From: Gloeocapsopsis crepidinum LEGE 06123
GTDB taxonomy: Bacteria > Cyanobacteriota > Cyanobacteriia > Cyanobacteriales > Chroococcidiopsidaceae
Direction of reading: 5' to 3'
Assembly (NCBI RefSeq): GCF_015207655.1
Contig: NZ_JADEWN010000038.1
Coordinates: 1-54,547, forward strand
Length of the DNA: 54,547 nt
The first letter of the stretch is position 1. Each line of letters starts with the position of its first letter. Position numbers and translations under genes: made by a program. The notes under the pieces were generated by a model. It saw only the letters and a list, made by a program, of their open reading frames with translations, was not told the DNA's origin and made no database searches. This document shows positions 1 to 54,547 of the stretch, piece by piece.

Positions 1-62
1 GCCAGCTTCTGCTTAACTTCTTCAACGCTCTGGTGGGCTACAACTCGACTGACTCTTGCCAT
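1..62 (-). CDS. Partial CDS, first 20 residues of an unidentified protein
   Basis: An ATG on the minus strand at 62 opens a frame that runs off the left edge. The visible residues begin MARVSRVVAHQSVEEVKQKL, with no stop. The short basic start followed by a helix resembles the N-terminus of winged-helix transposases of the IS630 type, but 20 residues are too few to decide. It is divergent from the pentapeptide gene at 457. The product cannot be named from what is visible. Confidence 0.4.
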   Translation of the reverse strand, partial: MARVSRVVAHQSVEEVKQKL

Positions 63-456
63 AACAGTGCTCGTTTCTCGGTTAACTGCACCCTACCCTA
101 ATTGTTCTTTAGAACGCAAGTTCGTATGAATCACAAATCTGAGAGAGTATATATCCAGAAAGGATCAAGTTCTGAAGTTGGGCGGGTATTGTTATCCATA
201 ACCGACTTGTGCTGGTTTGATTATGTTCAACAGCTGAACGTAATTTGGATAAGAACTACTACAAGTCTTTTACAGGAATTTCGCAAGATTTTTTGTCATG
301 AATAGGCTGTGGAAGTAGCCCGAACGTGTGGACGGGCAAGGTTTCTATCCCACAACTCATATTTCGTTTGCTTCATCAACCTTAAAGTGAGGCAGAAAAC
401 TATGATGACTGAAGATTGCATAATAGAAGTCAGGCAGCAATCTGCGAGGCAATATT
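63..456. other. Intergenic region without a convincing gene
   Basis: About 390 bases separate the truncated left-edge gene from the pentapeptide gene. The only longer frame (102-305 plus) has no ribosome site, no recognisable domain and a composition unlike a protein, so it was not called. Bases 327-356 hold a degenerate form of the G/C hairpin (GTGGACGGGC ... CCCAC) that is common between cyanobacterial genes. The promoters of both divergent genes must lie here, but none is clear enough to mark. Confidence 0.5.
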
Positions 457-843
457 ATGTCTGAGGCAGCAAAATTTCAGCAAACCGTTAGTGATGTGAC
501 TACACTTTTACAGAAATATGCGGCAGGGAAACGAGATTTTAATAATGCTAATTTGAGTGATGCTCAGTTATTTCAACAGAACCTTAAGGGTGTTGACCTT
601 AGCTATGCTGATTTGAGTCAAGCAAACTTAAGCAATGCAAATCTTAGAGGTGCTGACTTAAGCTATACCGATTTGAGCCAAGCTGATTTGAGTCAAGCTG
701 ATTTAAGAGGTAGTTTACTGCTTGCAGCAAATCTACGTCAAGCTAAACTCCAACATGCCAAACTAGAAGGGGCAGATTACGATCGCAATACGCATTTTCC
801 GGAAAATTTTGACCCAGTGCAAGCGGGAATGAATCAGAGATAA
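457..843 (+). CDS. Pentapeptide-repeat protein, 128 aa
   Basis: Residues about 25-110 consist of A(D/N)L-x-x pentapeptides (for example ADLSQ, ANLSN, ADLRG), which fold into a right-handed quadrilateral beta helix. There is no signal peptide or membrane segment, so it should be cytosolic. The family is abundant in cyanobacteria and its members mostly lack known function; some mimic DNA. The start is supported by GAGG about seven bases upstream of the ATG. It is a single gene, convergent with the amidohydrolase operon that ends at 855. Family assignment is certain; role is unknown. Confidence 0.9.
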   Translation: MSEAAKFQQTVSDVTTLLQKYAAGKRDFNNANLSDAQLFQQNLKGVDLSYADLSQANLSNANLRGADLSYTDLSQADLSQADLRGSLLLAANLRQAKLQHAKLEGADYDRNTHFPENFDPVQAGMNQR

Positions 844-854
844 GGGTTCAGGGG

Positions 855-1529
855 TTAGATACTGCAAAATGCTTGTATGACATTAGCAGCCGTTGCAGTC
901 CAGCCAACGATTCCACCTTGGGCACGAATCATTTCTAAGGTAGATTGTTTGAATTGAGGAAAGTAGCTAGCGGTAGCATCTTCAACAAGTAGGCATTCAA
1001 AACCGCGATCGTTGGCTTCGCGCATTGTTGTTTGAACGCAGACTTCGGTGGTGACTCCAGTGATGATTAAATGTGTAATTTCTTGTTTGTGTAAGTGCAA
1101 TTGCAAGTGAGTGTTGTAAAAAGCGCCTTTACCTGGTTTGGAAATTACAGTCTCACCAGCAATCGGTTGCAGCTGAGGAGTAATTGCATTTCCTGGTTCA
1201 CCCAAAACTAAAATACGTCCCATTGATCCTGTGTCACCAATTTTTAACTGACTCTTTCCGCGACGCAACTTTGACGGCGGACAATCTGATAAATCAGGTT
1301 GATGACCTTCGATTGTGTGAAATACAGGTAATTGAAGTTTACGGAAGATTTCGAGTAAGTTTTTGATGGTGGGGATAATTGCGCTTAAATGACTTACCTC
1401 ATTGTGCAATGCTTCCCCAAATCCACCAGGTTCTAAGAAGTCGCGCTGCATATCAATAATTAACAGTGCCACTTTTTGTGAATCCGATGGAAGTTCATAA
1501 TCGTAAGGTTGTGCAGCAATTAAGACCAT
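855..1529 (-). CDS. Isochorismatase-family cysteine hydrolase (biuret/ureidoacrylate hydrolase-like), copy 2
   Basis: A 224-residue alpha/beta hydrolase of the isochorismatase superfamily. The Asp-Lys-Cys triad is visible: D26 in LLIIDMQ, a lysine in KPGKGAF (131-137), and C164 in [15 protein letters not shown]. The TT-x-VCV-x-TTM-x-AND sequence is typical of the biuret, ureidoacrylate and related amidohydrolases that cut urea-like amides, rather than of true isochorismatases. It is a paralogue of the product at 3608-4306. I chose the ATG at 1529, which overlaps the end of the cupin gene (stop at 1520); an in-frame TTG at 1550 would add seven residues. It is the last gene of the BMP-transporter operon. 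The substrate is inferred from context only. Confidence 0.85.
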
Positions 1530-1870
1530 AGCACTACTGGTTTTTCCCAAATTGCTAGTACAATGCAGCCAGTTTCACTAGTAACGGTGTGACTTGTACC
1601 AGGAGGATTAATAACTAAAGTTCCCGTTTGATGATTGCCATTGCGATCGCTTTGCGAACCAGACAACACGAAAATGTGTTCAAAACCAACGTGTTCGTGT
1701 TTAGGTATAGTTGCACCAGGTTGATACCGTAATAGCGCTGCTGTTGCCCCCTGTTCGCCGTCTTGGTAAAAGCGATAAATATCTACCCCAGGACGAAAAG
1801 ATTCCCACCGTAAATCGTTATGCCAAGCAGCAATATTGAGTAAGTTTTTGAGTAGTAAGACTTGTTGCAT
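1520..1870 (-). CDS. Small cupin protein, ChrR-type
   Basis: A single-domain cupin of 116 residues. The metal-binding set is visible: HEH at about 57-59, then FEHIFVLSG with the conserved Glu, and a later histidine in the PPGTSH stretch. It resembles the C-terminal cupin of ChrR-like anti-sigma factors but lacks their zinc-finger sigma-binding domain, so it is more likely a small metal enzyme or ligand sensor. It is tightly coupled to its neighbours: 54 bases after the ABC ATPase gene, and its stop overlaps the start of the downstream amidohydrolase. A role in the same catabolic pathway is inferred. Confidence 0.8.
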
Positions 1871-1877
1871 ATTTGTA

Positions 1878-1900
1878 GGGGTGAGGGGTGAGGGGTGAGT
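1878..1900. repeat. Short tandem heptamer repeat (GTGAGGG)
   Basis: Three head-to-tail GTGAGGG-type units lie between the cupin start and the ABC ATPase stop, followed by a palindromic AGTAACTAGTTACT stretch. Related runs occur at 44611-44640 and at the right end (54532-54547). They fit the short tandemly repeated repetitive sequences (heptamers) described for cyanobacteria. Confidence 0.6.
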
Positions 1901-1924
1901 GGCTAGTAACTAGTTACTAGTTAC

Positions 1925-3490
1925 TTAATGTCCTGCCATGCGCTGACCTATCGTGGTAATATCAGCATCTGCGATCGCACTTTCGTAGACAAATTTGCCT
2001 TCACTAATAACAACAATGCGATCGCCTAGTGTCAGAAGTTCGTCTAAATCTTCACTAACGAGGAGTACTGCAACGCCACGATTACGGGCAGCGACAATTT
2101 GAGTGTGAATATATTCGACAGCACCAAAATCTAAACCAAAACAAGGATTTGCGGCAATGAGTAAGTTGATGCGATCGCTGGATAATTCACGGGCTAATAC
2201 AGTACGCTGGACGTTGCCGCCAGAAAGATTACCAACAGGTGCATCGACTGAGGGGGTTTTTATTGAAAAGGTATCTACCAAACTTTTAGCGGCTTCCCGC
2301 ATCGCTTTGAGAACGAGTAACCAACCACCTGTAGCTTGCGGCGGAAGATCAAATGTGCGTAGTGCTAGGTTTTCAGCAACACTCATATGAGGGACACACG
2401 CATTGCGTAACGGTTCTTCTGGAAGCGCGAATACACGATAACGAAACATCTCACTTCGAGTAGCAGTATAAGTTTCGCCGTTGACTAATATTTGCCCTGC
2501 TGTCGCCGGACGTTGACCCGCTAAGACTTCGACTAATTCGCGTTGACCATTCCCAGAAACTCCTGCAATTCCGACAATTTCGCCACTGTGGACAGTTAAA
2601 TTGACATCACTCACCGCAGTTAAACCATTATCTTTGTTGGCGTGGATGTTTTTGATTTCTAAAACCGGAGTTGTTGCAACAGATAGTGTCTTATCAAGCT
2701 GCTGCGTTTCGCGGCGTTCCCCTAGCATCATTGTTGCTAAGTCAGACAGTGATAAATCTTTGACTAAGCCATGACCAGCGAATTGTCCTTTGCGCAGTAC
2801 CGTCACTTCATCGACAAACGCCATAACTTCGCGGAATTTGTGGCTGATCATCAATACACTCAAATTTCCCGCTTGCACTTCATTGCGGAGTAAACCCAAA
2901 ACTTCATCAGCTTCTTGGGGAGTCAATACTGAGGTTGGTTCATCTAAAATCAGGATGCGACTTTGTAAATAGAGTTGTTTGAGAATTTCCAGCTTTTGTT
3001 TTTGTCCCGCAGCTAACTGCATCACGGGAGTATCAAGATCAACTTGAAACGGTGCGCTTTGCATAAACGCCTTGAGATGTTCATACTCAGCTTTCCAGTT
3101 AATCAAGTTGCGATCGTCGTACCGCGACAATACCAAATTTTCTGCAACTGTCATTGCAGGGACTGAAGTAAAGTGCTGATACACCATCCCAATACCATAT
3201 TTGTGCGCATCACGAGGACTAGAAATCGGACGCGATCGCTTGTCAACTAATACATCACCTTTGTCAGGAGTATAAAACCCCATAACGCATTTAACTAGCG
3301 TACTTTTCCCCGCACCATTTTCTCCTAAGAGTGCGTGAAATGTTCCTGGCTTAACGTGCAGTGAGACGTTATCTAGCGCTGTCATTGCACCAAATCTTTT
3401 TGTCATGTTTACCACTTCTAAATCGGGTGGTAAGTTCGCTTGATTGATAGGTTGTTGATTTTGAATTACAGAGTCTGTTAATCCTGACAT
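1925..3490 (-). CDS. ABC transporter ATP-binding protein of a BMP/nucleoside-type importer (two fused NBDs)
   Basis: A 521-residue protein with two ABC domains, like YufO/NupA or RbsA. The first has Walker A GENGAGKST (about 56-64), signature LAAGQKQKLE and Walker B ILILDEP. The second has the usual degenerate Walker A (GVSGNGQRE), signature LSGGN and a weakened Walker B followed by NPCFGLD. It energises uptake by the two permeases encoded upstream. GAGGA six bases before the ATG at 3490 supports the start. A dispersed repeat (3492-3625) separates it from the amidohydrolase gene upstream, so it may be partly uncoupled from the first half of the operon. Confidence 0.93.
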   Translation of the reverse strand: MSGLTDSVIQNQQPINQANLPPDLEVVNMTKRFGAMTALDNVSLHVKPGTFHALLGENGAGKSTLVKCVMGFYTPDKGDVLVDKRSRPISSPRDAHKYGIGMVYQHFTSVPAMTVAENLVLSRYDDRNLINWKAEYEHLKAFMQSAPFQVDLDTPVMQLAAGQKQKLEILKQLYLQSRILILDEPTSVLTPQEADEVLGLLRNEVQAGNLSVLMISHKFREVMAFVDEVTVLRKGQFAGHGLVKDLSLSDLATMMLGERRETQQLDKTLSVATTPVLEIKNIHANKDNGLTAVSDVNLTVHSGEIVGIAGVSGNGQRELVEVLAGQRPATAGQILVNGETYTATRSEMFRYRVFALPEEPLRNACVPHMSVAENLALRTFDLPPQATGGWLLVLKAMREAAKSLVDTFSIKTPSVDAPVGNLSGGNVQRTVLARELSSDRINLLIAANPCFGLDFGAVEYIHTQIVAARNRGVAVLLVSEDLDELLTLGDRIVVISEGKFVYESAIADADITTIGQRMAGH

Positions 3491-3491
3491 C

Positions 3492-3625
3492 GGTTTTCCT
3501 CAGCGAGTGCGAATAAATTCGCTGCTACATCAACAAAGTCCACCTCCGTGGACTTACGGTCAAAAGATTTGTAGTGTACAGTACACTTTGCTTGAGTAGC
3601 CCCGACTTCAGTCGAAGGGCATCTG
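3492..3625 (-). repeat. Dispersed hairpin-rich repeat, copy A
   Basis: It contains a near-perfect hairpin AGTCCACctccGTGGACT (about 3537-3553), a GCGAATaaATTCGC hairpin (about 3508-3521) and a GACTTCAGTC-type palindrome near 3606. The same arrangement occurs in copies B (15908-16060) and C (18676-18840), which lie in the opposite orientation. Its outer end runs into the last codons of the hydrolase gene at 3608. Confidence 0.75.
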
Positions 3626-4306
3626 AACCCTGATTGCTTCAATAAATGCTTGCGAGTCTGCAACTGCACCAAAGACACCACCTTGCATTTTGACCATCTT
3701 TAAAGCAGCTAAGTAGTTACCATAGTCTGTTGCACCTGTGCAGTCGGATAGTAGCAAACATTCATAACCGCGATCGTTTGCATCGCGCATTGTGGTGTGA
3801 ACGCAGACATCAGTTGTGATTCCAGTAAGAATGATATTTTGAATGCCTTTGCGTTTTAAAATCAAATCTAAATCAGTTGCGTAGAATGACCCTTTTCCTG
3901 GTTTATCGATAATGACTTCTCCCAGAAGTGGTGCAAGTTCAGGAATAATTTCCCATCCTGGTTCGCCACGAATGAGAATTTTGCCACAAGGTCCAGGATC
4001 GCCAATCCCAGCCCCAATTTGCTGCGATCGCCAGCGTTTATTTTCTGGTAAGTCTGATAAATCCGGTCGATGTCCCTCACGCGTATGAATGACATGAAAA
4101 CCTTTTGCCCGTGCGATTTCTAGAACTTTCCGAATCGGTTCAATCGGTGCGCGAGTCAACGATAAATCGTATCCCATGCGATCGACATAACCACCAATTC
4201 CGCAAAAATCAATCTGCATATCAATAATGAGCAGTGCGGTATTTTCAGAGCGTAATTCTCCATTAAAAGGATACGGGTACGGATCAGCTTCAACAAAGTG
4301 TCCCAT
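3608..4306 (-). CDS. Isochorismatase-family cysteine hydrolase (biuret amidohydrolase-like), copy 1
   Basis: A 232-residue isochorismatase-superfamily enzyme. D29 (LLIIDMQ), the lysine of the KPGKGSF motif and the cysteine of [15 protein letters not shown] form the expected triad. The C-terminal half matches the pattern of biuret and related urea-amide hydrolases. It lies 66 bases after the formamidase gene. Its last codons (…VQMPFD) are next to, or partly inside, repeat copy A, so the extreme C-terminus may have been remodelled by that element. Substrate candidates are biuret, ureidoacrylate or another N-carbamoyl amide; none can be chosen from sequence alone. Confidence 0.88.
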
Positions 4307-4372
4307 AGTAAATTTGGATTACGTAGTAGGAGGGTAATGAGACAGAGGGGCAGAAGTGCAGGAGAAAATGGA

Positions 4373-5392
4373 TTATGTTGTCATTTCTTTTTTGAGAAGT
4401 TCTCCTTGATAAGTTCGTGTTGGAGGTGGAAAACCGCAAGAAGTTCCATCTTTATGAACAACCTCGTCTTCCCAGGGGAGACAATAGCAGCCGTTAACTA
4501 AATCTTGCATATAGGTGTAAGGACAATCCTGCGCGCCACCTTTAACTGCAACGTAACCGCGATGTGCAAATTGATAAATATTATTTTCCACACCCCAATG
4601 AACGCGGGCTTCGCGGACTAGATCGGGGCGTACCTCGGCGGTGATAATTTCATCAGGGCGATCGCTTCCCATGACCAAGGGCGTACCATCAAAATTGGCG
4701 ATTGTGCCTTCGCCCATCGAGTCAAATGTTCCATCGCTACCGCACATACAAACCGAAGCAGTGTACATGAGATTGCAAAATGCATTGGCTTGGTTGGTAA
4801 TTTGCCAGCTATGACGAATTGGTGCAGTGTAACCCGCAGTCCGAAGCATAATTTCTGCACCTTTGTAGGCACATTCGCGTGCCATTTCAGGAAACATGCC
4901 GTCGTGACAGATGATGAGTGCGATCGTGCTACCATTAGGACCTGCGCATACGGGAATTCCTAAATTACCTGGTTCCCACGGTTCGACAGGTATCCAGGGA
5001 TGTAATTTGCGGTAATAAAGCTTGAGTTCTCCTGTATCATCAATAATAATGCCACTATTGTAGGGATTGCCGTGGGAATTGTATTCCATAATTGAGAAAC
5101 AGCCCCAAATGCGGTTGTCTTGGCAAGCTTTTTGAAACGCGGCAACTTCAGATCCATCTAGACGGCACATAATTTCTGGATTCGTATCCATCGATAAGCC
5201 GTGGAGTGAATATTCTGGAAACACAACCAAATCCATCGTTGGTTGATTGCGGCGGGCTTTAGCGACCATCTGACAAATGCGATCGCATTGCGTTGTCAAA
5301 TCATCTGGAGTAACGACGTTGGGTAATTGTAACTGAACAAGACCGATAACAACTCCGTTGGGTGATTTGTTGAGTCCACCAAGACCACTCAT
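4373..5392 (-). CDS. amiF: Formamidase (nitrilase superfamily, AmiF type)
   Basis: A 339-residue nitrilase-fold amidase expected to convert formamide to formate and ammonia. The Glu-Lys-Cys triad is in place: E60 in VVFPEYS, K129 in YYRKLHPW, C162 in ICHDGMFPE. The C-terminal segment with CYCLPWEDEV and CGFPPPT is characteristic of AmiF/AmiE aliphatic amidases. Length fits the family (about 334). Its start overlaps the last four bases of the upstream gene (stop at 5389), which indicates translational coupling. Context suggests that it releases ammonia from a small amide made by the other hydrolases. An aliphatic amidase with another short-chain substrate is the alternative. Confidence 0.9.
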   Translation of the reverse strand: MSGLGGLNKSPNGVVIGLVQLQLPNVVTPDDLTTQCDRICQMVAKARRNQPTMDLVVFPEYSLHGLSMDTNPEIMCRLDGSEVAAFQKACQDNRIWGCFSIMEYNSHGNPYNSGIIIDDTGELKLYYRKLHPWIPVEPWEPGNLGIPVCAGPNGSTIALIICHDGMFPEMARECAYKGAEIMLRTAGYTAPIRHSWQITNQANAFCNLMYTASVCMCGSDGTFDSMGEGTIANFDGTPLVMGSDRPDEIITAEVRPDLVREARVHWGVENNIYQFAHRGYVAVKGGAQDCPYTYMQDLVNGCYCLPWEDEVVHKDGTSCGFPPPTRTYQGELLKKEMTT

Positions 5393-5778
5393 AAAACTCC
5401 TTTAGTTGCAATATAGTTGCGCCAACCACCCCATTGGGTAATGTCACGCTGGTTTTCACATAGGATTGGTTCGGATAAAACTCCAAGAACTTCGGTTCCG
5501 TCTTCGAGGGCGACTTTACCGATGCAGAGTCCAGGAGGTTCTTGCAGTAGAACTTGTACAAGTCCACTTGCGGGGATTTGCCAAATTTCGAGGGCGATCG
5601 CATTTCCACCACTGGCAACGCGTAGCATGGCAGGATATTTATCGTTGATTGACCAAAGACGATACACTGGTGCAGTTTTGGTTTCGCGGTCAAAGATAGC
5701 GTTGACGGCGAGGAGATTAGAGTTGAGTTCTAAGCCACGCATTAATGTGCCGTTGACGGCGAGGAGTAGGTGATGCAT
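5389..5778 (-). CDS. Free-standing allophanate-hydrolase C-terminal-like domain protein
   Basis: A 129-residue protein resembling the C-terminal (gamma-glutamylcyclotransferase-like) domain of allophanate hydrolase AtzF/DUR1. Visible landmarks are LAVNGTLMRG at the N-terminus, VYRLWSI-x-DKYPAMLRV, and PPGLCIGKV-x-LEDG followed by GVL-x-EP. In the full enzyme this domain completes breakdown of the allophanate product; here the N-terminal amidase domain is absent. The gene is directly coupled (4-base overlap) to the formamidase, so the two may act together. No close homologue of the catalytic allophanate amidase is encoded in the window. Domain assignment is likely; function is inferred. Confidence 0.75.
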   Translation of the reverse strand: MHHLLLAVNGTLMRGLELNSNLLAVNAIFDRETKTAPVYRLWSINDKYPAMLRVASGGNAIALEIWQIPASGLVQVLLQEPPGLCIGKVALEDGTEVLGVLSEPILCENQRDITQWGGWRNYIATKGVL

Positions 5779-5814
5779 TTTTAAAGACGCAGAGGTGCAG
5801 AGGAGGAAAGTTAT

Positions 5815-5965
5815 GAGTTATGAGTCGTGAAGTGTTGAGTTATAAGTTTAAGAAAGTTGTGAGTTTAAGAGAGTTATGAGTCGTGAAGTGTTGAGTTTAA
5901 GAGAGTTCTTCTAATTCAAAACTCAAAATAATTGCCTCCGGCACCTTTGTTCGCTTTCCAAAACT
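5815..5965 (-). repeat. Dispersed intergenic repeat with internal direct repeats; inverted partner at 44653
   Basis: Two parts are visible. First, a 27-base direct repeat (GAGTTATGAGTCGTGAAGTG…) occurs at 5815-5841 and 5871-5897. Second, bases 5918-5965 match the reverse complement of 44653-44700 over 48 bases with one mismatch. Both lie between the stop of the permease gene and the start of the AtzF-C-like gene, so they form the leader of the latter. Confidence 0.85.
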
Positions 5966-5974
5966 TAAAACTAT

Positions 5975-6892
5975 TTATTGTCCTAATGCCCCTGGTGCGC
6001 CATTGAGGGTGCGTTTGGGGGAACAGGTGAGAATCATAATTAGGAGGGTGAGAATGTATGGGGAGGCGTTGAAGAGGTAATAGTAGGAATCGATACCGAC
6101 GGATTGTAGTGCAGGACCGATCGCTTGTGCGCCACCGAAGAGGAGAGAGGCGTATAAACATTGCATCGGTCGCCAACGGGCAAAGATGACAAGGGCGACT
6201 GCCATTAGTCCTTGACCTCCAGAAATACGTTCGTTCCAACTTCCAGGGTAGTAGAGGGATAAATATGCACCGCCAATTCCTGCAAGGAAGCTACCGGCAA
6301 CGATACATAGCATTCTGACTTTAAAAATAGAGATACCCATTGCTTTAGCGGCATCAGGACTGTCACCAACCGCACGGATGTAGAGTCCCCAGCGTGTTGA
6401 ACGAAAGAACCATTGCATTAAAGGTGCGATCGCAACTCCTAAGAGAAACAGTGGGCTAATCTGCAATGCGGATTGGACTTGTGGTAAATTGCTCCATGCT
6501 CCAAATTGTAATGCGGGGAGTGGTGGTGCAGAAGGTTGAATGAAGGGTTTACCTAAGAAAAAGGCAATTCCGCTACCAAAGATAATCATCGCGATTCCTA
6601 CTGCAACATCATTGACTCTGGGTTGTTGCGATAGCCAACCGTGAATGACACCTAACATCATTCCAGCGACACCTGCCGTAATGACGCCTAACCACGGTGA
6701 ACCTGTCAGGTATGCGATCGCATAAGCACTCATTGCCCCTATAAGGAGGGTTCCTTCAAGCCCTAAATTGATTTTGCCGCTTTTTTCGGTGAGGCACTCG
6801 CCTAGACTGACAAAGAGAAATGGGGCGCTACCGCGCAGTGTTCCGGCGGCGATCGCGAGTGGTACTCCCCACCAACCTAATGCTTGATCCAT
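5975..6892 (-). CDS. ABC transporter permease, BMP/nucleoside-type (second permease)
   Basis: A 305-residue integral membrane protein of the BPD_transp_2 family (YufQ/NupC-like), with about eight to ten hydrophobic segments. The family hallmark is the loop LTEKSGKINLGLEGTLLIGA near residues 32-51, and later GLYIRAVGDSPDAAKAMGI, which contacts the ATPase. It pairs with the longer permease whose gene ends 18 bases upstream. Together with the 8080-9258 binding protein and the 1925-3490 ATPase it forms a complete importer. Confidence 0.92.
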   Translation of the reverse strand: MDQALGWWGVPLAIAAGTLRGSAPFLFVSLGECLTEKSGKINLGLEGTLLIGAMSAYAIAYLTGSPWLGVITAGVAGMMLGVIHGWLSQQPRVNDVAVGIAMIIFGSGIAFFLGKPFIQPSAPPLPALQFGAWSNLPQVQSALQISPLFLLGVAIAPLMQWFFRSTRWGLYIRAVGDSPDAAKAMGISIFKVRMLCIVAGSFLAGIGGAYLSLYYPGSWNERISGGQGLMAVALVIFARWRPMQCLYASLLFGGAQAIGPALQSVGIDSYYYLFNASPYILTLLIMILTCSPKRTLNGAPGALGQ

Positions 6893-6909
6893 TTTTTTCT
6901 CCTACAATG

Positions 6910-7986
6910 CTATATAGTGACCGCTGATCTCTGACCTCTGACTCCTGACCCCTCCTTAAAAAACCTGCCGTAGAGCGATTCACTAAACAGAACAACTAAG
7001 AATACTAAACCTTGAAAAACAAGAACTGTGGCATCAGGGAGATCGTGCGATCGCTGTAAGCTTCCGCCACTGGCAAGAATTCCGCCGAGTAAGATGGCAA
7101 CTAAGGTCGCGGCTAAAGGATTATGTCGGGCAATAAATGCGACTAAAATGCCGCTATATCCGTAATTTGCGTTCAACGATTCATTGGCACGTCCGTGCAC
7201 TGCTGCAACTTCGACCATACCGGCTAATCCTGCACAAGAACCTGCTAAAAAGCAAATCATCATTGTTAGTTTCCCGACAGGCAGCCCAGCAATACGCGCA
7301 GCGCGGATATTCCCACCCGCAACTCGCGCTGCAAAACCAAAAGTTGTGCGTTGAATCAGGAAATAGGCAATGACACAGGCAACTAGTCCGTAGATTAAAC
7401 CATAGTGAACGCGAGTTCCAGGGATATCCCCCAACATATTGATCTGTGCGATCGGGTAGCTAGAGGGTTTGTTGAGTGAACTAGGATCGCGCATGGGTCC
7501 GCCCACAAGGTGATTGAGCAAAGCGATCGCAATATAATTCAATAGCAAGCTGCTAATTGTTTCATTCACACCGCGATAATGCCGTAACGCACCAACAGCC
7601 CCAATCCATAATCCACCACAGAGAATTGCAGCGATCGCCATAGCAACTTGTACAATCGTCGGTGGCGCGGTTGACAGGGTTAATCCTGCGGCGACAGCCC
7701 CCAAACCACCAACAACAATCGCACCTTCATTACCAATAATGATTAATCCTAAACGCGCAGGAAGTGCTGTACATAGCGAACTTAGCATCAAAGGTGCAGC
7801 CCGCAATAAAGTATTCTGAAACGCCCGCCAACTGCCAAATGCTGAACGATAAATTGAGGCATAAACACCAAAAGGATCAGCCCCAGCAAACGCACAAAAA
7901 ATGCCAAATAATAGTAACGAAAACAGCAACGCTGCTAAAGGTATGCAAATTGCTTCGATGTTACGCGAGTTGTAACGGTTAATCAT
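6910..7986 (-). CDS. ABC transporter permease, BMP/nucleoside-type (first permease)
   Basis: A 358-residue permease of the YufP/NupB type with many transmembrane helices. The motifs LIIIGNEGAIVVGGLGAVAA and GFAARVAGGNIRAARIAGLPV mark it as the larger partner of the BPD_transp_2 pair. It follows the substrate-binding protein by 93 bases. Its last codons are rich in TGACCTCTGACTCCTGACCCC repeats (6930-6955), typical intergenic low-complexity DNA that seems to have extended the C-terminus. Confidence 0.92.
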   Translation of the reverse strand: MINRYNSRNIEAICIPLAALLFSLLLFGIFCAFAGADPFGVYASIYRSAFGSWRAFQNTLLRAAPLMLSSLCTALPARLGLIIIGNEGAIVVGGLGAVAAGLTLSTAPPTIVQVAMAIAAILCGGLWIGAVGALRHYRGVNETISSLLLNYIAIALLNHLVGGPMRDPSSLNKPSSYPIAQINMLGDIPGTRVHYGLIYGLVACVIAYFLIQRTTFGFAARVAGGNIRAARIAGLPVGKLTMMICFLAGSCAGLAGMVEVAAVHGRANESLNANYGYSGILVAFIARHNPLAATLVAILLGGILASGGSLQRSHDLPDATVLVFQGLVFLVVLFSESLYGRFFKEGSGVRGQRSAVTI

Positions 7987-8079
7987 AATTTTGGTAACTA
8001 GTCATTGGTGATTGGTAATTGAAAATGAGCGGGAAAAAAATACTACAATCGATACTGGTTCGTGGTTCTATACCATTAC

Positions 8080-9258
8080 CTAACTACTCACATTCCCGAC
8101 AACACCAGTTACTAACCAATTCATCTTTTCTAATTCTTGATCTTGCTGTTGAAAATTTTTACCAGCAGGGATAACAACTTTTCCAGTGTTATCTTTCATT
8201 TCTCCTCGATAAACAATCATGTCACCATCCATAAATTCGGCTTTAGCAGCATCTGCACTTTGCTTAGCATCTGCACTCACAGCGTTGCCGTAGGGCGACA
8301 ATTTCAAAAAACCATCTTGTAAACCACCGCGCACTAGATGCGGAATTCCTCCATTCTGCAGCGTTTTACCGGCACGGATCATTTCTACATAATTTGTATA
8401 AACTTGCGTCCAATCCCACTCTGCACCCGTAAGATATCCTTGGGGGGCTAACTCTGCTTGATTGGCGTGGTAGCCACTACAGAAAATACCGCGCTTCTGG
8501 GCAGTTTCCATCACAACTTTAGGGCTGTCTACATGGCACGTTACGACGTCAATGCCTTGATCAGCCATACTATTAGTAGCTTCGGCTTCTCTGACAGGTA
8601 ATGCCCAGTCTCCTGTAAAAATAACTTGCGTTGTCATTTCTGGATCGACACTACGCGCCCCTAAAGTAAAGCTATTAATGTTACGCAAAACTTGGGGTAT
8701 GGGTTTTGCAGCAACAAAGCCTAATCTTCCTGTTTGCGAAGTGTGTCCGGCAACAACACCAGCTATATACTGCGCTTCATCAATGTAACCAAAGTAGCTG
8801 CCTACATTATCAGGATGTACGCCTTCTTGGTAAAGTCCGCCGCAGTGAAAAAACTGGACTTCGGGATACTCTTGAGCAATTTTAAGAATGTGTGGATCGT
8901 AATAGCCAAAAGAGGTAGGAAACAAGACAGTAACGCCGTCTTCCTCAATCATATTCCGCATTGATTCTTCGACTGCGGTTGTTTCAGGAACGTTCGCTTC
9001 ATCAACAACTCTGACGCCTGGTAATTGAGCAATTCCTGCTGCACCTTCTGCATGAGCTTGATTATAGCCATAGTCATCTTTAGGACCAACGTAAATAAAG
9101 CCAATTACAAGAGGATTATCTCCACTACCAGCTGTAGTCGCTTGTGTTTCTGGGGTTGGCGTACATCCAGTTCCTAATTTGGCAGTTACTCCAAATGCAG
9201 TTGTTGCCAATAGACCACGAACAACTTGACGACGAGATAAATAGATTCTTTGACTCAC
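8080..9258 (-). CDS. BMP-family ABC transporter substrate-binding lipoprotein
   Basis: A 392-residue periplasmic binding protein of the BMP/PnrA family, which usually binds purine nucleosides or related compounds. The N-terminus has a twin-arginine motif (LSRRQVVRG) and a hydrophobic stretch ending in LGTGC, a plausible lipobox, so it may be exported by Tat and lipidated. Family features are YVGPKDDYGYNQAH, FGYYDPHILKIA and GRLGFVAAKPIPQVLRNINSF. The start is a GTG with AAGGAGAG seven bases upstream. It is the first gene of the operon, as expected for the most abundant component. Substrate is unknown; the downstream amidohydrolases suggest a nitrogen-rich ligand. Confidence 0.93.
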   Translation of the reverse strand: MSQRIYLSRRQVVRGLLATTAFGVTAKLGTGCTPTPETQATTAGSGDNPLVIGFIYVGPKDDYGYNQAHAEGAAGIAQLPGVRVVDEANVPETTAVEESMRNMIEEDGVTVLFPTSFGYYDPHILKIAQEYPEVQFFHCGGLYQEGVHPDNVGSYFGYIDEAQYIAGVVAGHTSQTGRLGFVAAKPIPQVLRNINSFTLGARSVDPEMTTQVIFTGDWALPVREAEATNSMADQGIDVVTCHVDSPKVVMETAQKRGIFCSGYHANQAELAPQGYLTGAEWDWTQVYTNYVEMIRAGKTLQNGGIPHLVRGGLQDGFLKLSPYGNAVSADAKQSADAAKAEFMDGDMIVYRGEMKDNTGKVVIPAGKNFQQQDQELEKMNWLVTGVVGNVSS

Positions 9259-9709
9259 TCTGACTCTCCTTCATTAAAGGATCGCGGACGAAGCTTGCAA
9301 GCAGAAAATTACTTTCTTCTTTGTTAGGAGAGCTTATCAGTATTTATCAGTGAAGGAAACGCAAAAAAGTTCGCTGAAGGTGCGTTGAAAGTGCGAGGAA
9401 TGTCGTCCAAGTAACAAAGATTAAGTTAAGAAAATTCTAAAATTTGGATGAATAAAGCCGCTGTAAGCATTACCAGAGATAGATGCTAGCAACTTATAAG
9501 TGTGAGCAAGGCGTAAATTACACGACGATCTATCTAGGTGCTTTAGCACAGATAAAAATACTATACCTGCATATCGATGAAATTAAAACTGCATTAAAAA
9601 TTACCTTTGTCAGTTCTTAACATCAATTAAAAAATGTTTGCGTTCTCCACTCTCTCCTGCCCCTCTGCTTCCCTGCATGTAGCAACTCCAAATCAAAACG
9701 ATACCAGGT
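9259..9709. other. Divergent intergenic region between the importer operon and the WD40 gene
   Basis: About 450 A/T-rich bases with no gene. It must hold the promoters of both divergent units. A nitrogen-control (NtcA, GTA-N8-TAC) site would be expected for the importer operon. I found only a weak GTT-N8-GAC match near 9402-9416 and do not call it. Bases 9650-9680 are CTCTCCTGCCCCTCTGCTTCCC-type low complexity. Confidence 0.5.
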
Positions 9710-12700
9710 ATGAACAGTGAAGAAGCACTAGCAATTGTAGAAAAAGCCTTAGTTGAAGAACCTTTAAGTAAGCTGCAAGCCTCTGTATTTCGCTATGCAT
9801 GGGAAGAACAGCCTTATCAAGAAATTGCGAAAGAACTCGGTTACGAGGTAGGGTATCTCAAGCAAACAGGTTCTCAATTATGGCAAGTTCTCAGTCGGGC
9901 TTTTGGTGAAAAAGTTTCTAAAAGCAATGTGCAGTTAGTTCTCAAGCGCAAAGCCAGGGAGTTTATTCAGGATATTCATTTTTCGCCTAATGAAGGTGTA
10001 AGTAGTTCAATCCAAAACATAAAGTGTGATTGGGGTAATGCCCCTGATGTATCAGTTTTTTATGGTAGAAGCGCAGAATTAGCAACACTCGAACAATGGA
10101 TTACAGGCGATCGCTGTCGTTGGATTGGGTTATTTGGGATGGGTGGAATCGGCAAAACCTGTCTTGCCGTAAAATTAGCTCATGAAATTCAAAGTCATTT
10201 TGAGTACGTCATCTGGCGCAGCTTGCGGAATGCACCACCGATCTTAGACTTATTGGCAGATTTAATTCAATTTCTATCGCAGCAACACGAAGCTGATTTA
10301 CCTAATACTCTTGATGGTTGCATTTTACGTCTACTGCACTACTTACGCGCTCATCGCTGCTTACTGATTCTTGATAATGGCGAGACAATCATGCGATCGC
10401 CTTCTATTGATGAGGGATATAGTCAGTTATTCAAATGTATTACCCAAACTCTGCATCAAAGTACATTAGTCCTCACAAGTCGTGAAAAGCCAAGCCAAAT
10501 AGTAGTAGAAGAAGGAGAAAATTTACCTGTGCGATCGCTGCGACTTTCGGGCTTAAATGAAAGTGCTATTCAAAAAATCTTTCACACTAAAGGATATTTC
10601 ACCGCATCACATCCAGAATGGAAACTATTAGTTGAGCATTATGCAGGTAATCCTTTAGCTTTAAAAATTGTTGCTGCGGGCATTCAGAATTTTTTTGATA
10701 GTAGTATCAGTAACTTTTTAGAGTTTCTACCTCAAGATACGATTGTTTTTGGTGACATCCGAGATTTATTAGCAAGTCAAATCAATCACTTACCAGAATT
10801 AGAACAAGATATTCTGTATTGGTTAGCAATTAATCGGGAACCTGTAACTTTATCTGAACTAAAAACAGATTTTATTCCACAGATAGCTTTGGGTGAATTA
10901 CTAGATGCGATCGCTACTTTAGAAAGAAAATGCCTGATTGATAAAGTTGCACCTATGTTCATTGAAAACGGTCGGTTTACGCTACAACCTGTAGTTATGG
11001 AATATGTGACCGATTGCTTAATTTATCAAATATATGAAGAAATTACAGATAAAAGTCTACATTTTTTTAATTCGCACGCGCTGATTAAAGCAACTGCTAA
11101 AGATTATATACGCGAAGCACAAAAGCGCTTGATACTTCAACCGATTACAGATAAATTAATTAGTAATAGTAAAGTCAAGCTAGAGACAAAATTTCAACAA
11201 ATTCTCTGCGAGTTGCGCGAGAAACCTCAACAAGTAACTGGGTATGCAGGTGGAAATATACTTAATATACTTTGCTATCTACAAACCAATCTAAGTGGTT
11301 GGGATTTTTCACAAATTAGTATTTGGCAAGCTTACCTATGTCGCAGTAATTTACAACAAGTTAATTTCGCATCAGTACATTTTGCTAAATCTGTTTTTAC
11401 TGATACCTTTAGTCAAGTCTTATCGGTTGCTTTTAGTTCTGATGGTAAGTTACTTGCGACAGGCGATGTCAACCATGAAATTCACGTCTGGCAAGTTACT
11501 GACGGAAAACAAATACTCACTTTTAAAATCGATGCAGGTTGGTTGTGGTGTGTTGCTTTTAGTCCAAATGGTCGCTGGTTAGCAAGTAGTGCTAATTGCA
11601 CTGTGAATTTGTGGGATGTAGAGACAGGAGAATGTATTAAATCATTTCCAGGATACACTGACCGCGTATTTTCTGTTGCTTTTAGTTCTGATGGACGTTT
11701 CTTAGCAAGTGGTAGCGAAGATCGTTTAGTGCGAGTTTGGGATGTCAAAACGGGTGAATTGTTGCATACTTTTGCCGGACATACTGATGAAGTGCGTTCA
11801 GTTGCTTTTGCACCACAACATTATGCGCATAGTCGTCATGGAACGCTGTTAGCAAGTGGTAGTTTTGATGGTACTGTGCGTGTTTGGCATCTTGATACAG
11901 GCGAGTGTTTGCAAATTGTAAAACATCCACAAAAGGTGTGGTGTGTCGCGTTTAGTCCTAACGGTCGCATTTTGGCGAGTGGCAGTAGCGATCGCACAAT
12001 TAAACTTTGGGATATTAGTACCAGAACAAACATTAAAACTTTGACAGGTCACTTGCAACAAATTCGTACTGTTGTATTTAGCAGTGATGGACAAACTCTT
12101 GCCAGTGGAAGTGACGATCAATCAGTACGCTTATGGAACTATCACACCGGTGAAGTCTTACGAGTTCTTAAAGGACATACAAGTTGGATATCAGCTGTCG
12201 TATTTAGTCCCAATACCTACCTATTAGCCAGCAGCAGTGAAGATCGATCAGTGCGTTTGTGGGATAGCCGAACTAATTTTTGCCTAAAGACTTTACAAGG
12301 ACATAGCAATGGCGTCTGGTGCGTCGCTTTCAGTCCCGATGGTAATCAGCTGGCAAGTGGAACTCAGGATCGCTTAATTCGCTTCTGGGATACAGCCACA
12401 GGCAAAGAGTTAGGTAGCTTACAAGGACATACTAGCTGGATTTGGTCAGTAGCTTTCCATCCTAATGAAAATATCTTGGCAAGCGGTAGTGAAGACCGCA
12501 CAATTAGATTATGGAATACTCATACAAAAGAGCATTTAAAAACGCTAACAGGACACGCTGATGCGGTGTTTGCAGTCATATTTAGCCCTGATGGTACACT
12601 GTTTAGTGCCAGTCTAGACAGTACAATCAAAGCTTGGAACATATCACAAGGAACATACTTGCATTTGCAAGGACACCAAGGTGGAGTTTGGTCAATTGCC

Positions 12701-13318
12701 TTAAGCTTAGATGGAACGCTACTTGCAAGTGGCAGTCAAGACCAAACAATCAAAATTTGGGATGTTAAAACAGGCTGCTGCATTAGAACTTTATTTGGAC
12801 ATACGAGTTGGATTCGTTCGTGTGCCGTCAGTCCAGATCAGCAATATCTTATCAGTGGTAGCGCAGATGGAACAATCAAAGTTTGGCAAATTGAGACAGG
12901 AGAATGCATCCAAACTCTACAAGCACATAATGGTCCAGTACTATCAATTGTCTTTGCTCCAAACGGAAAGCACTTTGCAACTTGCGGAACTGATACAACT
13001 ATAAAACTTTGGCAATTAAAATATCCTGCTTGTACAATCCCAATTTCTTACTCACAGACTCTACAAGGACACAGTAAATGGGTAAGATTCTTATCTTATA
13101 ATTCAAATGGAATTCTTGCTAGTTGTAGTCAAGACGAAACAATTAAACTTTGGCATCTTCATAGCGATCGCAATGTCAGCTACAAAACACTACAAGTTCC
13201 TAGACCCTATGAGGGTATGAATATTACTGATGCTAAAGGACTAACTAAAGCAACTATTACTACACTTAAAATTCTAGGTGCTGTTGATACAAATGCTACA
13301 ACACAATCGATAGATTAA
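9710..13318 (+). CDS. STAND-type signalling protein: HTH, NB-ARC and 14 WD40 repeats
   Basis: A 1202-residue protein. Residues 1-90 form a sigma-like helix-turn-helix module (YQEIAKELGYEVGYLKQ) found at the start of vWA-MoxR-associated and related cyanobacterial regulators. Residues about 120-450 are an NB-ARC NTPase with P-loop GMGGIGKT (about 143-150), Walker B LLILDN and a sensor LTSREKP. A short pentapeptide-like stretch (about 525-560) follows, then 14 WD40 repeats ending in LWD/VWD/IWD-type dipeptides, enough for two seven-bladed propellers. Such STAND proteins bind a ligand through the propellers and oligomerise. Partner and output are unknown; defence or programmed cell death are possible roles. 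Confidence 0.93.
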   Translation: MNSEEALAIVEKALVEEPLSKLQASVFRYAWEEQPYQEIAKELGYEVGYLKQTGSQLWQVLSRAFGEKVSKSNVQLVLKRKAREFIQDIHFSPNEGVSSSIQNIKCDWGNAPDVSVFYGRSAELATLEQWITGDRCRWIGLFGMGGIGKTCLAVKLAHEIQSHFEYVIWRSLRNAPPILDLLADLIQFLSQQHEADLPNTLDGCILRLLHYLRAHRCLLILDNGETIMRSPSIDEGYSQLFKCITQTLHQSTLVLTSREKPSQIVVEEGENLPVRSLRLSGLNESAIQKIFHTKGYFTASHPEWKLLVEHYAGNPLALKIVAAGIQNFFDSSISNFLEFLPQDTIVFGDIRDLLASQINHLPELEQDILYWLAINREPVTLSELKTDFIPQIALGELLDAIATLERKCLIDKVAPMFIENGRFTLQPVVMEYVTDCLIYQIYEEITDKSLHFFNSHALIKATAKDYIREAQKRLILQPITDKLISNSKVKLETKFQQILCELREKPQQVTGYAGGNILNILCYLQTNLSGWDFSQISIWQAYLCRSNLQQVNFASVHFAKSVFTDTFSQVLSVAFSSDGKLLATGDVNHEIHVWQVTDGKQILTFKIDAGWLWCVAFSPNGRWLASSANCTVNLWDVETGECIKSFPGYTDRVFSVAFSSDGRFLASGSEDRLVRVWDVKTGELLHTFAGHTDEVRSVAFAPQHYAHSRHGTLLASGSFDGTVRVWHLDTGECLQIVKHPQKVWCVAFSPNGRILASGSSDRTIKLWDISTRTNIKTLTGHLQQIRTVVFSSDGQTLASGSDDQSVRLWNYHTGEVLRVLKGHTSWISAVVFSPNTYLLASSSEDRSVRLWDSRTNFCLKTLQGHSNGVWCVAFSPDGNQLASGTQDRLIRFWDTATGKELGSLQGHTSWIWSVAFHPNENILASGSEDRTIRLWNTHTKEHLKTLTGHADAVFAVIFSPDGTLFSASLDSTIKAWNISQGTYLHLQGHQGGVWSIALSLDGTLLASGSQDQTIKIWDVKTGCCIRTLFGHTSWIRSCAVSPDQQYLISGSADGTIKVWQIETGECIQTLQAHNGPVLSIVFAPNGKHFATCGTDTTIKLWQLKYPACTIPISYSQTLQGHSKWVRFLSYNSNGILASCSQDETIKLWHLHSDRNVSYKTLQVPRPYEGMNITDAKGLTKATITTLKILGAVDTNATTQSID

Positions 13319-13879
13319 TAAAATTGAGATGATGTTCTACCTGTCCAATCTCTTCCACAAGGAAGTTGAATTAATATCTCATTGCTAGCAACCTACGTGC
13401 ATCTGCTATTACCTGCTTTTTACGAGGTCATGAAAAAATGGTCTACGGATGACCTAACAAGTGTCAATACTCAGATTGAGTATCTACTTAAAGAAGCAGC
13501 ACATAAATCAGGAAGATGGTAAGAGGGCAAGCATTGTAATAATTCTTATAAGGAAAAATAAGGCTTCTTCTTTTCCTTGCTTTGTGCTCGATACCGAGTA
13601 TACTTATTTAAGAATCTTTATCAATAGCTGTTGCACCAAGTGGAACTTAGTACTTAAATCAAGTGTTAAACCTTGTAAAGGCAATTCATTAAAATATCCT
13701 ATGTCAACCTACACTTAAAAGCATAAAGACACGCTACGCTGTCCTACAGTGGCTGATGGCGGAGCTATGACATTACAAGATTTTAGAATCACCTTTGTCA
13801 AGCGGAAATAATACAATAAATAAACATATATTGTTAAACTTAGTAACAAAGCTGAAAACACTGGGGTATTGTAACGGCT
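13319..13879. other. Intergenic region before hemH, no convincing gene
   Basis: About 560 bases. A frame at 13461-13718 lacks a ribosome site and homology-like features and was not called. An 8-bp inverted repeat AAGGAAAA/TTTTCCTT (13550-13557 and 13571-13578) could form a hairpin but has no T-run. A GACA…TGTC palindrome occurs near 13728. The hemH promoter should lie in the A/T-rich last 100 bases; no hexamers are clear. Confidence 0.5.
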
Positions 13880-15043
13880 ATGGGTCGAATTGGAGTACTA
13901 TTACTCAATCTAGGTGGACCGGATCAATTAGAAGATGTCGGACCGTTTCTGTTTAACTTGTTTTCTGACCCAGAAATCATTCGTCTTCCCTTTCCTTGGT
14001 TACAAAAACCCCTAGCTTGGTTTATTTCTACTCGACGTACTAAGCTTTCGCAAGAAAATTACCGCCAAATTGGAGGTGGTTCACCACTACGTCAGATCAC
14101 TGAAGAACAAGCCGCAGCGCTAGAAGGACAGTTACGCAAAAAAGGTCACGAAGCGAAAGTATATGTCGGGATGCGTTATTGGCATCCGTTTACTGAAGAG
14201 GCGATCGCTCGGATCAAACGCGACAACGTCCAACGTTTAGTAATTTTACCTTTGTATCCTCAATTTTCAATCAGCACCAGTGGTTCTAGTATCCGGTTAC
14301 TACAAAGACTGTGGCAAGAAGATCCGAAACTTGAAAAAATTGAATACACGGTGATTCCTTCCTGGTACAAACAGTCAGGATATTTGCAAGCAATGGCGCA
14401 GTTAATCGCGCAAGAACTCGATCAGTTTCCTAACCCTGATGCAGTTCACGTCTTTTTTAGTGCGCATGGCGTACCAAAAAGCTATGTTGAAGAAGCGGGC
14501 GATCCTTACCAACAAGAAATCGAAGAGTGTACTGAACTAATCATGCAGACGCTCAATCGACCTAATGCTCATACGCTAGCTTATCAAAGTCGTGTTGGTC
14601 CTGTAGAGTGGTTGCAACCTTACACAGAAGATGCACTCAAGGAACTAGGGAGTCAAGGTGTAGAAAACATCGCAGTTGTTCCAATTAGCTTTGTTTCTGA
14701 ACACATTGAGACACTGCAAGAAATTGATATTGAATACCGCGAAGTTGCTGAAGAAGCAGGAATTCATCACTTCCGCCGCGTTCCAGCGTTGAACACTCAC
14801 CCTGTATTTATTCAGGCGATGGTTGACTTGGTAGAAGAAGCAGTGAAAAGCCCCAGTCTCAAGCTATCGCAAGTCACTCAGATGAAGAAGAAAGTCAGAA
14901 TGTACCCACAGGAACGTTGGGAGTGGGGTATGACGACAACAGCAGAAGTATGGAACGGTCGTTTAGCAATGCTAGGCTTTTTAGCACTAGTGATTGAGTT
15001 GATTACAGGACGCGGGTTACTACACTTTGTCGGAATTTTGTAA
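13880..15043 (+). CDS. hemH: Ferrochelatase with C-terminal light-harvesting-like (Hlip) domain
   Basis: A 387-residue enzyme that inserts iron into protoporphyrin IX, the last step of haem synthesis. The body (1-320) shows [10 protein letters not shown] at the start, the [21 protein letters not shown] active-site stretch and [10 protein letters not shown] proline/lysine linker leads to a C-terminal helix with [21 protein letters not shown] (ExxNGRxAMxGF chlorophyll-binding motif), which anchors the enzyme in thylakoids. This two-part form is the normal one in cyanobacteria and plants (type II). Monocistronic; convergent with the NmrA-like gene. Confidence 0.97.
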
Positions 15044-15054
15044 TATATGTTGTA

Positions 15055-15906
15055 TCACCAGCATTCTCGATAATCTGCGATAAACTGCTGCATCCGAATC
15101 GGCTTGCGATGTAAGATTTGCTCGAGATCTGCAGTTATTCTTGCAGCAAAACCTAACCGCGCTGTTGTGTAGATTGCAATCATAACAGCAATAAACTGAA
15201 GACTGAAACCTTGCTTATACATTCTGGTAAAAAACTGGAAAATAGATGGGTTGGTATAAACAACTGTTTTACCAAGTACTCGTGTAAACATGTCCGCAAC
15301 TTGATAGTAGTCTAGTGCCTCATCTCCAGTCAGTGCATACGATTGGTTGTTGTATCCAGGTTCAGTGAGGGCTTTTACAGCAACGGAAGCAATATCACGC
15401 ACGTCAATAAAACTTGTCTTACCTTTACCTGCGGGAACAAATATTTCTTGGTGTTTAATATCCTCTTGATGCATAGTGCTGAGGTTTTGCATAAAGAAAC
15501 TAGCCCGCAAAAATGTGTAAGATATGCCAACTGATTTGATGTATGATTCAATCTTCGCGTGAGGAACAATGGGGTTATATTCTGTACCTAGCAGAGATAA
15601 AAAGACAATATGTTGAACGCCTGCAGCTATAGCGGCGTCAATTGCAGGGTTGATGTATCGTTTGACTTGTGCGATCGCCGGAGGACGTACTAGAAAAAGT
15701 TTGCTAACACCCTGTAATGCAGGACTAAATGTATTCTGCTGCTGAAAGTCAAAAATGACGTACTCCACTTGAGGAGTTAATGTATCGTCAATATTTTTTA
15801 AGTCCCGTACCGCAGCTTTGATTTGATAACCTCGATCGTGAAGCAAGCACACAACCTCACTACCGACATTACCAGTTGCGCCTGTGACTAAAATTTTGCT
15901 ATTCAT
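15055..15906 (-). CDS. NmrA-like NAD(P)-binding reductase
   Basis: An atypical short-chain dehydrogenase of 283 residues. GATGNVGSEVV at the N-terminus is the dinucleotide-binding loop. The pattern of QAxxxGVxxIVFLSL and YTFLRASFFMQNL is typical of NmrA/quinone oxidoreductase-2-like proteins, which either reduce a substrate or sense the redox state of NAD(P). I start at the ATG at 15906, preceded by GGAGGAGGT, rather than seven codons upstream. That ribosome site belongs to the edge of repeat copy B. Substrate not recognisable. Confidence 0.85.
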   Translation of the reverse strand: MNSKILVTGATGNVGSEVVCLLHDRGYQIKAAVRDLKNIDDTLTPQVEYVIFDFQQQNTFSPALQGVSKLFLVRPPAIAQVKRYINPAIDAAIAAGVQHIVFLSLLGTEYNPIVPHAKIESYIKSVGISYTFLRASFFMQNLSTMHQEDIKHQEIFVPAGKGKTSFIDVRDIASVAVKALTEPGYNNQSYALTGDEALDYYQVADMFTRVLGKTVVYTNPSIFQFFTRMYKQGFSLQFIAVMIAIYTTARLGFAARITADLEQILHRKPIRMQQFIADYRECW

Positions 15907-15907
15907 T

Positions 15908-16060
15908 AGACCTCCTCCATGAATCACAGATGCCTTACGATTGAAGTCGGGCTATCACCTTCGTGCACTCAAAACCCGCCTTTTAGCAGTAAGTCCACCT
16001 CCTTGAACTTTGTTTATTTAGCTAGCGAATTCATGCGACCAGCATTCACGCAGGATGTCT
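15908..16060 (+). repeat. Dispersed hairpin-rich repeat, copy B
   Basis: Shared with copy C are CATGAATCAC near the left end, the 25-base stretch at 15978-16002 (identical to 18755-18779), a GCGAATTC-type hairpin and CATTCACGCAGGATGTCT at the right end. The right edge coincides with the stop codon of the DUF4126 gene (16059-16061). The left edge supplies GGAGGAGGT just before the NmrA-like start. Reverse orientation relative to copy A. Confidence 0.8.
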
Positions 16061-16592
16061 ATTGTTGTTTGTACCAACGGTGTAAATTTTTCATGCTACG
16101 GACTGCTAATAATAACAACATGAGAGCAACCAATCCTCCTACTTGGGGTGCATTAACAGCTAAAAATACGAAGAGAATACACAAAACATCTTGCAGAAAG
16201 ACGACCCATAATGGAAAACTATGTAAACGGTAAAACCAACCACTTTGTACAAGTTGTAATACAAAGGCAAGTAATGCGCCAACAATGCCGAATAACCAAC
16301 TATGAAGTGTCGCGCCAGTTGTTACACTAACAGCTAAAAATGCACCGACAAACGGACTAAATATCAGTTGAACTAATTGTAAAAGCCGCTGAATTAATCG
16401 TTGTTTGCTACCAACTAGTTCTATTAAAGAACCAATAATTAATCCACTCAAAACAACAAGTGAAGGAATGTAAGTGAGTAATGGTATGCCTAAGGAGAAA
16501 TCATGGTGTAAGATACCTATGACAAACAAGGGTACGGCAATACGCATACTAGCCGCCGCCGCTGCAGACAGTGCAGCTAAGAGTTCTATCAT
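16059..16592 (-). CDS. DUF4126 family membrane protein
   Basis: A 177-residue protein with about five hydrophobic helices. The N-terminus MIELLAALSAAAAASMRIAVPLF, with small residues and an Arg within the first helix, and the later VQSGWFYRLHSFPLW are characteristic of DUF4126. Function of the family is not established. The gene is 63 bases downstream of purB on the same strand, and its stop codon touches repeat copy B. Confidence 0.82.
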   Translation of the reverse strand: MIELLAALSAAAAASMRIAVPLFVIGILHHDFSLGIPLLTYIPSLVVLSGLIIGSLIELVGSKQRLIQRLLQLVQLIFSPFVGAFLAVSVTTGATLHSWLFGIVGALLAFVLQLVQSGWFYRLHSFPLWVVFLQDVLCILFVFLAVNAPQVGGLVALMLLLLAVRSMKNLHRWYKQQ

Positions 16593-16655
16593 GGCGACAT
16601 AGCGTCTACGTCACGACCTCCAGCTTATTGAAGCATTGGGTACTACAATACATTG

Positions 16656-17951
16656 TTAGATATCAAGTCGTTGATACACTTGCTCTAGGTTTTTCAGATG
16701 TTGCTTAGGATCGAAACACGTTTCAATTTCTTCTGGCGATAGCAGCTGAGTTACCCGCGCATCATTAATTATTAAATCATGAAAGTCGCCTTGCGGTTGA
16801 TTCCAAGCTTGATGTGCGCACGATTGGACAACAGTATAAGCATCTTCGCGACTCATTCCTTTGTCTACGAGTGCTAGTAGTACTTTTTGGCTAAAAATGA
16901 CTCCGCCATAGCAATTCATATTCCGTTCCATATTTTGCGGATATACAAGGAGGTTTTGGACTAAGTCAGTAATTTCTTTAAGCATAAAATGTGTCAAAAT
17001 GCAAGAATCTGGTAGAATAACTCGTTCTACCGAGCTATGCGAAATATCGCGTTCGTGCCATAGTGCAACATTCTCAATCGCTGCGACAGCGTGAGAGCGG
17101 ATTATCCGTGCCATTCCGGTTAAACGTTCAGAACGGATCGGATTGCGCTTGTGGGGCATTGCAGAAGAGCCTTTTTGCCCTTTAGCAAAGAATTCTTCAA
17201 CTTCTAAAACATCTGTGCGTTGGAGGTTGCGAATTTCTACGGCAAAACGCTCAATTGATGCCGCTAGTAGGGCTAACTGTTGCACGTAATCGGCGTGAAT
17301 ATCGCGAGAAATAACTTGTGTTGATGCCGTATCAGGTTTTAAGCCGAGTTTCTCACAAGCGATCGCTTCTACTTGGGGGTCAATATTAGCGTATGTTCCA
17401 ACTGCACCAGAAATTTTCCCGACTGCAATATCTTGCCGTAACCGCGCCAACCGTTGTTGATGACGGATAACTTCTGCCAGCCAGCCTGCGAGTTTAAAAC
17501 CAAAAGTTATTGGTTCGGCATGAATGCCGTGCGATCGCCCTACCATAATGGTATAGCGGTGTTTTTGTGCTTGGGTACGAATTACGCCGATTAAATCTTG
17601 CACGCGCTGCAAAATAACATCAAGACTCGCAACCAGTTGTAGTGCTAAAGCTGTATCTAATACATCCGAACTTGTTAACCCCAGATGAATGTAGCGCCCT
17701 GCATCACCTACATACTCGTTGACATTTGTCAAGAAAGCAATAACATCGTGGCGAACTTCAGCTTCAATTTCTAAAACGCGCTGCGGATCAAAATCTGCCT
17801 TGGCTTTAATTTCTGCAACTGCATCGGTTGGAATATAACCCAGTTCTGCTTGCGCCTCACAAACAGCAATTTCTACCTGCAACCAAGTTTCTAACTTGTA
17901 TGTTTCCGTCCACAATTCGCCCATTTCGGGCAGAGTATAACGCTCGATCAC
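16656..17951 (-). CDS. purB: Adenylosuccinate lyase
   Basis: A 431-residue enzyme of the fumarase/aspartase superfamily, acting twice in purine synthesis (SAICAR and adenylosuccinate cleavage). Key features are LTSSDVLDTA (about 92-101), GRSHGIHAEP (about 139-148, catalytic His) and the superfamily signature GSSAMPHKRNP (about 261-271) with the mobile catalytic serine. Length is normal for the bacterial form. Starts at ATG 17951. Confidence 0.97.
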   Translation of the reverse strand: MIERYTLPEMGELWTETYKLETWLQVEIAVCEAQAELGYIPTDAVAEIKAKADFDPQRVLEIEAEVRHDVIAFLTNVNEYVGDAGRYIHLGLTSSDVLDTALALQLVASLDVILQRVQDLIGVIRTQAQKHRYTIMVGRSHGIHAEPITFGFKLAGWLAEVIRHQQRLARLRQDIAVGKISGAVGTYANIDPQVEAIACEKLGLKPDTASTQVISRDIHADYVQQLALLAASIERFAVEIRNLQRTDVLEVEEFFAKGQKGSSAMPHKRNPIRSERLTGMARIIRSHAVAAIENVALWHERDISHSSVERVILPDSCILTHFMLKEITDLVQNLLVYPQNMERNMNCYGGVIFSQKVLLALVDKGMSREDAYTVVQSCAHQAWNQPQGDFHDLIINDARVTQLLSPEEIETCFDPKQHLKNLEQVYQRLDI

Positions 17952-18050
17952 GCGTCCGCCACAATGAATACAACCGTCATATTTTACCGTTTAAATCACC
18001 AACCTTGTCAGCTAATCTCGATTTGACTAATACTGAATTGGTGATTAAGT

Positions 18051-18647
18051 TTAAACAAGATCAGCTTCTGCAAAAATTTGTTGTGGTGTTAGCACTAAAC
18101 TTGGTAGTGTTGAATCAACAATTGGGCTATCACCAATATACTTTTGCCTCACATCATCAGGAGAAATAACGGTAATACTTTGAGTTTCAGGCTCTACTAT
18201 CCAGACGTTAGCAACTCCAGCATTAAGATAATCCTTAGCTTTCTCCTCTAACTCCTTAACACTTTGATTAGGAGAGATTATTTCGATAATGATTTCAGGA
18301 GGAACGGGACAAGCTTCATTGCGTTTCCAACTCGCAGGTAGGCGTTTGTAGGAAATATACGCTATATCAGGAACAGGTACCCAGTCTTTACCTTGACATG
18401 GCACGTTGCGGCGAGGGAACCTCGCCGCCTTGTCGTGACGTTGTAAAACAATTGCCCATTCGGAACCAACTCTACCTTTACCTTTACACCAATTCCGTAA
18501 CAAAATAATTAAAGCTGTTTGTAGAGCCGAATGGAAGTATTTTGGTGACACTTTAGGAACTGCTTGACCATCTATCAACTCATAGGTTACATCTCCTTCA
18601 GGTTGAGATAAAAATTTCGCTAAAGTAAGTGTGTCCGTAGGGTTCAT
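18051..18647 (-). CDS. Uma2-family (DUF820) PD-(D/E)xK nuclease-fold protein
   Basis: A 198-residue protein of the Uma2 family, very abundant in cyanobacteria and carrying a restriction-endonuclease fold. The active-site set is PD (PVPDIAYIS), IEI (EIIIEIISP) and a lysine in EEKAKDYLNAG. Cellular role unknown. Between the conserved strand VLQR and PVPDIAYIS there is an unusual insert (about 75-92) whose DNA carries a perfect inverted repeat at 18409-18427, suggesting a small element accepted in frame. Repeat copy C lies just upstream. Confidence 0.85.
   Translation of the reverse strand: MNPTDTLTLAKFLSQPEGDVTYELIDGQAVPKVSPKYFHSALQTALIILLRNWCKGKGRVGSEWAIVLQRHDKAARFPRRNVPCQGKDWVPVPDIAYISYKRLPASWKRNEACPVPPEIIIEIISPNQSVKELEEKAKDYLNAGVANVWIVEPETQSITVISPDDVRQKYIGDSPIVDSTLPSLVLTPQQIFAEADLV
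18409..18427. repeat. Perfect GC inverted repeat inside the Uma2 gene
   Basis: CGGCGAGG (18409-18416), a 3-base loop and CCTCGCCG (18420-18427) form an 8-bp stem of pure G/C character except one pair. It lies within coding sequence and encodes part of an insert (AARFPRRNVP) that interrupts the otherwise conserved Uma2 core. Its base composition is unlike the surrounding gene. Confidence 0.7.
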
Positions 18648-18675
18648 ATTTAACCTCAGCGATATTCGCCACTAT

Positions 18676-18840
18676 AGACCTCCTGCATGAATCACTGATG
18701 TCCTACGACTCCCTTCGGGGCTATCCTCATCGTACCTTCGTACACTCAAAACTTGCCTTTTAGCAGTAAGTCCACCTCCGTGGACTTAGTTTATTTAGCT
18801 TGCGAATGAATTCGCAAGCGCATTCACGCAGGATGTCTTA
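18676..18840 (+). repeat. Dispersed hairpin-rich repeat, copy C
   Basis: The fullest copy. It includes CATGAATCAC, a CCCTTCGGGG hairpin loop, the 25-base stretch 18755-18779 shared exactly with copy B, the AAGTCCACctccGTGGACTT hairpin (18768-18787), TTGCGAATgaATTCGCAA and CATTCACGCAGGATGTCT. It is in the same orientation as copy B. The two copies bracket DUF4126, purB and the Uma2 gene. Confidence 0.8.
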
Positions 18841-18851
18841 TGTTTAGCATA

Positions 18852-18877
18852 CAAAAAAGCCTCCGGTGAAGGAGGCT
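18852..18877 (-). terminator. Rho-independent terminator of the repeat-protein gene
   Basis: On the minus strand AGCCTCC, a six-base loop and GGAGGCT form a perfect 7-bp stem directly followed by TTTTTT. It lies 33 bases after the stop codon of the gene at 18911-22057 and is the clearest intrinsic terminator in the window. Confidence 0.88.
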
Positions 18878-18910
18878 GTGTTTTCGCAGTGGAACTTTTA
18901 AAGCGTTGGA

Positions 18911-21900
18911 TTAGCCAATTAAACCTCGAATTCCGACAACCGCGATCGCACCAGCAATAGCAGATGCAGCTAATGAAGTCGCAGCAGCACTAAATAACCA
19001 CCAAGCCGCACCAGCCACAGCTTTTTTGGTTTCTTCAGCTTGTTTCTGTGTTTGCTGCTTTAATAAAACGAGACGGCGTTGGACTTCTTCTTGAACTGCT
19101 TGTGCTCTTTGAATCACACTATTACGAGCTTCTTCAACTTGATCGATAATGCGATTGGCATCAGCTTCAGAGATATCCTCGCGAGAACTCAAAACAGAAA
19201 CTAATGTTTCGCGGTCAAATTGACTTAAGCGATTCTGTAGTGCTTCAAATCCTGCTTGTGGATCGTCAAACACTTTTTGGAAGTCGGCTTTAATACCTTC
19301 GTAATTCAACTCAGGACGATCTAGTGAATTAAGATACTCCCTTGTTTTACCAAGAACACCATCAATCGTCGATTGCACTGTTTGCTGAACTTTTTGCACT
19401 TGCTCAACTAGTTGATTGCGGACAGACTCTACTTGATCTACAATCTCGTTTGCTTCTTCTTCTGAAATATCTTCGCGTTGAGATAACAAGGCAACTAATG
19501 TTTCGCGATCAAATTGCTGTAAGCGATCGCCAATATTTCCCAAACCCGCACGCGGATCGTTAAGCAACACTTGTAAATCGCGTTTGATTCCCTCAGGATT
19601 GAGTTCCTCTTTGTTGGTATTTTTCAAGTAGCCTTCTAAAGTAGCCCCAAAATCTTGCGCTTGCTTTTGTGCGCGGGTAGCCAAACGCCGTGGCGCTTTG
19701 ACTATGTTGTTAATACTCTGTTGTACCTGATCGATTGCTTGATTAACTTGTTCTTCGCTCAAGTCTTCGCGCTGACTCAACAATTTTACTAAAGTTTCTC
19801 GGTCTACTTGTGCCAGGCGATCGCGTAATGCTAATGAACCTGCTTTTGGATCGTCAAGTAATTTTGTCAAGTCTCGTTGAATACCTTCAGGATCGAGTTC
19901 CTCTAAATTGGTATTGCGTAGGTATTCACCAATTTTCGCAGTAGTTTCCTCGTACTGTTTCTTGGCTTTGTCTGCTGCTTGTTGTGGTGCTTGCAGAATC
20001 CTTTTACGTACCGATTCGATTTGATCGATATTTTGATTAATTTGCTCCTCGCTTAAGTCTCCTCGCTGCGATAGTAATTGTACTAATGTATCGCGGTCAA
20101 ACTGCGATAACCTTGCTCTCAAAGCGCCCAATCCTGCTTGCGGATCTTCTACAAGTTTTTGAAAATCGCGCTTGATACCTTCAGGATTTAATTCTTCCTT
20201 GTTGGTATTACGCAGATAATCTTCAACGTTTTGCCGCACTTCATCAGCTTTGGCTTGCGCTTGTTCTTGTACTTCTTTAGCACTATTGAGAACTGAATCG
20301 CGGGTACTTTCCAGTCGTCCTACAATATTATTTGCTTCTTCTTCACTTAAGTCATCTCGCTGTTTGAGAATTTCTACCAACGTGTCACGGTCAAATTGCT
20401 TTAAGCGATCGCTCAATGCATCAAACCCAGCTTCGGGATCTTCTAATAATATTTTGAACTCTTGCTCAATTCCTTCTGGATTGAGTTCTTCTTTACCCGT
20501 AGAACGTAGATAATTTTCTACTCGCGATCGCAGATCTTCTGATTGTTCTTGTGACTCGGATTGTTGTACAGTGTTGAGGACTTCTATGCGAAGACTTTCT
20601 ATCTGTTCGGCAATATCGTTGATTTGAGACTCAAGCAAGTCTCCTCTTTGTTGCAGTTTTTGCACAACATAATCGCGGTCAATTTGTTCTAACTCGCGGC
20701 GTATTTTTCCAGGGGCAGCATCTGGATCGTAAATAACGTCTTTGAATTCTTGTTTAATTGTTTCGCGATTAAGATGCCATGCATAAGAGTTCAGCAAGTA
20801 GTTATCTAGATCGTTACGAATTAAACTGAAGGCTTGAGGCGTGTCGGCAACTTCCTCGCCAGCTTGTTTTGCTTTGTCCGCAACGTCACTGCCAGCTTCT
20901 TTAGCTTTCTCTGTAGTTTGACCCAGAACTTTTTGCAACTGGGCAGAAATTTTTTCAATATCTAAATCTGAAAGATCAGTTCTAGTCAGTAGTGCGCCAA
21001 CCAAGGCTTCTACACCAAGTTGCATGGTTCTACCCATTGCCCCACCGCTTTGTTCCTGCTTCTGTGGTTGCTCTGACTTCTGTTCTGAACCGACAAGTTG
21101 CTGTAGTGTATTACCTATGTCACTAGAACGCAGTTGTTCTGCTGTTGCATTTTGCAGGAAGTTAAGTACCTTTGCTTGAGGATTACCCTGTTGACCAATT
21201 GTGTTTTGCCAAACACCTTCTAGCTGATCGGCGATCGCATTTACATCTTGTTTTGATAAATCTGTACGACTACTTACCAAATCAACAAAAGTTTGACGGT
21301 CAATGGTTTTAAGCACATCACCATCAGCAAGTGATGGTAAGTCTGCATCTTTAAGAATTTTCTGAAATTGATTGCCAATTTCTTCAGCATCCAACTTAGG
21401 TAATTGCAAGTTAGCCAAAGAACTTTGCAATGTATTTTGAATTACACTAGGGTCAAAACCTGAAGTTAGTTCCCGACGGACGGCTGCTGTAATCTCTTCA
21501 GCAGTAGATACTGCTTGACCTTTTGCCACGTTAGCACCAATTGCAGTTGTTGCTGTTCCCATAAGTCCTTGCAAACCAGAGGTTGCTGTACTCACAACCG
21601 AACCAATTAGAGAACCTACTGCTGTTGAACCTAGCCAAACTAACAGTGAAAAAAACGTTGCCCAGATAACTACGCCAATAATCGCACCCAGCAAAGAACT
21701 CTCAACCAAGCTCAATTTAACTGCTAGGAAACAAGCAACAAATAGCGCAATAGTAACTGTAATTAAAGTCCAAACTCCTACGACCCCTCCTATTTTGCGA
21801 ATTCCTAAGTCTGAATCATCAGAACTTGTACCTCCTCCTAAAGATGAAATTCCAAATGCGACTGAGAAGTTAGTCAGTAGCAGTTGAAATGCAAATGCCA

Positions 21901-22057
21901 TTACGACACCTGCTACCAATGCAACTAAAAATTGGGGACCTGAAAACATTACAGATGCTTCTTCGGGAGTGAGAATCTCCTCTGTTACTATTGGTATCTG
22001 CGCTAATCCTGATTGAGCGATTTCTCTACTAATTGCGATCGCTGCACCTTGAAGCAT
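18911..22057 (-). CDS. Large membrane-anchored protein with tandem ~80-residue helical repeats
   Basis: A 1048-residue protein of unknown function. The N-terminal region (to about 190) has a hydrophobic helix around FLVALVAGVVMAFAFQ and two or three more with many Gly/Ala. Then come about eight repeats of roughly 80-95 residues. Five or six are well conserved and read YLRNTN-x-EELNPEGI … DPxAGxxAL … QFDRxTLVxLLSQRxDLSEEEAN-x-IxDQVES; the first two are degenerate. The C-terminus has one hydrophobic helix of small residues. I start at the ATG at 22057 because GAGGT lies about seven bases upstream; a start 11 codons earlier has no ribosome site. The charged helical repeats suggest an extended scaffold. 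Do not trust transporter labels for it. Confidence 0.88.
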   Translation of the reverse strand: MLQGAAIAISREIAQSGLAQIPIVTEEILTPEEASVMFSGPQFLVALVAGVVMAFAFQLLLTNFSVAFGISSLGGGTSSDDSDLGIRKIGGVVGVWTLITVTIALFVACFLAVKLSLVESSLLGAIIGVVIWATFFSLLVWLGSTAVGSLIGSVVSTATSGLQGLMGTATTAIGANVAKGQAVSTAEEITAAVRRELTSGFDPSVIQNTLQSSLANLQLPKLDAEEIGNQFQKILKDADLPSLADGDVLKTIDRQTFVDLVSSRTDLSKQDVNAIADQLEGVWQNTIGQQGNPQAKVLNFLQNATAEQLRSSDIGNTLQQLVGSEQKSEQPQKQEQSGGAMGRTMQLGVEALVGALLTRTDLSDLDIEKISAQLQKVLGQTTEKAKEAGSDVADKAKQAGEEVADTPQAFSLIRNDLDNYLLNSYAWHLNRETIKQEFKDVIYDPDAAPGKIRRELEQIDRDYVVQKLQQRGDLLESQINDIAEQIESLRIEVLNTVQQSESQEQSEDLRSRVENYLRSTGKEELNPEGIEQEFKILLEDPEAGFDALSDRLKQFDRDTLVEILKQRDDLSEEEANNIVGRLESTRDSVLNSAKEVQEQAQAKADEVRQNVEDYLRNTNKEELNPEGIKRDFQKLVEDPQAGLGALRARLSQFDRDTLVQLLSQRGDLSEEQINQNIDQIESVRKRILQAPQQAADKAKKQYEETTAKIGEYLRNTNLEELDPEGIQRDLTKLLDDPKAGSLALRDRLAQVDRETLVKLLSQREDLSEEQVNQAIDQVQQSINNIVKAPRRLATRAQKQAQDFGATLEGYLKNTNKEELNPEGIKRDLQVLLNDPRAGLGNIGDRLQQFDRETLVALLSQREDISEEEANEIVDQVESVRNQLVEQVQKVQQTVQSTIDGVLGKTREYLNSLDRPELNYEGIKADFQKVFDDPQAGFEALQNRLSQFDRETLVSVLSSREDISEADANRIIDQVEEARNSVIQRAQAVQEEVQRRLVLLKQQTQKQAEETKKAVAGAAWWLFSAAATSLAASAIAGAIAVVGIRGLIG

Positions 22058-22764
22058 AATATTTACCTCATGAAAAAGTAAGCGCACCAAGTGATTGGTA
22101 TTGCGCCGCTAGCGTAGTGTTAGTATCCAGATTTATAGATTGACAAAGTTTACTAATTAAATCATCTCTCTGAAGTTTGACAAGATAAAGGTTGCTTCTA
22201 CAAACTTCGATAGAATTAAAGATAACTGAATATATGCCTAAGTTTTTTTACTTATAAAGTATTTGTCAGAATAAGTTATGCGTGATGTAAAACGAAGATG
22301 AACTTGATTGTCATAATGAGTACATAAATACAATCTATGCACGTCACTGTCTGTATTTTATAACTTTTGTTTAGTTATACGTTTGTCCTTCAATTCTCTT
22401 TTTATTAACCTAAAGCCTAAAAAAGCTTTATCAAATAGTTAATAATATAGTTGCATTTTTAAATTTTAATTAATATTTATATTTATTTAACCCAAAACAG
22501 CTGATGTTACAAAACTGTAGCTACACAAACATTACCAATTTGCGATTCTTACTTTGTCATTGAGGAACTTTACAGCTAGTTTATGTTGTCGGGTTTGAAG
22601 CTGTTGGCATTTAGACGGTTGGGAGAAAGACTGTTGAAAATATGTTCGTAATTTTATTTAACCCCAATACTATGCCACGGAGACTAGATCAGGATGAGGA
22701 CAACAGATATCGTTAATCCACAACCTTATTCTGTCGCACGCGACAAGCAAATTACTAAAGGCGC
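22058..22764. other. Long A/T-rich intergenic region, no gene seen
   Basis: About 700 bases between the thrS stop and the start of the repeat-protein gene, both on the minus strand. Bases 22330-22500 are strongly A/T-rich. No frame longer than about 20 codons with a ribosome site, no tRNA and no T-box-like structure were recognised. It presumably holds the repeat-protein promoter and a long leader. Confidence 0.5.
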
Positions 22765-24588
22765 TTAAAAGTTATCGTGATTCGCGATCGCATCCTTAAT
22801 TTTGTGCAATACGTCATCTACAGGCATAACACCTAATTCTCCCGCTGCACGAGTACGAATACTTAAACTATTCGCTTCGACTTCCTTTGCGCCAACAACT
22901 GCCATAACAGGAATCTTTTCCTTTTCAGCATTGCGAATGAGTTTACCAAGTCGCTCATTACTCGTATCTGCTGCCGCACGGATACCACCTGCACGCATTT
23001 TTGTTGCAACATTCATAGCAAAATCTTGCTGCGCTTCACTTACTGGTAACAAACGCACTTGTGCTGGAGCTAACCATAATGGAAAATCTCCTGCATACTC
23101 CTCAATCAAAATCCCGATTAATCGTTCCAAAGAACCAAAAGGTGCGCGGTGAATCATGACTGGACGCTTGCGCGTACCATCTTCGGCAACGTATTCTAAG
23201 TCAAATCGCTCAGGCAAATTGTAATCAACTTGCACAGTACCTAGTTGCCACTCGCGTTCTAAAGCATCTTTGACAATAAAATCAAGCTTAGGACCATAAA
23301 AGGCAGCCTCTCCAATACCCTCAAAGTGATCCATTCCCAAAGTTTCTACAGCACGACGAATCGCGTTTTCAGCTTTGTTCCATGCATCATCAGAACCAAT
23401 ATACTTATCTGAAGTTGGATCGCGGAAACTAAGTCGGGCTTTAAAGTTTTGGTCGAGTCGCAGGCTTTTAATCACAGACAAAATCAAATCTACGACGTTG
23501 AGAAATTCGCTATCTAATTGTTCCGGTGTGACAAACAAGTGTGCATCATCTTGAGTAAAGCCTCGTACTCGCGTCAGTCCACCAAGTTCTCCAGATTGTT
23601 CATAGCGATATACCGTGCCAAATTCTGCTAAACGCAGTGGTAATTCTCGGTACGAACGTAACTCACTTTTGTAAATCTGGATGTGGAAAGGACAGTTCAT
23701 TGCTTTTAAAACAAAGCCTTCCTCTTCCTTTTCACCCATCATGGGGAACAAATCATCTTTGTATTTTTGCCAGTGACCTGATATTTTGAACAATTCCACT
23801 CGACTAATGTGTGGAGTCACAACAGGTTGATAGCCTCGATTGATTTGTTCTTGCTTCAAAAAGTCTTCTAAGACACTACGCAGAATAGTTCCTTTTGGCG
23901 TCCACAAAGGCAAACCAGGACCAACATCATCGCTAAAAACAAAGAGTCCTAACTCTTTCCCTAACTTACGGTGATCGCGGCGTAGTGCTTCTTCTTTACG
24001 GCGTTTGTATTCGGCAAGTTGTTCTGGAGATTCCCACGCCGTAGCATAGATTCGTTGCAACTGTGCTTTAGTTTCATCACCACGCCAGTACGCCCCAGCA
24101 ACACTTTCTAGTTCTATTGCTTTAGGGCTAAGTTCACTCGTATTCTCAAGGTGGGGACCTGCACACAAATCCCACCACTCATCTCCTAAGTGGTAAATCG
24201 TAATCGGCTCTTGTTTAATATCATCAAGGATTTCTAGCTTGTATGGTTCGTTAATTGCTTTAATCCGTCGTTGGGCTTCTTCGCGGCTAACTTCTTCGCG
24301 AATGACTGGCAATTTGCGGTTAATAATTTTCACCATCTCTTTTTGGATGGCTTTTAAGTCTTTTTCGGTAAATGGCTCTGGATTGTCAAAATCATAATAG
24401 AATCCGTTTTCAATCCAAGGACCAATCGTTACTTGCGCTTTGGGAAACAACTTCTGTACTGCCATCGCCATGATGTGAGACGCAGTATGACGAATTTTCT
24501 TCAAAGTCTCCGATTCACTAGTACGCGGCAATTGAATCTTAGGTTGCTGCTGTGCGGGAGATTGAGCAGATGACATTTGTTGAACCAT
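22765..24588 (-). CDS. thrS: Threonyl-tRNA synthetase lacking the TGS domain
   Basis: A class II synthetase of 607 residues. The editing domain (N2) has HTASH (about 35-39) and the DLCAGPHL cysteine/histidine. The catalytic core has motif 2 (FGTVYRYEQSGELGGLTRVRGFTQDDAHLF), zinc ligands in KAMNCPFH and MIHRAPFGS, and motif 3 around GSLERLIGILIEEYAG. A C-terminal anticodon-binding domain completes it. The usual N-terminal TGS (N1) domain of about 60 residues is missing; only a 30-residue Gln/Pro-rich lead precedes the editing domain. Editing is retained. Confidence 0.97.
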   Translation of the reverse strand: MVQQMSSAQSPAQQQPKIQLPRTSESETLKKIRHTASHIMAMAVQKLFPKAQVTIGPWIENGFYYDFDNPEPFTEKDLKAIQKEMVKIINRKLPVIREEVSREEAQRRIKAINEPYKLEILDDIKQEPITIYHLGDEWWDLCAGPHLENTSELSPKAIELESVAGAYWRGDETKAQLQRIYATAWESPEQLAEYKRRKEEALRRDHRKLGKELGLFVFSDDVGPGLPLWTPKGTILRSVLEDFLKQEQINRGYQPVVTPHISRVELFKISGHWQKYKDDLFPMMGEKEEEGFVLKAMNCPFHIQIYKSELRSYRELPLRLAEFGTVYRYEQSGELGGLTRVRGFTQDDAHLFVTPEQLDSEFLNVVDLILSVIKSLRLDQNFKARLSFRDPTSDKYIGSDDAWNKAENAIRRAVETLGMDHFEGIGEAAFYGPKLDFIVKDALEREWQLGTVQVDYNLPERFDLEYVAEDGTRKRPVMIHRAPFGSLERLIGILIEEYAGDFPLWLAPAQVRLLPVSEAQQDFAMNVATKMRAGGIRAAADTSNERLGKLIRNAEKEKIPVMAVVGAKEVEANSLSIRTRAAGELGVMPVDDVLHKIKDAIANHDNF

Positions 24589-24763
24589 TGGCGGTAACTG
24601 AAATTAAGCGATCGCAATTATCACTGCCTCTATCTTATCGGTACTTCTCATCAACTCGCAGCAATTTATGCTCGCTCCTCAAATTTACATCCCTTGGCAG
24701 AATGTTAACAATTGTAAATAAAGTTAAGATTAAGAAATAGGAGAGTAATTTAGTGTTTGCTTT

Positions 24764-25108
24764 ATGCTTAACTCCAATCTACCAGAGCCTGAATTGCTCA
24801 AAACCATATTGCAACCGCTGCTTGAGGACTTTCAGTATTGGTTTGAGCGATCGCGCCATCTTCTAGAAACCGAGCAAATCGCTTTTCTAGATGAGCAGCA
24901 ACAGTTTGACTTGCTTGAGCGCGTTAAGCAAGCACAGCAGGAGGTCAACTCAGCACAAATGTTATTTAAAGTAACAGGGGGACAAGTGGGTATTGATATG
25001 GCAGCAATGATGCCTTGGCACCAGTTACTGACAGAATGCTGGAAAATCGGAATGAGGTTTCGCTCGGAGCAGTCTCATAAACGGGAAAGAAGATCAGACA
25101 ACTCTTAA
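24764..25108 (+). CDS. DUF2605 family protein, 114 aa
   Basis: A small acidic helical protein restricted, as far as I know, to cyanobacteria. The N-terminus PEPELLKTILQPLLEDFQYWFERS and the later FKVTGGQVGIDMAAMMPWHQLLTECW are recognisable for DUF2605. No signal peptide or membrane segment. It is divergent from thrS and 118 bases upstream of the DUF2973 gene, a common pairing in this phylum. Function unknown. Confidence 0.8.
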   Translation: MLNSNLPEPELLKTILQPLLEDFQYWFERSRHLLETEQIAFLDEQQQFDLLERVKQAQQEVNSAQMLFKVTGGQVGIDMAAMMPWHQLLTECWKIGMRFRSEQSHKRERRSDNS

Positions 25109-25226
25109 GATTTCTGAGATACTCATTATAAATGATGGTTGATTAGCTAAAATGCTGCCCTGCAAAATCAACTGTTTAGACAATAAAACCATAATAAATC
25201 TGCTGGCTGCCTTGGAGAATAATGCA

Positions 25227-25544
25227 ATGTTACACCTGCTTTACATTTTAGCTTTTACAATTCTTGCCTTAATTGCCGTTAGTAACTTAATTCGCAATCT
25301 TTTAATGTTCAGCCGAGAACGCGATAGAACTTATCCAGCGCGATCGCCTCAAAACAGCCAAGGTAGCTATTCTGCTTCACCTCATTCTGTACCGCATCCA
25401 GAGCTATTGGATACTGCAGGAAACATCATCAAAGATCCGCTGTTGGTCATTCGCTCAATCAGTGTTGAAGATGCTCGCCAACAACTTGATGCCCTCTACG
25501 ACTCTTCTCCTGGCTACAAAGGTGAAAACCAAGAGGAAGCATAA
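25227..25544 (+). CDS. DUF2973 family single-pass membrane protein, 105 aa
   Basis: Residues 1-22 (MLHLLYILAFTILALIAVSNLI) form one membrane helix or uncleaved signal anchor. A Ser/Pro-rich linker and a soluble tail (PLLVIRSISVEDARQQLDALYDSSPG) follow. This layout defines DUF2973. I start at the ATG at 25227, with GGAG about ten bases upstream, because the family begins at MLHLLYI; an upstream in-frame ATG at 25152 would add 25 unlikely residues. Probably co-transcribed with the DUF2605 gene. Role unknown. Confidence 0.82.
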   Translation: MLHLLYILAFTILALIAVSNLIRNLLMFSRERDRTYPARSPQNSQGSYSASPHSVPHPELLDTAGNIIKDPLLVIRSISVEDARQQLDALYDSSPGYKGENQEEA

Positions 25545-25681
25545 CTCAATCTCAGCTTATCTAAAAAGCAATTGGCAGTTAGCTAAAAGCACTAACAGCT
25601 AATTTTGCTTGAGTTGAACTGCAACTTAAAATTATCAAGCTATCGAGTAAATTCACATCAAATCAGAAGTATTTAGATTAG

Positions 25682-27028
<1,347 letters not shown>

Positions 27029-27031
27029 TTG

Positions 27032-28249
27032 TTAGGAATCTAGATAACTTTGAATAATCTCAACCGCCCGTCCAACTCCATCTTCTGCACGAATGCGATC
27101 ACCTAAAGCAAGAGCGTTGTTCGTCATAGTTTCATTGCAAATCACATTTTGAATTGCGGTAGCAAACTGATCGCGAGTGAGTTCTTTTTGAGGAATTGGC
27201 AAGGTTCCTACACCTAAATCTGCAACTCGCTGTCCCCAAAATGGTTGATCGACGCCGAAGGGAATAACTACTGAAGGAACACCTGCCCGTAAAGCTGCGG
27301 CTGTTGTGCCTGCACCACCGTGATGAACTACCGCACGGCACAAAGGAAACAACCAGTCATGAGAAATGCTGCCAGTAATTGAAAATACATTGTCTGGTAA
27401 ATCAACACCTTGTAAACCTCCCCAATTCAACAAAATGCCGCGCTGTTTTGTTTGTATAAAAGCGTCTAGTATCAAATTTGTGACTACTTCTGGATTTCGT
27501 TCGCTCATGCTACCAAAACCAACGTAAATTGGTGGCACTCCTGATTCAATGAAATCAACTAAATCTAGTGGTGGTTGCCACTGGGAATCTTCTAAAAACC
27601 AATAGCCCGTAACATAAGCCCAGTCTGACCAATCTTTCGGCTTGGGAATTACAGTCGGGCTAAAACAATGAAGAATCGGTATTTGCTGCTGTTGTAAATG
27701 AGAGTAAAGACCTGCGAAAGGTGCTGGTGGTAAGTTTAGATTCTGTCGCCAGTGATTAATTTTTTTTCGCACTGATTGCCAACGCAGTTGTTCGTGAATG
27801 ACATACGTTAACCAGTTGTAAGTGCCACCAAAATTGATGGGAGTTGTGTAAAGTGGATGGGGAAATGCTCGTGTACGAGTTAATGGATTTGTAAACGCTG
27901 CAAAGCACGGTACTTGTAGTTTTTCAGCAATATGATAGCCAGGTAAGGCAACTTGAGAATAAATAATGGCTTCTGTGTCTTGACAGCAGTTCCAGCAATC
28001 TTCTAAAAGTTGTTCTAGGTGATCGCAGAAGATTTGCCAGTAATCAACATTTTTGGCTAAAGCTTGAATATATTCTTGAGGATTTGTGCCTACTGCTGCA
28101 AAGTCTAATCCATGACTGCGCACGAATTGTGCAAATCGAGCATAAGACACAATTTGTATTTGATGACCAGCTGCTTGTAACCCTAATCCTAATGCTATGT
28201 AGGGCTGCACATCACCTCGACTACCAATCGCTAAGATCGTCATTTGCAT
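27032..28249 (-). CDS. UDP-sugar glycosyltransferase (GT1, sterol-glucosyltransferase/macrolide type)
   Basis: A GT-B glycosyltransferase of 405 residues. The N-terminus MTILAIGSRGDVQPYIALG and the C-terminal donor-site segment VVHHGGAGTTAAALRAGVPSVVIPFGVDQPFWG define the GT1/GT28 group that glycosylates lipids, sterols or small aglycones. No membrane helix. An upstream in-frame ATG two codons before MTIL is used here. Acceptor unknown. Its convergence with a beta-glucosidase that could remove the same sugar is noted but not proof of a link. Confidence 0.92.
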   Translation of the reverse strand: MQMTILAIGSRGDVQPYIALGLGLQAAGHQIQIVSYARFAQFVRSHGLDFAAVGTNPQEYIQALAKNVDYWQIFCDHLEQLLEDCWNCCQDTEAIIYSQVALPGYHIAEKLQVPCFAAFTNPLTRTRAFPHPLYTTPINFGGTYNWLTYVIHEQLRWQSVRKKINHWRQNLNLPPAPFAGLYSHLQQQQIPILHCFSPTVIPKPKDWSDWAYVTGYWFLEDSQWQPPLDLVDFIESGVPPIYVGFGSMSERNPEVVTNLILDAFIQTKQRGILLNWGGLQGVDLPDNVFSITGSISHDWLFPLCRAVVHHGGAGTTAAALRAGVPSVVIPFGVDQPFWGQRVADLGVGTLPIPQKELTRDQFATAIQNVICNETMTNNALALGDRIRAEDGVGRAVEIIQSYLDS

Positions 28250-28503
28250 ATTATTTTCTGGTCATCTTGTATTAAAAATAGGTATACCGATTCTTAATTA
28301 AAAGAACTCAGGGGCAAATCTAACGAGAGATAGAGGAAAACTAGTCAAACTTCGTGTTTGCTCATGATTGTAGTTTATGCTAAGACTTGTATGAAACATT
28401 TACATTTTTTTCAATCTATCTTGAACTTATATTTTTTGCTGAGTCCTAGCTATACAGAATAGTTGACAGGGTTTGTCGCCTATCTAAAGGAGGAGGCATT
28501 ATT

Positions 28504-28566
28504 ATGGTTATTTCGCTAAACATAAATAATTGTAAAGAAATTCTCAGAATTCACCCACGCCACTAG
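28504..28566 (+). CDS. Possible 20-residue leader peptide upstream of the IolE-like gene
   Basis: An ATG at 28504 follows a strong ribosome site AGGAGGAGG (about 28489-28497), better than that of the gene behind it. The peptide is MVISLNINNCKEILRIHPRH and stops at 28564-28566. The TAG stop overlaps the AGGAGA ribosome site of the next gene (ATG 28575), so reinitiation or coupling is possible. It is a leader-peptide candidate; no homologue is recalled. Confidence 0.45.
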   Translation: MVISLNINNCKEILRIHPRH

Positions 28567-28574
28567 GAGAAATA

Positions 28575-29516
28575 ATGCAGGGAATTCGCGTTGCTAATGC
28601 CCCTTGTTCTTGGGGTGATTTGGGAGTGCAAGGACTTGAGGGTGAAAGTATTGGTTATCAACAAATGTTGGACGAGCTAGTTGCAACTGGCTATGTTGGT
28701 ACTGATTTAGGTGATTGGGGATATATGCCTACAGACCCAAATCAGTTAACAGCTGAACTTGAGCGCCGTAATCTCACAATCATCAGTGGCTATGTTCCAG
28801 TAGCTGTGAAAAATCCAGAATCACATCAACAAGCTGAAGCACAGGCTCTCAAAATTGCCCGATTGCTATCGACAGTTGCAGACACGAGTGATACTCAAAA
28901 AAGCCGCCCTTTCATGGTGGTGATGGATGAAATTGGTGCTGTCCCTGTACGAACGCAAAATGCAGGAAGAGTTGAGCCAGGAATGGAGTTAAGCGACGAG
29001 GAGTGGGGTAAATGCATTGCAGGGGCTGAGCGGATTGCACGCGCGATTCGGGATGAAACAGGAATGCGGACAACGTTTCATCATCATTGTGCTTCTTATC
29101 TAGAAACACCAAAAGAAATTGCCCACTTTTTAGAGCAAACTGATCCCAATTTGATTGGCTTAACTTTAGACACTGGACACTATGCTTATGGTGCGGCTAC
29201 AGATGATGCGCAATCTGTATTAGAAGCTTTTGAGCGCTTTGGCGATCGCATCTGGCACGTACATTTTAAAGACTGTGACTTTGAACTTGCCCAAGCCTCC
29301 CGCAACCAAGGTTGGGATTATTTTGAGGCTGTGCGTCGCGGGCTATTCTGCGAACTTGGCAAAGGTGGCGTAGATTTTCCTGCGGTAGTTGCTTGGCTGC
29401 GCGAACATAATTATGACGGTTGGATTGTTGTCGAACAAGATGTACTTCCTGGTATGGGAACTCCTAAACAAAGTGCTCAGCGCAACCGAGAATATTTAAA
29501 GCAATTAGGATTGTAA
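28575..29516 (+). CDS. Inosose-dehydratase-like (IolE) xylose-isomerase-type TIM barrel
   Basis: A 313-residue sugar isomerase/epimerase-type barrel. Metal-ligand positions typical of the family are visible: HHHCASY (about 175), LDTGHY (about 199), WHVHFKD (about 227) and VVEQD at the C-terminus. The start NAPCSWGDLG and TDLGDWGYMP resemble IolE, which dehydrates 2-keto-myo-inositol. No other iol gene is present in the window, so an isomerase or dehydratase of another cyclitol or keto sugar is equally likely. It is the nearest metabolic gene upstream of the EEVS-like cluster but lies 1.2 kb away. Confidence 0.85.
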   Translation: MQGIRVANAPCSWGDLGVQGLEGESIGYQQMLDELVATGYVGTDLGDWGYMPTDPNQLTAELERRNLTIISGYVPVAVKNPESHQQAEAQALKIARLLSTVADTSDTQKSRPFMVVMDEIGAVPVRTQNAGRVEPGMELSDEEWGKCIAGAERIARAIRDETGMRTTFHHHCASYLETPKEIAHFLEQTDPNLIGLTLDTGHYAYGAATDDAQSVLEAFERFGDRIWHVHFKDCDFELAQASRNQGWDYFEAVRRGLFCELGKGGVDFPAVVAWLREHNYDGWIVVEQDVLPGMGTPKQSAQRNREYLKQLGL

Positions 29517-29555
29517 AAAGTTAGCATCACCGCTCTTTGAGTGGAGTTATGAGTT

Positions 29556-29697
29556 ATGAATTTTGAGTTTTGAATTTTAGAAAACATTTGTAACATTCTT
29601 AACTCAACATTCTTGAAAGCCTCCAATGCTTTATTCCCTGACTTTAGGTATGGGAATTCAACTCAACACTCAAAATTCAACACTCAAAACTCTTTTC
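29556..29697. repeat. Low-complexity GAGTTTTGAATTTT / AAAATTC-type inverted repeats
   Basis: GAGTTTTGAATTTT near 29562 and AAAATTCAACACTCAAAACTC near 29672-29692 are imperfect inverted copies, part of the TGAGTTTTGAGT/ACTCAAAACTC family scattered between genes of this genome. They may fold over the 3' end of the IolE-like transcript. Confidence 0.5.
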
Positions 29698-29716
29698 CCT
29701 TCTACTATGGGAAGAT

Positions 29717-29938
29717 CTATTGCCGACTTTTTGAATCGCTATGTTGTTGCCGCAAGTTGAGTAAAGAAACCGTTACATGGTTATGAGTATCACCTGTGGA
29801 GGCATCGGGTATCTTTTTTTTGAGTCTGCGAACAAATTCACGAATGACATCTGATTGAGTTCGCTCAACTTGCATACAGTATTGCCTAAGTATTTCTAAC
29901 TCATCATCTGAAAGCCTAACAAACAGTCCTTTTTTCAT
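29717..29938 (-). CDS. CopG-like ribbon-helix-helix protein, 73 aa
   Basis: Residues 4-43 (LFVRLSDDELEILRQYC-x-Q-x-ERTQSDVIREFVRRL) form a ribbon-helix-helix DNA-binding fold: a short beta strand followed by two helices with the TQSDVIREF turn. The tail is polar and disordered. Such proteins act as dimeric repressors or antitoxins; no toxin gene is adjacent. It lies 200 bases after the IolE-like gene on the opposite strand. Confidence 0.7.
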   Translation of the reverse strand: MKKGLFVRLSDDELEILRQYCMQVERTQSDVIREFVRRLKKKIPDASTGDTHNHVTVSLLNLRQQHSDSKSRQ

Positions 29939-30669
29939 GATCTTGTGTTATCAAAATGATATACATTTATTATGGGTTACTATTAGTACGGTCTCCACCA
30001 ACAGAAACTCAGCTAACAAAAATTGCCAGCTGTGTTGATGTGTCCTATCGCTAGTATAAATAGTGACTGACATGGTAGAGGCAGAATAATGAGCAAAACA
30101 GCGTTGCTTTTTATATGTATGCTTTGGTATTAACTCGCAGAGTGTAGTCAACTCCATCACAATCATCAATATTGTTTGGATTGAAACAGCACCTGAACAA
30201 TAACGAAAAGTAGTCCCCTGAGTATATTGCAATCTTGATTTGAATTTCTGTACGGAACCCAACCGAGGCAAAATTCAGCGCAAGAATCAATTTCCTCCAA
30301 TATCAAGCCATTGGCAGCGATGAGTATATAACTTGGGCTATTGTCTGTAAGTGCGATTGCAGCGAACAGTCCCTTCTGTGTACCTAGCCTTTGCTTTCCC
30401 CGTTCGGCGAAGCTGTTGCCTAAGCTTAAGTGGTTGAGTGCTTGAAAACGTTGTGTTATAGCAGAGGTCAGAGATTAGAGAACGCGCGATCGCTTAGACC
30501 TGCGCTTGGAAGGTTAGGGTTAAAAGCTATTTAGGGTAAGGCTTTGATCTATAACGTCTTGATCTTTACTTTCATTGCTATATCTCGCAGCCACTACAAC
30601 CAAATTGCCAGCAAAGGTTTTTATTTCCGAATCACACAACTTGTTAAGTCAAGAGGATTGAAGAGGGTT
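29939..30669. other. Upstream region of the EEVS-MysC-like cluster, no convincing gene
   Basis: About 730 bases. A minus frame at 29951-30271 encodes a peptide without domain features and is not called. Bases 30385-30425 hold a CTTTCCCCGTTCGGCGAAGC-type hairpin repeat. The cluster promoter should lie in this block; I cannot mark it with confidence. Confidence 0.5.
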
Positions 30670-31815
30670 ATGAGTGCAAAGTGGTCAGTCAAGACACAAT
30701 TACCAGTTCATTACACTGTATTTGAGAGTTTCGACCTATTCAATCCTGATAACAACGCTTTGTTGTTCGACGGGCAGAATTCGAGCCTACAGTCTTTGCG
30801 TCGAGTCGTTGTCGTAGATGATTATGTTGAACGTCTCCACGGAGAACGCATTCGCCAGTACTTTCAGTATCACGAAATTGAATACCGCCTGATCTCGCTT
30901 TCGGTATCTGAAGATAACAAATCAATGGAGACAGTTTTTCAGGTAATTGAAGAACTGAATGCTTTTGAAGTTGCACGGCGATCGGAACCAGTGATTGCGA
31001 TCGGCGGTGGCGTACTGATGGATATTGTTGGTTTAGCTGCTAACCTTTTTCGACGGGGAATTCCCTATATCCGTATTCCTACAACTTTATTAGGAGTCGT
31101 CGATGCGGCAATCGGTGCCAAAACAGCGGTAAACTTCCAAGGTCATAAAAATCGGATCGGTACATTCTATCCTCCACTTGCTGCAATACTTGATACAACA
31201 CTGTTACAAACTTTAAGTGACAGACAAATTAGTAATGGTATTGCGGAGATTCTCAAAATTGCACTTGTCAAAGATACAGAATTATTTGAACTATTAGAGA
31301 ATTACGGTGCGGCAATGCTAAGTAGCAAGTGCCAAAATCCAGAAGCCATGCCAATTATTCGGCGTTCCGTACAAGGCATGTTAGAAGATTTGGAATCCAA
31401 TCTCTGGGAGGAGAAACTCGAAAGACTCGTAGATTACGGTCATACTTTCTGCCCTACACTGGAGTTGAAAGCTGTACCAAAACTCTTACACGGAGAAGCT
31501 GTTGCGGTTGATATGGCAATTTCTGTGATGCTTGCCTATCAAAGAAGTTTAGTCACTTATCAAGAAGTCGAACGCATTTATAATTTTATGCGCAGCGTGC
31601 GTTTACCATTACTACATCCGATTTGTACACCCGAACTGCTGTATGCAGCATTACAAAGTACAACAAAACATCGCAACGGGCTACAACGCTTTCCATTAAC
31701 GGTAGGAATTGGTTCAGCACAATTTTTCCACGATATCACCTACGATGAAATCAAAACAGCCGTAAAAGCGATCGCACAATTAGAACCAGACGCAGCAATG
31801 CAAACTTCCTTGTAA
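30670..31815 (+). CDS. Sedoheptulose-7-phosphate cyclase, 2-epi-5-epi-valiolone synthase (EEVS) type
   Basis: A 381-residue sugar-phosphate cyclase of the dehydroquinate-synthase fold, using NAD+ and a divalent metal to cyclise sedoheptulose 7-phosphate. Visible are the NAD loop GGGVLMD (112-118), IPTTLLGVVDAAIGAKTAVNF (136-156), and metal ligands E193, H258 (DYGHTF) and H274 (LLHGEA). Position 241 is Leu, 255 is Asp and 334 is His (KHRNGLQR). As I recall, this L/D/H trio marks EEVS (ValA, AcbC), whereas demethyl-4-deoxygadusol synthase of MAA clusters has E/A/T there. I prefer the ATG at 30670, which matches AcbC-type N-termini; an upstream TTG at 30544 is unlikely. It heads a cluster with a methyltransferase and a MysC-type ligase. 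Confidence 0.9.
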   Translation: MSAKWSVKTQLPVHYTVFESFDLFNPDNNALLFDGQNSSLQSLRRVVVVDDYVERLHGERIRQYFQYHEIEYRLISLSVSEDNKSMETVFQVIEELNAFEVARRSEPVIAIGGGVLMDIVGLAANLFRRGIPYIRIPTTLLGVVDAAIGAKTAVNFQGHKNRIGTFYPPLAAILDTTLLQTLSDRQISNGIAEILKIALVKDTELFELLENYGAAMLSSKCQNPEAMPIIRRSVQGMLEDLESNLWEEKLERLVDYGHTFCPTLELKAVPKLLHGEAVAVDMAISVMLAYQRSLVTYQEVERIYNFMRSVRLPLLHPICTPELLYAALQSTTKHRNGLQRFPLTVGIGSAQFFHDITYDEIKTAVKAIAQLEPDAAMQTSL

Positions 31816-31850
31816 TTCATATCAACTTTATCGCTTTTACATTCAAAGAC

Positions 31851-32510
31851 ATGACTACAGTCAACGAGACGATCGAATATAACGAGCACCTCAGTCAATA
31901 TATTCGCAACTTATTTGTTGTTGAAGACGACACTTTACAACAAATTCGCGAACGACCAGCAAAAGAGGGTTTACCTCCTCACGACATTAATCCAGAAGAA
32001 GGTCGCTTTTTGCAACTACTAGTCCGTGCTAGTAATGCCAAATCAGCAATAGAATTTGGCACGCTGGTAGGATATAGCAGTATCTGGATTGCCCGTGGCT
32101 TAGCAGCAGAAGGCAAACTATTCACCTTCGAGAAAGAACAGATGTGTGTGGACATTGCTAAGGATAATTTTGCCAAAGCTAATGTTGCTCACCAAATAGA
32201 GATTCTTTGTGGCGATGCTCACACCTTAGTTGATTCCGTTGCTGCTCAAGGACCTTTTGATTTCGTGTTCATCGACGCGGAGAAGACAGGTTACATTGAT
32301 TACTTTAATTGGGCATTAGAAAATACCCGTCCTGGTGGGTTTATTGTTGCTCATAACGTATTCCTCCACTGCACCATCCTTGATTCAGACACAACTGATG
32401 AAGGAGTCAAAGCAATGCAGATGTTCCACAAACACGTTGCTACCTCTAACCGTGTCACGAGTACTGTATTTCCGGCAGGAGATGGAACTCTTGTTGCGGT
32501 AACTGCCTAA
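31851..32510 (+). CDS. SAM-dependent O-methyltransferase, caffeoyl-CoA-OMT type (MysB position)
   Basis: A 219-residue class I methyltransferase. SAM-binding motif I is EFGTLVGYSSIW (about 66-77), followed by FEKE, GDAH and the metal-site segment FDFVFIDAEKTGYIDYF (about 140-156) typical of cation-dependent catechol/caffeoyl-CoA OMTs. It occupies the place of MysB in MAA clusters, 35 bases after the cyclase gene. It is shorter than MysB proteins (about 275) and lacks their N-terminal extension. The likely job is methylation of the cyclitol made by the cyclase, as in gadusol formation; this is inferred. Confidence 0.88.
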   Translation: MTTVNETIEYNEHLSQYIRNLFVVEDDTLQQIRERPAKEGLPPHDINPEEGRFLQLLVRASNAKSAIEFGTLVGYSSIWIARGLAAEGKLFTFEKEQMCVDIAKDNFAKANVAHQIEILCGDAHTLVDSVAAQGPFDFVFIDAEKTGYIDYFNWALENTRPGGFIVAHNVFLHCTILDSDTTDEGVKAMQMFHKHVATSNRVTSTVFPAGDGTLVAVTA

Positions 32511-32529
32511 ATCTGTTTTCTAGGTCATT

Positions 32530-33891
32530 ATGGAATCAGTACAAACTCCCCGCAAGCAGGCTTTTGCTTTACTCAAGAGCCTTGGTACTCTGACTTTACT
32601 TTTATTAGCATTTCCATTTTCTTTGAGCGTTGTTGTCTTCACGCTGTTATGGAGTTTGCTAACAAGCTTATTTCAGCGTCGCGTACAGGCAAATCCGAAA
32701 AGGATTTTGCTTACTGGTGCTAAGATGACAAAATGCTTAACTCTGGCGCGATCGTTTCACGCAGCTGGGCATCGCGTTTTCATGGTAGAAACCAAAAAGT
32801 ACTGGTTATCAGGCAATCAGTTTTCTAACTGTGTAGAAGCTTTGTACACCGTTCCTGCACCCCAACACGATACTGAGGGCTACATTCAGGGGCTACTGAA
32901 CATTGTCAAGAAAGAAAAAATTGATATGTTCATTCCTGTATCTAGCCCAGTTGCTAGCTATTATGACTCTTTAGCCAAACCAGCATTGTCGCCCTATTGC
33001 GAAGTATTTGCGTTTGATGCTGAGACAACTAAGCTACTAGACAACAAGTTCACTTTTAACCAAAAAGCACATTTTGTAGGACTATCTGCGCCAAAAACCT
33101 TCTTAATTACCGATCCAGATCAAGTTCTCCAATTTGATTTTGCTGCTGATGGAAGTCAGTACATTCTTAAAAGCATTGCCTACGACTCAATCAATCGCTT
33201 AGCTTTGCTGAAGTTGCCCTGTGCTGCTGAAGAAATGGCTGAGTATGTTTACAGTCTGCCAATCAGCGAGGAAAATCCCTGGATTATGCAGGAGTTTCTC
33301 AAAGGGCAAGAGTATTGTACTCACGCTGTTGTTAGAGATGGACAGTTACTGCTTTATGCTTGTGCCAAATCCTGTGATTTCTTGGTTAACTACGAACACG
33401 ACTACAATCCCGCAATTTTGGATTGGGTAAGTCGCTTTGTCAAAGAACTCAACCTGACAGGGCAAATTTGTTTGGACTTTATTCAAGCAGCGGATGGTAC
33501 AGTTTATCCGATTGAATGTAATCCGCGAACAAGTACCTGTATCACTATGTTCCACGACCAACCAAAGGTAGTGGCAGATGCTTATCTCAGTAGTAGTGCA
33601 CAAGCACCAAAAGAACCTGTGCAGCCTCTACCTGATAGTAAGCCTACTTATTGGACATTTCACGAGCTTTGGCGGTTACTGAATATTAAGACTTGGAGAG
33701 ATTTTCAGTATCGGCTCAGCATTATTTTCAATGGTATAGATCCAGTTTTTCATCCTCGCGATCCATTGCCATTTCTCGGAGTCAATCACTGGCAAATTCC
33801 TTTGCTAATTCTCAACAACGTGCGTCAATTCAAAGGCTGGGAACGTATTGACTTCAACATTGGCAAGCTGGTGCAGTTAGGAGGCGATTGA
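32530..33891 (+). CDS. mysC: MysC-like ATP-grasp ligase
   Basis: A 453-residue ATP-grasp enzyme matching MysC, which joins glycine to 4-deoxygadusol to give mycosporine-glycine. The N-terminal hydrophobic segment (about 14-47) is also found in MysC and may anchor it to membrane. Diagnostic stretches are ARSFHAAGHRV, VPAPQHDTEGY, SSPVASYYDSLAKPALS, PWIMQEFLKGQEYCTH, the metal/ATP site IECNPRTSTCITMF, and the C-terminal RIDFNIGKLVQLGGD. The gene starts 19 bases after the methyltransferase stop, so they are surely co-transcribed. Because the upstream cyclase is EEVS-like, the acceptor cyclitol may differ from canonical 4-deoxygadusol. Confidence 0.92.
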   Translation: MESVQTPRKQAFALLKSLGTLTLLLLAFPFSLSVVVFTLLWSLLTSLFQRRVQANPKRILLTGAKMTKCLTLARSFHAAGHRVFMVETKKYWLSGNQFSNCVEALYTVPAPQHDTEGYIQGLLNIVKKEKIDMFIPVSSPVASYYDSLAKPALSPYCEVFAFDAETTKLLDNKFTFNQKAHFVGLSAPKTFLITDPDQVLQFDFAADGSQYILKSIAYDSINRLALLKLPCAAEEMAEYVYSLPISEENPWIMQEFLKGQEYCTHAVVRDGQLLLYACAKSCDFLVNYEHDYNPAILDWVSRFVKELNLTGQICLDFIQAADGTVYPIECNPRTSTCITMFHDQPKVVADAYLSSSAQAPKEPVQPLPDSKPTYWTFHELWRLLNIKTWRDFQYRLSIIFNGIDPVFHPRDPLPFLGVNHWQIPLLILNNVRQFKGWERIDFNIGKLVQLGGD

Positions 33892-34057
33892 AGTCTTAAA
33901 AGCCAGCTAACAGCTAACTATTAGCTAGGCTCAAAGCAAAATAATCTTCTACCCATTGAGTTGCAGCAAATCATAATTCTCCTCTCTGCTTTGCTCCCCT
34001 GCTAGTTATTTAAGCAACTCTAAAGCGAAACGGTATTACATTCATAGCGGAGTTTCA

Positions 34058-35116
34058 ATGACAACTACACTCGCTCAAAAAACTAACAACATGGAAGCCA
34101 AAAAGAAAGTTTTTGGCATGATCCAAGCTTTCTGGGAAAGTCAGTGTTTACATGTGGCAACACGCCTAGATATTTTTAATATATTGTCTGAAGGATCGCA
34201 AAGTATTGAAACCTTAGCAGAAAAGACTGCAACTAAGGTTGACAAACTTTATATTATATTACGTGCTTTAGGGCACTTAGGAGTGCTGGAAGAACAGCCA
34301 GGAAGAGTTTTTGCGGCAACAGAAGTGTCTGAACTGCTAGTCACAAATGCTGGACCTTCGATCGGGCATTTTGCGATGCACATTATTGAACCAGCACAGT
34401 GGGATGCTTGGAAAGTGTTGGAGACGTGCTTACATACCGGAGAAGTGCCGTTTGAGCGTGCTAATGGCAAGACGGTTTATGAATTTACACGAGATGAAGA
34501 TTGGAGTGGCGATGTTTTCATCAAAGCTATGAGTTTTTTAACCGATCATGCTGTTGATGCATTGCTCGATGTTTTTGATTTTAGCCGCTTTAATACAGTC
34601 ATGGATGTTGGTGGTGGTCAAGGCGGACTCATTTCTAAGATCGTTAAGCGCTTTGGCTGTAAAGGTATCTTATTTGATTTACCGTATGTTACAGAAACAG
34701 CACCCGCACACATTGAAAAACAAGGCGTTGCAGCTGATGCAGTTCAAATCGTAACAGGTGATGTTTTTAAGGGATTGCCTACTGGGGCTGATGCAATTGT
34801 GATGAAGTATTTCCTATCTTCATGGAAAGATGAAGATGCACTCGCGATACTGCGTCATTGTAAAGCAGCACTACCAAAACATGGCAAGGTAGTTTTATTG
34901 CAGTGTATTGTTCCAGATTTAGGTGAGCCGACAGTTTGTCCTGATGGTATTATTCCATCACTATTTGCGACACAGATTATGGTGGCAGTTCCTGGTGGTG
35001 CGTGGCGTACTCAGAAAGAATATGAACGCTTATTCACAGCAAGCGGTTTCCAACTTGAAAATGTCGTGCCTACGGGAACTAATCTCTCAGCCTTGGAATT
35101 TGGTTTAGTAGATTGA
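34058..35116 (+). CDS. Class I methyltransferase-fold protein (acetylserotonin/hydroxyneurosporene OMT type), catalytic His replaced
   Basis: A 352-residue protein with an N-terminal winged-helix dimerisation domain (about 20-100) and a SAM-binding domain (about 170-352; motif VMDVGGGQGGLISKI). In the O-methyltransferase family 2 the segment L-H-D/N-W holds the catalytic histidine. Here it reads KYFLSSWKDED, so the histidine is replaced by serine. It may methylate by proximity only, act on N or C, or have another reaction as some RdmB-like relatives do. It follows the mysC-like gene by 166 bases on the same strand and is probably part of the same pathway, perhaps from a second promoter. Confidence 0.85.
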   Translation: MTTTLAQKTNNMEAKKKVFGMIQAFWESQCLHVATRLDIFNILSEGSQSIETLAEKTATKVDKLYIILRALGHLGVLEEQPGRVFAATEVSELLVTNAGPSIGHFAMHIIEPAQWDAWKVLETCLHTGEVPFERANGKTVYEFTRDEDWSGDVFIKAMSFLTDHAVDALLDVFDFSRFNTVMDVGGGQGGLISKIVKRFGCKGILFDLPYVTETAPAHIEKQGVAADAVQIVTGDVFKGLPTGADAIVMKYFLSSWKDEDALAILRHCKAALPKHGKVVLLQCIVPDLGEPTVCPDGIIPSLFATQIMVAVPGGAWRTQKEYERLFTASGFQLENVVPTGTNLSALEFGLVD

Positions 35117-35129
35117 AATTCAGAAGCTA

Positions 35130-35148
35130 GGGGCAGGCATCCTGCCCC
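35130..35148. terminator. Hairpin between convergent genes (GGGGCAGG/CCTGCCCC)
   Basis: A perfect 8-bp G/C stem (35130-35137 and 35141-35148) with a 3-base loop lies between the convergent stops at 35116 and 35158. There is no U-run. It could slow polymerase from both sides. The sequence is a familiar cyanobacterial intergenic palindrome; a related one is at 47173-47195. Confidence 0.55.
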
Positions 35149-35157
35149 AATAGTATG

Positions 35158-38118
35158 CTAGCTTTCAAGACAAACAAGTGTTTGAGATTGCTCTAGCTCT
35201 ATTAAAAGTTGTTGCCAGTTTAGTCCTGCTAAGTTATCTCGGATGATATGAGCATCTCCAACACGTTCTACTGGACCAAGCCCCAAAACCCACATTTTGG
35301 CAGCTAATCCGGCGGCAACTCCTGAACTAGCATCTTCCACAACAAGACATTCGTGTGGCTGCAATCCTAACTGACCAGCAGCATACAGAAAGACATCAGG
35401 AGCTGGCTTATGATGTTCGACACTGTAACCGTCAGCGATCGCATTCAATCGCTCAGCAATTCCTAAGCGTTGACACACAAGGCGAGCGTTTTTACTCGAT
35501 GAACCAATCGCGACTTTAATGTCCGCAGCATGAAGTTCATCTAATAAAGCAAGTGCTCCTGGAAGTAAATCGGCTGGCGTAAGATTTTGAATTAATTGCT
35601 CATAGTAACTGTTTTTGCGAACCATCATCTCTTGAAGTTCTGCTTCACTCACAGCGCAATCACCTAACATATGTAACAGCGAATCGCGGCGTGACAATCC
35701 CCGCATTTGCTCGTTAGCTTGACGGTCAAAGGCAATTCCAATTTCGTCTGCGAGTTGTTTCCAGGCTAAGTAATGATACTCTGAGGTATCTGTTAAAACA
35801 CCATCTAAATCAAAAATGACGCCTCGCAGTGGAGTTATCGTACAGCGATCGCTCAGTGCCATATTTGGTTTTACTTGATTCAACCCCTCAGAAGATATTC
35901 CTGATACTTCCGGTTTTTGTGTTGTCATAATTACGGCATCGGGTGAGATGTCAAACTTGTACCACCGTTGACGCCATTGCAGCTTAAACTGCAAACGGGT
36001 CCAGTTTGATGGTAAATGAGATTGATCGACAATTGGTCCTGCTTCAGTCAAACGGACACCAGCAAAACCAAAGACAACAGCTTGCCATATTCCACCAGCT
36101 GATGCTGCATGAACGCCTTCACCTGCATTACCACGAACATCTTTGATATCTACTAGTGCTGCCCGCATAAAATGTTCGTAAGCTGTCATAGGTTCATCTA
36201 ATTCACAAGCCAAGATTGCATGAATCGCAGGTCCTAAAGAAGATCCATAGGTGTGATCGGTACGGGGAGTATAATAATCCCAATTTGCTTGTAACAACTG
36301 AGGCCGCTGTTGGGCGGTCATTTCAGTTTTCAACGGAGTATCTCGCAACAAGTACAGCAGCATTAAAATATCTGGCTGCTTCAAAATCTGCTTTTCATTT
36401 GTCCCTTCAACGCCGAGAATGGCTTGCATCGACTGCGTACGCCATTGATAATCTGTCCAGTCAATGTCTTCTAAATCAAAGAAGCCCTCAAATTGCTCAA
36501 TAACTTTTGTCTCTGTTGGTTGAACTACTAGCATATGGCGGATAATATGCGACCAACGCTTTGTCCGCTCTGGTCTAATATCTAACTTCTGCGCTAATTC
36601 TGCTGCTCGTTCTGGATAATGTTGATGCAACCAATTATATACAGCTAAAGCACTTTCCAAGTGCCACTGCGCCATGCGGTTAGTAAAAGTATTGTTATCA
36701 ACGCGCTCGTGGTTTTCATCTGGACCGATGACATCGCGAATTTCATAGCATTGGCGATCGCCGTTCCATTCAACGCGGCTACCCCAAAAAACTGCAGTGT
36801 CGAGGACAATTTCTGCACCCTCGCGTTGCATCCAATCATCATCGTGCGTTGCTTGCCAATAGTGCCAAACCGCGTAAGCAATATCTGTATTAATATGAAC
36901 TTCAATATCACCACACCAAATGCGTACAGGTTCTCCATCAGGACCAAATACCCAACGCGGAGTCACTTCATCACCTGTATTTGCACTTTCCCACGCATAC
37001 ATTGCACCTTCATATCCTGCTGCTTGGGCTTTGCGTCTGGCACCTTCCAAGGTGTGGTAGCGATAAGACAGCAAGTTACGGGCAATTTGTGGTTGTGTAA
37101 ACGTAAAGAAGGGAACAATAAAAACCTCGGTATCCCAAAATACGTGACCGCGATAAGCAAAACCCGATAATGTTTTTGCCGGAATGCTGACGCGGTTGTT
37201 ATGTCGTGGTGCGGCGGCGAGGATTTGAAACAGATTGTAACGAATAGCAATTTGGGCTGTGGAGTCGCCTACGATTGCAATGTCGCAGTCTTGCCATAGA
37301 TCGTCCCATACTGCACCGTGAGCTGCAAGTAAAGTTGTATAGCTTGGTAAACTCGCCAGTCTTTCTTGGGCTGCTGACACAGGTTGGTTTGCTTCAAGTG
37401 AAGTAAAAACAGTCACAATTTTTTCTAGGGTGACAGTCTTGCCTGGCTGTGCCTGAAATACTGTTGTTAACGTTGGACTACCAGCCTCTCCTATAAATTT
37501 AACGGGTGTTGCTTCCGAACACGCTAGTTGAAACGCCATTCCTAGCTCAATTTTTGAATGGTTACAGCGCTGATGTAACCAGGCGTTATTATTGCTACCA
37601 CCTTGTTCAAGCCAACTCCAATGTTTAACGCCGTGATTATCTACGTTACCATTGATGCTAGCTTCGACCGCGATCGCTCCCGTAAAGTCTACGGGCGTTA
37701 TCTGGCAGTGCAGCACCAAAACATGGTCGTCTGCCATACTAATCATGCGTTCAAAGTGGAACTTTACGGTATGCCCACCAGGACTACGCCACAACACGTC
37801 ACGGCTCACGATACCCCAGCGGAGGTCTAACTGGCGCTGATAATCTAAGATCTCGCCTTGACTGAGACAAAAGCGATCGCTCCCTATGTATACTGTTAAC
37901 GGCAACCAATCTGGACAGTTAACTAGTTCCGTATGCATAACCGGAACATCATCGTACACGCCATTAATTAGGGTCGCTGCGCTGGTATTTGGGTAGCCCT
38001 CTTCAAAGCTGCCACGCGTGCCCAGATAACCGTTACCTAAGGTAAACAAAGTTTCCTTGTGGTGCAGTTCTGCTGGGTCAAATTGAGTTTCAAAAATATT
38101 CCAACCGCTGTAGTCCAT
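35158..38118 (-). CDS. GH65 glycoside phosphorylase fused to beta-phosphoglucomutase
   Basis: A 986-residue fusion. Residues 1-740 are a GH65 phosphorylase (kojibiose/trehalose/maltose type): N-terminal beta-sandwich with LFTLGNGYLGTRGSFEEG, the catalytic acid in VIGPDENHERVDNN, and the phosphate site GEGVHAASAGGIW. Residues about 760-970 are a HAD beta-phosphoglucomutase with GVIFDLDGVLTDTSEYHYLAW, the SSSKN motif and CLVVEDASSG. The fused enzyme would release beta-glucose-1-phosphate from a disaccharide and convert it to glucose-6-phosphate. Which disaccharide is not readable. It is the last of three sugar genes on this strand, suggesting mobilisation of a storage or compatible sugar. Confidence 0.93.
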   Translation of the reverse strand: MDYSGWNIFETQFDPAELHHKETLFTLGNGYLGTRGSFEEGYPNTSAATLINGVYDDVPVMHTELVNCPDWLPLTVYIGSDRFCLSQGEILDYQRQLDLRWGIVSRDVLWRSPGGHTVKFHFERMISMADDHVLVLHCQITPVDFTGAIAVEASINGNVDNHGVKHWSWLEQGGSNNNAWLHQRCNHSKIELGMAFQLACSEATPVKFIGEAGSPTLTTVFQAQPGKTVTLEKIVTVFTSLEANQPVSAAQERLASLPSYTTLLAAHGAVWDDLWQDCDIAIVGDSTAQIAIRYNLFQILAAAPRHNNRVSIPAKTLSGFAYRGHVFWDTEVFIVPFFTFTQPQIARNLLSYRYHTLEGARRKAQAAGYEGAMYAWESANTGDEVTPRWVFGPDGEPVRIWCGDIEVHINTDIAYAVWHYWQATHDDDWMQREGAEIVLDTAVFWGSRVEWNGDRQCYEIRDVIGPDENHERVDNNTFTNRMAQWHLESALAVYNWLHQHYPERAAELAQKLDIRPERTKRWSHIIRHMLVVQPTETKVIEQFEGFFDLEDIDWTDYQWRTQSMQAILGVEGTNEKQILKQPDILMLLYLLRDTPLKTEMTAQQRPQLLQANWDYYTPRTDHTYGSSLGPAIHAILACELDEPMTAYEHFMRAALVDIKDVRGNAGEGVHAASAGGIWQAVVFGFAGVRLTEAGPIVDQSHLPSNWTRLQFKLQWRQRWYKFDISPDAVIMTTQKPEVSGISSEGLNQVKPNMALSDRCTITPLRGVIFDLDGVLTDTSEYHYLAWKQLADEIGIAFDRQANEQMRGLSRRDSLLHMLGDCAVSEAELQEMMVRKNSYYEQLIQNLTPADLLPGALALLDELHAADIKVAIGSSSKNARLVCQRLGIAERLNAIADGYSVEHHKPAPDVFLYAAGQLGLQPHECLVVEDASSGVAAGLAAKMWVLGLGPVERVGDAHIIRDNLAGLNWQQLLIELEQSQTLVCLES

Positions 38119-38375
38119 GACTAGATCGTCTCGCTGTGGGTATCGTACAATACAAAAATCTCTTTCTATAGCATTCCCCTTTAGATAGATATCCGCAGGG
38201 AATTTACGAAAACCGAAGTAAAACTATACAAAACGCAATAAAGTGTTGTTAAAATTTGCAAGTGATAGTGGCTAGTTGTGAGTGGCTATTGGCTACTGCA
38301 CACCAGTGTTACTTAAATTTGCCAATGCTAGTGAAAGATCGAACTATTCACTAATCACTAGAGTCACTCCTACAC

Positions 38376-40691
38376 TTAAGCTTCAATAACAACTCTAAGG
38401 TTTCCGCGTTTTCTAGCAACGCGACACGCAGTAGTATTGCCCGAACGCTCAAACTCCAAGTCTAGTAAAGTAGGTCCAACGCGTAAGTTGTGTACCGACA
38501 GAGTGTTGATTGATTCTGGTAAAGCAGGATCAATGATTCGCAAACAGTTGTTTTTAGCATCAGGAACTAAGTTCACCATCATTTGTAAAAGTTGGAAAAT
38601 GCTTCCTGTTGCCCAGGCTTGTGGCGAACAAGCTACTGGATACTGTACTGGGTCATTATCGTTTGTGCGTTCATAGCCGCAAAACAGCTCAGGTGGGCGC
38701 TGATAAGGCTGGCGTTGAGTCATTTCTAGAATACTTTGAGAAAGCTCAAGAGCTTGATCGATTAATCCTAGCGATCGCACGCCCATAGCAATCATCGCAT
38801 TGTCATGCGGCCAAACTGAGCCAATATGATATCCCATTGGATTATATGCTGGGGACAAACTACTTAGGGTCCGAATACCCCAACCGTTGAACATATCAGG
38901 TCCTCGCAACCGTTCAGCTACGCTGTAGGCTTTGTCTGGTGTGAGAATGCCCAGGTGTAGACAATGACCAGGATTAGAAGTGATGCTATCAACTTGCTTG
39001 CCTTCACCATCTAAAGCTAAAGCACAGTAATCTTGGTCTTTCATCCAAAAGTCACGATTAAATCGCTCCTTAAGAAGGTTGGCATCTTCTTGCCAGCGTT
39101 CTGCTAGGTCGATCCGCTTTTTCATGCGCGCTATTTCTGCTAACCGCACTTTTGCTGCATAGACGTACGCTTGAACTTCACATAAGGTAATAGAACCATT
39201 TGCTAAGTGCCCGTGACGGTCTACAATACAGTCACCTGAGTCCTTCCACCCTTGGTTAACTAAGCCACGACGGGAAGTCCGAAAATAGCTAAGATAGCCG
39301 GTCTGTTCGCAATTGCGGTCAATCCATTCCATTGCCGCTAGTGCGTTCGACCACAGTTGCTCTAGGGTTTCGTTATCGTGTGTCCAGGCGTAATACTCTG
39401 CGTAGAGCATCAACCACAAAGGAGTTGCATCTACTGTGCCGTAGTAGGGTGTATGGGGAATTTCTTGGCAACGTGCCATTTCACCCATACGTAACTCGTG
39501 CAGAATTTTACCTGGTTGTTCTTCGCGCCACTCATCTTCTATTTTACCTTGATAAGCAGCAAGAATGGTGAGTGTTTCCCGTGCGATCGCAGGGTTCAAC
39601 ATTAGCGTTTGAGACGCTGTAATCAGTGAATCGCGTCCAAATAGTGCGGAAAACCAGGGAACACCGGCAGAGACAACTTTGCAGCTACCAAATCTTTTAC
39701 CGATCGATTGTCGCAAGAGATATAAATCTTGCTCAGCGCGTTCAATTGTTCGGTTAAAAATGACTTTATCCGAGCGAATTTGCGTAATATGGTGTCGCCA
39801 ACTTTGCTCTTCTAATAACTCAGCAGCTTTCGCCTGTACTAATGTCATAGGAGCACTGACAGTTGACGCTTGCTGACTGTTGGTCAGCATTTGAAGCCGA
39901 TAGCCCAACTTTTGTGTTTGATGAGAAGCTAGTTCTATTTGCCAAATTGCTGTGTAGCCTTTGAAGGATTTCGGCTGTAGGTATTGAAACTGAATTCGCG
40001 ATTCCATCAACGTTCCATCCAAGCCTTGGTAAGCTAGCGTTAGGGCGTCTTGATAGCACAGTAGGTAAGCTCCATCACGAGATGATGCATCTTCTGGAGG
40101 TTTGGTTGATGGTTCAGCAAGACGTAAGAGCCTACCGCGTTTTTCCCGCTGAAAACCTCGAATTTCAAATAAATCAATAAAATCGGCATCAAAGCTCAGA
40201 CTTAGCTCAAAACTAGCTGAGCTGGTACTATAATTCGTAATTTCAATTTCTTCAAACAGCGCTCCTCCTAGGGCAATTTCTCTGCGAATTCCCAGTGCAT
40301 CAGATTTTAAACGGTTCTCAATTGTTGGATTCGTACATAAAATCGATAGAGAAAAACCCTTATCAGCAGTACTGCTGAGTAGTACCGGCGATCGCCCTTC
40401 AATTTGCAACTCTAGCCGACTGAGAAACCGAGTATCATTGCAAAAAAGCCCCATGCTTGCTTTTTGTTCGTCTGTTGCCCCCATGCAACCAGAAACATTT
40501 CCTAGCGTATCAGTGACTAGAAATAAATCGTCATCTTTGACTGTAAGCGTTGGTTGCGGTCGCTCACTTAGGACACAAGGCCACTCGGGAATCGGTAACT
40601 GTTGTGCAGGAACAAAAATTCTCCCGTCTAGTTCGAGTTTGTCTGTTGTCATCAGCGTATCTGGTGTCATGCCAAATATTTCCGATTCCAC
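38376..40691 (-). CDS. Amylo-alpha-1,6-glucosidase / glycogen-debranching-like enzyme
   Basis: A 771-residue protein. The N-terminal domain (about 45-290) is the bacterial GDE N-terminal beta domain (DLFLVTDTLGNVSG … GLFCNDTRFLSRLEL). The C-terminal (alpha/alpha)6 barrel carries GVPWFSALFGRDSLITASQTL, MGEMARCQEIPHTPYYGTVDATPLW, DSGDC and the GYHIGSVWPHDNAMIAMG segment with catalytic-type acids. Activity on alpha-1,6 branches or related glucosides is expected. It may start at 40691, 40670 or 40652; the three ATGs are in frame and none has a decisive ribosome site. It lies upstream of the GH65 fusion and downstream of a GT4 enzyme. Confidence 0.9.
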   Translation of the reverse strand: MESEIFGMTPDTLMTTDKLELDGRIFVPAQQLPIPEWPCVLSERPQPTLTVKDDDLFLVTDTLGNVSGCMGATDEQKASMGLFCNDTRFLSRLELQIEGRSPVLLSSTADKGFSLSILCTNPTIENRLKSDALGIRREIALGGALFEEIEITNYSTSSASFELSLSFDADFIDLFEIRGFQREKRGRLLRLAEPSTKPPEDASSRDGAYLLCYQDALTLAYQGLDGTLMESRIQFQYLQPKSFKGYTAIWQIELASHQTQKLGYRLQMLTNSQQASTVSAPMTLVQAKAAELLEEQSWRHHITQIRSDKVIFNRTIERAEQDLYLLRQSIGKRFGSCKVVSAGVPWFSALFGRDSLITASQTLMLNPAIARETLTILAAYQGKIEDEWREEQPGKILHELRMGEMARCQEIPHTPYYGTVDATPLWLMLYAEYYAWTHDNETLEQLWSNALAAMEWIDRNCEQTGYLSYFRTSRRGLVNQGWKDSGDCIVDRHGHLANGSITLCEVQAYVYAAKVRLAEIARMKKRIDLAERWQEDANLLKERFNRDFWMKDQDYCALALDGEGKQVDSITSNPGHCLHLGILTPDKAYSVAERLRGPDMFNGWGIRTLSSLSPAYNPMGYHIGSVWPHDNAMIAMGVRSLGLIDQALELSQSILEMTQRQPYQRPPELFCGYERTNDNDPVQYPVACSPQAWATGSIFQLLQMMVNLVPDAKNNCLRIIDPALPESINTLSVHNLRVGPTLLDLEFERSGNTTACRVARKRGNLRVVIEA

Positions 40692-41083
40692 AATGATTTA
40701 CATTTCTCGGGCTGTTAACTGCTTCTACAGTGTTTAACCTATCAAACAACTGCTCAATAGCAATCCTTACATAACTTCATTACACGACCGAAGTAAGTTG
40801 TACAACTTACACTCAAGATGAAAAATTGACAAGATTCTTCATGATATCTACTTTCAGCTTTAACTAGTTAGCAACTGACATTATTGAAAATAGGCGATTG
40901 TTAGCCTTTCACTTTACTTCATTTCTGAAATTTGACTGATTATTTATAAACTATTGTAAATATATTTAATAATAATAGCTAAATTATAGTTGGGTTCTAC
41001 TAGCAAGGAGTCAAAAGCCAGAGGCGATCAACAGTGACTTTTGACTTTTTGACGTTTACATTTTGGCTGACACTACTTAGTTG
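40692..41083. other. A/T-rich intergenic region with an inverted repeat
   Basis: No gene is visible. A 9-bp inverted repeat AGTCAAAAG (41009-41017) / CTTTTGACT (41038-41046) is followed by TTTT on the plus strand. No plus-strand gene ends here, so it is probably a member of the genome's GTCAAAAG low-complexity repeats rather than a working terminator. The debranching-enzyme promoter should lie towards 40750. Confidence 0.5.
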
Positions 41084-42109
41084 TCAAGACATTACCATTT
41101 GAAACGCTTTTTCGTATTCATCTGTCATCGATTGAACACTAAAATGGTTCACAACGTAATCTCGGCAAGTCTGTCGGTCAAGCTTAATTGCTTCGGGAAT
41201 TGCCTCAATCATCTTCTCAAGTGAGCGGCAGACAAAACCAGTTTTGCCGTGAGCAATAACTTCTGGTACCGAGCCAAGTGCCATACCAATGACTGGCGTA
41301 CCTGTTGCCATAGATTCAATCATCACCAACCCAAAAGGTTCGCGCCAGGTGATGGGAAAGAGTGTTACTGTAGCTCCACTAAGTAACTGGACTTTCTGTT
41401 CGTGAGAAACCTCGCCTAAATACTGAATTTGCTCACCATCGATTTCTGATTCGATCTGTTCGCGATAAAAGTCGCGGTCAACAGCATCAATCTTACCAGC
41501 CATTTTCAGTGGTAAGCCAGCTGCCCGCGCGATTTGAATAGCTTGTAGCGGTCCTTTTTCAGGGGAAAGCCTGCCGACAAAAGCAAGATATGCAGGTTGT
41601 GCTGGTTCAGATTGAAGCGGATAGACAGACGTATCAATACCGTTGTAAACCGTATGAATGTAGTTTAACCCCAACCGAGGTTCTCTTTGTGCCTCACTGA
41701 TACTGATATATGGTTGCCAAGCAAAACGGCGAAACATTTTTTCGTTATCAGGAGTGAAGATCCCATGCATCGTGTGTACTGTCGGCGTTTTGCTAAAACT
41801 TGTGTATGGCAGTGCTGCACAACCAACATGCGAATGAATGATATCAAAATGATGGGCTGAGCTATAGACTTCAGTCAGCATCAATTGCTCATAGATACCA
41901 GGTTCTTTAATGCCAGGATCGAGCCGTAAAGCTTGTTCGTGTACTGACACTAAATTTGCTGTTGTAATCGAGTCACCAGAGGCAAACAAAGTTACTTCAT
42001 GACCGCGGCGGACTAATTCATCTGTCAGCAAACTGACAATGAGTTCAATGCCGCCATAGCGAAAAGGCGGAACACGCTCCCATAAAGGAGCAACTTGGGC
42101 AATTTTCAT
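41084..42109 (-). CDS. Glycosyltransferase family 4
   Basis: A 341-residue GT-B enzyme. The N-terminal acceptor domain has MKIAQVAPLWERVPPFRYGGIE (glycine loop) and VPLTDELVRRGHEVTLFASG-like features, and FDIIHSHVG. The C-terminal donor domain has FVGRLSPEKGPLQAI, LGEVSHEQKVQLLSGA and the EX7E-type segment REPFGLVMIESMATGTPVIG. It transfers a sugar from an activated nucleotide donor; acceptor unknown. It lies 390 bases upstream of the debranching-like gene, forming a loose three-gene sugar block with the GH65 fusion. Confidence 0.93.
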   Translation of the reverse strand: MKIAQVAPLWERVPPFRYGGIELIVSLLTDELVRRGHEVTLFASGDSITTANLVSVHEQALRLDPGIKEPGIYEQLMLTEVYSSAHHFDIIHSHVGCAALPYTSFSKTPTVHTMHGIFTPDNEKMFRRFAWQPYISISEAQREPRLGLNYIHTVYNGIDTSVYPLQSEPAQPAYLAFVGRLSPEKGPLQAIQIARAAGLPLKMAGKIDAVDRDFYREQIESEIDGEQIQYLGEVSHEQKVQLLSGATVTLFPITWREPFGLVMIESMATGTPVIGMALGSVPEVIAHGKTGFVCRSLEKMIEAIPEAIKLDRQTCRDYVVNHFSVQSMTDEYEKAFQMVMS

Positions 42110-42539
42110 TACAAGGTATGCACCAATAACAGGATCATCAACCGGACTGGCGTTAAGTATAATGCCAGTATAATTTGCTTATACTTAACAAAGCATTACC
42201 GTCTCTATGCAGATATACCATTAGATGGATGTAGTAAGTATAAGTTTTTCAATAACAATCTAAATTTTCAGCATTGTAGCTTGAGTTGCCCTACTTTGAG
42301 CAGGAGGATATTTGTCATCACAGATGATGTAAAGAAACTGCAACAAAAGCGATCGCTCTTGGGTAATCGCTAATTTCTTCAAGTAAATCGCAATGATTAG
42401 CAACGCGATTGCACCAAGATCGGTAGGATAATTTGAGAGGAATGTTATTTCATCTGAAAATGGTAACGCTTCCGCTACAAAAACTTACAGTAGTGGAAAT
42501 TAATTCGTTTCCAGATAGCTATGATGGCGAAAGAGAGCG
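42110..42539. other. Divergent intergenic region, nothing identifiable
   Basis: About 430 bases between the GT4 start and the histidine-kinase start. One in-frame stretch (42095-42373 plus) overlaps the GT4 start and has no domain; not called. Promoters for both genes must be here but are not recognisable. Confidence 0.45.
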
Positions 42540-44606
42540 GTGGGAGATTCAGGCGCAGTGAGAGAAAAAGACCGCATGAGCATCAAAACTTCAGTGCTGA
42601 GTGAGCTGCTGCAAGCCGTACCTCAATTGCGCGCCCAAATTTATTTCAAATCTTCTTTAACGGCTCTGTCTCACGCTATGGAAGATCAAGTGTTGGCGGC
42701 GACTGTTGAGAATCCGTTACTAATTGCTAGCTTCCAAAGAGAAAGTTTTTATCGTCAAGAAGCAAATCGTTACCGGCGACTCGCCCGCCAAAGTAATCAA
42801 GTTTATGTTCTAGCAGCAGCAGAAACTGATTTTAGCAATGCTTCAGAAGACTATGAAACAATAGCTTTTGATCCACAGCAAGATGCCCTACGGCACGAAT
42901 GGCATTTAGTTGTCATCGCGCGGCATTACACAACTTGTTTAGTGTGCCGCGAACGACAAAACCCAGCTCTGGAACTCTATTCAGCCGAGCTGCCAGTAAG
43001 TTTTGATATGGACCCAGCACGCCAATTTGAGGGAATTTGGACTTCAGATCGAGAAGTTAGTCACATTGCTGCGGACATATTACTACAACGGATTTTGGTA
43101 TATAGACCTGAATTACAGACTAAAGTTAGTCAAGCACAGCGCTACTTTGGTCTTTTTCGCTTTTCTAGAAGTGCGGCTTCTTCAGCTAAATCAACACGCC
43201 AAGCGATCGCCAAGCAACACAGTTCGTCTGAGCAGGTTGACTCTGATCCTTTTGTCCAGCGATTGGTAACATATCTTCAAGCTAGTCAATACAAACTGCT
43301 CAAAGCCTACGGTTCAATTGCTTTGCAAGAGCGTAAAGAACGATTGGTAAACTCAATCACTGCAGCAATCCGTCGTGGTAGTGATACCGGTCAACCGCTA
43401 CACCCTCAAGAAATTTTAAAGGTTGCAGTACAGCAGTTAGGACAAGCAGTTTATGCAAGCCGATGTATTATTTATCGGGCACAATCAACAGATGCTACAG
43501 CGACAATTAGTCATGAGTTTGTCAGCTCCTTAGTGTCTTTGCTCAGTGAACAAACGGTACCTTTACAGCACAACCCTTTGTTTCAAACAGTCGTACAGCA
43601 GCAAGAGCGAGTTTATGTTGCTGACGCACAAACAAACGAACAAATTAGTAAATCTCAAGTTTTGGCAGCGTTTGTTGAGCAAGCGGCTATTCGTTCTTGG
43701 CTAATAGTACCAATACTGTATCAAGGTAAATTGTTGGGAATTATCGAGTTACATCACTGTGGCGCGACAACTTACCAATGGCAAAAAGATGACGTCGCAT
43801 TGGTAGAAGCGATCGCAACTCAAGTTGGTGCTACCCTGATTCAAGCTGAAGCTTACACTAACTTAGAAGACTTAAATCAGCAGCTAGAAGCTTTAGACCG
43901 CACCCGCAGCAATTTAATTGCGATTACTGGTCATGAGTTACGCACACCGCTATCTACTATTCAAGTTTGTTTAGAGAGTCTGGCAAGCGAACCTGATATG
44001 CCGCTCGAACTACAACAAGTTATGCTAAATACTGCCTTAGCAGACTCAGAGCGGATGCGGAAATTGATTCAAGATTTCCTGACATTGTCAAATTTAGAAA
44101 GCGGACGGATTCAGTGGCACTTAGAGTCTTTACCCTTAGAAGAGTGCATTAGCCTGGCAATTAGCCGTATTCGTACGCGGACAATCGCTAAAGATTTGCC
44201 AGAAATTGTTATTCAAGTGCCCGAAACATTACCACTAGTGCGAGTTGATGGCGATTGGCTTGTGGAAGTTATTTCTAAACTACTCGACAATGCTTGTAAA
44301 TTTACTCCACCAAATGGTCAAATTACGATCGCTGCCCATTGCTACGACAGCCAAATGCTTGAGGTTACTGTAGCTGATACAGGGCGTGGAATCGAACCTA
44401 AGCGTTTAGAAGTTGTTTTTGACCGCTTCTATCAAGAAGAAGGTGCACTACGTCGTACAGCGGGTGGTACGGGTCTAGGATTAGCAATTTGTCGTCAAAT
44501 TGTGAATAATTGGGGCGGTCAAATTTGGGCGAAATCTGCAGGCAAAAATCAAGGTAGTCAATTTCACTTTACAGTTCCCATTAGTGAAAATCGCCAAGAG
44601 CAGTAA
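42540..44606 (+). CDS. DICT-GAF sensor histidine kinase
   Basis: A 688-residue kinase. Residues about 17-190 form a DICT sensory domain (SVLSELLQAVPQLRAQIYFKSSLTALSHAMED). A GAF domain follows at about 270-440 (ending EAIATQVGATLIQAEAY). HisKA has the phospho-acceptor H465 in TGHELRTPLS. The HATPase has LLDNACKFT, DTGRGIEP and GGTGLGLAICRQI. No transmembrane segment, so the signal is cytoplasmic, perhaps light or a small ligand. No response regulator is adjacent, so it is an orphan. The GTG at 42540 is one start; the ATG at 42576 is equally possible. Confidence 0.93.
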   Translation: MGDSGAVREKDRMSIKTSVLSELLQAVPQLRAQIYFKSSLTALSHAMEDQVLAATVENPLLIASFQRESFYRQEANRYRRLARQSNQVYVLAAAETDFSNASEDYETIAFDPQQDALRHEWHLVVIARHYTTCLVCRERQNPALELYSAELPVSFDMDPARQFEGIWTSDREVSHIAADILLQRILVYRPELQTKVSQAQRYFGLFRFSRSAASSAKSTRQAIAKQHSSSEQVDSDPFVQRLVTYLQASQYKLLKAYGSIALQERKERLVNSITAAIRRGSDTGQPLHPQEILKVAVQQLGQAVYASRCIIYRAQSTDATATISHEFVSSLVSLLSEQTVPLQHNPLFQTVVQQQERVYVADAQTNEQISKSQVLAAFVEQAAIRSWLIVPILYQGKLLGIIELHHCGATTYQWQKDDVALVEAIATQVGATLIQAEAYTNLEDLNQQLEALDRTRSNLIAITGHELRTPLSTIQVCLESLASEPDMPLELQQVMLNTALADSERMRKLIQDFLTLSNLESGRIQWHLESLPLEECISLAISRIRTRTIAKDLPEIVIQVPETLPLVRVDGDWLVEVISKLLDNACKFTPPNGQITIAAHCYDSQMLEVTVADTGRGIEPKRLEVVFDRFYQEEGALRRTAGGTGLGLAICRQIVNNWGGQIWAKSAGKNQGSQFHFTVPISENRQEQ

Positions 44607-44610
44607 GTTA

Positions 44611-44640
44611 GGGGCGAGGGGTAAGGAGTGAGGGGTGAGT
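44611..44640. repeat. Heptamer GTGAGGG-type run
   Basis: A run of GGGGCGA/GGGGTAA/GGAGTGA/GGGGTGA units directly after the histidine-kinase stop. It belongs to the same short-tandem family as 1878-1900. Confidence 0.5.
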
Positions 44641-44652
44641 GATTAGTTTTGA

Positions 44653-44700
44653 AGTTTTGGAAAGCGAAGAAAGGTGCCGGAGGCAATTATTTTGAGTTTT
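44653..44700 (+). repeat. Inverted partner of the repeat at 5918-5965
   Basis: These 48 bases equal the reverse complement of 5918-5965 except for one base. The following stretch (44701-44742: TTATAACTCAACACTTCACGACTCATAACTC) also matches the neighbouring repeat units there. It lies in the leader region of psaD. Confidence 0.85.
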
Positions 44701-44829
44701 CTTAACTTATAACTCAACACTTCACGACTCATAACTCTCCAAGCTCAACTGTAACAGTTCCTAACATAGTAGTGAGATAGGGGCAATCGCGGTGCTACGA
44801 TGCCCTAAAAACCTCAAGGAAGTTAACTT

Positions 44830-45336
44830 ATGGCAGAAGAACTTTCGGGTCAAACACCAATTTTCGGTGGTAGCACCGGCGGCTTATTAACAAAAGCATA
44901 TCGAGAAGAAAAGTATGTTATTACGTGGACTAGCCCTAAAGAGCAAGTATTTGAAATGCCGACAGGTGGTAGTGCCATCATGCGGCAAGGTCCGAACAAG
45001 CTAGAACTGCCACGTAAAGAGTATTGTATTGCTTTAGGAGGTCAGCAGTTACGAGCAAAATTCAGGATTACAGATTATAAAATTTACCGCGTTTATCCTA
45101 ACGGTGAGGTTCAATATCTCCACCCAAGCGATGGTGTCTTTCCAGAAAAAGTTAATGAAGGACGTCAAAAAGTGGGCTACATTGACCGTAACATTGGCAA
45201 AAATCCCGATCCAGCTAAGCTAAAATTTAGCGATACCAAGACCTACGAGGCTACAACACCAAGATCTAGCGAAGCTGGCAAAGGTACTCAAGATACAAAA
45301 TCTGGCTCACTGCCTCGACAAGGTATTGAGATGTAA
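44830..45336 (+). CDS. psaD: Photosystem I subunit II (PsaD) with an extended C-terminus
   Basis: A 168-residue extrinsic stromal subunit of photosystem I that docks ferredoxin and holds PsaC. The sequence [44 protein letters not shown][12 protein letters not shown] and [12 protein letters not shown] is diagnostic. Cyanobacterial PsaD is usually about 140 residues. Here the conserved part ends near KTYEA (about 141) and a Ser/Thr/Gly-rich tail of about 27 residues follows. AAGGA upstream supports the start. Single gene with its own long leader. Confidence 0.97.
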
Positions 45337-45352
45337 GGTGTCCTTGTCCAAT

Positions 45353-45393
45353 TCCTGATCGAATCAAGAATCAGGATGAGTTACTTTAACTCA
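45353..45393 (+). promoter_or_regulatory. Two adjacent hairpins after psaD
   Basis: TCCTGAT/ATCAGGA (45353-45359 with 45370-45376) and TGAGTTA/TAACTCA (45377-45383 with 45387-45393, 3-base loop) are perfect 7-bp stems lying end to end, 17 bases after the psaD stop. There is no U-run. They are candidates for mRNA 3'-end stabilisation or processing of the abundant psaD message. Confidence 0.5.
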
Positions 45394-45557
45394 GCCGTTT
45401 CGGGATGGGAACAAAATTGAGGTTGAACAGCAATCTCAAATGAGAAAACTAAAGTGCAACTAAAGCAGTGCATCAATTGTGTTAAATTTCCTAGTTTTAA
45501 TCATGGAAATTCTCCAATTGCCAACCCCTGAACCCTGACCTCTCAATCATGAGTAGG

Positions 45558-45605
45558 AGCCAGAAGTTAGAGTAGCTAAAAGCACAACTCTGCCTTCTGG
45601 CTTTT
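45558..45605 (+). terminator. Candidate intrinsic terminator upstream of trpE
   Basis: AGCCAGAAG (45558-45566) pairs with CTTCTGGCT (45594-45602). Inside it AGAGT/ACTCT can extend the fold, and TTTT follows. It lies between psaD and trpE, so it could stop readthrough. The long loop makes it weaker than the 18852 terminator. The stretch 45337-45656 otherwise holds no gene. Confidence 0.45.
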
Positions 45606-45656
45606 GTGCTTGAAAAATTTAATGACAGCTCAATTCGTGGCTGATAACTCATCATT

Positions 45657-47174
45657 ATGGTTTTTCCCGATTTTTCCCAGTTTTCAGCCTTGGCTCAGCA
45701 GGGCAACTTTGTGCCAGTGTATCAAGAATGGGTTGCTGATTTAGATACACCTGTTTCTGCTTGGTACAAAGTCTGCTGGAATCAGCCGTATAGCTTTTTA
45801 TTAGAATCGGTAGAAGGTGGAGAGAATATTGGACGTTATAGCTTTGTCGGATGCGATCCTCTATGGATTTTAGAAGCAAGAGGAAATCGTACAACACAGC
45901 GTCATCGAGATGGTTCGGAGATTGTTTTTGAGGGCGATCCCTTTACAGCTTTGGCAGAGTGTTTAGCACCTTATCATCCTGTTAAGTTACCTCAACTTCC
46001 TCCAGGAATCGGTGGATTGTTTGGTTTCTGGGGATATGAGTTAATTCGTTGGATTGAACCGCGAGTTCCAGTACATAAAGCAAGTGAAACAGATTTACCT
46101 GATGGATTGTGGATGCAGGTCGATCATCTTCTGATTTTTGATCAAGTCAAACGCAAAATCTGGGCAGTTGCTTATGCTGATTTACGCGAGGCGCAAGGTA
46201 ATCTTCAGCAAGCTTATCAAAAAGCTGAAAGCCGTGTTGCTCAAATGGTCAATAAACTACAGCTTTCTTTATCGTCCCAAAATACAGTTTTAGAATGGAC
46301 TCCACCAGGTACTAGTAATAGCCCCAAGCTGGATTATACCAGCAATACCTCGCGCAGTGCCTATTGTGCCAATGTCCAAAAAGCAAAAGAATATATTCAT
46401 GCAGGAGATATTTTTCAAGTTGTTCTCTCACAGCGACTCTCTACTCATTACTCAGGCGATCCGTTTTCGCTGTATCGTTCTCTACGCTTAATTAATCCTT
46501 CACCATACATGGCTTACTTTCACTTCCATGATTGGCAGATTATTGGTTCTAGTCCAGAAGTCATGGTAAAAGCAGAACGCGATGAGAGTGGTAGCCTTAT
46601 AGCAACGGTACGACCAATCGCCGGAACGCGCCCTCGTGGTAAGACACCGCAAGAAGATGCTGCGTTGGCTGAAGATTTATTACAAGATCCTAAGGAAGTT
46701 GCAGAACACGTGATGCTTGTTGATTTGGGACGCAACGATCTCGGACGTGTTTGTCAAAGCGGTACGGTGAAAGTTGATGAATTAATGGTGGTTGAGCATT
46801 ATTCTCACGTTATGCATATCGTCAGTAATGTTGTGGGAAAACTTGCTTCTGGACAAAGTGCTTGGAATTTATTCAAGGCTTGCTTTCCTGCTGGAACAGT
46901 CAGCGGCGCACCAAAGATTCGGGCAATGGAAATTATTTATGAGCTTGAAAAATGTCGTCGCGGTCCTTATTCTGGTGCGTATGGTTATTACGATTTTGAA
47001 GGACAACTCAATAGCGCGATCGCAATTCGCACAATGATTGTCCGCAACCAAACTGTGAGTGTTCAAGCAGGGGCTGGTTTAGTTGCTGATTCTAACCCTG
47101 ATCGAGAATATGAAGAAACCCTAAACAAAGCTAGGGGACTTTTAGAAGCAATTCGCTGTTTGCGAATCAAATAG
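45657..47174 (+). CDS. trpE: Anthranilate synthase component I
   Basis: A 505-residue chorismate-using enzyme that makes anthranilate with the TrpG glutaminase in tryptophan synthesis. The N-terminal regulatory region has LLESVEGGE, the tryptophan-feedback site. The catalytic domain has [62 protein letters not shown] and [16 protein letters not shown], and ends near [16 protein letters not shown]. Lone gene, no trpG next to it. Confidence 0.97.
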
Positions 47175-47195
47175 GGCAGGCAAGATGCCTACCCT
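47173..47195. terminator. Imperfect GC hairpin between convergent trpE and MHYT genes
   Basis: AGGG-C-AGGCA … TGCCT-A-CCCT folds with one internal mismatch, overlapping the trpE stop codon. It resembles the palindrome at 35130-35148 and, like it, sits between convergent genes. No T-run. Confidence 0.5.
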
Positions 47196-47224
47196 AAAGT
47201 TAATATTTAATTTGGTAGATCCAC

Positions 47225-47992
47225 TTAGAAATCTCGCATACTGTACTCTCTACCAGCTTTATCAGAAGTGATAACCAAGGTTGTACCCAAGATCAAAAAC
47301 GTGAAGCAAGCAACGTAAAATGCCAAGGAACTGTTGTTAATGCTTGCACTTGCAACGACGTAGCGTTCGTAATCTTCTATGAATCTTGCTGCTGCCATGC
47401 CAGTATAGTGTAGAGATAAAATTCCAGCACCCATAATCAAAGCACTTATAATTAGCTGTGGCTTTTTGTTAACATTCTGAGTCTGGCGGCGGAATTTGAT
47501 CGATAGCTTTAATGCTACTAGCGATACCACAACTGCAAGTGCTACTGAAAGTAAAAACAAAGTAGGATCGTAGCGAATTGTTGCACTCATTTGCATTGCT
47601 GCCATACCGAGGTAATGCATCACACCAATACCAACACCCATAAAAACTGCACTAGTTAGCAAAGTTGGTAAACCTACGCGAGGACGACTCACAAGTGATA
47701 GTGACAATCCAGAGGCAAATACTGCTGCTAATAATGAGATGATTGTCATCGGCAGATTATAACCGACTGGAATTTGTTGTGCTGAGCTATGTAATGAGAA
47801 AGCAAGCATGCCAATAAAGTGCATTGACCAAATGCCTGTTCCCATTGCGATCGCACCTCCTACAAGCCATACTTTGCGATCGGCACCTTTGGAAGTTGCC
47901 ACTCGACCTGCAAGATCAAGTGCTGTGTAAGAAGCAAGTACAGCAATAAATGCTGAGACAATAACTAAATAAGGATTGTATATAACTGTCAT
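47225..47992 (-). CDS. MHYT-domain integral membrane sensor
   Basis: A 255-residue protein made almost entirely of seven helices. The three MHYT-type motifs are seen as MHFIGML (about 59-65), MHYLGMAAM (about 125-133) and LHYTGMAA (about 194-201); their Met/His residues are thought to bind copper and sense diatomic gases. No output domain is fused, so a partner is needed, or it works as a stand-alone sensor. Convergent with trpE. Confidence 0.92.
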   Translation of the reverse strand: MTVIYNPYLVIVSAFIAVLASYTALDLAGRVATSKGADRKVWLVGGAIAMGTGIWSMHFIGMLAFSLHSSAQQIPVGYNLPMTIISLLAAVFASGLSLSLVSRPRVGLPTLLTSAVFMGVGIGVMHYLGMAAMQMSATIRYDPTLFLLSVALAVVVSLVALKLSIKFRRQTQNVNKKPQLIISALIMGAGILSLHYTGMAAARFIEDYERYVVASASINNSSLAFYVACFTFLILGTTLVITSDKAGREYSMRDF

Positions 47993-48350
47993 GTTTCTAT
48001 ATTTTGTTTAGCAAATAGTGTAGGATATTCTCTATTTCGTAAGTAGTTCAGAGTTTTTAGATTCGTTGCTAACTACGTTTGGATAATGACTGAATCCGAC
48101 ATGTTTGCTAAATTTAGCATCCAGTTTTATAACTTCTCAATAGAAATTATACTGATGCCTCTATTCTTTATTTTAAGGAAGATAGTTTTAGTTAAGTGAA
48201 TCTACGTACATCAAATTAAGTAAATGAAAATAAACGTAACTATAGGTTAATAGTCAATGGCAGTAAAGCAACAATTAACTATTAACTAGTATAAAATGTA
48301 CAATCAAGAATTACGCTAACCTATTTATTTTGATTCATCGGGATACAACA
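47993..48350. other. A/T-rich divergent intergenic region
   Basis: No gene is visible between the MHYT and PhzF-like genes. A 9-bp inverted repeat GTTAATAGT (48246-48254) / ACTATTAAC (48278-48286) lies about 65 bases upstream of the PhzF-like start. It could be an operator or a member of the genome's GTTAACTATTAAC-type repeats. Confidence 0.45.
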
Positions 48351-49229
48351 ATGAAATTTTATATTGTAGATGTTTTTACACAAGAAAAGTATGCCGGTAA
48401 TCAACTAGCAGTTTTCATTGAAAAAGGTGTACTTTCAACTCAACAAATGCAAAAGATTGCTAAAGAAATAAACTATTCAGAAACAACTTTTATTACGTCA
48501 ACAGATATTCGAGAAGGAGGTTATGATGTACGGATTTTTACACCAGAGCAAGAATTACCTTTTGCTGGACATCCTACTTTAGGTACTGCTTATATACTGC
48601 AAAAAGAAATTATTAAACTAGCAGTTAATCGGATTATTTTAAACTTACAAGTTGGGCAAATACCTGTAACTCTTCATTATTTAAATGAGAGTGTAGAAGA
48701 ATTATGGATGCAGCAAAAGCCACCAAGCTACCATCAAACTTTTGCAGCAGATGCACTGGCTCAAGTTCTTAATTTAGATTCGACAGAGATTGATGCTAGA
48801 TACCCAATTCAAGAAGTTTCGACAGGAATACCATTTATCATTGTTCCTTTAAAAACACACTCAAGTTTAAAGCGTATTAAGATTAACAGAGATAAATACT
48901 TTGAATTAGTAAGTCATACCAAAGCAAAAGCAATTCTTGTCTTTTGCTCAGAAACCAACAAATCTGAAGATGACTTGAGTGTTAGGGTATTTGCTGATGC
49001 TGTTGGTGTTCCAGAAGATCCAGCAACAGGTAGTGCAAATGGTTGTTTAGCAGGATATTTAGTGAAATATGCTTACTTTAGTGCTGACTCAATTGATTTG
49101 CGAGTTGAACAAGGATATGAAATAGGTAGACCTTCGCTGTTGTTACTAAAAGCGCAACGAACTGATACAGAAATAGAAGTTTTTGTTGGTGGTAGTGTCG
49201 TTATGGTTGCTAGCGGTGAGTTTATTTAA
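48351..49229 (+). CDS. PhzF-family isomerase/epimerase
   Basis: A 292-residue protein of the diaminopimelate-epimerase fold. It has YIVDVFTQEKYAGNQLAVF at the start, the catalytic Glu in INYSETTFI (about 46), PFAGHPTLG and DPATGSANGCLAGYL (the second active-site loop). Members isomerise dihydrohydroxyanthranilate in phenazine producers; in cyanobacteria the substrate is not known. I use the ATG at 48351; an upstream TTG would add seven residues. Six bases before the peptidase gene, so the two are co-transcribed. Confidence 0.93.
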   Translation: MKFYIVDVFTQEKYAGNQLAVFIEKGVLSTQQMQKIAKEINYSETTFITSTDIREGGYDVRIFTPEQELPFAGHPTLGTAYILQKEIIKLAVNRIILNLQVGQIPVTLHYLNESVEELWMQQKPPSYHQTFAADALAQVLNLDSTEIDARYPIQEVSTGIPFIIVPLKTHSSLKRIKINRDKYFELVSHTKAKAILVFCSETNKSEDDLSVRVFADAVGVPEDPATGSANGCLAGYLVKYAYFSADSIDLRVEQGYEIGRPSLLLLKAQRTDTEIEVFVGGSVVMVASGEFI

Positions 49230-49235
49230 GCGCCA

Positions 49236-50102
49236 ATGAATTCAGTGTTACTTGATTTAAAAGAACATTTACATTCTCATTTGCAAGAAATAGTACGCGA
49301 TCGCGATCCTTATCTAGCAACAGCAGGGCATTTTTTTGTTCAAAAATACATCTATCAACAGTTAGAAAAATACGGAATTGTAGAAAGTTTTGATTTTACT
49401 GTTAGAGGGAAAACGCATCACAACTTTATTTTGGATTTGCCTGGTAAACAAAGGGGCGATCGCGCTCCTATTCTCATCGGCGCGCACTACGATACTGTCC
49501 CAGGAACACCAGGTGCAGACGATAATGCGACAGGTGTTGCAGTTTTATTGGAATTAGCCAAAATCTTTGCTAGCGAACCTGCAAGATATCCCCTTCGTTT
49601 GGTTGCCTTTGATTTAGAAGAGTACGGTTTAGTTGGTGGTTCAGGTGCTTCAGAGTACGCAGCTCATTTACGTCAACATCACCAACCACTACGTTTGATG
49701 ATTTCATTAGAGATGTTAGGTTACTGCGATCGTACTCCAGGTTCACAACAATATCCTCTGCCAGTATTAGAACGTTTATATCCCAATTGTGGCGATTTTA
49801 TTGGCTTAATTGGCAACTTGCCTACAATTCCTGATTTAATTCGCCTGAGTAACAGTATAAATAAAGCAGGAGTTTCGAGTAGGTGGCTACCTATATTCAA
49901 TAAAGGTTTAATTGTTCCCCAAACTCGGTTAAGCGATCACGCTCACTTTTGGGATCAAGGCTATCCAGCAATAATGATCACGGATACAGCGCTGCTACGA
50001 AATCCTCACTATCACAAAGCTAGCGATACAATCGAAACGCTTAACTTGGATTTTCTTACAGGTATTTGTTATGGACTAGTGCAAGGATTACGATATTTAT
50101 GA
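49236..50102 (+). CDS. M28-family zinc aminopeptidase
   Basis: A 288-residue metallopeptidase. The two-zinc ligand set is complete: H in IGAHYDTV (about 82), D in GADDNATG (about 94), E in DLEEYG (general base, about 128), E in SLEMLGY (about 156) and H in NPHYHKASDT (about 261). No signal peptide, so a cytosolic aminopeptidase or a glutaminyl-cyclase-like enzyme. Six bases after phzF, an operon pair of unknown purpose. Confidence 0.92.
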   Translation: MNSVLLDLKEHLHSHLQEIVRDRDPYLATAGHFFVQKYIYQQLEKYGIVESFDFTVRGKTHHNFILDLPGKQRGDRAPILIGAHYDTVPGTPGADDNATGVAVLLELAKIFASEPARYPLRLVAFDLEEYGLVGGSGASEYAAHLRQHHQPLRLMISLEMLGYCDRTPGSQQYPLPVLERLYPNCGDFIGLIGNLPTIPDLIRLSNSINKAGVSSRWLPIFNKGLIVPQTRLSDHAHFWDQGYPAIMITDTALLRNPHYHKASDTIETLNLDFLTGICYGLVQGLRYL

Positions 50103-50300
50103 TGCTGATACAATAATCAAATTCATTGACCAGTATGTCTAAGGTTCATCAAAGAACGAGGGTAGACTATCTATTAATTATTTTAAAAAATTATCCAGCC
50201 TACCACTCGATCGTAGTTTAATACTAAGAATTAGATATGGCTCTATAATGCTATTTTTATAGCAGCCTCCTAACTCAGATAATATACATCATAATGCAAA

Positions 50301-50816
50301 CTACAGCGCCTGATTGCAAGCTTGCTGAGCTTGAATTATCTCTCTGGTAGCTCCACCACTAGGGCTTGCAGTGGGAATAGGCTCACAAGCCGAAGTTTCA
50401 GAGGTACCTGCTGGGTTGGTAATAGCTGAATCGTCTGGTGTTGGGTTTGTAGAGCTATCCGGTGTGGGAGCCGTTGTATCATCAGAATCTGGGGTTGTTA
50501 TACCTTCAGGAGTTGTTACGCCACCTGGAGTAGGAGTCGTGCTATCTGATTCTGGGGTAGTTCCTGTATCAGGAGTCGTAGAGCCATCCGGTGTGGGAAC
50601 CGTTGTATCATCAGAACCTGGAGTTGTTACACCTTCAGGAGTCGGGCTTGCACCAGTACCAGGAGGAGTCGTAGAAGCATCTGGTGCAGGAATTGTGGTA
50701 GGTGTCTCTTCCAATTGAGCCTGCAACATTAGTTCTTTTGGTCTGGCTTGTGCAGATACACTGCTTGTTATTAAAAAAGCAAGAACAGAACTACCTGTCA
50801 AAAGTTGCTTGAGCAT
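50301..50816 (-). CDS. Secreted Thr/Pro/Asp-rich low-complexity protein
   Basis: A 171-residue protein with a signal peptide (MLKQLLTGSSVLAFLITSSVSAQA, cleavage after AQA likely). The mature part is imperfect repeats of TTPGSDDTTVPTPDGSTTP-type units with no fold expected. The C-terminus has one Cys (SACEPIP) and another (QACNQAL). AAGGA upstream supports the ATG at 50816. It could be a periplasmic or cell-surface spacer. The DNA repeats (GGAGTCGT-type) favour slippage. Confidence 0.75.
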   Translation of the reverse strand: MLKQLLTGSSVLAFLITSSVSAQARPKELMLQAQLEETPTTIPAPDASTTPPGTGASPTPEGVTTPGSDDTTVPTPDGSTTPDTGTTPESDSTTPTPGGVTTPEGITTPDSDDTTAPTPDSSTNPTPDDSAITNPAGTSETSACEPIPTASPSGGATREIIQAQQACNQAL

Positions 50817-51149
50817 ATTGGTTTTTTTCCTTGTATATTGCCTACTTTGTCTGAGGTTAGAAATTACTGCTTGGCATAGCACCTCTAAGTTGAGTCAATT
50901 CCTAGTACCTTAATGCAATTTCCTCATTCTGCCTACGAAGATTTTTTATCTAGACTTAAGTAGCAAAAGACACTAGCGGTAAGTTAGTTGTTTGATAGAT
51001 TTCCTCATTAATCAAGATATAACCATTATTTTACTTGCATCATTTTGTACTAAATAATACATTTAAGCTAAAAAGCTGTTAGACAAAGATTAGAAAAACA
51101 AATCACTCGTAGGCACTCGGAATAGAGACTTTCTGACGTTAGTTAAGAC
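50817..51149. other. Intergenic region upstream of the tRNA gene
   Basis: About 330 A/T-rich bases with no gene, ribosome site or clear hairpin seen. The leader of the secreted protein (minus) and the start of the tRNA promoter share this block. Confidence 0.45.
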
Positions 51150-51155
51150 TATAAT
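51150..51155 (+). promoter_or_regulatory. -10 box of the tRNA-Arg gene
   Basis: A perfect TATAAT lies 12 bases before the tRNA 5' end, a suitable distance for a start of transcription near 51162. A matching -35 hexamer is not clear. Confidence 0.6.
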
Positions 51156-51167
51156 GGTTAAAAAAAT

Positions 51168-51537
51168 GGGGCTGTAGCTCAGCAGGATAGAGCGAGCGCC
51201 TCCTGAACTATCGGGCACCATAGGGGAAACTTTATGTGTGAATGTGGTCAAAGTCGGTGAACCCTAAAAAGCTAGCCTTTAATGTTAGACACCTAGATTA
51301 ATTTAGGTTATAGACGTTGAAAAACTTCATGGGAATACCGAGCCAAGCCCAATTGTGGATTTGAGGTTACATTTTTTTGATTAACTTCAATCCAAAATTT
51401 AAGATTGGGAAGGTGTAGAGACTAGACGATCGCCACCTAAGAGCGTTCATGCTTATGGTGAAGGTATAGTCCAGAGAGTGAGGAAACTCACACAAATCTG
51501 AAGCGCTAGGTCGCCGGTTCGAATCTGGCCAGTCCCG
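51168..51537 (+). tRNA. tRNA-Arg(CCU) interrupted by a group I intron
   Basis: Exon 1 is 51168-51204 and exon 2 is 51501-51537. The acceptor stem GGGGCTG/CAGTCCC pairs completely with one G-T. The D-arm is GCTC…GAGC, the anticodon stem AGCGC/GCGCT, the loop C-T-CCT-A-A with anticodon CCU, and the T-arm GCCGG-TTCGAAT-CTGGC. The spliced tRNA is 74 bases including discriminator G; CCA is not encoded. The insertion follows anticodon position 36. It reads AGG codons. Confidence 0.95.
51205..51500 (+). ncRNA. Group I self-splicing intron in tRNA-Arg(CCU)
   Basis: A 296-base intron. The exon ends in U, which pairs with a G of the internal guide (CCU with GGG near 51213) to form P1, and the last intron base is G (51500). 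Core segments are GGGAATACCGAGCCAAGCC (P4-P6 region), GACTA and TAGTC (P7 strands, near 51423 and 51470) and a GTGAGgaaaCTCAC hairpin (P9). It carries no homing endonuclease frame. Splicing within the anticodon loop is typical of bacterial tRNA introns. Confidence 0.9.
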
Positions 51538-51559
51538 TTGCCTGCTAATCTAAATAATC

Positions 51560-52216
51560 GTGCTGTTGAGTAAAAGTAGCTATTTGAGGAAGCAACGTTA
51601 TTCGTCCTTGAACAGACGTAAATCTAGAAGCAGGACAGCTAACAATGCAAGGAAAACCTCCGCATTCGCAGCGATGTCATTTCAGTGTCTCATGCTAGTT
51701 CTACCACTGATTTTTTTATTAGGTTATCAAGAAATCAAAGGTCGGTTTGAACAGCCTCAAGCCATACTGGTACTTGGCGGTTCTACCAGACGAGAAAAGT
51801 TTGCAGCGCAATTCGCGCGAAAGCATCCAAATATTCCAGTTTGGATTTCTGGCGGAACCCCAAAAGACTACGCAGAAGGTGTATTTACCGACGCTGGGGT
51901 TGATTTGAATCGTTTACATTTAGATTATCGTGCTGTAGATACGGTGACGAACTTCACCACACTAGTTGATGAGTTTCAAGCTCAAGGAATTAGCAAAATC
52001 TATTTAGTGACTTCTGACTACCATATGCGTCGTGCCAAAATTATCGGTAGTATTGTCTTAGGAAGTCGAGGAGTAGAATTTCAACCTGTATCTGTACCAT
52101 CCGACGAATCTCCCGAACCTGTAGAGAAAGCGATACGGGATGGAGCCAGAGCATTGCTTTGGTTAACAACTGGTCGTACAGGTGCTTCTCTTCCTAGTTT
52201 AGGAAGAAAGGAGTAA
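51560..52216 (+). CDS. YdcF-like (DUF218) protein
   Basis: A 218-residue protein with a basic N-terminus, one membrane helix (about 40-58: FQCLMLVLPLIFLLGY) and a DUF218 domain (AILVLGGSTRREKFAAQFA, ISGGTP, VTNFTTLVDEF, YLVTSDYHMRRAKII). The family includes SanA/YdcF and is linked to envelope maintenance; biochemical role unclear. A GTG at 51560, only 22 bases after the tRNA, is one start; a later ATG just before the helix is possible. Confidence 0.85.
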   Translation: MLLSKSSYLRKQRYSSLNRRKSRSRTANNARKTSAFAAMSFQCLMLVLPLIFLLGYQEIKGRFEQPQAILVLGGSTRREKFAAQFARKHPNIPVWISGGTPKDYAEGVFTDAGVDLNRLHLDYRAVDTVTNFTTLVDEFQAQGISKIYLVTSDYHMRRAKIIGSIVLGSRGVEFQPVSVPSDESPEPVEKAIRDGARALLWLTTGRTGASLPSLGRKE

Positions 52217-52286
52217 AGAGTAGTTGACGGTTAGTAGTTAGTGGTAAGTTTTGAGTTGAACCTTCTTATTGAAAACTTCTCTGTTA

Positions 52287-52580
52287 CTAAGCAGGTAGTT
52301 CTTGAATCAGAACAAAGGGTTGGACAATTAGGCTATTGAATCGCTTTGTGCGATCGCCATTCCAGTCTGATAATTGACTAACTGAAGGTTTGTGAATCAA
52401 TTGCTCCTCAATCCAGCTTTGTACTGAAGTAACATTATCGCTCGCAAGGGCTACGCCAACATCAACTAGATCGAGTTGTTCTGTTACAACAATCACCGCA
52501 TCACGCTGCACATGAGGAATTAACCAATTCCATTCTGCTTCATCTAAACTTTCTACTAATTCTGCTCTTAAATCTTGCAT
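52287..52580 (-). CDS. DUF2288 family protein, 97 aa
   Basis: A small acidic protein beginning MQDLRAELVESLDEAEWNWLIPHVQRDAVIVV, with WIEEQLIHKPS-x-SQL-x-W in the middle, as in DUF2288. No membrane helix or known active site. Function unknown. Lone gene, convergent with the YdcF-like gene. Confidence 0.8.
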   Translation of the reverse strand: MQDLRAELVESLDEAEWNWLIPHVQRDAVIVVTEQLDLVDVGVALASDNVTSVQSWIEEQLIHKPSVSQLSDWNGDRTKRFNSLIVQPFVLIQELPA

Positions 52581-52822
52581 TACTCAAAAAGTTATTTGCC
52601 TCTATGCTTATCTTACTATTTTAACAAAGATGATAATTGATAGTGAGTGGATGTCTTTATACTCACTATAGTGTTTCTATTTGAGTTATGAACAGCTCCT
52701 TGAACTTGCTAACTGTTCATTGCTAATTAATAGGAGAAAACTTATTCATTGGCTTAACCATTAGCTATTAGCCCTTCTGCTAACACATTGTTAAGTTCAC
52801 GAATCATTCATAAGCATTATAT

Positions 52823-53860
52823 TTATACCTCTGCTTTCATTTCATCAATTTCAAACAAAGTTACAATGACTCCTGCTAAAGGAATTGCAATAAAGATACC
52901 TAAAATTCCAGCAACTCTTGCTCCTACTAACAAAGCAAAAAACACGACAACAGGATTAAGATTAAGTGAATCTTGCATTACACGCGGAGCTATTAAATTA
53001 TCTTGAATTTGTTGTAAAATAATACAAGCAGTTAAGACGTTAAAAGCTAACCAAACACTTTGCGATAAAACAATTAGAGTAATGATGCTGACACCTAGAG
53101 TAGCTCCAATACCAGGAATAGCATCAAAACCTCCTATAATAATTGCTAAGACCAATGGAAAAGGGACTCTTAACACTACAAAAACCAAAAAACTAGCAAC
53201 GGTTAAAAATACCATTAAGATGAACTGACCTCTAAAAAAACCTAAAAACTTGCGCTTAATCACACCTGTTAAACGCGATCGCTGCTGGTTTGGTACAAAT
53301 TTTAAGAGCAGTCTCCATAATCTTTCGCCATCAAGTAGCATAAATAAGGCAACAACTGCAATCAAAATCATTATGACTAGATTAGCTAAAAATACTTGTA
53401 AGGTAGCCAAACTAGAAAAAATTAATCCTAAAGCTTGATTGCGGATTTGTTCTTCAATTCCCTCTAAATTTACTTGTAAGTTACGTTCGCGTAAAAAAGC
53501 TTCCGCTTGACCAACTAATGGTGCTAGAGAATTCAAAAAAACTGTTACGCTATCAATTAATTGTTGACCTTGATATAGAACAGCTAAACCTACAGTAATC
53601 GTTAGACTTGCAATCACTACAAGACTGAGTAAAAAAACAATGATAACAGCTAAACTATGAGGTAAAAAGCGTCGCAGCCATTGCACTGGGTAGCTTAATA
53701 AAAAAGCTAAGATTGCTGCTGAAGTAAAGATGATAATAACAGTTTGAAAATAGTCTAAAAGTAAAATTAAAGCCCAACCACAAGCAAACAGTAACAAAAA
53801 GCGAACTAGAGCTGAGTTGTTTAGTCTGTCCCAAAAATGTTTTACAGGTGGTTCACTCAT
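52823..53860 (-). CDS. AI-2E family transporter (PerM-like permease)
   Basis: A 345-residue membrane protein with about seven to eight helices. Conserved stretches are LSYPVQWLRRF near residue 44, LRVPFPLVLAIIIGGFDAIPGIGATLGV and IQDNLIAPRVMQDSLNLNPVVVFFALLVGARVAGILGIFIAIPLAGV at the C-terminal end, typical of the AI-2E/PerM family. Substrates vary (ions, signals) and are unknown here. It follows the acyltransferase gene by 33 bases, probably one unit. Confidence 0.92.
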   Translation of the reverse strand: MSEPPVKHFWDRLNNSALVRFLLLFACGWALILLLDYFQTVIIIFTSAAILAFLLSYPVQWLRRFLPHSLAVIIVFLLSLVVIASLTITVGLAVLYQGQQLIDSVTVFLNSLAPLVGQAEAFLRERNLQVNLEGIEEQIRNQALGLIFSSLATLQVFLANLVIMILIAVVALFMLLDGERLWRLLLKFVPNQQRSRLTGVIKRKFLGFFRGQFILMVFLTVASFLVFVVLRVPFPLVLAIIIGGFDAIPGIGATLGVSIITLIVLSQSVWLAFNVLTACIILQQIQDNLIAPRVMQDSLNLNPVVVFFALLVGARVAGILGIFIAIPLAGVIVTLFEIDEMKAEV

Positions 53861-53893
53861 GAATATAGGTCAGGCAATAGCTAAAAATGATGG

Positions 53894-54526
53894 TTAGCGA
53901 CCTAAGTCGTGTAGAAAGGCGATCGCATTTGCACATTGTTGCGTTACTGCAAGAAGTTCTGCTTTGTCTGTTGAACTTGGTGGCGGTATAGCCTGACCAA
54001 TTCGGACTGTAATTGGTACTGAGCGAGGTATTGCTGAACTTTGAATATTTTGAGTTCCCCATAAACTAACGGGTAGAAGTGGTGCGTTTGTTTTAGCGGC
54101 AATTAAGGCTGCACCAAGTTTTGGTTCTGTAATTCTGCCATCAGGTGTGCGAGTACCTTGTAAAAAAACACCAGCAGCCCATCCATCTTCAAGATACTTC
54201 ACAGCTGCACGGATTGCACTGCGATCGGCAGAACCGCGTTTAACTGGATAAGCACCGTATAATTCAATTGCTTTACTGAAAACAGGAATACGAAATAATT
54301 CCTCTTTTGCCATGTAAGCAACAGGTCTTCTTACACAACATGAAAGAATTGGCGGATCGAAGTCACTTGCATGATTACTGACAACTACTAAAGGTCCCTT
54401 TTGGGGAACATTTTCTGCACCATAAACATGACCGCGAAAATAAATGCGGAGCATGGGGTTAACAACTGACCACTTGAAGGCGTAATAGAGGAGCAGACTA
54501 ACAAAAGGTTCGCGGCTTCGAGCCAT
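53894..54526 (-). CDS. PlsC-like 1-acylglycerol-3-phosphate acyltransferase
   Basis: A 210-residue acyltransferase that would add the second acyl chain to make phosphatidic acid. The catalytic HX4D is VVSNHASDFDPP (about 51-62) with the block KEELFRIPVFSKAIELYGAYPVKR. The third motif reads FLQGTRTPDG, with Gln in place of the usual Glu of FPEGTR. A further conserved segment is APLLPVSLWGT. The start at 54526 lies next to a GTGAGGG repeat at the window edge. Substrate specificity (lipid or other acyl acceptor) is open. Confidence 0.88.
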   Translation of the reverse strand: MARSREPFVSLLLYYAFKWSVVNPMLRIYFRGHVYGAENVPQKGPLVVVSNHASDFDPPILSCCVRRPVAYMAKEELFRIPVFSKAIELYGAYPVKRGSADRSAIRAAVKYLEDGWAAGVFLQGTRTPDGRITEPKLGAALIAAKTNAPLLPVSLWGTQNIQSSAIPRSVPITVRIGQAIPPPSSTDKAELLAVTQQCANAIAFLHDLGR

Positions 54527-54531
54527 AAGCA

Positions 54532-54547
54532 GGGGTGAGGGGTGAGG
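54532..54547. repeat. Heptamer GTGAGGG repeat at the right edge
   Basis: Two units of GGGGTGA run to the end of the window, directly upstream of the acyltransferase start. Same family as 1878-1900 and 44611-44640. Confidence 0.5.

Follow-up and report, generated by a model that had tools for sequence, protein, structure and literature searches.

A putative EEVS-type cyclase beside a MysC-like ligase in Gloeocapsopsis crepidinum: a possible EEVS-first route to mycosporines

The cyclase that stands next to a MysC-like ligase in a conserved gene cluster of Gloeocapsopsis crepidinum LEGE 06123 is very probably of the EEVS type and not a DDGS. The cluster is best explained by an EEVS-first route with an IolE-type dehydration leading to a glycosylated mono-amino mycosporine. 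The catalytic steps and the product are predicted from sequence, and the probability of this full reading is estimated at about 40%; it is lower than that of the cyclase assignment because of the dehydratase route as a whole.

Layout and distribution of the cluster

The window, i.e., the whole stretch of DNA that was analysed, comprises 54,547 nt of the forward strand of contig NZ_JADEWN010000038.1 (GCF_015207655.1). The source belongs to Cyanobacteriota; Cyanobacteriia; Cyanobacteriales; Chroococcidiopsidaceae, the last two being the order and family to which the genome counts refer. The first-pass annotation confined the cluster to positions 30670-33891, which proved too narrow. The cluster spans at least 28575-35116, and the IolE-like gene, OMT2 and the glycosyltransferase had been overlooked. 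The following features were recognized:

25688..27028 (+), GH1 family beta-glucosidase-like protein (TIGR03356, 585 bits, above cut-off); flank, cluster membership uncertain
27032..28249 (-), UDP-glycosyltransferase-like protein (GT28/EryCIII-like, Pfam); proposed glycosylation step
28575..29516 (+), IolE-like inosose dehydratase, TIM barrel (TIGR04379, 184 bits); proposed dehydratase/isomerase for the EEVS product
29717..29938 (-), small ribbon-helix-helix-like ORF (RHH_1, 18.3 bits, below the cut-off of 20.5); candidate regulator
30670..31815 (+), EEVS-type sedoheptulose-7-phosphate cyclase, 381 aa, ATG start
31851..32510 (+), OMT3, family-3 O-methyltransferase (PF01596, 138 bits)
32530..33891 (+), MysC-like ATP-grasp ligase (PRK06849, 475 bits, above cut-off)
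34058..35116 (+), OMT2, Methyltransf_2 family (PF00891, 139 bits); suggested to methylate late in the route, on N or O
35158..38118 (-), GH65 domain fused to beta-phosphoglucomutase, convergent; right-hand boundary

The gap between the cyclase and OMT3 genes is 35 bases, and that between OMT3 and the MysC-like gene 19 bases. Between the IolE-like gene and the cyclase downstream of it lie 1.16 kb and the small ORF; these two genes are therefore perhaps not part of one transcript. A shared gene order, which had been proposed as a check, was found in five relatives from two genera of one family, so that the order GH1, glycosyltransferase, IolE-like, EEVS, OMT3, MysC, OMT2 is conserved in 6/6 loci. 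The positions of the GH1 and GH65/beta-phosphoglucomutase genes are constant in all six, and the small ORF is 84-100% identical across them. A protein scan of a collection of genome contigs, in which records near the source genome may be absent, found no relative. Between positions 25000 and 41000 no Rfam match was obtained at gathering thresholds, and the scans for promoters (16 found, 14.2 expected) and terminators (8 found, 5.4 expected) gave results near chance.

Close orthologues of the EEVS were present in 6/19 genomes of the family and 6/388 genomes of the order, and those of the IolE-like gene, OMT3 and the glycosyltransferase were confined to the same six of the 19. The glycosyltransferase orthologue (81-100%) occurs in every EEVS genome; some match to it was found in 14/19 family genomes, and the best outside these orthologues are 51% (over part of the length) and 42% identical, the two occurring in one genome (G386). 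The six genomes represent two genera of one family, and the co-occurrence may thus amount to one event. Nine other genomes of the family carry a DDGS-like cyclase (38-43%). A MysD match was obtained in 0/6 EEVS genomes and in 0/9 DDGS genomes of the family, therefore the absence of MysD is not peculiar to the EEVS type. The genome of LEGE 06123 itself contains three DHQS-family genes (aroB-like, ebo-type and the EEVS-type cyclase) and one MysC; DDGS was not found in it. Accordingly, no separate mysABC was found elsewhere in this genome, and the possibility of a silent duplicate beside a full mysABC, considered by the first-pass annotation, was rejected.

Cyclase, methyltransferases and ligase

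The residues L, D and H at positions 241, 255 and 334, on which the original EEVS call was based, are indeed present in the ORF 30670-31815, as are the motifs GLAANLFRRGIPY, HKNRIGT and KHRNGLQR. In phmmer alignments these residues align with L, D and H of ValA (PDB 4p53) and face E, A and T in Anabaena DDGS (PDB 5tpr); the phmmer score was 397.6 bits for ValA (EEVS) versus 251 bits for Anabaena DDGS. The LDH triad was observed in 6/6 window-type, 30/30 actinobacterial EEVS-type (29 loci and ValA) and 2/2 rhizobial rows, and the EAT triad in 35/35 cyanobacterial DDGS-type rows. At the 33 columns separating EEVS from DDGS, derived from 30 EEVS and 35 DDGS rows, the cyclase is EEVS-like at 27, DDGS-like at three and neither at three, and it is 46-51% identical to actinobacterial EEVS of the ValA/AcbC type. 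In the tree, for which fragments and repeats were dropped from 108 cyclase hits, the DDGS rows formed a single clade (100/100) and the window cyclase was placed outside it, in line with the earlier claim. AU tests gave p values of 0.58 when the window clade was held with EEVS and 0.54 when it was held with DDGS; its deep position may be either with EEVS or beside DDGS. The dN/dS values against the five relatives (0.02-0.05) indicate purifying selection. With the E/A/T sites lacking and a place outside the DDGS clade, the protein is not classified as DDGS/MysA. An ordinary DDGS cluster is ruled out by the higher score of ValA, the LDH triad and the 27 EEVS-like columns. An ordinary MAA cluster, in which the cyclase would make DDG in vivo despite its EEVS signature and the IolE-like protein would be a bystander, might be suggested by the order cyclase-OMT-MysC, the unsettled deep placement and the three DDGS-like positions. 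However, it is highly improbable in view of the 3/3 discriminating residues and 27/33 separating positions that are EEVS-like, and of an OMT that differs from MysB as well.

The mysABC-like arrangement claimed earlier holds for the order cyclase-OMT-ATP-grasp, but not for the OMT as MysB. OMT3 was rejected as a MysB orthologue on account of its identity of 29-36% over about 170 aa and its different metal motif. It lacks the N-terminal part of MysB (RPVTPLGIL region), its metal motif is A-H-N versus VDN (D-N) in MysB, and generic family-3 OMTs outscore MysB against it. The H of this motif is present in 6/6 window-type OMT3; in the alignment, 8 MysB and 5 other OMTs have D. For OMTs other than the window type, the alignment was used instead of an automatic read-out, judged unreliable, which gave a residue other than D in 13/58 other OMTs; four of these 13 (L060, L062, L113, L118) show D in the alignment. 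OMT3 is also under purifying selection (dN/dS 0.04-0.12).

The ligase is MysC-like, as had been stated, with 55-60% identity to MysC of DDGS clusters; for a broken MysC copy in L050 the identity is lower in part. Both this ligase and MysC of Nostoc HK-01 exceed the cut-off of the same NCBIfam model (PRK06849), and the protein is classified as an ATP-grasp ligase of the MysC kind. In a tree calculated without the broken L050 copy, the window MysC forms its own deep branch (100/100). Such a long, separate branch would suit a non-sunscreen C7-cyclitol amino acid or glycoside, for instance a compatible solute or signal, with MysC coupling an amino acid or amine to another carbasugar derivative. 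Actinobacterial EEVS usually feed carbasugar pathways, and the surroundings of the cluster are rich in sugar-related genes (GH1, GT, GH65, debranching). Nevertheless, this explanation is improbable, given the two methyltransferases beside a MysC so similar to that of DDGS clusters, the OMT2 homologues located after MysC in the DDGS clusters L050 (60-75%, in pieces) and L062 (66%), and the UV-absorbing material of a Gloeocapsa strain probably belonging to the window-type group.

IolE-like gene and the proposed route

The IolE-like gene (88-100%) is present in 6/6 EEVS genomes, the other 13 family genomes yielding one match of 30%; among 386 genomes of the phylum, eight besides the source genome gave a match at E <= 1e-15 (26-36%). 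The protein is 49% identical to Deinococcus and Thermus proteins encoded between iolD and iolC, which are ordinary inositol enzymes. The residues HHH169-171, D199, H202, H230 and E287 are invariant in 7/7 sequences, and the dN/dS values of 0.08-0.14 point to purifying selection. Its TIGR04379 score of 184 bits is below the cut-off of 290, as are those of the Deinococcus and Thermus proteins at the IolE position of iol operons (182.5 and 159.6 bits). No iolD above cut-off was found in the six EEVS genomes (3/14 controls pass). With this score, a location outside an iol operon and no iolD over cut-off in the genome, the protein is not classified as IolE itself. A role in inositol breakdown appears less likely on this result for iolD, the one iol gene covered by the search of the six genomes.

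In the EEVS-first route, the cyclase would convert sedoheptulose 7-phosphate to 2-epi-5-epi-valiolone (EEV) and, unlike DDGS, release it. The IolE-type dehydratase would then shift the carbonyl and remove one water, converting EEV to desmethyl-4-deoxygadusol (DDG; EEV less one H2O); two proteins would thereby share the work of the single enzyme DDGS. Subsequently, OMT3, standing in for MysB, may methylate the enol of the ring, the MysC-like ligase may attach one amino acid, OMT2 may add a late methyl group, perhaps on nitrogen, and the glycosyltransferase may attach a sugar. The predicted product is a glycosylated mycosporine with one amino acid and an absorption near 310-330 nm. What the sequences themselves show is the cyclase type, the lack of both a DDGS and a MysD match, the co-distribution of the genes and the purifying selection. 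The chemistry argues against the dehydratase step: the ordinary IolE reaction, applied to EEV, would take away the C3 hydroxyl and yield a 1,2-dione instead of DDG, for whose formation the carbonyl must first move to C2 and the C4 hydroxyl be lost. Further points against the route are the distance between the IolE-like gene and the cyclase, the confinement of the six genomes to one family, the ordinary inositol function of the 49% identical relatives, and the lack of partner-gene matches near actinobacterial EEVS loci.

Mt-Ox, with EEV as substrate, yields gadusol in fish. In a gadusol-core alternative, EEV would be converted to gadusol by an oxidase encoded elsewhere together with OMT3, and MysC, OMT2 and the glycosyltransferase would form a klebsormidin-like compound, the IolE-like protein having another role. 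A changed substrate would suit the deep branch of MysC, and the lack of a MysD match in the six EEVS genomes also agrees with it. Klebsormidins, which absorb at 324 nm, are built on a gadusol core with N-methylserine, plus glucose in klebsormidin A (PMC7118736); their absorption lies near that of the Gloeocapsa BRSZ material (325-330 nm). Moreover, green algae with EEVS, Mt-Ox, MysC and OMT have been proposed to make a gadusol-core MAA (PMC7826186). However, no oxidoreductase was found among the nine scanned proteins of 25688-40691, OMT3 is a single-domain methyltransferase, and the co-inherited enzyme is a dehydratase, superfluous for a gadusol route. This alternative is considered somewhat less probable than the route through the IolE-type dehydratase.

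Gloeocapsa BRSZ, probably a member of the window-type group, produces UV-induced material at 325-330 nm (PMC12967839), which favours the EEVS-first sunscreen reading. The wavelength itself, however, exceeds the 310 nm typical of mycosporines with one amino acid and counts against that route. BRSZ and PCC 7428 are given as plain MysA-MysB-MysC (PMC12967839), which makes the earlier guess of an automatic annotation as a plain MAA cluster plausible; both strains probably carry the window-type cluster. A literature search on mycosporine-sarcosine found nothing.

If the EEVS-first route is true, one lineage would have reassembled the cyanobacterial sunscreen pathway from other components, and cyanobacteria would have more than one way to reach the UV chromophore. 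Such a cluster would offer a source of EEV-derived mycosporines that is both natural and bacterial, could explain why Gloeocapsa-like strains without MysD absorb at 325-330 nm, and would warn that 'mysABC' assigned by gene order conceals different chemistry. Still more tentatively, it may represent a third route to the mycosporine core, independent of the others, in which EEVS and an IolE-type dehydratase from inositol catabolism replace DDGS, OMT3 replaces MysB, and a dedicated MysC branch is used, in two cyanobacterial genera of a single family, genera that yielded no DDGS.

Comparison with known systems

The combination of EEVS and MysC, put forward earlier as new, is not new in principle, as it was proposed for green algae (PMC7826186, which also cites engineered gadusporines); for the bacterial version, no report was found in the literature. 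The green algal system shares an EEVS-type cyclase, a MysC-type ligase and an extra OMT of the cyanobacterial MAA-cluster type, and its proposed gadusol-core MAA absorbs at 324 nm. Compared with this published description, the window cluster is bacterial, has a single-domain OMT3, an IolE-like gene and a glycosyltransferase, and no Mt-Ox domain was found in it. With cyanobacterial mysABC(D/E) it shares the order cyclase-OMT-ATP-grasp, a 55-60% identical MysC and, in two clusters examined, an OMT2 homologue after MysC, whereas the EEVS-type cyclase, OMT3, the IolE-like and UGT genes, the separate MysC branch and the lack of a MysD match set it apart. Actinobacterial EEVS clusters (ValA/AcbC type) have the same LDH triad and a 46-51% identical cyclase, but near the 29 loci, some with short flanks, no match to MysC, OMT3, OMT2, the IolE-like protein or UGT was found at E <= 1e-5; GH1 occurred near two and a weak phosphoglucomutase-domain match near two. 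The Deinococcus/Thermus iol-operon IolE resembles the window protein in its 49% identity and invariant HHH, D, H, H and E, while the window gene adjoins EEVS in genomes with no iolD over cut-off (0/6). The vertebrate gadusol pathway of EEVS and MT-Ox (PMC4426668) likewise starts with EEVS toward a UV-absorbing cyclitol; the window cluster differs from it in being without MT-Ox and in having an amino acid ligase.

Class of the cyclase

The genes considered here are:

27032-28249 (-), glycosyltransferase (UGT)
28575-29516 (+), IolE-like protein
29717-29938 (-), small ribbon-helix-helix-like ORF between the IolE-like gene and the cyclase, conserved at 6/6 loci, a possible regulator
30670-31815 (+), cyclase
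31851-32510 (+), O-methyltransferase OMT3
32530-33891 (+), ligase MysC
34058-35116 (+), O-methyltransferase OMT2

The L241, D255 and H334 residues claimed for the 381-aa cyclase in the first-pass annotation were found exactly as described. In phmmer alignments with solved structures, ValA (4p53, 397.6 bits) has L, D and H opposite these residues, whereas the Anabaena DDGS (5tpr, 251 bits) has E, A and T. The triad L/D/H versus E/A/T reportedly tells EEVS, which makes 2-epi-5-epi-valiolone (EEV), from DDGS, the MysA of ordinary mysABC clusters, which makes desmethyl-4-deoxygadusol (DDG). The separation was tested on 75 aligned cyclase rows, after repeats and fragments among 108 matches had been dropped. 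These were six window-type rows (from the six Chroococcidiopsidaceae genomes, the strain's own included, with a close orthologue), 29 actinobacterial loci and ValA, 34 cyanobacterial loci and the Anabaena DDGS, two rhizobial plasmid loci, and the strain's own aroB-like and ebo-type genes. LDH was present in 6/6 window-type, 30/30 actinobacterial (with ValA) and 2/2 rhizobial rows, and EAT in all 35 cyanobacterial DDGS rows including Anabaena; the own aroB-like row reads VNV. In 33 columns the EEVS and DDGS groups have different letters, each in at least 90% of its rows; here the window cyclase is EEVS-like at 27, DDGS-like at three (153, 266, 330) and neither at three (79, 172, 240). Sequence comparison makes the predicted EEVS type a solid assignment. 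Active-site fingerprint residues taken from the ValA structure distinguish EEVS from DDGS (PMC4426668).

The phylogeny proposed in the first-pass annotation also placed the cyclase outside the DDGS clade. The DDGS rows form one clade (100/100) that excludes the window type, whether or not the aroB-like and ebo rows, which have long branches, are included; the window-type cyclases form a separate clade (100/100). In the AU test, the window clade held with actinobacterial EEVS gave a p-AU of 0.58, and held with DDGS, 0.54. In the second of the two trees, the window clade grouped with the long-branched pair of rhizobial rows (97/90), a placement that the program flags as possibly false. The cyclase set was without vertebrate, algal, myxobacterial or EVS sequences, and an EVS-type product is therefore a possible alternative.

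The own gene on contig C8, which has a UbiA-like neighbour (the pair at locus L002, 910-2163 and 2150-3058) and which we take, partly by eye, to be ebo-type, carries I/D/H, two of the three EEVS residues. On both rhizobial plasmids the EEVS-type cyclase (LDH) is accompanied by genes for a ROK-family protein and a TIM barrel (L140, 6929-14450, also with dehydrogenases; L141, 6875-10392); at E <= 1, tblastn matched neither TIM barrel with the IolE-like protein of the window.

Distribution and neighbouring genes

The order GH1, UGT, IolE-like, cyclase, OMT3, MysC, OMT2, GH65-bPGM, sought in other cyanobacteria as had been suggested, is kept in 6/6 EEVS genomes. In a sample of the cyanobacterial phylum comprising 386 genomes, 26 (own included) gave a cyclase match at E <= 1e-60, and only the own copy exceeded 43% identity. 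Within the family, 15 of 19 genomes matched at E <= 1e-50 and four did not; six matches, three from each of two genera, were at 96-100% and nine at 38-43%. Seven of these nine were placed in the tree, all in the DDGS clade; G392 was omitted because an almost identical row was already present, and G393 is also absent. Order-wide, the same six alone, of 388 genomes, reached E <= 1e-78, a limit placed just past the best DDGS match. A separate full mysABC, named earlier as a point against the reading, was not found in the own assembly, which has 150 contigs and a stated completeness of 100. The three DHQS-family genes found there are the top scorer on contig C58, taken as aroB, the ebo-type gene on C8 and the window cyclase, and MysC has a single match.

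The ligase proved MysC-like, as proposed, with 55-60% identity to MysC of DDGS clusters (a broken copy at locus L050 is lower in part). In a 22-row MysC tree, a 100/100 branch divides the six window-type sequences from 16 others, including eight from seven genomes of the same family; the ligase is therefore not a recently derived local copy that has gained a new cyclase as neighbour. In genome G386, a tandem pair of mysC genes (L048, 6092-7435 and 7513-8880) follows DDGS-type mysAB. The view of OMT3 as the mysB counterpart had to be abandoned: it shares 29-36% with MysB over ~170 aa, is without the MysB N-terminal part and has a different metal motif, A-H-N where D-N stands in 8/8 MysB and 5/5 other OMTs aligned. 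The H is kept in 6/6 window-type sequences. Beyond these six, its relatives among the phylum matches listed were OMTs of the generic family-3 type, with short aligned stretches of no more than 44% identity and a top score of 142 bits. Two DDGS clusters, L062 (66%) and L050 (60-75%, in pieces), have an OMT2 homologue behind MysC, and extra methyltransferases in MAA clusters have been published (PMC9918943, PMC10510106, PMC7826186). The UGT orthologue is at 81-100% in the six genomes, the next best matches being 51% (part length) and 42%, both in G386. MysD gave no match in the six EEVS genomes, and likewise none in the nine DDGS genomes of the family; the 19 genomes searched held two matches, G380 (78%) and G183 (31%).

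The cluster is maintained. Between the window and five relatives, dN/dS was 0.02-0.05 for the cyclase, 0.03-0.06 for OMT2, 0.04-0.12 for OMT3, 0.05-0.14 for MysC, 0.08-0.14 for the IolE-like gene and 0.15-0.22 for the UGT; a flanking debranching enzyme (four relatives) is as low as the cyclase, at 0.03-0.04. Elsewhere in the window, inspection by eye suggested one block (855-9258) in which a BMP/nucleoside-type ABC transporter accompanies a nitrilase-like amidohydrolase and two isochorismatase-like hydrolases, and a 1202-aa protein combining an NTPase with WD40 repeats (9710-13318).

The IolE-like protein and the proposed route from EEV

The IolE-like orthologue (88-100%) occurs in exactly the six EEVS genomes, the other 13 family genomes giving one 30% match (G401); at 1e-15, 9/386 phylum genomes matched, the eight apart from the own at 26-36%. 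Its closest plasmid relatives (49%) come from Deinococcus and Thermus inositol operons, where iolD and iolC flank them. The TIGR04379 scores, all under the cut-off of 290, were 184.3 bits for the window protein and 182.5 and 159.6 for the Deinococcus and Thermus operon proteins. HHH169-171, D199, H202, H230 and E287, some of them presumably metal ligands, are invariant in seven aligned sequences (two partial). The inositol-pathway search covered iolD, with iolB, iolC and iolG left out; iolD was above its curated cut-off in 0/6 EEVS genomes versus 3/14 control genomes, and weaker ThDP-enzyme-like matches occurred in 6/6. The protein thus resembles an inosose dehydratase for which a complete inositol pathway seems to be missing, and it adjoins a predicted producer of a branched inosose-like ketone.

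DDG has the formula of EEV less one water, and gadusol that of EEV with two hydrogens removed and a methylene added; an EEVS ahead of MysC therefore needs either a dehydratase, leading to 4-deoxygadusol, or an oxidase, leading to gadusol. A single enzyme, DDGS, performs cyclisation, dehydration and tautomerisation, and in fish the EEV made by EEVS is oxidised and methylated by MT-Ox to gadusol (PMC4426668). A gadusol-core mycosporine has a published analogue in the green algal set of EEVS, Mt-Ox, MysC and OMT (PMC7826186), and in klebsormidins, which absorb at 324 nm, attributed by the authors to an additional hydroxyl, and combine the gadusol core with N-methylserine and, in klebsormidin A, also glucose (PMC7118736). 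Against it, the nine scanned proteins of 25688-40691 include no oxidoreductase and one dehydratase family member, for which reason the route from EEV to 4-deoxygadusol is preferred, with a clear reservation. In the dehydratase route, the IolE-type enzyme would remove water from EEV, giving the DDG/4-deoxygadusol core. However, plain IolE-type elimination would remove the C3 hydroxyl, and DDG demands that the carbonyl of EEV first be shifted to C2. IolI, a related TIM-barrel enzyme, shifts carbonyls on inososes. The proposed dehydratase route is what is new in the finding, and it can be tested.

Relation to known mycosporine clusters

Ordinary MysA bears the same cyclase name (PMC9918943, PMC11378024) as that used in PMC11636366, and the name is therefore no proof of cluster type. 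A 326 nm compound is cited for Gloeocapsa C-90-Cal-G, and Gloeocapsa BRSZ shares 95.45% ANI with Gloeocapsa PCC 7428 (PMC12967839). Both BRSZ and C-90-Cal-G may carry the window-type cluster, and in the BRSZ papers that strain's cluster is listed among MAA clusters. MysA has been noted to fall into two distant clades, with a suggested difference between EEVS and DHQS types (PMC10510106). In the accessible literature, no paper was found that presents a cyanobacterial EEVS-type MysA with MysC as a distinct pathway; an earlier mention in subscription literature is possible. The combination of EEVS and MysC, put forward as new in the first-pass annotation, appears new for cyanobacteria but not in general, since genome analysis had already proposed an EEVS-based mycosporine cluster for green algae. 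The window cluster is of the same kind as that green algal cluster, and represents a variant of it.
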